A stretch of 36,154 nucleotides of DNA, from assembly GCA_945862215.1 (NCBI GenBank), contig CAMAXY010000027.1:1-36154 (forward strand), written 5' to 3'. This document shows, in pieces, positions 1 to 36,154 of this stretch (position 1 is the first letter of the stretch; each line of letters starts with the position of its first letter). Position numbers and translations under genes: made by a program. Under the pieces are notes generated by a model. The model was not told where the DNA came from, did no database searches, and saw only the letters and a program-made list of their open reading frames with translations. This DNA is from Singulisphaera sp. GP187. Lineage in GTDB: Bacteria > Planctomycetota > Phycisphaerae > Phycisphaerales > SM1A02.

Positions 1-1
1 C

Positions 2-421
2 ATGACACAATCACATTCAAACACAGCCCATGCAGACCATCCTTTGGTTGGTCATCTTGTCCCAGTTTCGACTCTGCTCGCCACTGCATCGGCGCTCTTG
101 GTCTTGACCGTTATCACCGTTGCGGTCCGATACATCGATATAGGCGAATTTAATCTCTGGGTCGCTATTGGAATTGCAGTGGTGAAGGCTGGGCTCGTCG
201 CAAGTTTCTTCATGCATCTTCGCTGGGATCGACCTTTCAATTTATTGGTCTTCATCGGCTGCATGTTGTTCGTAGTGCTGATGATGGCTTTCTGCGTTCT
301 GGATACAAGTCAGTATCGCTCAACTCAGTACACAGGTAACCCGCCTGTTGCACAAGAAACCCTCGATGCAAATGCACCAGGCGCGCCAGTGGCAAGATTC
401 AAGCCTGGTCTGAATCCGTAA
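2..421 (+). CDS. Cytochrome c oxidase subunit IV family protein (caa3-type)
   Basis: A 139-residue membrane protein of the small subunit IV family of bacterial heme-copper oxidases, a non-catalytic subunit that helps assemble or stabilise the oxidase in the inner membrane. Three hydrophobic segments are visible at about residues 23-43, 50-72 and 79-100. The segment FFMHLRWDRPFN between helices two and three is the family hallmark. The C-terminal 35 residues are polar and rich in Pro and Ala. The ATG lies one base inside the window, so the ribosome-binding site cannot be seen and a slightly longer N-terminus cannot be excluded, but the length suits the family. The subunit III gene follows on the same strand, and subunits I and II are expected just upstream of the window. 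Identity is quite secure; which oxidase subtype it belongs to is inferred. Confidence 0.88.
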   Translation: MTQSHSNTAHADHPLVGHLVPVSTLLATASALLVLTVITVAVRYIDIGEFNLWVAIGIAVVKAGLVASFFMHLRWDRPFNLLVFIGCMLFVVLMMAFCVLDTSQYRSTQYTGNPPVAQETLDANAPGAPVARFKPGLNP

Positions 422-438
422 GGAAACCACCTAAAGCG

Positions 439-456
439 CCGAGCCTCACTGCTCGG
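439..456 (+). other. Small inverted repeat between the oxidase subunit genes
   Basis: CCGAGC at 439-444 pairs with GCTCGG at 451-456 around a 6-base loop, giving a 6-bp GC-rich stem in the 114-base spacer between the subunit IV stop and the first ATG of subunit III. No T-run follows, so it does not look like an intrinsic terminator. It could be an mRNA processing or stability element; function unknown. Confidence 0.3.
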
Positions 457-535
457 TCTGATTGGAGCAGCCATAATCACTCTCCCAAAGAGAGATCCAT
501 TCGATGATTCGATCCGCAGTGATCGAGCTGCGCGC

Positions 536-1078
536 ATGGGCATGTGGATATTCATCATTGTTGTTGCGATGGTCTTTGCAGCAACAATACTTGGATACAT
601 CGTTGTTCGATTGAATCCGCACATGCAAGTCCCATGGCGGTCGTCATCTGATGCAAGTTTGCCATACACGCTGCTCGTCAGCACGCTTGTTCTGTTTGCA
701 TCGAGCGCAACACTGCATCAATGCCTCAAGTGTGCGAAGCGCGATGACACCAAGGGTTGCACTCGATTTGCAAGCGTGACATATTGGCTTGGATTTCTGT
801 TCGTGTTGCTGCAGGGCGAAGCCTGGTGGTCGATGTGGATGCGGCATGTCAACATCGACGAAAACTTGTACGCATGGACCTTCTATGTTTTAACAGCGCT
901 GCATGTGCTGCACATCATCGGGGGACTGTTTGCCCTGGGAGTTGTCACGCGCCATGCAAGTGAAGGACTCTATGACGCAGCAAGACATAACGGAATTGTG
1001 TTGTGTGCAATGTATTGGCATTCGCTCGATGTGATTTGGGTTGCGCTGTATGCCACGCTGTGGTTTGGATCGCGCTGA
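536..1078 (+). CDS. Cytochrome c oxidase subunit III-like protein
   Basis: Subunit III of a heme-copper oxidase, an integral inner-membrane subunit that binds the catalytic subunit I. The 180 residues from this ATG show five hydrophobic segments (about 2-24, 44-62, 83-95, 114-138, 155-177). Family signs are the start MGMWIF, the histidine-rich stretch ALHVLHIIGG (121-130) and the C-terminal YWHSLDVIWVAL pattern (160-171). The start is uncertain. The reading frame stays open for 38 codons upstream, back to the stop of subunit IV, and the residues just before the ATG (DRAAR) also look like subunit III, yet this stretch has no ATG, GTG or TTG. No ribosome-binding site is evident before 536. The protein is a little shorter than the usual 190-210 residues. 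Subunit III identity is firm; the N-terminus is not. Confidence 0.88.
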   Translation: MGMWIFIIVVAMVFAATILGYIVVRLNPHMQVPWRSSSDASLPYTLLVSTLVLFASSATLHQCLKCAKRDDTKGCTRFASVTYWLGFLFVLLQGEAWWSMWMRHVNIDENLYAWTFYVLTALHVLHIIGGLFALGVVTRHASEGLYDAARHNGIVLCAMYWHSLDVIWVALYATLWFGSR

Positions 1079-1093
1079 ATTTCAGTGCCCAAT

Positions 1094-2263
1094 TCACCGA
1101 TTTTCTGCGCGTGTCGGATGAAACGCTTGCCACGCAAACCAGCGGCAGGGAACCATAATCGGCATTGGGTCTGCCTCTTGAACGAGCGCACCCTTTTTTG
1201 GCACGATTCGCCAATTGATACGAATACCAATTGTCGATGAATCAGCCATAAAAGTTTTTGGGTCAACAAACTTCGGCAGTGTTTCGATTGGAATGATCTT
1301 CCATCCGTTTGGATATTGCACAGCGATGATCATGATCATCGTTCCCATTCCAGCATCAAGTAAAGGTGCGACTGTCGGTGCGATTTCCGCGAATGGAATT
1401 GTTCGGGCGTTTTGATCTTTTTGCTCGAACGTCACAATCGGAAAATTGACTTTGCCTTCCTGCCAGTATCGTTCGTAATCAGTTTCCTTCATTCGCTTTT
1501 TGTCTGAATCATTCGGCAAAGCAACTGTCGTGTCTGGATGCAGCAGAAACCACGCGGCCCATGTGCAGACTTGAGTTCCTGGCATCAAGTTCAATTGAGT
1601 CTCAATCGCTGCCGCCGGTCCCGCAATTGCGCGAAATGCCAACTGAGACCATAGGCTTGATGTATAAGTTTCCGCCGGCAGTTTCTCTCTTGTTGCATCG
1701 GGCGCATCAGGAGTTTCATACATCACAAGATTGCTGTTCAGTAATAATCCGCTGACGCCAAATTTGACAATCGTTCCATTGATTGTCCGATTGAAAATGA
1801 CAGCGCTATCGCAAAGCGGGCTGTATGTCACCGCAATCGGCACTCCGCCAAGCGTGTCGTTAGCAATCTCGTGGACGTTCATCAACTGCAGTGGATACGC
1901 ACGCGATTCGCCATTCACTGTGATGCCGATGACACGATCCGCAGAGATCGCATATTTGATTCGTTCTTTCTCGTTTCTTGGGGCGATCTCTGATCCTGCA
2001 ATGACAGTGGGTCCATCAAGTGAACGCAGAAAATCACGAGGATTTCCGCTTCCAACAAGCGATTCCTGCGGGACAGACAGATTGCTCAGATCAAAGCCAT
2101 ATGTTGTCGGATCCCGTCCATCACCAATGGGCTTTTCCCCTCTCATCGGTCCAAGAAATGCGAAGATCGTGATTCCAAGCACAAGGATCAGTGCCAAAAG
2201 AATCACCCATCCACCGGCGGCGAATGTCAGTTGCGTCTTCTTCGCAGAATCACTTTGAGTCAT
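1094..2263 (-). CDS. DUF3179 domain-containing membrane-anchored protein
   Basis: A 389-residue protein with one N-terminal membrane helix (about 18-38) and a long outer domain. The DUF3179 family is recognised from RAYPLQLMNVHEIAND (121-136), GVPIAVTYSPLCDSAVIF (140-157) and KFGVSGLLLNSNLVMY (167-182), followed by SLWSQ and HPDT motifs. The family has no established biochemical role. The usual CPLC-like pair here reads SPLC, so only one of the two cysteines is kept. Its ATG overlaps the stop of the farnesyltransferase gene by 4 bases, so the two are probably translated together. The pairing with heme A synthesis genes hints at a role in respiratory-chain maturation, but that is only context. 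Its 3' end faces the oxidase subunit III gene, leaving 15 bases between the two stops. Confidence 0.85.
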   Translation of the reverse strand: MTQSDSAKKTQLTFAAGGWVILLALILVLGITIFAFLGPMRGEKPIGDGRDPTTYGFDLSNLSVPQESLVGSGNPRDFLRSLDGPTVIAGSEIAPRNEKERIKYAISADRVIGITVNGESRAYPLQLMNVHEIANDTLGGVPIAVTYSPLCDSAVIFNRTINGTIVKFGVSGLLLNSNLVMYETPDAPDATREKLPAETYTSSLWSQLAFRAIAGPAAAIETQLNLMPGTQVCTWAAWFLLHPDTTVALPNDSDKKRMKETDYERYWQEGKVNFPIVTFEQKDQNARTIPFAEIAPTVAPLLDAGMGTMIMIIAVQYPNGWKIIPIETLPKFVDPKTFMADSSTIGIRINWRIVPKKGALVQEADPMPIMVPCRWFAWQAFHPTRAENR

Positions 2264-3174
2264 TGAGGGATTTTTTCGTCAGGCGCGAGAAAGACTGGAG
2301 CATTTCGCAGAGCCGCACTCGGCGAGACTGATCCTCGATCAAGCACAAGCGCGAGCAAGAGCAGCGGGAGATATGTGATGCTGGTGAAAAACACACGGCG
2401 TGCTGATGCATCGGTTCGAAGATGAAGAAAGCGGAAACTTTCGAAGATCATCCAGCATCCCAGAATGATTGAAATGATGGCGAACCACCAACCTGCAACG
2501 CCATAGACCGTCGTCAGCAATCCAAGGGGAATCAAGATGAGAGATGTCAGCACCATTGTTTGCGCTGTGACTTGTCCACTTGGATCGACTGCAGGCAACA
2601 TCTTGAATCCACCGCGTGCATAATCTTCGCGGTACATCCATGCGAGTGCCATAAAATGTGGCAATTGCCAGACGAAGAGAATCCCTGCGATCACCCATCC
2701 GCCAGGTGAGAACGACCCGGTTGCTGCGGTCCATCCAACGAGTGGTGGAATTGCGCCGCAGACTGCACCAACGATCGTGTTGATTGATGTGATTGGTTTC
2801 AGCGGCGTATAAATCAGCGCATACAACGCGATATTTCCAGTGGCGAGCGCAGCAGGAATCCACCCAGCGGCCCAAAGCAATAGCGCCCACCCGACGTATG
2901 CAAGCAAGACGGCCATAAGAAAAACTAACGGTCGGCCGATGTGCTTTTGCGGAAGGGGTCTTCCCTCAGTTCGTTGCATTAACGCATCGCGCCGACTTTC
3001 GATGAGTTGATTGAACATCGATGCACTCGCAGCAGATGCAGCCGTTCCGAGCAGCGTCCATGCAAGCAGAGTCCAATTTGGTGTTGCTGTTGTTGAGACA
3101 ATAAATCCAACTCCTGTCGTGACAACCACGAGTGCATTCAGACGCACTTTCGCAAGCGCTCCAAGCGTGGGCAA
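2260..3174 (-). CDS. ctaB: Protoheme IX farnesyltransferase (heme O synthase)
   Basis: Transfers a farnesyl group from farnesyl diphosphate to protoheme IX to make heme O, the precursor of heme A; a polytopic inner-membrane UbiA-family enzyme. The first diphosphate-binding loop reads NQLIESRRDALMQRTEGRPL and the second conserved loop reads YREDYARGGFKMLPAVD. Many hydrophobic segments follow the UbiA pattern. The start is a judgement. The only ATG in frame is at 3270, which would overlap the start of heme A synthase by 36 bases. A TTG at 3174 instead gives a protein beginning just before the first conserved helix and leaves about 60 bases between the divergent genes, with a TATACT box on this strand at 3225-3220. 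The gene is 4-base overlapped with the DUF3179 gene downstream. Function is secure, start about 55 percent. Confidence 0.92.
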   Translation of the reverse strand: MPTLGALAKVRLNALVVVTTGVGFIVSTTATPNWTLLAWTLLGTAASAASASMFNQLIESRRDALMQRTEGRPLPQKHIGRPLVFLMAVLLAYVGWALLLWAAGWIPAALATGNIALYALIYTPLKPITSINTIVGAVCGAIPPLVGWTAATGSFSPGGWVIAGILFVWQLPHFMALAWMYREDYARGGFKMLPAVDPSGQVTAQTMVLTSLILIPLGLLTTVYGVAGWWFAIISIILGCWMIFESFRFLHLRTDASARRVFFTSITYLPLLLLALVLDRGSVSPSAALRNAPVFLAPDEKIPQ

Positions 3175-3219
3175 AGTCCGAGCTAAGTTTGAGATTGTCG
3201 CGACGTCTTCGATCGAACT

Positions 3220-3225
3220 AGTATA
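3220..3225 (-). promoter_or_regulatory. Possible -10 box for the ctaB-DUF3179 operon
   Basis: On the - strand this reads TATACT, one mismatch from the consensus -10 hexamer, about 39 bases before the TTG start at 3174. No convincing -35 box is visible at the proper distance, so support is weak. It is offered mainly because it favours the internal ctaB start. Confidence 0.25.
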
Positions 3226-3234
3226 GAAGGTGTA

Positions 3235-4620
3235 ATGAACCAGCCTTCTTCTGATCGTCGTGGACTTCATCTCGCACTTGGATTTGCGACAACCGTCGTG
3301 ATGTGGGCCATTGGTTATGTCGCAATGATGCGCCCAGGAGTGGTGGCGGGGGAGATTCTCTTCGGAGCCATGTTTGTCGCGCTTTTCCTTGGCGGGCTGA
3401 TCGCCGGACGATTGACGCCAATATCTTCACGAGCTGATGGCGCACGCGCAGGCATCAAGATCGGACTTGTTTCTGCAACGGTCAACTTGTTGGTTGTCGG
3501 CAGTCTCTTCGGCCGTGATACTGGAAGTGATCTATGGGTTCAGCTGGCGATCTGGGTCGGCGGTCTTTATGCCGCAAGTTTGATTTGCGCTGCAATCGGC
3601 GGTGCGGTCGGCGGCGGTGTATCGCGCTGGCAATCAAAGTTTCCTGCGACTGCGCTGTTCGGTGCGATCACTGCATCGACAATATTTTTATTGCTCGTGA
3701 CAGGCGGACTTGTCACCGGATTAGAAGCAGGACTTGCGGTCCCAGATTGGCCGAATTCATTTGGTCACAACATGCTTCTCTATCCCATCTCGCAAATGAA
3801 GGGCGGAGTGTATTACGAACATGCGCATCGACTCTATGGAATGCTTGTTGGGCTTTCGGCGATCACACTCTTAACGCTCGTTGCGCGTTTTGAAAGTGGT
3901 CGCCTTGTGCGAACTCTTGCAGTGATCGGATTTCTGATGGTCTGTGTGCAAGGATTGATGGGCGGTCTGCGCGTCACTGGTCACATCACTCTTTCGCAAG
4001 ACGCAGTCAATCTCGCGCCGAGTGTTCCACTTGCAGTTGCACACGGAGTCTTTGGCCAAATGGTCTTTGCAACATTCTGTTTGATCGCAATCCTCTGCGG
4101 CCGCCGTTGGAAAGGTGATTTCGTTCCGCTTGATGGTGCTGCATCCAAGGGTCGAGTATTGAGCGCTGCGCTCGTGGTGATTCTTCTTATGCAACTGATC
4201 TCTGGTGCGATGTATCGCCACTATCAAATTCCAGTTCTAGATGGCCCGCCGACATATCCAAAGTGGGCGATGCATCTGCATCTGACTTGGGCGGCAGTCG
4301 CATTGATCAGTACGCTTATGGTTGGAATGCGTGCGATGAGCATTCCGAAATTTCTGCGTCCGATTCCGCAACTTGGTCACGGCATTCTGATGCTCGTTGG
4401 GATTCAGGTTGCTTTCGGCATCGGCGCGTTGGTGCTGGTCATTACTCGCAAGACCGCTGAGATTCCAATTTCAGAAGTCGTCTTCACAAGTTTGCATCAA
4501 TCAACTGGCGCGTTGCTGTTGGCAACAAGCGTGATGATTGCAGCGTGGTGGAGGAGACTTACTGTTTCGGCGTTGTCGGCGTCATCGGTGTTGCCGGCGT
4601 CGAAGGTCGCGCAGGCTTGA
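3235..4620 (+). CDS. ctaA: Heme A synthase (COX15/CtaA family)
   Basis: Oxidises the C8 methyl group of heme O to a formyl group, giving heme A for the cytochrome oxidase; a polytopic inner-membrane protein with heme-ligating histidines. Conserved stretches are TGGLVTGLEAGLAVPDWP (156-173), YYEHAHRLYGMLVG (193-206), QGLMGGLRVTGH (239-250), LAVAHGVFGQ (266-275), HLHLTW and the C-terminal LHQSTGALLLATSV. At 461 residues it is longer than the usual 300-350: about 140 extra N-terminal residues carry roughly four more hydrophobic segments with no motif I recognise. The start is backed by AGAAGG at 3225-3230, four bases before the ATG. It is divergent from ctaB, and its last 62 bases overlap the 3' end of the convergent gene on the - strand. 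Alternative annotation would be COX15/CtaA without a stated reaction; I consider heme A synthase likely. Confidence 0.92.
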   Translation: MNQPSSDRRGLHLALGFATTVVMWAIGYVAMMRPGVVAGEILFGAMFVALFLGGLIAGRLTPISSRADGARAGIKIGLVSATVNLLVVGSLFGRDTGSDLWVQLAIWVGGLYAASLICAAIGGAVGGGVSRWQSKFPATALFGAITASTIFLLLVTGGLVTGLEAGLAVPDWPNSFGHNMLLYPISQMKGGVYYEHAHRLYGMLVGLSAITLLTLVARFESGRLVRTLAVIGFLMVCVQGLMGGLRVTGHITLSQDAVNLAPSVPLAVAHGVFGQMVFATFCLIAILCGRRWKGDFVPLDGAASKGRVLSAALVVILLMQLISGAMYRHYQIPVLDGPPTYPKWAMHLHLTWAAVALISTLMVGMRAMSIPKFLRPIPQLGHGILMLVGIQVAFGIGALVLVITRKTAEIPISEVVFTSLHQSTGALLLATSVMIAAWWRRLTVSALSASSVLPASKVAQA

Positions 4621-5959
4621 TCGCCTCTTCGAGTGCAAGCAAAGAATAGATCGTGCAGAGATCGTGATCTGCCTCCTCCCACCTCGACGATTCATTCACC
4701 CACGAACCATCTGGTTTTTGTTTTGCGACGAGTGCCGCGATCAATTCATCACGCCACGGATGTTCAACGCCCGTGACATCAGTCACCACATCTTGTCGCG
4801 CTGCCAAGAGTGCGCGTGAAAGAGCGTGGACATAATAAAAATATCCTTGTTGGCCAACACCAGGATTTTCAGCAAATGTCCAGTGCTTGCGAATCCAGTC
4901 GTATGCGGCGCGTACGCGAGGATCATCGCTCGAAAGCCCGGCATAAAGCAAACTCTTGAAACCTGCATAGGTCATCGAGCCATAACTCTTGAGCGATCGT
5001 GGTTGTCCCTCAGGAATCTTTTCGCCATATCGCCCTTGTCCTTCAGCTTCGCTTGAAAAACTTTCACCGCCGTTGGCAGGGGTATAAATAAAGCCTCCAT
5101 CATTTGCACCCGCTTGCGCCCACGCGGCAGAGTTTGTCTGCTGAAGATTCTGCGTGCGACTCAAGAACACAATGGCGCGCTGAACTGCGGGATCCTCTGG
5201 TGAAACTTGGGCATCATGCAGGGCATCAAGCATCAATTGAGTATTGGACAAGTCCGGTCGTCCCCACTTTCCATAACCGCTTCCACCAAACCAATCCATG
5301 CGCGGCGAAACGCCTTCACTTTGATCCCACTGTTGTTTCGTGAGCCATTCGACGCTTGTCTCGATCAATGGTCGATCGGAAGGATCATCCACAGCAGCAA
5401 GTCCACTGGTCACTGCGCTGGCAACATAATTTGCAAGGCCGCCTTCTGAATCAGGATTGAATTGAGTGCCAATGCCACCAACTCGCTCGCGCACAAAGTC
5501 CCGCGCCTTTTTCGCACACGGATCATTCGCAGGAGTCATATCTGTTTGTGCGAAAGCCTTCATTCCAAGCGCAGTGACCGCTGTCGCCGCTGCATTAGAC
5601 GGTTTCTTTTGATCCGTTCCAACGGCAGGCTTTGCGATCATCCATCCGCCACTTGCATCTTGCGTCGATCGAAGTCGAGCAAGTCCAAGATCGATCGCCC
5701 GTCGAGCATCCGCCCACGATTTCGCGGAGCATGGAACTTCTTTTGCTTCGATACTAATTCGATGAATCGCCGGCAGAGGTTGCGCGATCGCACTTGGAAG
5801 CGCCGGCAAATTTTGTTCGGTCACTTTGCTTTTAGCGACTCGTGCATCAAGTGGAATCGTTGGCTCTGCAAGCAGATTTTTTTTTGTGGCTCCATCATCG
5901 GGACCAGCAAGACAGATCGAAGCGAGTCCAATCGTCAATAAACAACGCAAAGTATTCAT
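4559..5959 (-). CDS. Exported prenyltransferase/squalene-cyclase repeat protein
   Basis: A 466-residue protein with a signal peptide (MNTLRCLLTIGLASICLAG, about 1-19). It has alpha/alpha-toroid repeats of the terpene-cyclase/prenyltransferase type. QW-like motifs include QDASGGW (100-106) and QKPDGSW near residue 420. In between are helical repeats around ALDALHD- and AIVFLSRTQ-type segments. Family members in planctomycetes are usually annotated only as prenyltransferase/squalene oxidase repeat proteins. I see no DxDD catalytic motif of squalene-hopene cyclases, so a true cyclase is unlikely; a periplasmic binding or scaffold role is possible but unproven. The C-terminus is a Pro/Thr-rich tail, encoded opposite the last codons of heme A synthase. 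A perfect TATAAT lies six bases before the ATG and there is no Shine-Dalgarno site, suggesting a leaderless transcript. Confidence 0.8.
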   Translation of the reverse strand: MNTLRCLLTIGLASICLAGPDDGATKKNLLAEPTIPLDARVAKSKVTEQNLPALPSAIAQPLPAIHRISIEAKEVPCSAKSWADARRAIDLGLARLRSTQDASGGWMIAKPAVGTDQKKPSNAAATAVTALGMKAFAQTDMTPANDPCAKKARDFVRERVGGIGTQFNPDSEGGLANYVASAVTSGLAAVDDPSDRPLIETSVEWLTKQQWDQSEGVSPRMDWFGGSGYGKWGRPDLSNTQLMLDALHDAQVSPEDPAVQRAIVFLSRTQNLQQTNSAAWAQAGANDGGFIYTPANGGESFSSEAEGQGRYGEKIPEGQPRSLKSYGSMTYAGFKSLLYAGLSSDDPRVRAAYDWIRKHWTFAENPGVGQQGYFYYVHALSRALLAARQDVVTDVTGVEHPWRDELIAALVAKQKPDGSWVNESSRWEEADHDLCTIYSLLALEEAIKPARPSTPATPMTPTTPKQ

Positions 5960-5965
5960 TTTCTA

Positions 5966-5971
5966 ATTATA
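5966..5971 (-). promoter_or_regulatory. Putative -10 box just upstream of the toroid-repeat gene
   Basis: The - strand reads TATAAT, then six bases (TAGAAA), then the ATG at 5959. A start of transcription about 7 bases after this box would fall on or next to the ATG, which would make the mRNA leaderless. No clear TTGACA-like -35 element is seen 16-18 bases further upstream, so this rests on the perfect hexamer and its spacing. Confidence 0.4.
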
Positions 5972-6013
5972 GGGCGTGCGTTGGATGTTTGATTTATTTA
6001 TAAATTGTAAGTG

Positions 6014-6019
6014 TAGAAT
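6014..6019 (+). promoter_or_regulatory. Putative -10 box for the propeller gene
   Basis: TAGAAT followed by six bases and then the ATG at 6026. TTGATT at 5989-5994 could be the -35 box, though the 19-base spacer is long. The palindrome ATTTATAAAT at 5996-6005 sits between them. The geometry mirrors the TATAAT box of the divergent gene 40 bases away. Confidence 0.3.
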
Positions 6020-6025
6020 GAAACG

Positions 6026-7354
6026 ATGCTCTCATTCATTTCTATCGTTGTTTGCGCGACACTTTCAGTTCCGCCTATTCCAACTATCAGTCAGTTTGCG
6101 ATTTTGGATGCGCCTTCTCCAACAGTTTCTCCGACGTTTGGAATGGTTGTCGCCGTCTCTGGCGATCGAGTGGTCGCAACTGGTGCAGATCCATCGAAGG
6201 CTGGTGGATCTGTCGGTCAAATCGCAACATTTGTTTTTCAGCCTACAGGTGAATGGAAACCATTCCGTGAGATGCAATCAGTCGATGGAGTGAAGCCTGG
6301 CGTGATGGTTCTTCAACGCATGACAATGGTTGGAAACATAATGCTCGTCTCTGAAGATCGTCGTGATGGTGGAAGTAGTACCGTCGCTGCGTTCGAAGCT
6401 GCCGAAACAAATTCTGGATGGAAGCAGAGCGGGAAGCTCGAGCCTCCGACGGGATTTCCCGAACCTGCTTTCGGCGGAGTCATTGTTTCGGACGGAGTAT
6501 TCGCAGCGATTTCAACGGTCGATATGCGCGTGTTGGGCGAGAAGGCTCGAACTGTCAATCCGTCGCCAAAAGTTTTTCTTTTCAAGCGAGGGGCGGATGG
6601 GTGGAAAGGTCTTGGATTTCTCCAACGTGGCGATGCGTTCAAGCCAACATTTTTCGGCGCGGCAATTTCTATGACTCCAAACCAGATTGTCATTGGATGC
6701 CCAAAGGCGATCACTGCTGCGCCGCACCAAGATTTAGTTGTCGGTGGCGATGCGGTCGTCGTCATCTATCGCATGAACTCCGATGGAATGTGGGCAATTG
6801 ACGGCGAATTGAAGCCGCCACCAGATCGCTTGGATTATCTCGGATTTGGATCGACCATCGCATCAAGCGATTCGATTGTCGCCGTGAGAATGTCTCAGGT
6901 TTCTGGTCAGGGTTCGGCAGTCTTGGTGTATCGGCGTGGCGAGACTGGTTGGGTCTATGACGGCGAATTGAATCCACTCATCGATGTGACTCCTGGTGTG
7001 GGATGGGGAATCTCGCTTGCAATCGCTGACGGTCGAATTATTGTTGGCGATCCCACCGCACTCAATGGCGATAAGAATCCTGGATATGCCGGCGCATTTG
7101 CAAAGGACAGTAATGGTACTTGGGCGGAATCTGCTCGCTTTCAACCAAATGTTCCAGTGACTACAGCGCGCTGGGGAGTTGGTATTCGCACCGATGGTCG
7201 GCGCGTTGTCATCGCGCGTCCACAAAATGAACGCGAAGGAATTATGCCCGGCGGCGCATTAGTTTTTATGCTTCCACCAGCAGATTCCACTCCGCGTCCG
7301 AGTGCGCCTTCTGCATCCTCGCCAGCTTCAACGAAATCTTTGAATGCCCCTTGA
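6026..7354 (+). CDS. Secreted FG-GAP-like beta-propeller protein
   Basis: A 442-residue protein with a short N-terminal hydrophobic stretch (MLSFISIVVCATLSVPP) that can act as a signal peptide. The body is a run of about six or seven repeats with the signature of integrin-like FG-GAP propellers: FGMVVAVSGDRVVATGAD, FGGVIVSDGVFAAIS, FGAAISMTPNQIVIGCPK, FGSTIASSDSIVAVRMS, WGISLAIADGRIIVGDP and WGVGIRTDGRRVVIARPQ. Between them lie strands containing aromatic-rich W-x-x-DGEL motifs. Such proteins are extracellular and often mediate binding, with no enzymatic activity implied. The C-terminus is a low-complexity Ser/Pro/Ala tail. TAGAAT at 6014-6019 lies six bases before the ATG and no Shine-Dalgarno is visible, as for its divergent neighbour. 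Nothing in the context tells what it binds. Confidence 0.75.
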   Translation: MLSFISIVVCATLSVPPIPTISQFAILDAPSPTVSPTFGMVVAVSGDRVVATGADPSKAGGSVGQIATFVFQPTGEWKPFREMQSVDGVKPGVMVLQRMTMVGNIMLVSEDRRDGGSSTVAAFEAAETNSGWKQSGKLEPPTGFPEPAFGGVIVSDGVFAAISTVDMRVLGEKARTVNPSPKVFLFKRGADGWKGLGFLQRGDAFKPTFFGAAISMTPNQIVIGCPKAITAAPHQDLVVGGDAVVVIYRMNSDGMWAIDGELKPPPDRLDYLGFGSTIASSDSIVAVRMSQVSGQGSAVLVYRRGETGWVYDGELNPLIDVTPGVGWGISLAIADGRIIVGDPTALNGDKNPGYAGAFAKDSNGTWAESARFQPNVPVTTARWGVGIRTDGRRVVIARPQNEREGIMPGGALVFMLPPADSTPRPSAPSASSPASTKSLNAP

Positions 7355-7360
7355 TTGTGG

Positions 7361-7400
7361 TTGGACTGTCATTCCCAGTCTTGGACTGTCATTCCCAGTT
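7361..7400. repeat. Two tandem copies of a 20-bp unit
   Basis: The unit TTGGACTGTCATTCCCAGTC at 7361-7380 is followed directly by a copy differing only in the last base (T) at 7381-7400. It lies between two convergent genes and the second copy covers the last codons and stop of the small membrane protein gene on the - strand. It looks like a recent slippage duplication; it is not part of a larger repeat array here. Confidence 0.9.
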
Positions 7401-7712
7401 CCGCACCACGCACGCTGCGCACAAAACTCCGCACGCGATATTCATCGGCATGACCCAATTTGTTTGCAAGTGAATTGGTGCGACCACATTCATGACAATC
7501 GCCATCGCTCCAAAAATCGCGGCCCATGCGGCAAACTTCAGCTTTGCTAGCCAGACTGCGCTGATGATTGCACCGATCGAAATCGCCCATGCGATGATCA
7601 CACTAAGGGGTTCGCTTTCCATCGGACCGAACTTGGCTGCGCGCGCAAAGAGCAGGGCGCCCATCGCACCCACGATGATTAGTAAGATTTTCACACTACA
7701 CAGAATACACAT
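7389..7712 (-). CDS. Small four-helix membrane protein of unknown function
   Basis: A 107-residue protein made up almost wholly of four hydrophobic segments (beginning MCILCSVKILLIIVGAMG, then around LSVIIAWAISIGAIISAVW, FAAWAAIFGAMAIVMNVV and WVMPMNIACGVLCAACVV). The pattern N-V-V-A-P-I-H-L before the last helix faintly recalls the small DUF6804-type membrane proteins, but I would not assign it. The open frame runs much further upstream, antisense to the kinase gene; the hydrophobic protein-like part begins at this ATG, and the upstream part has no protein-like character. The start lies 18 bases from the kinase start on the other strand, so the two genes would share a very short control region. 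The stop codon falls in the tandem repeat at its end. No function can be given. Confidence 0.6.
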   Translation of the reverse strand: MCILCSVKILLIIVGAMGALLFARAAKFGPMESEPLSVIIAWAISIGAIISAVWLAKLKFAAWAAIFGAMAIVMNVVAPIHLQTNWVMPMNIACGVLCAACVVRNWE

Positions 7713-7730
7713 TGGGCTATTCTTGCACTT

Positions 7731-9317
7731 ATGAATCCCGCGCAGCGTGATCAAGCGCAGCGACTCTTCGAAGAAGCCATTCGTGGAGGAACACCCGACC
7801 CCGCCACTTGGGTCGCTACGCAAACTATTGATGAGCAAGTTCTCGCGGAAGTCAAGCGCTTGCTCACTGAGCACAGTGCACATCTGACGCACGCAGAACA
7901 TCTCCCGACAGAAGTACCAAGTCGCCTTGCTGATGGGCTGTTGAATCAAATTCTGGGTGCGTACCGCATCGAAAAATTGATTGGTACTGGCGGCATGGGG
8001 CGCGTCTATCTCGCGCGAAGCACAACAGACGCAACTTGCGAAGTTGCGATGAAAGTCCTTGGTCGAGCAGTGACGAGTCAGATCGCTATCCAACGTTTCG
8101 CACGCGAAGCCGAAGTGATGAAGAAACTCGATCATCCTGCAATCGCATCTTTTTATGCAAGCGGAATGTATGACGATGGCGAGGGAGCTGTTCCGTGGTT
8201 TGCGATGGAATACATCGCAAGTGCACAGGAACTCACCATGTGGTGTGACAACAAGCACCTTGGTCTTCGCGAAAGGCTCAGCCTTGTTGCGCAGATCAGC
8301 GATGCGATTGGCCATGCTCACCGAATGGGAATTGTTCATCGTGACTTGAAGCCAGCGAATATTTTGGTTGCGGTGAATGGATCTCCAAAGGTCATAGACT
8401 TTGGTGTTGCGCGATGTCTTGGAAATGATTCTCAGATGACAGCAGTGCAAACGCAGACTGGCCAACTCGTCGGAACGATGCAATACATGAGCCCGGAACA
8501 ATTCGCTGGCGATCCACGCAAGATCGATCATCGAGCGGATGTCTATGCACTCGGAGTGATTCTCTTCGAATTGATTTCTGGAACATATCCCCATGATGTT
8601 CGAGCGCTTTCCGTTCACGAAGCTGCGCGAGTCGTTTGTGATGTTGATGCGCCAGACGTTCGATCAACGACATCCGAATTCGATGAAGAACTTTCAGGAA
8701 TCGTCGCCAAGTGCTTGCGCCGAGAGCGCAGCGAGCGATTTGAAGATGCGCGCGAGCTTGGCATCAAACTCCGTAGTTGGTTGCGTGGAGAACCAATATC
8801 TCCGCCAGTTACAGAGTTTGCCAAGGAGCCAGCCATTGCAGGCAGAACTCGTCCCATTCGCGAAACAAAGCAGCCGCACAATCTCGAAACCGACACGATC
8901 CGACGGTCAAGTGGCTGGCTTGTTCCGACGCTTTCGGTAATCCTCGTGGCGATCGTTGCGCTTGTCGCAACAGACATAATAAAGCCGCAATGGTTGGTGG
9001 ATCAGTGGCGCAAAATCATAAAGTCTTCCGGAGTTCCATCCGCACAAGATGAATTGCCTGCTGTTTCGGAATCGATTTTGATTGAAACCGATCCATCAGG
9101 TGCGCATGTAACGATTGACGGTCTTGATGTTGGAGTCACTCCTGTTCGCTCAATCATTGCCTGGAAGCAAAATAGCCAGAATGCAATGATCATTATTTCC
9201 AAGAGTGGTTTTCAAAAGCACTCGGAATCGATTTCTGCTGCGCCACGGGGTGGGCGCACCGCACCTCTTCAGATGCGTGTGCGCCTCGACCCCGCCGCGA
9301 CCGTCACTGTTCCCTAA
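7731..9317 (+). CDS. Transmembrane Ser/Thr protein kinase with PEGA domain
   Basis: A Hanks-type kinase that phosphorylates proteins on Ser/Thr. Residues 1-70 form a helical N-terminal part common to planctomycete kinases. The catalytic domain (about 78-350) has the glycine loop GTGGMG (85-90), VAMK lysine (K108), catalytic loop HRDLKPAN (203-210), DFG (223-225) and MSPEQ in the activation segment (253-257), so it should be active. One membrane helix is at about 396-414. Outside it lies a PEGA domain (about 449-515; ETDPSGAHVTIDGLDVGVTP), a beta-rich fold often linked to surface structures. At 528 residues it is fairly short for the family. It ends next to the 3' end of the gspF gene. TATTCT seven bases before the ATG and no Shine-Dalgarno again fit a leaderless start. 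Its targets are unknown. Confidence 0.93.
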   Translation: MNPAQRDQAQRLFEEAIRGGTPDPATWVATQTIDEQVLAEVKRLLTEHSAHLTHAEHLPTEVPSRLADGLLNQILGAYRIEKLIGTGGMGRVYLARSTTDATCEVAMKVLGRAVTSQIAIQRFAREAEVMKKLDHPAIASFYASGMYDDGEGAVPWFAMEYIASAQELTMWCDNKHLGLRERLSLVAQISDAIGHAHRMGIVHRDLKPANILVAVNGSPKVIDFGVARCLGNDSQMTAVQTQTGQLVGTMQYMSPEQFAGDPRKIDHRADVYALGVILFELISGTYPHDVRALSVHEAARVVCDVDAPDVRSTTSEFDEELSGIVAKCLRRERSERFEDARELGIKLRSWLRGEPISPPVTEFAKEPAIAGRTRPIRETKQPHNLETDTIRRSSGWLVPTLSVILVAIVALVATDIIKPQWLVDQWRKIIKSSGVPSAQDELPAVSESILIETDPSGAHVTIDGLDVGVTPVRSIIAWKQNSQNAMIIISKSGFQKHSESISAAPRGGRTAPLQMRVRLDPAATVTVP

Positions 9318-9368
9318 GCTTGCCAATTGCGCGAACGCACTGACGAGTCACGAAGACCCCGATACGAC

Positions 9369-10628
9369 TTAGTGATGAAGTGACTTACTCAATCCAAAGA
9401 TCGGCAACAACATTGCCGCTGCGATACCACCAACAACCACACCCATACCAAGAATCATGATCGGCTCGATCAAGCTTGTCGACATCTTGATGGCGGAGTC
9501 AAGCTCTTCCTCCGAAAATTGTGCTGCATGTTCAAGAGTTTCCGACAATCGTCCACTCCGCTCGCCGGCGTTGATCATCGCCGAGACAGGACGCGGAACA
9601 AGTGGTGACTTCAAAAAAGCAGTGGACATATCCTGCCCACGATTCACGCGCTCTTCCAACTCATCCCATAATTGGTTGTACAAAGTGTTTCCTGTGACGG
9701 TTCGCAAGATGCGGATGACGTCAAGCAAGCTGACTCCTGCAGCGAGCAGTGTGCCCATCGTGCTGGCGAATCGAACGGTGTACAACTGTTGAAACATTTT
9801 TTTGACGATTGGCGTGTTCATTCGCAGCCAATCAAGTGCAAGTCGGCCAGCATTTGATTTTGCCCAAAACACGAAACCAAAGATGATCGCGCTGATGGTG
9901 ATGATCCAAATCACTCCATAATTCTGCAGGCTGTCGGCGATCGCCATGAGATATCGAGTGATGACAGGCAAGTTATCGCCTTGCGCAGAGAAAAGTGGCT
10001 TGAACTTCGGCAGGACAAACGTCATGATGATCGTGACTGCAGCAATTGCAACCAGAAGCATAATGCCTGGATATGCCATCGCACCTTTCACTTGTCGTGT
10101 GAACTTTCGTTGTTTAGAAAGATCCTTCGAGATTCGTGCAAGCATTTGATCGAGCATTCCAGTCGCTTCAGCTGCTTGGAGCAATGCAATCATGACCGTT
10201 GGAAAAATGCGCGGCCACTTCGCCATAGCAACCGAAAGGTCTTCGCCTTCACAAACATCGTCGCGAATGCGGCGAATGACCGATGCTGCTTCCTTGCTGG
10301 GAGTTTGAGCGGCATATGTTTCAAGACCTTCAATCAGCGAAACGCCAGTCTTCATCATCACAGAAAGTTGAGTGCATAGTGAGAGGACTTCATCTTTACT
10401 GAAGCGCGAACTGAGTGATCGATCATTATGGTTTGCGCGTGCGACAGGCTTCGCATCAATATCTGTCAGCGCAATCGAAACGACGGCGAAACCCTGACGG
10501 TGAAGTTCGCGAACAACGCCGGCATGATTTGCGGCTTCCATAATTCCGCGTTCTGGCGCACCATTCGCACGGCGAGCGCGCCATTCGAAGCGGGGGGTTA
10601 GAACTTGTTCAGCGACGGCATGCGCCAT
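9369..10628 (-). CDS. Type II secretion / type IV pilus platform protein GspF/PilC
   Basis: The polytopic inner-membrane platform protein that works with the assembly ATPase to add or remove pseudopilin subunits. The 419 residues contain the two repeated T2SSF domains: the first begins at SLCTQLSVMMKTGVSLIEGL and the second at FASTMGTLLAAGVSLLDVIRI, each ending in hydrophobic segments; the last helix is GMGVVVGGIAAAMLLPIFGL. The N-terminal 70 residues form the cytoplasmic extension typical of GspF. The ATG is supported by GGAGGA five bases upstream, which lies in the 3' end of gspE; the two genes overlap by 20 bases. It is the last gene of the - strand operon, facing the kinase gene, with a 51-base gap and no clear terminator. 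GspF and PilC cannot be told apart from this alone. Confidence 0.95.
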   Translation of the reverse strand: MAHAVAEQVLTPRFEWRARRANGAPERGIMEAANHAGVVRELHRQGFAVVSIALTDIDAKPVARANHNDRSLSSRFSKDEVLSLCTQLSVMMKTGVSLIEGLETYAAQTPSKEAASVIRRIRDDVCEGEDLSVAMAKWPRIFPTVMIALLQAAEATGMLDQMLARISKDLSKQRKFTRQVKGAMAYPGIMLLVAIAAVTIIMTFVLPKFKPLFSAQGDNLPVITRYLMAIADSLQNYGVIWIITISAIIFGFVFWAKSNAGRLALDWLRMNTPIVKKMFQQLYTVRFASTMGTLLAAGVSLLDVIRILRTVTGNTLYNQLWDELEERVNRGQDMSTAFLKSPLVPRPVSAMINAGERSGRLSETLEHAAQFSEEELDSAIKMSTSLIEPIMILGMGVVVGGIAAAMLLPIFGLSKSLHH

Positions 10629-12351
10629 GTACTTCCTCCAGGGTTGTCATTCCAGCGAGCACTTTAAGAATGCCGTCATCCCATAAGGTTTCAAATCCTT
10701 GCTTAGAAAGCAAATCACGAATTGCATTTAGATCAAGTTTTGCTGAAATCGCATCAAGAATTTGGTTGTTCGGAACCAATAATTCATAGAGGCCAATTCG
10801 TCCTGAATATCCGCGTTCGTGGCACTTTCTGCAGCCAATTCCTTTGGTCAATTCAAGTATGCCGTCTGAGTATTTCCCCATGCTGGCTAATTCGTGCGCA
10901 TCGGGGATATACGAGGTCCGACATTGATTGCAAGTCTTGCGCACCAACCTCTGTGCAAGCACGCCGCGGAGACTTGCTGCGACTAGAAAGGGCTCAACGC
11001 CGAGGTTGGTCAGACGAGTCACTGCACTTGGAGCATCGTTTGTATGAAGAGTCGAGAGCACTAAATGTCCTGTGAGCGCGGCCTGCACTGCGGTCTGTGC
11101 AGTTTCTCCGTCGCGAATTTCTCCAACCATGATGATGTCGGGATCTTGTCGAAGGAGCGAGCGGAGTGCGCTAGAAAATGTGAGTCCCGCTTTGACATTC
11201 ATCTGCGTTTGATGGACGCCAGGCAAGTTGCTTTCAACAGGATCTTCGACTGTGGAAACATTCATACTTTCCGTATCGAATCCCGAGAGAACCGAATAGA
11301 GAGTCGTTGATTTTCCGCTCCCAGTTGGGCCAGTGACCAAGACGACGCCGTGCGGCTCGTCAATCACCTTGCGAAAAGTCGCTTCAGTTGATGGACGAAA
11401 GCCGAGTTTGTCCAATCCAATACGAACACCACCAACATCGATCACTCGCATCACTACTTTTTCGCCAAACTTTCCTGGCAATGTGGAAACGCGCAAATCA
11501 ATTGGTCGACCATTCACTCGTACGCTGATTTCGCCATCTTGCGGCACGCGGCGTTCTGAAATATCTAGGCGAGCCATAATTTTCACACGGCTTGCAATTG
11601 CTGAATGCATTCGGTGTGGTGGTTTGATACGCACGTGCAGCACGCCGTCAACGCGCAATCTGACGCGCAATTGGCCATCGTCAGGTTCAATGTGAATATC
11701 CGAAGCACCTTCGGCGACGGCGCACGCAATGATGTGATTCACCAATCTCACCACGGGTCCGCTCGATGCTTCGTCTGCGCTCCCAGACATTTCAGCCATC
11801 TGAGGTTCCGAGACAGAGCCGACGACATCATCGAGATTGTCAAGAATCTCTGCAACAATTTCTTCAGTTTGAGCGCCAGATCTATCAGTTGCAGCTTCCA
11901 CTTCTGGCGTTGGCACTGCAAATGCAACTTCAAGAGCCGCTGGTGTACTGACTGTCACGCGAATGCGAAAGCCGGTTAATCGAGCGAGATGTTCGGTGAC
12001 CACAAAGTCATCAGGATTTGCAGTGCAAACAACCAACTCGCCTTCGGTCAGCGACATTGGCAGAACCATGTTTTCGTTGCGAATTGCTTCTGGTACCAAG
12101 GCGCGAACGCCGGGGTCGGCAAATTCAGCTGGATTTTCAATAAATTCCAAACCTTTCGCACGAGCAAGCGCACGGAGCAGTTGATCTTGCGTCACGAAAC
12201 CCCGATCGACCAAGATTTCCCCAAGCATCTTGCGCTGAGAATCCGATGATTGCGCAAGAAGAGCTTCGCGCAAATGTTCTGCGGTCAGCAGTCCAGATTC
12301 CATAAGGACTTGGCCAAGTGAGATTGAAATTGATGGATTAAAATTGATCAT
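10609..12351 (-). CDS. Type II secretion / type IV pilus assembly ATPase GspE/PilB
   Basis: The hexameric cytoplasmic ATPase powering assembly of the pseudopilus. Of 580 residues, about 10-140 form an MshEN-type N-terminal domain with two copies of the spaced LGxxLxxxGxxxxxxLxxxL motif (11-34 and 42-65). The core follows: SDIHIEP (217-223), Walker A GPTGSGKST (341-349), Asp box, Walker B region IIMVGEIRD (406-414), and the His box LSTLHTND (432-439). A four-cysteine zinc module (C474, C477, C507, C510) is typical of GspE/PilB, and not of the retraction ATPase PilT. AAGG eight bases before the ATG is a modest ribosome-binding site. It follows the PilP-like gene after 15 bases and overlaps gspF by 20. 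The acidic linker at 150-200 is variable in the family. Confidence 0.96.
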   Translation of the reverse strand: MINFNPSISISLGQVLMESGLLTAEHLREALLAQSSDSQRKMLGEILVDRGFVTQDQLLRALARAKGLEFIENPAEFADPGVRALVPEAIRNENMVLPMSLTEGELVVCTANPDDFVVTEHLARLTGFRIRVTVSTPAALEVAFAVPTPEVEAATDRSGAQTEEIVAEILDNLDDVVGSVSEPQMAEMSGSADEASSGPVVRLVNHIIACAVAEGASDIHIEPDDGQLRVRLRVDGVLHVRIKPPHRMHSAIASRVKIMARLDISERRVPQDGEISVRVNGRPIDLRVSTLPGKFGEKVVMRVIDVGGVRIGLDKLGFRPSTEATFRKVIDEPHGVVLVTGPTGSGKSTTLYSVLSGFDTESMNVSTVEDPVESNLPGVHQTQMNVKAGLTFSSALRSLLRQDPDIIMVGEIRDGETAQTAVQAALTGHLVLSTLHTNDAPSAVTRLTNLGVEPFLVAASLRGVLAQRLVRKTCNQCRTSYIPDAHELASMGKYSDGILELTKGIGCRKCHERGYSGRIGLYELLVPNNQILDAISAKLDLNAIRDLLSKQGFETLWDDGILKVLAGMTTLEEVHGACRR

Positions 12352-12366
12352 TTGAAAACCTTGGAG

Positions 12367-12897
12367 TTATTGATTATTGAGCGTGAGTTCAATGACCTGA
12401 TTCCCAACCGAGAACCGAGCGGTGCGTTCGCCAACTTCAATCAGTTGGAAAGTATTCCCACTTTTAGAATCTCCCCATGTTTGCCCAACGCGAAGTGTTT
12501 TTCCATTCACGATCGCGAAGGTTCGATCCAGTGTCGCTTGTAAGACAAAGGTCGATTGGATTGCAGCAGGCGTGTTCGCAACAGCTACAGATGCATCTAC
12601 GGCAGGCTTCAGGTCCGCTGGGGAAGTGAATGGACTTCGAGCAGGGATTGCAGCGAGGTTCCAATGTGGTATCGCTTGCATAAAAATTTCTGGGATGACA
12701 ATCGCAGCAGGTTCAGCCAGTTTAATACTTATAGGTACTGGTTGAGCAATTGCAGCAGCTGCGGACTTCGGTGCGAAGACCAACTTCCCACCGAAGATGC
12801 CGATAGCGATCAATGCTGACCCCAATAAGATCGCGAGTTGACGGGGAGAAGTTCCCAGTCGAGCAGCGAATGCACTCCATCGATTTGCAAAGGTCAT
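12367..12897 (-). CDS. PilP/GspC-like inner-membrane protein of the secretion system
   Basis: A 176-residue protein with a short cytoplasmic N-terminus, one membrane helix (about 20-41), an Ala/Pro-rich linker and a small beta-rich C-terminal domain (about 115-176; FVLQATLDRTFAIVNGKTLRVGQ and FQLIEVGERTARFSV). That domain has the look of the HR/PilP/GspB fold, in which a small beta-sandwich contacts the secretin. The sequence match is loose, and I assign it mainly from topology, size and place: between the PilO-like gene (4-base overlap) and the ATPase gene (15-base gap). This is where PilP or GspC would be expected. It probably links the inner-membrane assembly to the secretin. An annotation pipeline may well call it hypothetical. 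Confidence 0.65.
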   Translation of the reverse strand: MTFANRWSAFAARLGTSPRQLAILLGSALIAIGIFGGKLVFAPKSAAAAIAQPVPISIKLAEPAAIVIPEIFMQAIPHWNLAAIPARSPFTSPADLKPAVDASVAVANTPAAIQSTFVLQATLDRTFAIVNGKTLRVGQTWGDSKSGNTFQLIEVGERTARFSVGNQVIELTLNNQ

Positions 12898-13445
12898 TCT
12901 GGTTTGCCCTCTGAAGAGTGGAAGTATTCGTCGATCCCGACGGTCGCTTGCACTTGCAGGCCTTCTCGGTGAATGTCGATTGAACGCACGCGTGTCATGC
13001 CGGCTTCTTGTTCAGCTTTTTGCACAGTGTTGAACACGGCATCAAACGATCCGGTCATTTGCATTTCAACATTACGACGATCGAGTGCAAGTCCAGCAGG
13101 GCGCACACTCATGATTTCTCGTTCTCCAATGCGAATTGATTGATCAAGCACTTCTGTGCCATCGATTGGTCGAGTCATAGATGAAATGAGTTTGCTGTCG
13201 TTGGAATCAGTTCGAATTGAGTGGCCATTTTCATCGCGGCGAGATTGCAAAGATTTGACTTCCAATTGAAGGCGTTCGTATTCATCTCGTTGGATCAAAT
13301 ATTCGTCGGTTGCCTTCGTTACATTTTTGCTGTCCGCACGCATGACTCCTGCATCCCGAAAATTTGGAATTGCAAATAAACAAATAATGGTCGCACTCAT
13401 GGTGGTCGGCAGAATGGTCCACACCCAGAAAGAGGAGATCTTCAT
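12894..13445 (-). CDS. PilO/GspM-like inner-membrane assembly protein
   Basis: 183 residues: a short N-terminus, one membrane helix (about 8-27), a coiled-coil-like segment (about 40-75; DEYERLQLEVKSLQSRRDE) and a small alpha/beta domain (about 110-178; the strand-helix-strand VEMQMTGSFDAVFNTVQKAE then RVRSIDIHREGLQVQATVG). This is the architecture of PilO and GspM, which pair with PilN/GspL through ferredoxin-like domains. Sequence similarity is faint, as is usual for these proteins, so topology and position carry the call. The start codon overlaps the stop of the PilN-like gene by 4 bases and its own stop overlaps the PilP-like gene by 4 bases, implying a tightly coupled set made in equal amounts. 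Confidence 0.68.
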   Translation of the reverse strand: MKISSFWVWTILPTTMSATIICLFAIPNFRDAGVMRADSKNVTKATDEYLIQRDEYERLQLEVKSLQSRRDENGHSIRTDSNDSKLISSMTRPIDGTEVLDQSIRIGEREIMSVRPAGLALDRRNVEMQMTGSFDAVFNTVQKAEQEAGMTRVRSIDIHREGLQVQATVGIDEYFHSSEGKPE

Positions 13446-14122
13446 CGTGTCGACCCTCCGCGAGCAATCTGCGTTTGCGACGATGCGATATCGTTTTCAG
13501 AGTGATCCGCCTTTCGCGCTTCTGTTTCTCTTGAAGCCGGATCGATGCGCGCTCGCATTACGAATTGCTGCTCTGATCCTCCGCCTGACTTTGGCGCGGC
13601 GCGTTGTTCGAGAACTGTGACTGCTGCGAAGGGAGCAGTCTTGCGAATTTCAGAAGCGAATTCTTGCACGGCTTGTGCGTTGGGTGCAATACCGTTCATG
13701 AGCACGACATAAATCGGTCGATTTGCGACCGTAGTTTTCAATGACTTTTGTTCTTCCAACGAAACCTTCATTGATTCGAGCCAGCTTCCATTTGGCAAGA
13801 GATGTGAAATTGCAGAGATGATCGTGCTGGTACTGATGGGCGATCGCAACATCGCATCTGCGGCGATTTCACTACGCAGCAGTGTTCGCGCTTGGACAAA
13901 ATGTCCAACAAGTTCATCAATCTTGTTTGATTTCTCTCTCAGAGCAACAATCACTTCGTGCTGGGCTTTCGCTCGGCGCAATTCGACGAATGAATTGACA
14001 ACCACGCCAGTTGCAACTGTGAGCGCAAGTATTGATCCCAATTTCATGAGTCGTAATTGAGCGCGCCGGCGAAAAATTGCGCGCGCATCATCTGGCAGAA
14101 GATCGACAAAGAAATCACTCAT
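13442..14122 (-). CDS. PilN-like inner-membrane assembly protein
   Basis: 226 residues starting MSDFFVDLLPDDAR, close to the cytoplasmic NLLP-type motif by which PilN binds PilM. A membrane helix follows (about 27-46), then a helical/coiled segment (47-85) and a small alpha/beta domain (about 90-175; STSTIISAISHLLPNGSWLE ... VVLMNGIAPNAQAVQEFASE), as in PilN and the periplasmic part of GspL. The C-terminal 50 residues are polar and probably disordered. It forms 4-base ATGA overlaps with the PilM-like gene before it and the PilO-like gene after it. The PilN identity is strong from motif, order and topology together. Confidence 0.78.
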   Translation of the reverse strand: MSDFFVDLLPDDARAIFRRRAQLRLMKLGSILALTVATGVVVNSFVELRRAKAQHEVIVALREKSNKIDELVGHFVQARTLLRSEIAADAMLRSPISTSTIISAISHLLPNGSWLESMKVSLEEQKSLKTTVANRPIYVVLMNGIAPNAQAVQEFASEIRKTAPFAAVTVLEQRAAPKSGGGSEQQFVMRARIDPASRETEARKADHSENDIASSQTQIARGGSTR

Positions 14123-15141
14123 GCGACCTTTCGTTGTTTATTGACTGCCGCCACAGTGATCTGTGGCAAAGCGATTGATACGAGAGAAGTCCACGCAGAA
14201 AGTGGTCCGCTTGGTCGCTTGACCTTTGACCAGTCCACAGACTTATCAATATTCATCAGACGTGTTTCAGCGCCACAGACAGTATGAATCGCAGAAGCAA
14301 TGCCAGGTTCTTCGGCAAGTGCTCCGCTGAGGCTGACAAACTCTGGCCACGAACCACCGGCGCGTCGTTCAGTATGTCGCAAGCATTGCAGAATTTCCTC
14401 AGCCAATTGGCGCCATCGCCACGCTTGCGATTCATCTTCTTCGCCTGCGACGGGAATTGCTCCAACATTTAAGTTCGAGCTGGACTCCCAAGGGAATGAT
14501 CGATGAAATGTAAGTCCATTACTATTGAGCAGTGCTAATGTGGCTTGATCAGATTCCAAATGCAGAAACGCAAAGTGTGGAATATTGTTCGTGCACTTGA
14601 TTTGACTCCAGGCAAGCCTCATTGCTGCAAGTGCTCCGAGTTCTGCTCGACGGGGTTCCAGACCAGCCTCCGTCAGCAATGCTGCAGTTCGATTGACGGC
14701 ATTTCGCTGAGTCGCAACAACCAGCACTTCAGAGGTTGCGCCGCCAAGCGTTCCTGCACGAATGGGCAGATGTCCCGCAACGACTTCCGTTCGATCAACA
14801 CCAAGTCGATCGACCGCAGTCCATGAAACACTTTCTTTCATTTCATTATTTGCAAGGGCAGGAATTTCAATGCATTCTGTCAAAATGGATTTCGCAGGCA
14901 GCGAAAGCGCGCAAGAACGTCCAGAAAATCCACCAGAGCGGAGTGCTTCTTTGATTCGTCGAATTGTTGTTTCGTCGCTGCCAGCCTGTTGCGAATTCAA
15001 TCCCACGGCCGGCAACATCGCAACCGCCTGAACAACTGGGTTCAAGCCGTTTCCACTGAGTTGCAGTAGACGCAGAGCATTCGCTCCACACTCCACTGCG
15101 ATCACATTGCGATGGTTTGAAGACTTAAACGCATTGAACAT
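14119..15141 (-). CDS. PilM-like actin-fold assembly protein
   Basis: A 340-residue cytoplasmic protein of the PilM/GspL-N type (actin-like ATPase fold) that anchors PilN at the inner face of the membrane. It opens with NVIAVECGANALRLLQLSGN, the phosphate-1-like strand-turn-strand. It then shows the PilM sequence of RRIKEALRSGGFSGRSCALSLPA, an MKESVSWTAVDRLGV segment and the alpha/beta repeat LVVATQRNAVNRTAALLTEAGLEPRRAELG. I chose the ATG at 15141 because an open frame to 15195 begins only at a TTG and adds 18 residues without family features; GGAAAGG lies about 12 bases upstream. It is separated from the major pseudopilin gene by a strong hairpin terminator and then starts a run of four ATGA-coupled genes. 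Functional partner of the PilN-like protein just downstream. Confidence 0.82.
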   Translation of the reverse strand: MFNAFKSSNHRNVIAVECGANALRLLQLSGNGLNPVVQAVAMLPAVGLNSQQAGSDETTIRRIKEALRSGGFSGRSCALSLPAKSILTECIEIPALANNEMKESVSWTAVDRLGVDRTEVVAGHLPIRAGTLGGATSEVLVVATQRNAVNRTAALLTEAGLEPRRAELGALAAMRLAWSQIKCTNNIPHFAFLHLESDQATLALLNSNGLTFHRSFPWESSSNLNVGAIPVAGEEDESQAWRWRQLAEEILQCLRHTERRAGGSWPEFVSLSGALAEEPGIASAIHTVCGAETRLMNIDKSVDWSKVKRPSGPLSAWTSLVSIALPQITVAAVNKQRKVA

Positions 15142-15189
15142 GGGGGACTTTGCCTTTCCTGCAGTGATCTCTGATTCATTCAACCCACC

Positions 15190-15235
15190 CAACAAAAGAG
15201 CGCGCCGCGGAGAGAACGTTTTCTATCCGCGGCGC
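15190..15235 (-). terminator. Strong hairpin terminator after the major pseudopilin gene
   Basis: GCGCCGCGG at 15202-15210 pairs with CCGCGGCGC at 15227-15235, and AGAA at 15213-15216 with TTCT at 15221-15224, leaving a 4-base CGTT loop and one internal mismatch. Read on the - strand, the hairpin is followed by CTCTTTTGTT, a U-rich tract. This fits a Rho-independent terminator 62 bases past the pseudopilin stop and about 60 bases before the PilM-like start. Partial read-through would let one promoter serve both a highly expressed pseudopilin and weakly expressed assembly genes. Confidence 0.75.
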
Positions 15236-15296
15236 ACTTCTCTACTTGATCAGGCTCCCGCCGCTCAGGCGCCCGAATGATTGCTGAACGATTTGA

Positions 15297-15662
15297 TTAT
15301 GGATTTGGGGTTGGGATGACTTTGCCAGCAGTAAAGGTCCAACTTGCAGCACGATCTGCCTGCAGTTGATTCTCAATATCGGATGTCGTGCAATATCCTG
15401 CATTCACAAGTTTCGTGAAACTTGCGGCATCGATGGCGCCGTTGGCTGTACTAATGGCTGTTCCGCCACCTGGCAAGAATTGGTTATAGCGTGTGATCAT
15501 GGTCAGGATCTGACTTCCGCGGGCATCAGCCGCTTCCGTGTTCGCATCCGTCAAAGCACTCGTGACCGATGGCACAACCAGTGCCGCAAGGACGCCGAGA
15601 ATTACGACGACGATGAGAATTTCAATCAGTGTGAATCCGCGCTTAATGTTACGTGCAATCAT
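15297..15662 (-). CDS. Major pseudopilin (GspG/type IV pilin-like)
   Basis: A 121-residue prepilin-type protein. The leader MIARNIKRG is followed by FTLIEILIVVVILGVLAALV, a textbook class III signal: cleavage after the glycine, Glu at mature position 5, and a long hydrophobic helix that polymerises in the pseudopilus core. The globular part is short (LTDANTEAADARGSQILTMITRYN ...) and ends with one Cys and a Pro-rich tail. It lacks an obvious GspG calcium-binding loop, so 'GspG' is by role, as first gene of the set. The start is clear: AGGAGGT lies five bases before the ATG. The upstream frame to 15779 is not protein-like. Two hairpins precede the ATG, one covering the ribosome-binding site, and a terminator follows the gene. 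Confidence 0.9.
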   Translation of the reverse strand: MIARNIKRGFTLIEILIVVVILGVLAALVVPSVTSALTDANTEAADARGSQILTMITRYNQFLPGGGTAISTANGAIDAASFTKLVNAGYCTTSDIENQLQADRAASWTFTAGKVIPTPNP

Positions 15663-15665
15663 TTC

Positions 15666-15681
15666 AAACCTCCTGAGGTTT
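15666..15681 (-). promoter_or_regulatory. Inverted repeat covering the pseudopilin ribosome-binding site
   Basis: AAACCTC at 15666-15672 and GAGGTTT at 15675-15681 are perfect inverted arms with a 2-base spacer. In the - strand transcript this folds as a 6-bp stem with the 4-base loop CAGG. The ribosome-binding site AGGAGGT is split between the loop and the 3' arm, three to four bases from the ATG. It could restrain or time translation of the pseudopilin. Confidence 0.55.
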
Positions 15682-15683
15682 AA

Positions 15684-15706
15684 GCGTTCGTGCAAGCACG
15701 ACACGC
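15684..15706 (-). promoter_or_regulatory. Second hairpin in the pseudopilin 5' leader
   Basis: GCGT (15684-15687) pairs with ACGC (15703-15706), and TCGTGC (15688-15693) with GCACGA (15696-15701), with a single bulged C at 15702. In RNA this is a stem of about nine base pairs capped by four bases, placed directly upstream of the hairpin at the ribosome-binding site. A 5' hairpin of this kind could protect an abundant mRNA from decay, if transcription starts upstream of it. Confidence 0.5.
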
Positions 15707-15764
15707 TTCGGTGTAGAGCAGGACGGCGACACTCGCTATCCAACAAATAAACTTTCGGATTCAT

Positions 15765-15780
15765 TTTGGTGGGAACCAAA
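15765..15780. promoter_or_regulatory. Candidate operator between the two secretion operons
   Basis: TTTGGT (15765-15770), four bases GGGA, then ACCAAA (15775-15780): perfect 6-base inverted arms near the middle of the 236-base region between the divergent pseudopilin genes. The position suits a dimeric regulator acting on both operons. No regulator gene is nearby and the site occurs once by eye, so function is speculative. Confidence 0.3.
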
Positions 15781-15858
15781 TTAACTTGATGATTTTTTAA
15801 AGATTTATGTCCCCGATGTTTTTATCTGCTATTTGGCTTTAGTAATTGGGTTTTTCCC

Positions 15859-15889
15859 TTGCAAATTCGCATCTGAATCTGAATATAAA
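15859..15889 (+). promoter_or_regulatory. Possible promoter of the minor-pseudopilin/secretin operon
   Basis: TTGCAA at 15859-15864 and TATAAA at 15884-15889, separated by 19 bases, lie upstream of the ATG at 15899. The -10-like box ends nine bases before the ATG, so any leader would be very short. The long spacer lowers confidence. Confidence 0.3.
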
Positions 15890-15898
15890 AGTGTGAAG

Positions 15899-16381
15899 AT
15901 GATGTTGAAACGAGCCGAGAGTATGGGAATGCGACGCGCTATGACTCTCATTGAATGCATGGTGGCTCTGGTCATACTCACTCTTTCTGCAAGCATTATG
16001 GTGATGGCAGTGCAAGGTGGACTGGCAGCTCAGGAAGAAGCTCTTTCCATGACACTTGCAGGAACTGCGGCGGAATCACGCATTGCTGAATATCTCTCAA
16101 AGTCATACCCCACGATTGCAGTCGCAGATATCACCGAGACAGCAGGAGCGATCAAAACGCCTACGGGTGAGTTCTTCAGTTCTTCCTATAACAAGATGTC
16201 ACGCCGAACCGTCATTACATCTGCAAATCTCACAGTGCCTGATTTCCCTGGTCTGATTGTGCAAGGTTATTTATTTGATGTGACTGTTTCTGATTCGTGG
16301 CAAGGACAAGCTCGCAAGCTTGTTTCTTTGCAGCGCTTTCGTCCGTGGACAACCGAAGAAGAAGGTGCCGTCACGCCATGA
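15899..16381 (+). CDS. Minor pseudopilin, GspI/PilV-like
   Basis: 160 residues with the prepilin motif MRRA|MTLIECMVALVILTLSASI: Ala rather than Gly at -1, Met at +1, Glu at +5, then a hydrophobic helix. The EC-x-VAL-x-x form resembles GspI, and the C-terminal half (YLFDVTVSDSWQGQARKLVSL) fits a GspI-type small domain. Candidate starts are ATGs at 15899, 15902, 15923 and 15929; I took 15899, giving a 13-residue leader, but a shorter leader from 15929 (MRRA) would be equally functional. The open frame from 15833 starts at a TTG and adds nothing. It is the first gene of the + operon and overlaps the next by 4 bases (ATGA). In type II systems GspI, J and K form the tip of the pseudopilus; the same is inferred here. 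Confidence 0.8.
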   Translation: MMLKRAESMGMRRAMTLIECMVALVILTLSASIMVMAVQGGLAAQEEALSMTLAGTAAESRIAEYLSKSYPTIAVADITETAGAIKTPTGEFFSSSYNKMSRRTVITSANLTVPDFPGLIVQGYLFDVTVSDSWQGQARKLVSLQRFRPWTTEEEGAVTP

Positions 16382-17085
16382 AAAAACCACCACGCGCATT
16401 CACTCTCATCGAGGTCATGATCGCAACGGTTGTGACGACGATGATCGCTGGAACTGTGGTGGCACTCATTCAAGGATTTGTCTCTGCACTCTCAATTCAG
16501 GATTTGCGCAGCGAAGCGATCGTGCGCAGCGCAGGCGTGCAGTCGCATCTGGGATTACTTTCGTTAAAGACGCGCATGTCTTTGGCGCTCAGTCCACAGC
16601 GCGTATTGCTTTGGCTTCCTGCGGAAACGCTTTTAACTTCCGGCAGCGGCAGCGATGCAGCATTCGATCGCATTGATCTCGCAGAAGATGAATTGCATTG
16701 GCTTGAGTTTGTTCAAGAAGAAGATTCGAGTTGGACGCTGATCGAATGGACTGTAAAAAACAATATGGTCGAATCGACGGAATCAGCAGTTTTTACAGTT
16801 GATGGCGTATTTTGGGATGACCTGTTTCTTCAGCTCAACGAAGCAGGGAAATTGCGTCGCTCACCGATTGCTTCAGGTCTTGCCGGACCAGAACTTGCCA
16901 CGGGAACAATGAAACGTCCTCGATTTGTCTGGCAAACGAGTGACTGCTGTCAAAATCGTTCGGTTGGAGTGGAGTTTGCATTCGTTGCCCTTATGGGCAA
17001 TGAAACATTGCAGGCCGATGTGCGCCTTGAAAGCGCTCTTGCGTTCTTTGATCGACACCCAATTTGTTCGGAGTCTGGATCATGA
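16378..17085 (+). CDS. Minor pseudopilin, GspJ-like
   Basis: 235 residues. The leader MKKPPRA is followed by FTLIEVMIATVVTTMIAGTV, again with Ala in place of Gly at the cleavage site. The larger globular part (about 190 residues after the helix) and the position after the GspI-like gene fit GspJ, which is usually about 200 residues. Two adjacent cysteines occur near the C-terminal third (TSDCCQN). The start overlaps the previous stop as ATGA, and the C-terminal stop overlaps the next start in the same way. The upstream frame to 16297 is an artefact of the overlapping GspI gene. Assembly into the pseudopilus tip with the GspI- and GspK-like products is inferred. Confidence 0.78.
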   Translation: MKKPPRAFTLIEVMIATVVTTMIAGTVVALIQGFVSALSIQDLRSEAIVRSAGVQSHLGLLSLKTRMSLALSPQRVLLWLPAETLLTSGSGSDAAFDRIDLAEDELHWLEFVQEEDSSWTLIEWTVKNNMVESTESAVFTVDGVFWDDLFLQLNEAGKLRRSPIASGLAGPELATGTMKRPRFVWQTSDCCQNRSVGVEFAFVALMGNETLQADVRLESALAFFDRHPICSESGS

Positions 17086-18854
17086 AACAATTTAATTTAC
17101 CTAGATTTTCAAGTCGCTCCCGTTCAAAATCTCCCAGCCATCGTGGTGTCGCGCTCTTGATGGCGCTCTTTGCACTCGGAGTGGCGGCAACAGCAGGAAC
17201 ATCGTTCGTCAAATCGAGTGATCACAGTGTGATGGTTGGTCGCAGTATGGGTGAAGCTGCACGTGCGCGCTTGGCTGCCGCAGAAGGACTGGCGATTTCT
17301 CGCGAAGTTCTCGCAAATATTTTCCAGCAGCCGGATGTCACCCTCGCATCGCAGTGGCGGGCACAACTTGCGGATGGTGTTTTGTTGACGAATTATCAAA
17401 TCAACGGTGCAACATTGAATGTCACAGTTGCTGATTTGACGACAGGCGCAGCACCAACCATCAGTACAACTGAATTTCAAGCGACAATCACCGTGACCGT
17501 AGGCGATACGAGTTATCAAATGAGTGCGCAGATGAGTTTGCAAAGTCTTGTCAAGGGCCAGTATGCGATCTTTGCAAACAAACTCTTCCGCATGGAAGGG
17601 AACAACTTTGTCGGTCGCTGGGAAAAAGCGCCGAAAAGCGTACTGAAATACCCAATTAATGTTGGAACGCAGGCGATGAAGAGTTGGTTCAGTAATGAAG
17701 GCGTTTTCTTTGGTACTGACGCATACTTTGAAGATCAAGCAGTCGCAATTCCAGGCACATACAACACATTCGCTCTCGCATTGGCTGCTAAGCCAACAGA
17801 ATTTGTTCGCGCTTCGCGCGCTGGATATGCGGGAGCACGAGTAAACAATGAAGATGTGGTCTATCACTACCTCGGCGGCAAGACTTCTCTTGCAGCATCA
17901 TGGGAAGTTGCGACCGATTCATTTGCCACCAAGCAGGCATATCTCTATTTCCCATCGAATGCAGAAAGCGTGACTGTCACAGGCGGAAGTGCCGAAGAAG
18001 TCGAACAGGTCCGATTGTCCGCTGGTCAATCGATTGTGATGCCTACGCCTCCATCAGAACCGTCATTCATTCCTGGAACGACATTCACGGGCAATAAAAC
18101 GTATAGCGGCGTCACCGTCACGCTGAATCCAATTCGCGTGAAATGCAACGAAATCTTTGGAATCCCTTATGCAGGAGGCGATCTCATCGTCTCGAATAAT
18201 TCTGTCATCACCCTCAATAGCGGTATCTATCGAGTGGATGACAAATTCACCTTGTCTAACAGTCGTCTGATCATAAATGGCAATGTGAAAATTGTGATGA
18301 AGGCCAGGCAGTGGTTTGATCTCGATGCAAAAAGTTTCTCGATGACAAACTCTGCGATCGAATTGAAAGCGAATTCGCAGTTGCTTCTTTTCGTTGCATA
18401 CGATTTGGTCACAACAGGATCGTGGATTGGAAGCGATTACACCTGCACTTCAGACCCGAGTGCCACGAACAAACTTGGCGACCCTCACCGCAAGAAGTGG
18501 CTCAATCAGTGGGTCGCGACGGTGTGTGATCCGGTTGCTCCGCAAGAGCCGAAGTACATCGAGCCTTGGAGAATTCGCATCTATCCAGACCCTGCATTCC
18601 TTTCTTCGATTTTCATCTGGGATTTCTATAACAGCTCGGTTGTCGGATCTATCTATATGCCAACCAATCCTGTGATTCTGCGTGGAAACACTGAGATCTA
18701 TGGTCGCATTGCGGCGAATCACGTCATCTTGCGCGATGAGGCGAGTTTCTTTTATGACCACGCTCTTGATGACATCACTGGAATCACCGAAGGGGCGCCG
18801 CCTCCACGCGGTGGTACGGCACAAATTCCAACTCGCATTCAGATCAATTTCTAA
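17082..18854 (+). CDS. GspK/PilX-like protein with large beta-helix-type C-terminal domain
   Basis: 590 residues. After a basic leader comes SHRG|VALLMALFALGVAATAGTS, which has Gly at -1 but no Glu at mature position 5, as in GspK proteins such as XcpX. The stretch EAARARLAAAEGLAISREVLAN is also typical of GspK/PilX N-termini. The C-terminal half (about 320-585) is repetitive and strand-rich: GGDLIVSNNSVITLNSGIYR, DDKFTLSNSRLIINGNVKI, SSVVGSIYMPTNPVILRGN, EIYGRIAANHVILRDEASFF. This resembles the bactofilin/beta-helix region of PilX-like proteins (I believe DUF7305) instead of the alpha-helical GspK domain. It is almost twice the normal GspK size. The start is coupled to gspJ by ATGA. A tip adhesin or cargo-contact role is inferred. 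Confidence 0.72.
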   Translation: MKQFNLPRFSSRSRSKSPSHRGVALLMALFALGVAATAGTSFVKSSDHSVMVGRSMGEAARARLAAAEGLAISREVLANIFQQPDVTLASQWRAQLADGVLLTNYQINGATLNVTVADLTTGAAPTISTTEFQATITVTVGDTSYQMSAQMSLQSLVKGQYAIFANKLFRMEGNNFVGRWEKAPKSVLKYPINVGTQAMKSWFSNEGVFFGTDAYFEDQAVAIPGTYNTFALALAAKPTEFVRASRAGYAGARVNNEDVVYHYLGGKTSLAASWEVATDSFATKQAYLYFPSNAESVTVTGGSAEEVEQVRLSAGQSIVMPTPPSEPSFIPGTTFTGNKTYSGVTVTLNPIRVKCNEIFGIPYAGGDLIVSNNSVITLNSGIYRVDDKFTLSNSRLIINGNVKIVMKARQWFDLDAKSFSMTNSAIELKANSQLLLFVAYDLVTTGSWIGSDYTCTSDPSATNKLGDPHRKKWLNQWVATVCDPVAPQEPKYIEPWRIRIYPDPAFLSSIFIWDFYNSSVVGSIYMPTNPVILRGNTEIYGRIAANHVILRDEASFFYDHALDDITGITEGAPPPRGGTAQIPTRIQINF

Positions 18855-18858
18855 GTCA

Positions 18859-18883
18859 AACAATTTTCAGCCAACAATTTTCA
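18859..18883 (+). repeat. Short direct repeat upstream of the GspH-like gene
   Basis: AACAATTTTCA occurs at 18859-18869 and again at 18873-18883, a 14-base period, in the 47-base gap between the GspK-like and GspH-like genes. The strong AGGAGG at 18888-18893 follows eight bases before the ATG. This is the only real gap in the + operon. Confidence 0.6.
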
Positions 18884-18901
18884 TTTCAGGAGGAAACAAT
18901 C

Positions 18902-19375
18902 ATGCGTCGAGCCTTCACACTCATCGAACTCATCATCACGACGATCATCATCGCGGTGATCGTCTCGCTTGCGTTGCCAATGTTCTCGGACCAGAGCGGA
19001 GGACGACTCTCCGCAGCACAACATCGGTTATGGGCGGATATTCAATATGCGCAGGCCTGGACAATTGCAAATCCATCAACCCCCGCGAAGATCAAATTTC
19101 TTTCTGACGGTTACACGATCGAAGGACCGCCAGATGCAGGAACAGTACGGTTCAATAAAAATAGTTTTTCTGAAGCATCAGGCGTACTTGTCACTGTGAC
19201 TGATGTTCCAGTCGATGGAATTCCATTCAATCATTCTGGCGCGTTGAATATCGGACTAGATGCAGCTGAACCGCGAATTCACCTTTCAACTGGCATTGGC
19301 CAGGAGTCCATCGATCTCGTTTTGCAACCCACGTCTGGACAAATTCGGGTGGAAAAAGCTATCGGGTTGCCATAA
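18902..19375 (+). CDS. Minor pseudopilin, GspH/FimT-like
   Basis: 157 residues starting with the very short leader MRRA followed by FTLIELIITTIIIAVIVSLA, Glu at +5 and Ala at -1. The remainder reads as a GspH/FimT domain: helical link (RLSAAQHRLWADIQYAQAWT), then strands, ending in the typical LVLQPTSGQIRVEK pattern where GspH proteins have a 'f-x-P-x-G' strand. GspH links the tip to the pseudopilus shaft in type II systems. The ribosome-binding site AGGAGG is near-ideal, in contrast to the coupled genes before it, so this subunit may be made in higher amounts. The secretin ATG follows its stop with no gap. Confidence 0.85.
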   Translation: MRRAFTLIELIITTIIIAVIVSLALPMFSDQSGGRLSAAQHRLWADIQYAQAWTIANPSTPAKIKFLSDGYTIEGPPDAGTVRFNKNSFSEASGVLVTVTDVPVDGIPFNHSGALNIGLDAAEPRIHLSTGIGQESIDLVLQPTSGQIRVEKAIGLP

Positions 19376-21523
19376 ATGAGCCGAAGTGTATTACTCAGCA
19401 CCTTTTACTTGGTGCAGATGGTCTCACGCACTTTGGATATTTATCAACGAACAAGCCCCGTGTATCAGACTCGAGTGCGATCACAATCGCACCGTGCAGC
19501 TTTCTCTGCGTACTTCGCAAGCGCCTTCGTGCAGGTTGCAATTGCGGCGGCATCAAGTTCGCCACAGAATGCAATTCCGACTTTTCCTCCTGGTGGATTC
19601 GCGCCAGTCACTTCGGGTTCGCAGGGAAATGCTTCAGCACCCGCAACCGTTGTGCCTGCGACAACTCCTGCAACAACTCCTGCGCCTGCCCCTGCGACAA
19701 CTCCTGCAACAACTCCTGCGCCTGCCCCTCCGGCAACAGTTGATCTCAGCCCTCCTCCGATTCTTGAAGTTTCAACACACGGGACCATCACACTCTCTGC
19801 TCAGAATGTTGCGGTCGATGCACTGCTCGAACTTCTTTCTGTTCGCAGTAAGCAGAACATTGTTGCCAGCGACAAAGTCGAGGGAAAAGTTTCGGTCAAT
19901 CTTTATGACGTTCCATTCAACGAAGCGCTCGAAGCAATCTTGTCAGTGAACGGCCTCATTTCAGTTCGTCAAGGATCATTCATTTTTGTTTATACGCAAG
20001 GGGAATTTGAGGCTTTGGAAAAAGCCAAGCGCCAACTCGGAACCCAAGTGTTTGTGCTGCAATTCTTGAATGCGAGCGATGCAGAATCGTTCATCAAGCC
20101 GATCCTTTCCCAGGATGGAAAAATGGCTTCGCGTGGAACTGTTGTCGCAGGATTCACGCCAACTTTGGAAAATGGCGGCGCAGATGATTACGCATTCACC
20201 GCTCGAATCGTGGTCACGGATTACGCTTCGAATTTGGCGGAAGTCGCTCGTGTTCTGAAAGAGATTGATAGCGCACCGCAACAGGTTCGCGTCGAAGCGA
20301 CAGTTGTCTCCGCCAACATCGATGAAAATAATGCATATGGTTTGGATATCGCCGCAATCGGCAATCTAAACTTTGACAACTTAGTGTCGAAGGCAATTTC
20401 GCCACTTGGAGTGCCAGACGCGCTTCAGACTGGTTTGACAGGTGACAAAGAACCTTTCACGCCCTATCCCAATTCCGCGCAAGCTGCGGCGATCACCAAT
20501 CAAGTTGCACTACCCAATGCACCACCAGCAAATATCAAGATGGGATTTGTCTCTGATGATGTTTCTGTCTTTCTGACAGTGCTCGATGATGTGACCGACC
20601 TCACTGTGCTCGCTCGTCCAGCGGTGACATGCTTGAATCGCCAACGTGCGGCGGTGATGATCGGAGAAAGAGTCGCATATCTCACGACCACGCAGAACCA
20701 GACCAGCACGACGCAAACGGTCGAATATCTCGATACAGGAATCAAGCTGACTTTTCGGCCCTTCATAACGGATGACGGCATGATCCGAATGGAAATGTCG
20801 CCAAGTATTTCTGATTTCACACTTCGTAAAATTGGCGTGCCAGGTGGTGGTGAGACGACGGTTCCCGACTCTACAACCCAGGAATTGCACACAAATGTTC
20901 GTGTTCGCAGCGGGCAAACAGTTGTGCTTGGTGGGCTCTTCAGCGACAAAATCACCTCGCAACGCCGCCAAGTTCCATTCTTAAGTGACATTCCACTTTT
21001 CGGTGGAGCGATAACTGGACAAGCTGATCGCGTTCAGCGAAAAGAAATTATTTTCTTGGTGACGCCGACTGTGATTGAGGATCAAAAGCTCTACGAAGAA
21101 GGTAAAGACTCGCTCGAAATTGTTGAAAACGTGCGAGTTGGTGCGCGCGCAGGGCTCTTGCCATTTTCGCGCGAGCAAGTCACTGCGAATTATCAGCAGG
21201 ACGCATTTACTGCGTACAACAATGGCGACCTCACCAAGGCTCTTTATTACTCCAACGCGGCACTTCGCATGAAGCCAATTTCGCCAGCGATGCAACAACT
21301 TCGAGAACGTGTCATTTCGATGCCAGGCTCTGATTATCAAGATCAAATTGATCAGACTTTGATCGAGCGTCGGACGTTCTCGCCGAGTACGCCCAGTGCA
21401 ACACCAAAATTAGCACCAGCAACAACTCCAGCGCCAGTTGCTCCAGAGCCAATCACGCCAGCAATTTCCGCACCAGTTGCACCAGAGCCCGCACCAGAAC
21501 CCGCACCAGAGCCCGCACCATGA
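19376..21523 (+). CDS. Secretin (GspD/PilQ family)
   Basis: Outer-membrane channel protein. 715 residues. The N-terminus is long (about 45 residues) before the hydrophobic stretch FSAYFASAFVQVAIAAASS, so translation might start at an internal GTG (19475). Then come a Pro/Thr/Ala-rich linker (about 85-122), an STN/N0-like domain (about 125-190; VAVDALLELLSVRSKQNIVA), a KH-like ring domain (about 222-305) and the secretin barrel domain with VRSGQTVVLGGLF, VPFLSDIPLFGG and RKEIIFLVTPTVI. After the barrel there is a single TPR-like unit (TAYNNGDLTKALYYSNAALR) and a Pro/Ala/Glu tail ending EPAPEPAPEPAP. Fewer N-domains than GspD, so nearer PilQ. The TPR lipoprotein gene overlaps its stop by 4 bases. 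Confidence 0.93.
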   Translation: MSRSVLLSTFYLVQMVSRTLDIYQRTSPVYQTRVRSQSHRAAFSAYFASAFVQVAIAAASSSPQNAIPTFPPGGFAPVTSGSQGNASAPATVVPATTPATTPAPAPATTPATTPAPAPPATVDLSPPPILEVSTHGTITLSAQNVAVDALLELLSVRSKQNIVASDKVEGKVSVNLYDVPFNEALEAILSVNGLISVRQGSFIFVYTQGEFEALEKAKRQLGTQVFVLQFLNASDAESFIKPILSQDGKMASRGTVVAGFTPTLENGGADDYAFTARIVVTDYASNLAEVARVLKEIDSAPQQVRVEATVVSANIDENNAYGLDIAAIGNLNFDNLVSKAISPLGVPDALQTGLTGDKEPFTPYPNSAQAAAITNQVALPNAPPANIKMGFVSDDVSVFLTVLDDVTDLTVLARPAVTCLNRQRAAVMIGERVAYLTTTQNQTSTTQTVEYLDTGIKLTFRPFITDDGMIRMEMSPSISDFTLRKIGVPGGGETTVPDSTTQELHTNVRVRSGQTVVLGGLFSDKITSQRRQVPFLSDIPLFGGAITGQADRVQRKEIIFLVTPTVIEDQKLYEEGKDSLEIVENVRVGARAGLLPFSREQVTANYQQDAFTAYNNGDLTKALYYSNAALRMKPISPAMQQLRERVISMPGSDYQDQIDQTLIERRTFSPSTPSATPKLAPATTPAPVAPEPITPAISAPVAPEPAPEPAPEPAP
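19661..19732 (+). repeat. Two tandem 36-bp units in the secretin linker
   Basis: The units 19661-19696 and 19697-19732 differ at one position near the end. Each encodes 12 residues of Ala, Thr and Pro. In frame, so copy number changes would only lengthen or shorten the linker between the signal region and the first periplasmic domain. Confidence 0.9.
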
Positions 21524-22707
21524 ACCAATCAACTTCAAATGAACATCGCTTTACCTCCGTCGGAATTTCTCAATTGGCGTGGGCTTTCTTGGTGACCGCC
21601 TTCGCAACCACCATGTTTGGGTGCGGAGGTCCAACAAAGACTGGTATTGAAGCGCGCAAGGTTGCAAGCGATCGTTTCAATCGAGTCGGCGGAGCGGTCG
21701 CGTCCGATCAAGCGGCGCAAGCACTCGATGCCGGGCAATTCAAAGATGCGCTGACACAGATTGATCGCGTCGTCGTTGCGTTTCCGACCGATCCCAAGGC
21801 ACGCCTGATGCGTGGTCGCATCGTTTTGGAAATGGGAAGACTTGAATTGGCCATGACCGAATTCAAGAATGCTGCAGAGCTCGATCCATCATGCGCTGAA
21901 TGCATGTATTACCAAGGTGTGGTTTCTCAGCGGTGGGGTCGCGACGAAGACGCGTTGAAAGAATATGCAGCCTCTCTCACCATCGAACCAACAAACACGC
22001 ACTATCTACTTGCTCAGGCGGAAACTTTGCTTGTGCTTGGCCGAACAAGCGAGGCGAAGACGCTGATCGACGATACATCGTGTCACTTCGAATTCAGTTC
22101 TGCGCTTGCGCATCTGCGCAGCGAGATCGCATCTGCGGAGCATGATCACGCTCAAGCTCTCAACTTTATGGAATTGGCAGTCACACTTGCGCCGAGTCCA
22201 TCGATCTACCAAGAAGATTTTGCGCTCGTCGCATTCCACGCGAAAGAATGGGATCGGTGCCTCACCGCCCTCGCCACTTTGCCTGCGAAGACAATGGACC
22301 GCGACGACATGCTCCGCATTCGCGCGCGCTGTCTTGCGATGACTGGCCGTGCGCTTGAAGCTCGCGACTTGTTGGTCGCCTTTGAGAGTTCTGCTGCAGG
22401 CAAACAAGAGGGCATCACGCTTGAACACGATTTAGCTTTGGGATACATCGCATGGATGGTCGGCGATACCGAGCGCGCCGATTCGTGCGCTCGACGTTTG
22501 ATGGGCCGAAATCCCAAGGTGAGCGATGGATATATGCTGAAGGGGATGATCCTTGAGGGACAAGGCGATTTTGCAAACGCAGTAAAATTGCTGACGAAAG
22601 CATCAGAATTGGCTCCAAATCGACGATTGCCACGAGAACTCCTTCTGCGTGCCGAGGCGGCTGAGATCGCTCTTGGAGGAGTTGTTGTGGTCGGTATGGC
22701 TCGCTGA
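21520..22707 (+). CDS. TPR-repeat lipoprotein of the secretion operon
   Basis: 395 residues. An N-terminal hydrophobic stretch (about 18-34) ends in TTMFGC, a loose lipobox with Cys at about 35, so a lipoprotein is likely. The rest is a chain of tetratricopeptide repeats, for example AAQALDAGQFKDALTQIDRV, ARLMRGRIVLEMGRLELAMT, CMYYQGVVSQRWGRDEDALK and YMLKGMILEGQGDFANAVKL. TPR lipoproteins such as PilF/PilW act as pilotins that bring secretins to the outer membrane; the ATGA overlap with the secretin gene supports such a role here, by analogy only. It is longer than PilF (about 250 residues). It is the last gene of the + operon. The next gene has its own promoter-like sequence. Confidence 0.8.
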   Translation: MNQSTSNEHRFTSVGISQLAWAFLVTAFATTMFGCGGPTKTGIEARKVASDRFNRVGGAVASDQAAQALDAGQFKDALTQIDRVVVAFPTDPKARLMRGRIVLEMGRLELAMTEFKNAAELDPSCAECMYYQGVVSQRWGRDEDALKEYAASLTIEPTNTHYLLAQAETLLVLGRTSEAKTLIDDTSCHFEFSSALAHLRSEIASAEHDHAQALNFMELAVTLAPSPSIYQEDFALVAFHAKEWDRCLTALATLPAKTMDRDDMLRIRARCLAMTGRALEARDLLVAFESSAAGKQEGITLEHDLALGYIAWMVGDTERADSCARRLMGRNPKVSDGYMLKGMILEGQGDFANAVKLLTKASELAPNRRLPRELLLRAEAAEIALGGVVVVGMAR

Positions 22708-22732
22708 TTAAAGTAAAAAAATAAAATTCTTT

Positions 22733-22760
22733 TTGATTCAAGAGCAAGTTGGGTTATCAT
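22733..22760 (+). promoter_or_regulatory. Putative sigma-70-type promoter of the dockerin-tailed gene
   Basis: TTGATT (22733-22738) and TATCAT (22755-22760) with a 16-base spacer. Transcription would begin near 22767, and AAGGAGA at 22768-22774 provides a ribosome-binding site for the ATG at 22780. The surrounding spacer is AT-rich. This separates the gene from the secretion operon before it. Confidence 0.4.
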
Positions 22761-22779
22761 TCTGCTTAAGGAGATTCGA

Positions 22780-23838
22780 ATGCTGACTCGCATATCTATT
22801 GTTGCCGCCTTGACGGTTGTTCCTTGCGCACTTGTTTCCTCGGCTTTCGGGCAGGCTCCAGTTGTCGACGGAACTCTGGACGCTATCTATGTTCCTGCAA
22901 ATGATCTTGCCGTTCAAGCCCTGACAACAGGATTCGGCAATTCCACTCTCGGACTTGTTGATGTGGCCAATGGATCTGAACTTGACGGACTGCACGCTGT
23001 TGTGAACGGCGGAGTTCTCTATCTTTTCTTCGGCGGCAATCTCGAAAGCAATTTCAATAAAATGGAAGTCTTTATTGATTGCAGATCAGGTGGTCAGAAC
23101 CGACTGCCTGGAAATAATCCAGATGTCGACTTTAACGCTCTGAACAGAATGGGAGATGACGGTTCTGGAAATGGTTTGACTTTTGACACATGCTTTTCGG
23201 CGGATTTTTATCTCACGACGACTTGTGGCGGGACGCCTGTTGCCATGTACGCAAATCTTGCACAGCTTTTGACTGAAGGTGGTGGAATTGGCTCATATAT
23301 CGGCACGGGAACTCCTGGTTCAGTGCCGATTGACAATGTGAAGTATGGAGTCAAAGTCGCAATCAATAATTCAAATATCGCAGGCGTCGATGGAGATGGT
23401 GGCAATGCAAGTGGCGCCGGTGTCACCACAGGTATTGAAATGTCGATCCCACTGATTTTGCTTGGTTATGACGCAACGACTCAGAAGAACATCAAGATTT
23501 GTGCTGCGATCAATGGCGGTGGTCACGATTATCTATCGAACCAGTTCCTCGCGCCTCTTGCACCGATGGGCAATCTTGGCGAGCCTCGCAGCGTGAATCT
23601 CTCGACCGTTGAAGGAAATCAATACGCGGTTCTCGTGGTCGATGCAAACGAACCAGATTGTCCAGTCGTTCCACCGGCGTGTCCTCCAGACTTTAATGGT
23701 GATCAACTGATTGATGGATCAGATCTCGCGGCGCTTCTCAGCGGTTGGGGAACAGCTGCTGGCGATACGAACGGAGATCAGACGACGGATGGTTCCGATC
23801 TCGCCACGTTGCTCAGCGCATGGGGTCCTTGCGTCTAA
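22780..23838 (+). CDS. Secreted protein with C-terminal paired dockerin-like repeats
   Basis: 352 residues. A clear signal peptide ends VSSAFG|QAP (about 1-24). The mature part (about 25-300) begins PVVDGTLDAIYVPAND, a pattern seen at the start of many planctomycete secreted proteins and of CBM9-like or DOMON-like domains. I cannot name the domain with confidence. The C-terminus after a Pro/Cys hinge carries two 21-residue repeats: DFNGDQLIDGSDLAALLSGW and DTNGDQTTDGSDLATLLSAW, each completed by G. They have Asp/Asn spaced as in EF-hand-like calcium loops of dockerin type I. In planctomycetes such tails are widespread and no cohesin partner is known to me, so attachment or sorting is a guess. 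It lies directly after the secretion operon and could be cargo. Confidence 0.8.
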   Translation: MLTRISIVAALTVVPCALVSSAFGQAPVVDGTLDAIYVPANDLAVQALTTGFGNSTLGLVDVANGSELDGLHAVVNGGVLYLFFGGNLESNFNKMEVFIDCRSGGQNRLPGNNPDVDFNALNRMGDDGSGNGLTFDTCFSADFYLTTTCGGTPVAMYANLAQLLTEGGGIGSYIGTGTPGSVPIDNVKYGVKVAINNSNIAGVDGDGGNASGAGVTTGIEMSIPLILLGYDATTQKNIKICAAINGGGHDYLSNQFLAPLAPMGNLGEPRSVNLSTVEGNQYAVLVVDANEPDCPVVPPACPPDFNGDQLIDGSDLAALLSGWGTAAGDTNGDQTTDGSDLATLLSAWGPCV

Positions 23839-23908
23839 AAAAACGCTAGACTTTCATGGTCGACGTACGGATGCGTCGCACGCGCAACTCATGAGGAGAT
23901 GTATCTAT

Positions 23909-24580
23909 ATGGATATGTTTATGACAAGGAATGTCAAAAAATCGGTGGGGATGTTTTTCAGTTTGATCGCAATCGTCGGAGTGATTGGGTGCAAATCACA
24001 AAGCCCAATGCTTGATCACATCACTGAGGGAACTGAGGCGTTTCAAAGCGTGCAGACTTCTGGCTCTCCAATACCTCAAGAAGAATTGAAATCGGCGGTT
24101 GGCGTTGCGATCTTGAAATGTTTTCAAGCGGGGGTTGTCTTCGGTTGGATGGGAGGCAATGGTGTTGCTGTTAAAAAACTTCCAAGCGGTTGGTCTGCGC
24201 CGATTGCAATCGGCGTTGTCAAAGGAGATTTTGGTGCGCTCATCGGTGCGCAGCACCTCGACATCGTGATGGTGTTCAATGATGCCACCGCCTTCGATAA
24301 ATTCATCGAAAGTGGAAGTTATTTTTATGCCGGCGCTCAAGGAACAGCCGCGACGACCACTGGCACAAACCAAGCGAGCGGGCCGCCAGTCAAGTCCTAT
24401 GCCCACGCGGCGGGCCTTTATGGTGGCGCATCCATTGGCGGGCTTGGCATCTTGGTCAAAGAAAAAACCAATGAAGCGGCGTACGGCGAGGGTGCGACCC
24501 CTGTTGACATCCTCAATGGAAAGTTTCCTCAGCCTCCAGGCGGGATCGAACTTTCGAAAAAACTCGACTCTGGTCACTGA
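23909..24580 (+). CDS. SYLF/Ysc84-domain lipoprotein
   Basis: 223 residues from this start. A signal peptide leads to the lipobox VIGC (Cys at about 28), so it is likely anchored in a membrane as a lipoprotein. The rest is a SYLF (Ysc84-like) lipid-binding domain: [53 protein letters not shown] and [23 protein letters not shown] domains bind phospholipids; bacterial members have no settled role. AGGAG ten bases upstream supports the ATG at 23909; ATGs at 23915 and 23921 are possible but further from it. The frame is open far upstream but overlaps the preceding gene there. It stands alone, between two dockerin-tailed protein genes. Confidence 0.88.
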
Positions 24581-24581
24581 G

Positions 24582-24599
24582 TGTCGAAAATTATCGACA
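24582..24599 (+). other. Small inverted repeat after the SYLF gene
   Basis: TGTCGA at 24582-24587 and TCGACA at 24594-24599, a 6-bp stem with a 6-base AT loop just after the stop codon. No strong T-run follows, so a terminator role is weakly supported. Confidence 0.3.
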
Positions 24600-24666
24600 T
24601 CTGAATTTCATAAAAAGTGCAGAAGAAATAGGCATTTGTTGTCTTTGGGGATATTCTTCATCCACG

Positions 24667-26694
24667 ATGGCCGTCCCTGCTTTTATTCCCGCGCTGATTG
24701 TTTCACTGTTCGCTGCGTCGACAACATTCGCAGCCATTTCGACACGACCAGGTATAGGAGCAATTCCGTATGCGTCGGGAACTCTCATCGGAACAACTTT
24801 TCGAACATTTGCACCCAACGCAACTGGAGTGACAGTCGCGGGAACATTCAACTTTTGGAATGCAACTTCTCTGCCGCTCTTTGCTGAAGGAAACGGATAT
24901 TGGTCCGTCGATGTTGCCAATGTGCAAGCTGGAGCGCAGTACAAGTTTGTGGTGAAAAATGCAACGCAGACACTTTGGCGAAACGATCCGCGCGCGAGAG
25001 ATCTGGTCTCATCGATTGGAAATTCTATTGTCTATAACGCAAACTCTTACGTTTGGCTGACGACAAATTTTAATATGCCTTCGTGGGACAAGATCGTCTT
25101 GTACGAATTGCATGTTGGAACATTCGGCATCGCTGCCAGCGGAGCGACACCTGCAAGCTTCGACGAATGCTCTGCAAAGCTGGATCATCTTGTCGAACTT
25201 GGCGTGAACATGATCGCGCTGATGCCGATCAGCGAATTTCCTGGAGATCGTTCGTGGGGATACAACAATTCATATCCATACTCTGTTGAAAGTGCTTATG
25301 GCACACCGGATGACCTGAAGGAATTCGTCGACGCTGCGCATGCACGAGGAATCGGCGTAACCGTGGATGTTGTTTACAACCATCTTGGCCCAAATGATTT
25401 GGATATGTGGCAGTTTGATGGTTGGTCTCAGAATGGTTTGGGCGGCGTCTTTTTCTATAACGATTTTCGAGCGGTGACCCCGTGGGGGGATACCCGTCCA
25501 GACTTTGGTCGCAGTGAAGTACGGACATTCCTGCGGGAGAACGCCATGATGTGGCTGAACGAATTTCGCATGGATGGATTGCGAGTTGACGGAACGAAGT
25601 TCATTCGCAGAACAGCTCAGAATGGCGTTGACATTCCAGATGGCTGGTCAATTCTTCAGGTGATCAATAACGATATCGATGCGGTTGCTCCTGGAAAGTT
25701 TGTAGTTGCTGAAGATATGGATCTCGAGCCGTACATCACTAAGACGACAGGAGCAGGAGGCGCTGGCTTTGACAGTCAATGGGATGCTGGTTTCTATCCC
25801 AAGATTCGCGGCGCGATCATCACGCCAAATGACAATGACCGTGACATGTATTCCGTGCGTGATGCGATCACTTTTTCATACAACGGATCGATGCAGCAGA
25901 GAATCATTTATACCGAAAGCCATGATGAAGTTGCGAATGGCAAGCAGCGAGTGCCAGAGGAAATTGCTCCAGGTAACGCTGGATCGTATTTCTCACGAAA
26001 GCGTTCAACGCTTGGCGCCGTCGTTGCGATGACTGCGCCGGGAGTGCCAATGCTTTTTCAAGGTCAGGAGTTCCTTGAAGATGAATTCTTCACAGACGCT
26101 GTCCCGCTCGATTGGTCCCGCAAGGCGACATACTCTGGAATCTTCAAGCTCTATCAGGATCTTATTCAGCTTCGCAAGAATGCTTCGGGATCAACGCGTG
26201 GACTTTCTGGTTTCAGCACAAATGTTTTTCATGTGAATAACACCGATAAATTGGTCGCTTTTCATCGTTGGCAGCAGGGCGGCGATCTGGATGACACAAT
26301 CGTCGTGGTCAATTTTTCTGCGACAGCAAAGTCTAATTACCGTATTGGAATGCCGCGAAGTGGCCTGTGGAATTGCAGATTCAACAGCGATTGGACAGGT
26401 TATAGCGCTGACTATTCCAACACGCTTTGTCTCTCGACGTCGACTTCACCTGTTGCGTGGGATGGTCTGGCACAGAGCGCGCTTGTTTCGGTTGGTCCAT
26501 ATTCAGCGATTATCTTTTCTCAAGGCAATGTTTTCCGACCACAAGATCTCAATCAAGATGGGCAGATTAACGCAGCCGATCTGACGGTGCTCTTGTCCGC
26601 ATGGGGAACTCTCGGTGGGATCGCAGATATCGATCGCAACGGAATCGTCGGTGGCGGCGACCTGTCAAGTCTGCTCAGTTCCTGGGGGACGTGA
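24667..26694 (+). CDS. Secreted GH13 alpha-glucan enzyme with dockerin-like tail
   Basis: 675 residues. Signal peptide (about 1-22), then an N-terminal CBM48-like beta-sandwich (about 38-125; [28 protein letters not shown]), then a GH13 (alpha-amylase clan) barrel from about 138. Conserved region I is VDVVYNHLG; the nucleophile is D308 in DGLRVDG, the acid/base E349 in VVAEDMD, and the third acid D420 in TESHDEV, so it should be active. The layout is like branching-enzyme or trehalohydrolase-type GH13 members ([20 protein letters not shown]), but export makes a cytoplasmic branching enzyme unlikely; an alpha-glucan hydrolase or transferase is safer. The C-terminus has two dockerin-like repeats ([40 protein letters not shown]). 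Its 3' end overlaps the convergent MalK gene by 20 bases. Confidence 0.92.
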
Positions 26695-27853
26695 TCGCCG
26701 AGCCATCTGCGCGAAACATGTGCGCATATTGTATTTCAAGTCGAAGAGTGATCGCATCGCCTTCACGAATTGCGCCGAGTGCGTCCGTTGCTGTTCGCGA
26801 GATGACGCGCTTCCCATTGACGAGTGCGACGATGTCTGCAAGAGGTCCATATCGTTCGATCGTGACAACGTGACCAGTCACGCTCGGTGAATCTTGTTTC
26901 TCGTCAATGGGCACGATCATCAGTCGATCTGGACGAATTCCCAGCGTGAGAGAGTTCTGGTCAATTGCTGAAAGTTCGGCACCAACCCATCGCTTACAAA
27001 GCGGAAATTCGCATTGATTCCAGTGAAAAGTCAAGCCGCCAACGCTATCTGCCGTCACACTCCCTGCAAGCATATTCATCGGCGGAGTTCCAATGAATCC
27101 AGCGACAAAACGATTCGCTGGACGCTCATAGATTTCGGCGGGAGAACCGATTTGTTGGACGATGCCATCCTTCATCACCACCATTCGATCTGCGAGACTC
27201 ATCGCTTCTTCTTGATCATGCGTGACATAGACCATCGTGGATTGCAGACTGCGGTGCAGGATTCGAAGTTCGGTCCGCATCTCGCCACGCAAGAGCGCGT
27301 CAAGATTTGAAAGTGGTTCATCAAAGAGAAAGACGGCAGGATCTCGCACGAGCGCTCGCCCAACTGCGACACGCTGCCTTTGACCTCCAGAGAGTTCGCG
27401 CGGCGGACGATTGAGCAAATGTTCGATACCAAGTGTGTGCGCAGCAGCATCGACTCGCGCAGTGATTGCAAGGCGCTCGGCATGACGCTGTGTGCGGTAA
27501 GTAGAATCCCAAATGCCGCGCCAGCGACTCTTAAAAGTGCGGCGACGTTCAAGTCCAAACGAAAGATTCTGTCGAACATTCAGATGTGGATAGAGCGCGT
27601 AGTTCTGAAAGACCATCGCAATGTTTCGGTCCTTCGGTGGAACATCATTCACGATCCGGTTGCCGATTGAAATAGTTCCCCCAGAAAGATCCTCCAATCC
27701 GGCGATCATGCGTAAAGTTGTACTTTTGCCGCACCCCGAAGGACCGACGAGGACGACAAATTCGCCATCCGCAATGGATAAATCGACTGAATCAACAGCT
27801 CGAATCGTTGTTCCATAAATCTTCGATACCGCTTTCAATTCAACTGTTGCCAT
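26675..27853 (-). CDS. Carbohydrate ABC transporter ATP-binding protein (MalK/UgpC family)
   Basis: The ATPase subunit of a CUT1-class sugar importer. 392 residues: Walker [10 protein letters not shown] (37-45), Q-loop [10 protein letters not shown], signature [14 protein letters not shown], Walker B VFLFDEP, D-loop SNLDA and H-loop VTHDQ. The C-terminal TOBE/regulatory domain (about 265-392) is that of MalK/UgpC proteins, which serve several sugar transporters. An insertion of about 25 residues ([20 protein letters not shown], then a few more) lies between the Q-loop and the signature, not usual in MalK. It does not adjoin the permease genes, which lie 1.7 kb away on the same strand past an opposite-strand gene. 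Its likely partners are nevertheless the permeases in this window. Confidence 0.95.
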
Positions 27854-27903
27854 GGAAGTGGTGAGGTTACCTATCGGGCGAGATGAGGTACAACATCACT
27901 TCC

Positions 27904-29271
27904 ATGAAACAGTTGACCCATATGATTTATCCAATCACACTCAATCTTCTTGCCTTTGTTCTTTGCCTTCAATCGCAAACTTCCAATGCGCAAAAACCTG
28001 CAACCGTTCCGCCAGCGGAAGTCGTCGCCCCTGACGGTCCGATGGAAGCAGTGCCGCCGACATCAAAGTGTCCACGCGATCGCAAGCTGTCAACAACATT
28101 GCGTTATGCAATTCTTCCTCTCATAGGCGAGATTGGTGATGCCACTATTACAGAAGCGCTTGAAGTATTCATTAAAGGTTCGCCCGCATCACGCCGCGTG
28201 AATGCGCTTGTGATTCAATTCAATGTCTCTGGTGGAACTCAGGCAGATACTGCCATTCTCGTGGATCAAATCATAAGAATTCGAAAGATAATGCCTGTCA
28301 TCGGTGTATTCGGTTCAGTGAAAGGTCCTGGCGCAGTACTGCCTGTGCTCTGCGATTATTTAATTGTCTTGAATCCAAGTGCAGATGGAATTGTGATGGA
28401 CTGGGCGCCTGGATCGGATCTTTCGGATGCCAACATAGCGCAGCAGATTCAAGCGAATCTTTCCACGATCACCTCGAGTGCATCGGATCGTCCTTATTTT
28501 AAAAATGTCTTGAAAGGTCTCCTCGATCCAACGGTCGATCTCTTCCTGTGGAAGGGAAGCGATGGATGTCCAGAGGCTGCCGAAAGTGCGCCAGCTGGAG
28601 TTGACGCAATTCAGTTGAGCAGCGGAAAAGACTCGCTGACTGGAATGACTGGAGCGCAACTTGTGACTGCAGGAATAGCCCTCGGCGTCACTGGTGGTAT
28701 TGAACAAATCGGGACCGCACTTGGGGTGCAGAGTTGGCAGGTCCAAGTTGGTGTCGGCGAAAAAATCGTGCAGGAGATTCAAGATTTAAAGCGCAAAGAA
28801 TCTGACAAGTTGAACTTGAATCTGAAAGATGGATTCACCGCAATTAAAGCCGCGCGCAATCTTGTTGGAGCAATGATCGAAGCCGAATCTATTGCACGTC
28901 AAAGCGATCCGCGCAGACAGCAGTATCAAAATTCATATTCACGCAGTTGGCGTGGAGGCAGATGGGGCTATAGCAGTGGCGGAACCGATTCATGGCGTAA
29001 GAACTGTGACAGTGCAATCGCTGCATGGAATGTGGTTTTACAGTTGTATCGACAGGCGAGCGAAGCAACTTCGTATGCTCAGAAAGTAGCGAAGGAACTG
29101 AAGTCCAGTCCTTCAATACAGACCAATCAAGAATTCAAGTCGGATGTCAATGCACTTCAAGCAGAAGTCGATGTACTGATGACTCAGAGTGGAATATTGA
29201 CTGTCAAGGGACAGAATGCTGAGAGTTCACTGCAGTGGCTCCGTGCAAATTACAATCAGCCAGTTCAATAA
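27904..29271 (+). CDS. NfeD/ClpP-fold exported protein, probably without protease activity
   Basis: 455 residues. Signal peptide ending near TSNAQ (about 29). Residues 65-285 follow the ClpP/crotonase-like domain of NfeD and SppA: strand YAILPLIGEIGDATITEALE, loop VIQFNVSGGTQADT in place of the usual TPGG loop, then helix, then VIGVFGSVKGPGAVLPVLCD where NfeD proteases have a Ser-Ala-Gly nucleophile motif, here Gly-Pro-Gly (141-143). Later LTGMTGAQLVTAGIALGVTG and IEQIGTALG match the NfeD family end of that domain. The C-terminal 170 residues are helical, with no NfeD membrane helices or OB domain. Loss of the serine suggests an inactive relative. Start could also be ATG 27883 or 27925. It lies divergent from the MalK gene; no link to sugar uptake is evident. 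Confidence 0.65.
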   Translation: MKQLTHMIYPITLNLLAFVLCLQSQTSNAQKPATVPPAEVVAPDGPMEAVPPTSKCPRDRKLSTTLRYAILPLIGEIGDATITEALEVFIKGSPASRRVNALVIQFNVSGGTQADTAILVDQIIRIRKIMPVIGVFGSVKGPGAVLPVLCDYLIVLNPSADGIVMDWAPGSDLSDANIAQQIQANLSTITSSASDRPYFKNVLKGLLDPTVDLFLWKGSDGCPEAAESAPAGVDAIQLSSGKDSLTGMTGAQLVTAGIALGVTGGIEQIGTALGVQSWQVQVGVGEKIVQEIQDLKRKESDKLNLNLKDGFTAIKAARNLVGAMIEAESIARQSDPRRQQYQNSYSRSWRGGRWGYSSGGTDSWRKNCDSAIAAWNVVLQLYRQASEATSYAQKVAKELKSSPSIQTNQEFKSDVNALQAEVDVLMTQSGILTVKGQNAESSLQWLRANYNQPVQ

Positions 29272-29562
29272 AAATGGGTCTTCAGACTTTCGTATTGGTG
29301 ATTGAGTCGTTATTCCTGAAAGTAAATAGTTTGCAGGATTTCCTGTCCGCATGGTTGGCCAAACCTTGCGTTCTTGGGTTCTGGATTTCGCATGGAATGG
29401 CGCGCAATTGACTGGTCGAAGTGGCGACCGCAATCGTCAATGCTTCTGAGATGCGATGATGTTTCGCTTAGGAGGACTGGATTTATATCCACGAACCGCA
29501 TCAACCCACACGGATTCCTGAAGCGCAATTAAAATATATTGCCCTACGCAAAATCATGCGCG
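29272..29562. other. 291-base spacer without a recognisable gene
   Basis: Between two convergent genes. Short open frames of 32-72 codons exist on both strands but none has protein-like composition, a ribosome-binding site or similarity that I recognise. Near 29535-29545, just past the MalG stop on the - strand, a small TTGC/GCAA stem precedes an AT-rich tract and could be a weak terminator. I see no tRNA or known RNA gene. Confidence 0.5.
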
Positions 29563-30426
29563 CTATCCCTTGACTGCGCCGCGAGCGAGCCCTTCGATAA
29601 AGTGACGCTGAGATGCTGCAAAAAGCAGAATGCATGGAACCATTGTGACCAAACTTGCCGCCATCAACAGGTGGACATCTTCCAGTCCGCCATATTGATT
29701 TCGAAATGAATTGAGCGCAACGGCAAGTGTCGATTCCTCATCGGAGTGCAGATAAATCAGGGGGCCCATAAAGTCATTCCAGACATAGATGAAGGTGAAG
29801 ACTGCACAAATCGCAGTAACAGGACGGCAGAGTGGCAGAATAATTCGCCACCAGATGCCGATCAATGTGTATCCATCGACCTTCGCCGCTTCGAGCAAAC
29901 TCTCGGGGATTTGCGCAATAAATTGGCGGTACATGAAAATAAAAAATGCATTTCCAAAAAATGACGGCACGATCAACGGCAGGAGAGAATCAATCCAGCC
30001 AAGATTGCGAAAGAGTAAGAAGAGAGGAATGATTGTCACTTGTCCAGGCAACATCATTGTTGAGAGCATTAAAAGAAAAAGTCCACGACTTCCGCGAAAG
30101 CGAATGCGCGCGAATGCGAAACCGACGAGACTGCTTGAAAGCACAGTGCCGACTACCACAAGCACGGTGACGACGATCGAATTCGCAAGTGCGTTGAGAA
30201 ATCCTTGCCAAGGCACTGATCCCATTTCGCGAAGTGCTTGTGGATAATTGCCCCACTGCGGCGATGGGGGCCAAAGCGAGAGGTCGGTTCCACCTGTGAT
30301 TGCAGCGCCCGCGCGTTCTGGAGTTTCGAGACTCACGACCAACATCCACCACAATGGCAGAAGCAATATTGCCGCGCCAGCAAACAGGATTGCGTATTGC
30401 AAGAGTTTCCAGAGCGTGCGATTCAT
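29563..30426 (-). CDS. Carbohydrate ABC transporter permease (MalG-like)
   Basis: Second permease of the CUT1-class sugar importer, in the inner membrane. 287 residues with six hydrophobic segments, the first at about 8-30 (LLQYAILFAGAAILLLPLWW). The EAA loop that contacts the ATPase reads SLLEAAKVDGYTLIGIWWRI, and PLCRP follows. Near the N-terminus is the MalG-like periplasmic part (LETPERAG ... WGNYPQALREMG). I chose the ATG at 30426 because it overlaps the stop of the fused binding-protein/permease gene as ATGA; the longer frame to 30513 only copies the upstream gene's last codons in another frame. It forms a two-gene operon with that gene. Confidence 0.95.
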   Translation of the reverse strand: MNRTLWKLLQYAILFAGAAILLLPLWWMLVVSLETPERAGAAITGGTDLSLWPPSPQWGNYPQALREMGSVPWQGFLNALANSIVVTVLVVVGTVLSSSLVGFAFARIRFRGSRGLFLLMLSTMMLPGQVTIIPLFLLFRNLGWIDSLLPLIVPSFFGNAFFIFMYRQFIAQIPESLLEAAKVDGYTLIGIWWRIILPLCRPVTAICAVFTFIYVWNDFMGPLIYLHSDEESTLAVALNSFRNQYGGLEDVHLLMAASLVTMVPCILLFAASQRHFIEGLARGAVKG

Positions 30427-32807
30427 GACTTCTGTCCCTCGGTATGCACCCATCGATTGCTTGTACGCAGAATAATCACGGTAAGTACAAGCACGACCAA
30501 CAACAAGATCCATGCCATTGCGCTGGCATAGCCCATTTCATAAAACTCGAATCCTTGGTTATATAAATAGAGAACATAAAAGCGTGTGAGATCGCCGGGT
30601 TCGCCGCCAGTCATCACGAATGCTTGGGTGAAAACTTGGAAGCTTGCGATGATCGCCATGATCGCGTTGAAGAGGATGATCGGCGAGAGCATCGGCAGAG
30701 TGATCGACCAAAATTGTCTCAATCGACCAGAGCCATCGATTGATGCAGCTTCATAGAGTTCGATTGGAATCTGCTGAAGGCCTGCGAGAAAAACAATCAT
30801 CGTCCCGCCGACGAACCAGAGGCTCATCAACGCGAATGCTGGTGCTCCCCAAATTGCTGCATCTTGTCCGAACCACTCTGGGGCAGTCAGCCCAAATAGT
30901 GTGAGCAGTGGTTGTAACGCAGCATTCATTAGTCCTCCATCCGAATCAAAGATCCAGCGCCAAAGAACCGCGACGCCAACACCAGCGAGCACGCTGGGCA
31001 AATACCACGCCGCACGAAAGAGATAGATGCCACGCACACGCGCATTCATCAGCAGAGCCGCAAGGAGTGCGAGAATTTGTCCTGCAGGAACTGCGAGAAT
31101 TGCGTAATACGCAGTGACGAAAAGACTGGTCCGAAAGCGTTGATCAAATTGAAAAAGTTGTTGGAAATTCGCAGTGCCTGCAAATTCCGCGGAACTGAGC
31201 GGCGAAACTCCTTTCCAGCGGGCGAATGCCAGAGCCAAGCTCATGACAATTGGAAATGCCATAAACAGAGCAAATCCAACAATCCATGGTGATGCGAGAA
31301 AATATCCAGCGCGTTCCTCAACTCGCTGATGCGCGGTAAGATTTCCGCGGCGAAGAAGCGCAATCCATACGGCGAATCCTGCAAGTGATGCGATGAGTGC
31401 AATCCATCCGAGTGTGGTCCACGGCATCGCGGGAAAAGAATCACTGCGAAGTGGGCTTTGCGATTCCACTCGCCAGTCGTGCTCGAAGTTTGAAATCGCT
31501 TGCGTCAGCGGAAGATCGCCAGTCTTGAGTGCTTGATCCAGACGCGATCCTAAGAGCGCCTCGAACTGCGGATTTGTTGGCCAATCAACGATGCGCGCAT
31601 GATCTGCTGCAGTCAGAAAGCCAGCGTCATTTTCGGGCAACTGATTTGGATCGTTGAACGATTCGCTTTGTGCTGCAGATCTGATCGTTGGGATCGCAAG
31701 TCCAAGTCGAGCAAGCGCACGTTGGGTTGGTTCTCCAGAAAGAAAACGAACAAGTGACCACGCTTCTTGCGGATGCTTGCTTTGATTTGAGATTGACCAC
31801 GAGACAGTCAGGACAATATTGCTTTCGACTTTGCCGCGCGGCAGGGGAGCGAAGTCCCAATCAAATCCACCTTGATTTACAGGTCCAATCTTGCGATAAC
31901 TCGGCACGACCCAGCGACCGAACGGTCCAGCAAGTCCAATTTTTCCAGTCAGAAAAACGCTCGATCCACTTGCAATCTGGCTCTTGCCACTTGTCAGCGT
32001 ATGGCTTTCGTCGTGTCGCCACGAGCGAAGTCGATCCAGTGCATTGAAAACTTCCGGATTGGATATTGTTGGTTCATCGAATGAACTTCCCTTGACGTCA
32101 ACTCCTTCGGTCATCAGATATGCGCGAATCATCGCGGGCCATGTCACAAATTCTGCACCAGTGCAATCGGGAAGTTTGCCGATTGCACGAGCGTCGGCGA
32201 TAAATTCATCCCATGTCCAATTCTGCGATGGTGGCGCAAGACCAGCGCGAGCGAAAAGATCTTTGTTCCAATAGAAACCAACGGTGGTGAAGTCCTTTGG
32301 GATTCCATAGATCGCACCTTCTCCGCTTTGGATGCCGTCAAATTGAAAAGCCTTCACAGTCGCGGGATAGAAGTCTTCAAGAATGATTCGATCTTTCACA
32401 TTCAACAGCGAATCACGCTTCAGGAAGTCATCGAGTGGCGCAAGCAATCCAAGTGAAACAAATGCTGGCAATCGCTCCGAACCAACATAGAAAACATCTG
32501 GAGGATCTCCAGACGCCATCATCGTTTGTAGCTTCGTATAAAAACTTCCCGCATCGCCAGGATTGATTCTGCGAACTCGAAGCGTGGGGTTTTCATGCTC
32601 GAATTGGCGAAGAGCGTCTTCTACGATTTGGTCTTCTTCTTGACCGCCTTCGCCAGACCAATGCATAACCACGATTTCAGTGCGGTTGTCGTTCTTCCAA
32701 AATCGTCGAGTTTCTCGCACCGCAACAGTCACGAATGCCCAGATCACAAAGAGTGTGGCCATGACGGCGAGCAGTATTCGGATCAATCGAGCGCTTGTTT
32801 GAAACAT
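30423..32807 (-). CDS. Fusion of sugar-binding protein and MalF-like ABC permease
   Basis: 794 residues combining two proteins that are normally separate. Residues 8-30 are an uncleaved membrane anchor without lipobox. Residues about 44-455 are a family 1 extracellular solute-binding domain (IVVMHWSGEGGQEEDQIVED, FYTKLQTMMASGDPPDVFYV, GIPKDFTTVGFYWNKDLF, LRFLSGEPTQRALARLG-like region near 370). A second helix (about 465-488) returns to the cytoplasm, and residues 500-790 form a CUT1 permease of MalF type: ASPWIVGFALFMAFPIV, then the EAA loop ELYEAASIDGSGRLRQFW (683-700) and final helices. The topology is consistent, with the binding domain outside. The frame is continuous, so this is one gene, not an assembly artefact of two. 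It is ATGA-coupled to malG. Substrate is probably a maltodextrin, judged from neighbours. Confidence 0.93.
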   Translation of the reverse strand: MFQTSARLIRILLAVMATLFVIWAFVTVAVRETRRFWKNDNRTEIVVMHWSGEGGQEEDQIVEDALRQFEHENPTLRVRRINPGDAGSFYTKLQTMMASGDPPDVFYVGSERLPAFVSLGLLAPLDDFLKRDSLLNVKDRIILEDFYPATVKAFQFDGIQSGEGAIYGIPKDFTTVGFYWNKDLFARAGLAPPSQNWTWDEFIADARAIGKLPDCTGAEFVTWPAMIRAYLMTEGVDVKGSSFDEPTISNPEVFNALDRLRSWRHDESHTLTSGKSQIASGSSVFLTGKIGLAGPFGRWVVPSYRKIGPVNQGGFDWDFAPLPRGKVESNIVLTVSWSISNQSKHPQEAWSLVRFLSGEPTQRALARLGLAIPTIRSAAQSESFNDPNQLPENDAGFLTAADHARIVDWPTNPQFEALLGSRLDQALKTGDLPLTQAISNFEHDWRVESQSPLRSDSFPAMPWTTLGWIALIASLAGFAVWIALLRRGNLTAHQRVEERAGYFLASPWIVGFALFMAFPIVMSLALAFARWKGVSPLSSAEFAGTANFQQLFQFDQRFRTSLFVTAYYAILAVPAGQILALLAALLMNARVRGIYLFRAAWYLPSVLAGVGVAVLWRWIFDSDGGLMNAALQPLLTLFGLTAPEWFGQDAAIWGAPAFALMSLWFVGGTMIVFLAGLQQIPIELYEAASIDGSGRLRQFWSITLPMLSPIILFNAIMAIIASFQVFTQAFVMTGGEPGDLTRFYVLYLYNQGFEFYEMGYASAMAWILLLVVLVLTVIILRTSNRWVHTEGQKS

Positions 32808-32873
32808 ACAGAGGCAAGCATAGTTTCGACGAGTGAATTGGGGATGATCGTAGAGGTGTTTCGGCTCTTGATC

Positions 32874-32879
32874 TATAAC
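32874..32879 (+). promoter_or_regulatory. Possible -10 box before the CBM48-GH13 gene
   Basis: TATAAC, three bases before the ATG at 32883 and nine before the ATG at 32889. If used, transcription would start at about 32886-32889, favouring the second ATG and a leaderless mRNA. No -35 element is clear. Confidence 0.25.
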
Positions 32880-32888
32880 ATCATGATC

Positions 32889-35360
32889 ATGTTTCAGAGT
32901 AGTTATCGCAGCATTTTTGTTTTCGTGATTTGCGCGCTCTTCATTACGAGTCCGTGCTTTGCGTCAATTCTTCAGCAGTCCAAATCGACCCCATCCACTC
33001 AGTGGCCCCCGCGTGAAGCAAAGATTAAAAGTTCTGTAAATTCGAACCAATTTTCCAAGCCGCCATCTGTCGAAGTGCGGCTACTTGAAGACGGAAAATT
33101 CGTATGTCAGTTCAGTTTTCAATCAACAAAGCCAGCGCAGCGAGTCAATCTTACGGGCGAGTTCAATGGATGGAATACGCAGGCGACAGCGATGTCGCGT
33201 GGCGATGACGGTGTGTGGCGAGCCACGGTGCAAATGCCAGCAGGCGAACAGCAATACAAATTCCTCGTGGATGGCGATCAGTGGCAGTCGGATCCGCGCA
33301 ACGATCAAGTCATCAGTGATGGCCAAGGGGGAAACAACAGCGTGCTCCGACTCGGGGCACAAGCAAATCTTGGTGCAGTGCGAGCGCGGCGTGGTGACGG
33401 AAAGATCGAAGGAGGTGGAATTCTCCACGATCCAGTGCGCGCATCATTCGTACAGCGACTTCCAGATGGGAAATTGCTCTTGCGTGTTCGCACCTTGCGA
33501 GATGATGTAGAGGATGTCGAATTCGTATCGGAGGATGGCCGACATATCAGATTGATCGACTCAGGATCGGATGAAATGTTTTCTTGGTGGGAAGTTGCTG
33601 TTGTGCCCCCATCTCATCCTATTGCATATACATTTCTATTCTCTGATGGAGCAAGCCGATTGAGTGATGAACGAATATATTCTCTGACGACATCATCCGA
33701 TGCAATGTTCCGCACGCCTGAATGGGCGAAGGATGCAGTCTGGTATCAGATCATGCTCGAGCGTTTTCGAGACGGCGATACAAAGAATGATCCGCAACCA
33801 TGTCGGCCTTGGCGCAGCGAGTGGTATGTGGCGAGTCCTTGGGAAGGTCAAAACGGGAATACTTTTTACAAATGGGATGTCTTCTCGCGTCACTATGGTG
33901 GAGATCTCGCAGGCCTTCGCGACAAGCTTGGATATCTGAAGGAACTTGGAATCAACGCGATCTATCTAAATCCGATCTTTCAAGCGCCAACCCATCACAA
34001 ATATAACGCGACAAATTTTGTGCATGTCGATGAATCGTTTGGAACACAAGGCGATTATGCCAAAGCCGAAGCGGTCGAAAATCTTCTCGACCCCAAGACA
34101 TGGACATGGACTCCAACCGATCTGCTCTTTCTTGAGGTGCTCAAAGAGGCGAAAAAGCTTGGAATTCGTGTCATTCTTGATGGCGTCTTCAATCATGTCG
34201 GCACGGCGCATCCTGCATTTCGCGATGTGCAAGCGAAGCATGGAGGCAGCGCATACAAAGATTGGTTCAGCATTCGATCTTGGGAACCATTTGAATATGA
34301 CGGATGGGCAGGCTTCTTGGAATTGCCAGTCTTTCGCAAGAATGATCAGGGATTTACAAGTGACGAAGTCAAGCAGCACATCTTCAATGTGACACGCAGA
34401 TGGATGGATCCAAATGGCGACGGTGATCCTTCGGATGGAATTGATGGTTGGCGACTTGATGTTCCAAATGAAGTGGCGATGCCATTCTGGTTTGAGTGGC
34501 GGGAGCTTGTGAAATCGATGAATCCCGATGCATACATCGTGGGTGAAATCTGGAAGCGTGCTGATCAATGGCTTGATGGTCGTTCGTTTGATGCGGTTAT
34601 GAATTATCCATTCGCAGAGACAATCATTCAGTGGATTCGCGATCGCAACCACAAGATCAATGTGAGCGAAATGGATCGACGGTTGGCGGAATTACGCCGC
34701 GCTTATCCAGCAGAGTCGACGTATGTTCTTCAGAATCTTGTGGATAGCCACGACACGGACCGGCTGGTTTCCAAGATGCGGCATCCAGATTCGCAGTATG
34801 ACAAGGGCAATCGAGAACAGGAAAACCCCGCATATCTCGGGGGAAAGCCTTCGTCGGAGGAATATCGCAAAGCGCGTTTGATCGCCCTCGTTCAGATGGT
34901 CTATGTCGGTGCACCGATGGTTTATTACGGCGACGAGGTTGGCATGTGGGGCGCAGACGATCCAACAAACCGCAAGCCGATGTTGTGGAAAGATCTTGAG
35001 CCATACGAAAAGGCCGACGAGAATTTTGTTGATGAGGTCCATCTCGATTGGTATCGCCGCATCATCGCTCTTCGCCAGGCGCATCCTGCGCTCCGTCGAG
35101 GTTCGTTCGAAACGGTGCTGAATAATGATGCGCAGGACACTTGGATTTTTCTTCGCTCTCTGGCAGGCGAAAATATTTTGGTTGCCATCAACGCGTCATC
35201 GAATGAAGTGCAGATTGATCTCTCGCAAACTTCTGTTGGAACGCGTTCAGGACATTGGAGCACCATCTTCGGAGGCGAGGGCTCAGCTGCGAGCGACGAT
35301 CAATTTCCGCGCGTCTCTATTCCTGCGCTTTCAGGCCGTGTTTGGATTCTCGCGCCATGA
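32889..35360 (+). CDS. Exported GH13 alpha-glycosidase with N-terminal CBM48-like domain
   Basis: 823 residues. Signal peptide MFQSSYRSIFVFVICALF... ending near PCFAS (about 25). An AMPK/CBM48-like glycogen-binding domain (about 75-145; VNLTGEFNGWNTQATAM, GEQQYKFLVDGDQW) is followed by a spacer beta-domain and a GH13 barrel from about 275 (WAKDAVWYQIMLERFRDGD). Region I is ILDGVFNHVG; nucleophile D524 in DGWRLDV, acid/base E553 in IVGEIWK, third acid D622 in VDSHDTDR. The domain order and the long N-terminal part resemble neopullulanase/cyclomaltodextrinase-type enzymes (GH13_20-like), which cut maltodextrins, pullulan or cyclodextrins. The frame is open far upstream, overlapping the transporter gene; the signal peptide fixes the start at 32883 or 32889. 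ATGA overlap with malQ. Confidence 0.92.
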   Translation: MFQSSYRSIFVFVICALFITSPCFASILQQSKSTPSTQWPPREAKIKSSVNSNQFSKPPSVEVRLLEDGKFVCQFSFQSTKPAQRVNLTGEFNGWNTQATAMSRGDDGVWRATVQMPAGEQQYKFLVDGDQWQSDPRNDQVISDGQGGNNSVLRLGAQANLGAVRARRGDGKIEGGGILHDPVRASFVQRLPDGKLLLRVRTLRDDVEDVEFVSEDGRHIRLIDSGSDEMFSWWEVAVVPPSHPIAYTFLFSDGASRLSDERIYSLTTSSDAMFRTPEWAKDAVWYQIMLERFRDGDTKNDPQPCRPWRSEWYVASPWEGQNGNTFYKWDVFSRHYGGDLAGLRDKLGYLKELGINAIYLNPIFQAPTHHKYNATNFVHVDESFGTQGDYAKAEAVENLLDPKTWTWTPTDLLFLEVLKEAKKLGIRVILDGVFNHVGTAHPAFRDVQAKHGGSAYKDWFSIRSWEPFEYDGWAGFLELPVFRKNDQGFTSDEVKQHIFNVTRRWMDPNGDGDPSDGIDGWRLDVPNEVAMPFWFEWRELVKSMNPDAYIVGEIWKRADQWLDGRSFDAVMNYPFAETIIQWIRDRNHKINVSEMDRRLAELRRAYPAESTYVLQNLVDSHDTDRLVSKMRHPDSQYDKGNREQENPAYLGGKPSSEEYRKARLIALVQMVYVGAPMVYYGDEVGMWGADDPTNRKPMLWKDLEPYEKADENFVDEVHLDWYRRIIALRQAHPALRRGSFETVLNNDAQDTWIFLRSLAGENILVAINASSNEVQIDLSQTSVGTRSGHWSTIFGGEGSAASDDQFPRVSIPALSGRVWILAP

Positions 35361-36154
35361 CTGGATTGATCAACCCCGTTCTCGGCAAACGTTCAAGCGG
35401 AGTTCTTCTGCATCTTTCTAGCCTTGATGGTTCTTGTGCGATCGGAGATCTTGGTTCAAAAGCTCATGAGTACGCAGCATGGTGTGCGAGCGCAGGATTT
35501 TTATGGTGGCAGATGTTGCCGGTTGGACCGATTGGTCCGGGAAATTCTCCATATGCCAGCACATCCAGCTTTGCTGGAGAGCCGCTCTTTGTATCGCTCG
35601 AAGCTCTTGCTGATGATGGATTACTTTCTAAAAAAGATGTGCGCGAGTCTGTCGCAGCAGCGCGCAAGTTTTCGCGCACTACAAGTCGAGTGGGTTCACA
35701 TTCGCAAACTGATTATGACGCCGCACGAATGGCGAAAGAGCCAGCATTTCTGAGAGCATTCGAAAACTTCAGACTTGGTGGCGGATTTCGTAGCGCCTCC
35801 TTTCGATCCTTTGAGAAGCGCGAAGCATCTTGGCTGAAAGGTTGGCGCGCATTCACCAATGACACGAGTGGATATCACGGATTTTTGCAGTTTGAATTCG
35901 ACAAACAGTGGACAGCTTTTCGTAAGACTTGTACGGCGGTGGGAGTGAAATTGTTGGGCGATATCCCGATGTTCGTGACTTTGGAAAGCGCTGATGTGAT
36001 GGCGAATCCTGAACTCTTCCGGCTGGATCGGCGTGGGCGCCCCGAAGTTCTCACTGGCGTTCCTCCCGATTATTTCTCGAAAGATGGTCAGCTTTGGGGT
36101 CATCCGCATTATCGCTGGTCTGCCCACCGCGCGCAGAATTTTCGTTGGTGGACG
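35357..36154 (+). CDS. malQ: 4-alpha-glucanotransferase (MalQ), 3' end outside the window
   Basis: Transfers alpha-1,4-glucan segments between maltodextrins (amylomaltase, GH77), giving glucose and longer chains in the cytoplasm. The first 266 codons are present, with no stop before the window end. Typical segments are SSGVLLHLSSLDG and IGDLG near the N-terminus, WWQMLPVGPIGPGNSPYAST, FAGEPLFVSLEAL, LLGDIPMFVTLESADVMANP and TGVPPDYFSKDGQLWGHPHY; the last two are hallmark GH77 motifs. The catalytic residues lie beyond the part seen. There is no signal peptide, as expected for a cytoplasmic enzyme. The ATG overlaps the GH13 stop (ATGA), so an exported enzyme and a cytoplasmic one are made from one message. 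Confidence 0.95.
   Translation, partial: MTGLINPVLGKRSSGVLLHLSSLDGSCAIGDLGSKAHEYAAWCASAGFLWWQMLPVGPIGPGNSPYASTSSFAGEPLFVSLEALADDGLLSKKDVRESVAAARKFSRTTSRVGSHSQTDYDAARMAKEPAFLRAFENFRLGGGFRSASFRSFEKREASWLKGWRAFTNDTSGYHGFLQFEFDKQWTAFRKTCTAVGVKLLGDIPMFVTLESADVMANPELFRLDRRGRPEVLTGVPPDYFSKDGQLWGHPHYRWSAHRAQNFRWWT

Follow-up and report, generated by a model that had tools for sequence, protein, structure and literature searches.

Substrate-binding proteins of ABC importers are usually free to diffuse and greatly outnumber their transporters. In GlnPQ and OpuA, the binding domain shares a chain with the permease, which is homodimeric and of the PAO or OTCN family; together with EgtUBC, these systems represent permease families other than that of the maltose-type importers, are homodimeric and have at least two binding domains in each complex. 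Escherichia coli MalF includes a P2 domain of its own, and the helices belonging to MalF itself begin on the cytoplasmic side; a periplasmic domain placed in front of MalF therefore needs one extra membrane crossing. The closest described fusion reportedly belongs to Bdellovibrio bacteriovorus, and we take PDB entry 6ffl ('Maltose/maltodextrin transport permease homologue') to be its binding domain. The system is a maltose/maltodextrin ABC importer in which MalF carries one fused MalE domain, according to the title of the work as cited in PMC7756565 and PMC9045158 (Licht et al. 2019, Res Microbiol 170:1–12). Relevant passages also describe free MalE of the E. coli MalEFGK2 system as present in a 30- to 50-fold excess over the translocator (PMC9045158), the binding domain of EgtUBC as sharing a chain with its permease (PMC9732360) and, from genetics, the C-terminal region of MalE as lying near MalF (PMC3150292), which suits the joining of that end to MalF.

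The window analysed here, a stretch of 36,154 nucleotides from a planctomycete (assembly GCA_945862215.1, contig CAMAXY010000027.1), encodes a single chain that joins a binding domain to MalF, with MalG separate, as in importers of the kind described by Licht et al. (2019). Unlike GlnPQ and OpuA, it has no homodimeric PAO or OTCN permease but distinct MalF and MalG types; one binding domain per complex is expected because the MalG partner carries none, and, unlike those of GlnPQ, OpuA and EgtUBC, an additional helix is required in the chain, since MalF begins on the inner side. The MalF, MalG and MalK parts are recognizable as in E. coli MalEFGK2, whereas MalE is separate there, the fusion forgoes its excess, and the window's MalF has no counterpart of P2. 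The initial annotation held such a fusion to be seemingly uncommon in a carbohydrate CUT1 importer; this use is not new, since the importer of Licht et al. (2019), going by its title, likewise has one CUT1 binding domain on MalF. Judged by the binding domain alone, that protein does not look like a close relative: in a single-sequence search, 6ffl matched residues 59–136 only, its E value of 4.5e-5 placing it lower than most of the 60 matches listed, and it was absent from the best 60 of 82 profile matches. Since this match is weak and partial, separate origins of the two fusions are quite conceivable. A literature search of titles and abstract starts found no planctomycete fusion of this kind. 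The principle of the window's fusion is known, and it forms a new and widely distributed branch within a type of importer described before; what is new is the spread of the MalE–MalF fusion through the Planctomycetota, where it occurs in at least 35 of the 294 genomes sampled, from at least 14 families.

Organization of the importer locus

The fusion, its parts and its neighbours are arranged as follows:

30423..32807, minus strand: SBP_bac_1–BPD_transp_1 fusion gene (MalE–MalF type), an open reading frame of 794 aa with an ATG start
32721..32777, minus strand: N-terminal membrane helix, predicted signal anchor, residues 11–29 (hydropathy 2.61; AF2 helix 2–37)
31458..32684, minus strand: sugar-binding domain, predicted periplasmic, residues 42–450 (PF01547/PF13416; Foldseek AbnE 6rjy, Lmo0181 5f7v)
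31350..31418, minus strand: linker helix, residues 464–486 (hydropathy 2.17 over 466–484; AF2 helix 463–486)
30426..31316, minus strand: MalF-type permease domain, residues 498–794 (PF00528; PDB matches MalF 2r6g, SugA 8ja7)
29563..30426, minus strand: MalG-type permease, 287 aa, its ATG in a 4-base overlap with the fusion stop
26675..27853, minus strand: MalK-type ATPase, 392 aa (Walker A GPSGCGKS, LSGGQ signature, TOBE_2 and OB_MalK matches)
32883..35360, plus strand: GH13 enzyme (alpha-amylase/cyclomaltodextrinase-like), transcribed away from the fusion; its start codon is uncertain
24667..26694, plus strand: second GH13 enzyme with CBM48, beyond MalK as seen from the fusion

The initial annotation, made from the sequence alone, described a binding protein and MalF in one 794-residue chain with an N-terminal and a second helix, the binding domain predicted outside, within a CUT1-type importer, and the analysis supports each of these points. 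Pfam places SBP_bac_1 (PF01547) at residues 56–362, with 119 bits against a cut-off of 26, and BPD_transp_1 (PF00528) at 578–779, with 39.3 bits against 26.4, while hydropathy segments at 11–29 and 466–484 mark the two helices. PF00528 is present in both the fusion and MalG, so that the permeases are distinct, one resembling MalF and the other MalG; their NCBIfam matches are to UgpA/MalF and UgpE/MalG, every one below its cut-off, and the best permease matches across PDB, NCBIfam and profile searches are MalF, UgpA, SugA and relatives. In the permease part of the fusion, five hydrophobic segments exceed the hydropathy threshold, the MalF core having six, and residues 683–707 carry the EAA-type loop ELYEAASIDGSGRLRQFWSITLPML. 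The fusion stop overlaps the MalG start by four bases (ATGA at 30423–30426), an opposite-strand open reading frame separates MalG from the MalK gene downstream, and a search for short-range inverted repeats at 29261–30520 returned none. MalK matches ABC_tran and TOBE_2 above the Pfam cut-offs and OB_MalK slightly below (25 of 27 bits). With the SBP–MalF fusion, MalG and MalK all in the window, the parts of a CUT1 (type I) importer are therefore complete there.

When the neighbours of window-type loci were compared, with the window excluded, the divergent GH13 gene was found in 35/36, MalG in 35/36, MalK in 30/36 and the second GH13 gene in 15/36 (37 rows, counted as 36 because L064 lies outside the comparison). 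Four of the six loci missing MalK are located within 2.5 kb of a sequence end; in L026 and L034 the stretch is of full length and still has no MalK. More distant fusions of the same order have an upstream GH13 gene on the same strand in four of five cases (L068–L071; not L072). Eleven of the most distant fusions (L073–L077, L079–L083 and L087) gave no match to the window's GH13 enzymes in the stretch examined, and may on that account import other sugars.

Predicted topology, structure and probable cargo

In all 60 fused loci, the 60 residues that precede MalF include a hydrophobic segment, compared with 2 of the 48 unfused ones; the 60 include near-identical relatives and omit the window, same-contig copies and L063, a distinct genome. 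In one of the two unfused exceptions, the segment is the first helix of MalF itself. By the same hydropathy rule, a helix precedes the binding domain in 52/60 fused loci, and its absence from the other eight is perhaps due to start-codon choice. Across 22 aligned fusions, mean identity to the window's chain is 59% in the binding domain and 68% in the permease, while the linker helix averages 19% and stays hydrophobic in 22/22 (mean hydropathy 1.45–3.28). Averaged over these 22 rows, the net charge is +2.05 on the N-terminal flank of helix 1 and +0.14 on its C-terminal flank; for helix 2, the corresponding means are +0.68 and +2.32. These values fit a predicted topology with the N-terminus inside, the binding domain outside and the start of MalF inside. 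Arginines also occur after the N-terminal helix, so the orientation of helix 1 rests on net charge, with no clean positive-inside pattern. Natural single-chain MalE–MalF proteins with such different linker helices provide material for structural work.

An AF2 model of the fusion, built with 12 sequences, reached a mean pLDDT of 63 and a pTM of 0.50, better in the binding domain and low in the MalF part. Foldseek placed nearest to this model AbnE (6rjy; arabino-oligosaccharide) and Lmo0181 (5f7v; cycloalternan), followed by cycloisomaltooligosaccharide binders, UspC, GacH and several MalE proteins. The same two structures came first in a profile search of the PDB (best 60 of 82 matches), and ranked first (6rjy) and third (5f7v) in a single-sequence search. 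As the closest structures bind arabino-oligosaccharide or alpha-glucan, the binding domain by itself is compatible with either type of sugar. The neighbourhood points to one of them: both GH13 enzymes of the locus have signal-peptide-like N-terminal starts, as judged by eye, so that the cargo is quite probably an alpha-glucan oligosaccharide; the GH13 neighbour of 35 of the 36 window-type loci suggests the same class of sugar.

Proposed transport mechanism and alternative readings

Very probably, the locus encodes an ABC importer for sugar, of type I (CUT1), that has its binding protein built into MalF, in which the tethered domain would deliver an alpha-glucan oligosaccharide in cis. In this predicted system, the N-terminal helix would remain anchored in the inner membrane, its N-terminus facing the cytoplasm, positioning the binding domain in the periplasm, and the linker helix would return the chain to the cytoplasm ahead of the MalF core. 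The fusion, MalG and a MalK dimer are predicted to assemble into a transporter with one binding domain on two tethers. The exported GH13 enzymes would cleave alpha-glucan outside the cell, and the tethered domain would take up the resulting oligosaccharide and then dock on its own MalF/MalG, with import powered by ATP use of MalK. Tethering would be expected to have kinetic consequences.

Both halves lie in one open reading frame in all 13 relatives found by scanning a genome contig collection (best-segment identity 61–95%). These relatives are uncultured planctomycetes and include Phycisphaerales from Lake Baikal. Six of them (L002–L007), equal in length and compared codon by codon with the window, gave pooled pN/pS values of 0.14 for the binding domain and 0.08 for the permease, against 0.41 for the N-terminal helix and 0.42 for the linker plus second helix. 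This comparison indicates that binding domain and permease are both under purifying selection and that constraint is weaker in the two tether regions.

Conservation of the joint bears on whether the fusion is cleaved after insertion, releasing a binding domain that acts as an ordinary diffusible protein. Residues 451–463 are modelled with low confidence by AF2 and could be protease-accessible, but they average 56% identity and keep an SPL...FPxMPW pattern; because this identity is close to that of the binding domain, they form no degenerate spacer, and inspection by eye found no cleavage motif. Cleavage is accordingly improbable. Slightly less probable still is that the fused domain serves as a sensor or lock on the transporter while a free binding protein delivers the sugar. 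This would likewise account for one domain per transporter, but it fits poorly with the strong conservation of the binding domain and with the content of the window's assembly (2.79 Mb, 93% complete), where the single further SBP_bac_1 match stands beside a PstC-like permease and itself reads as a phosphate-binding, PstS-like protein. From this search, a free CUT1 binding protein seems to be absent from the cell. Searching the genome with the fusion returned no second place at E 0.001, a result that says little about other permeases because the window's own MalG also went unlisted. Given the 93% completeness, the position of SBP_bac_8 outside the search and the missed MalG, a free binding protein or a second importer could possibly have been overlooked. 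There is, finally, a negligible chance that a sequencing or assembly frameshift fused two neighbouring genes, a case that the initial annotation named as one that would refute it: although the two genes adjoin with 4-base overlaps in the unfused relatives L038, L040 and L041, and a Frondihabitans plasmid fusion (L127) with an arginine-rich, helix-free joint resembles a read-through artefact, frameshift or chance joining is ruled out by the frame kept in 13/13 other records, the purifying selection on both domains and the hydrophobic helix at the joint in 60/60 fused loci.

Distribution among planctomycetes and plasmids

Within the window's family, 38 of the 101 sampled genomes have a single-frame match running from residue 16 or earlier to residue 791 or later, and five more have partial matches (G052, G054, G081, G089 and G096). 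A match was absent from 35/101 sampled family genomes, including that of the same-genus G042 (95% complete). The next permease matches in the family have at most 45% identity, and none of the 18 loci taken from them (L038–L055) is fused. Among these, the separate-gene CUT1 loci L038–L041, L044 and L047 come from the same family of organisms and keep the order binding protein–MalF–MalG; they differ from the window in their separate genes, in MalF sequences 35–45% identical and in having no helix ahead of MalF.

Across 294 Planctomycetota genomes of at least 90% completeness, a single-frame match over both halves is present in 29, and further permease matches (ten assessed by Pfam) contain both domains in six more genomes (L091, L096 and L107–L111, with L107 and L110 from a single genome). 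The resulting total of at least 35 genomes, in at least 14 numbered families, is a lower bound, three candidates per genome having been scored and the counts made among the matches listed. L113, a doubtful case with a partial 35-bit SBP_bac_1 match, is included in the 60 fused loci and in the 56 fused rows of the tree described below; L087, fused by BLAST but under a later filter, is in neither count. L042, L104 and L112 were counted as unfused, having a long frame before MalF with neither a binding-protein profile match nor a helix, and Pfam likewise found no binding-protein domain in L104 and L112. L074 and L083 have long N-terminal extensions with no Pfam match, possibly a chance open frame. 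In G349 (L078), binding protein and permease are adjoining separate genes. A lineage that holds the ratio at one per transporter across at least 14 families of one phylum would offer a natural experiment on the reason for making binding proteins in excess. It is a tentative suggestion, somewhat more doubtful than probable, that a binding protein built into MalF is a general and old strategy of the Planctomycetota, in which a double-tethered domain would be the sole CUT1 binding protein of window-like lineages and excess would be traded for one-to-one supply.

The expectation that such fusions are rare across bacteria held only in part. It fails for the Planctomycetota, where they are widespread, and agrees with a plasmid collection in which 2,428 records matched: of 60 spread rows listed, 21 span both halves, and all 17 of those with annotation have separate genes (four are unannotated). 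Among the best 30 rows, genes are separate in 5/5 annotated cases, the other 25 having no annotation under the match. The Frondihabitans plasmid coding sequence, the one annotated fusion encountered outside the phylum, has both domains and opens on a lipobox-like start; it is likely an artefact and was left uncounted. As a practical guide for separating genuine fusions from products of read-through, a membrane helix between the domains can be required.

Inheritance of the fused chain

In a quickly built tree comprising 104 MalF domains, the fused label needs five changes, and a single fused clade is rejected on the full set of 56 fused and 48 other rows (AU p 0.0026). With the four longest branches omitted, two fused and two not, the value is p 0.27 (54 fused of 100 rows), and with four more divergent fused rows omitted it is p 0.157 (50 of 96). 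Several independent origins within the Planctomycetota were considered and set aside, as the rejection of one clade is not robust to removing long or divergent rows. The tree places 38 fused rows, those around the window's relatives, together in a single group (SH-aLRT 97). Across the 56 fused loci, the identities of the two halves co-vary closely (Spearman 0.93), with none of 499 permutations as high.

Gene between MalG and MalK

The genes for MalG and MalK are separated by a gene on the strand opposite to both:

27883-29271, + strand, 462-aa protein

This protein has a signal-peptide-like N-terminus and no match in a Pfam scan and, judged by eye, resembles the ClpP/SppA fold. Its relatives adjoin MalG in near relatives (e.g. 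L002-L007, L009, L013 and L014); in L011 and L012 none is found beside MalG.

Unfused binding proteins, long fusion frames and a probable artefact

A simple pattern finds no lipobox in unfused binding proteins from the window's family (loci L038-L041, L043, L044 and L047); several of these proteins instead carry a twin-arginine-like or anchor-like N-terminal segment. In three other loci both domains share one frame:

L074 (Planctomycetota), 4995-8351, fusion in a 1118-aa open frame
L083 (Planctomycetota), 2478-7136, fusion in a 1552-aa open frame
L127 (Frondihabitans sp. PAMC 28766 plasmid, NZ_CP014514.1), 2519-4897, annotated single CDS with SBP_bac_1 and BPD_transp_1

In the L074 and L083 fusions, Pfam matches nothing in the additional N-terminal stretch, and this stretch may be open by chance. 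The plasmid CDS, from an actinomycete, holds both domains with no linker helix between them; their joint is arginine-rich, and the CDS looks like a read-through artefact in the public record.

Other genes in the window

Genes like those of type II secretion or type IV pili (T2SSF, T2SSE with MshEN, and a secretin) occupy 9369-21523.
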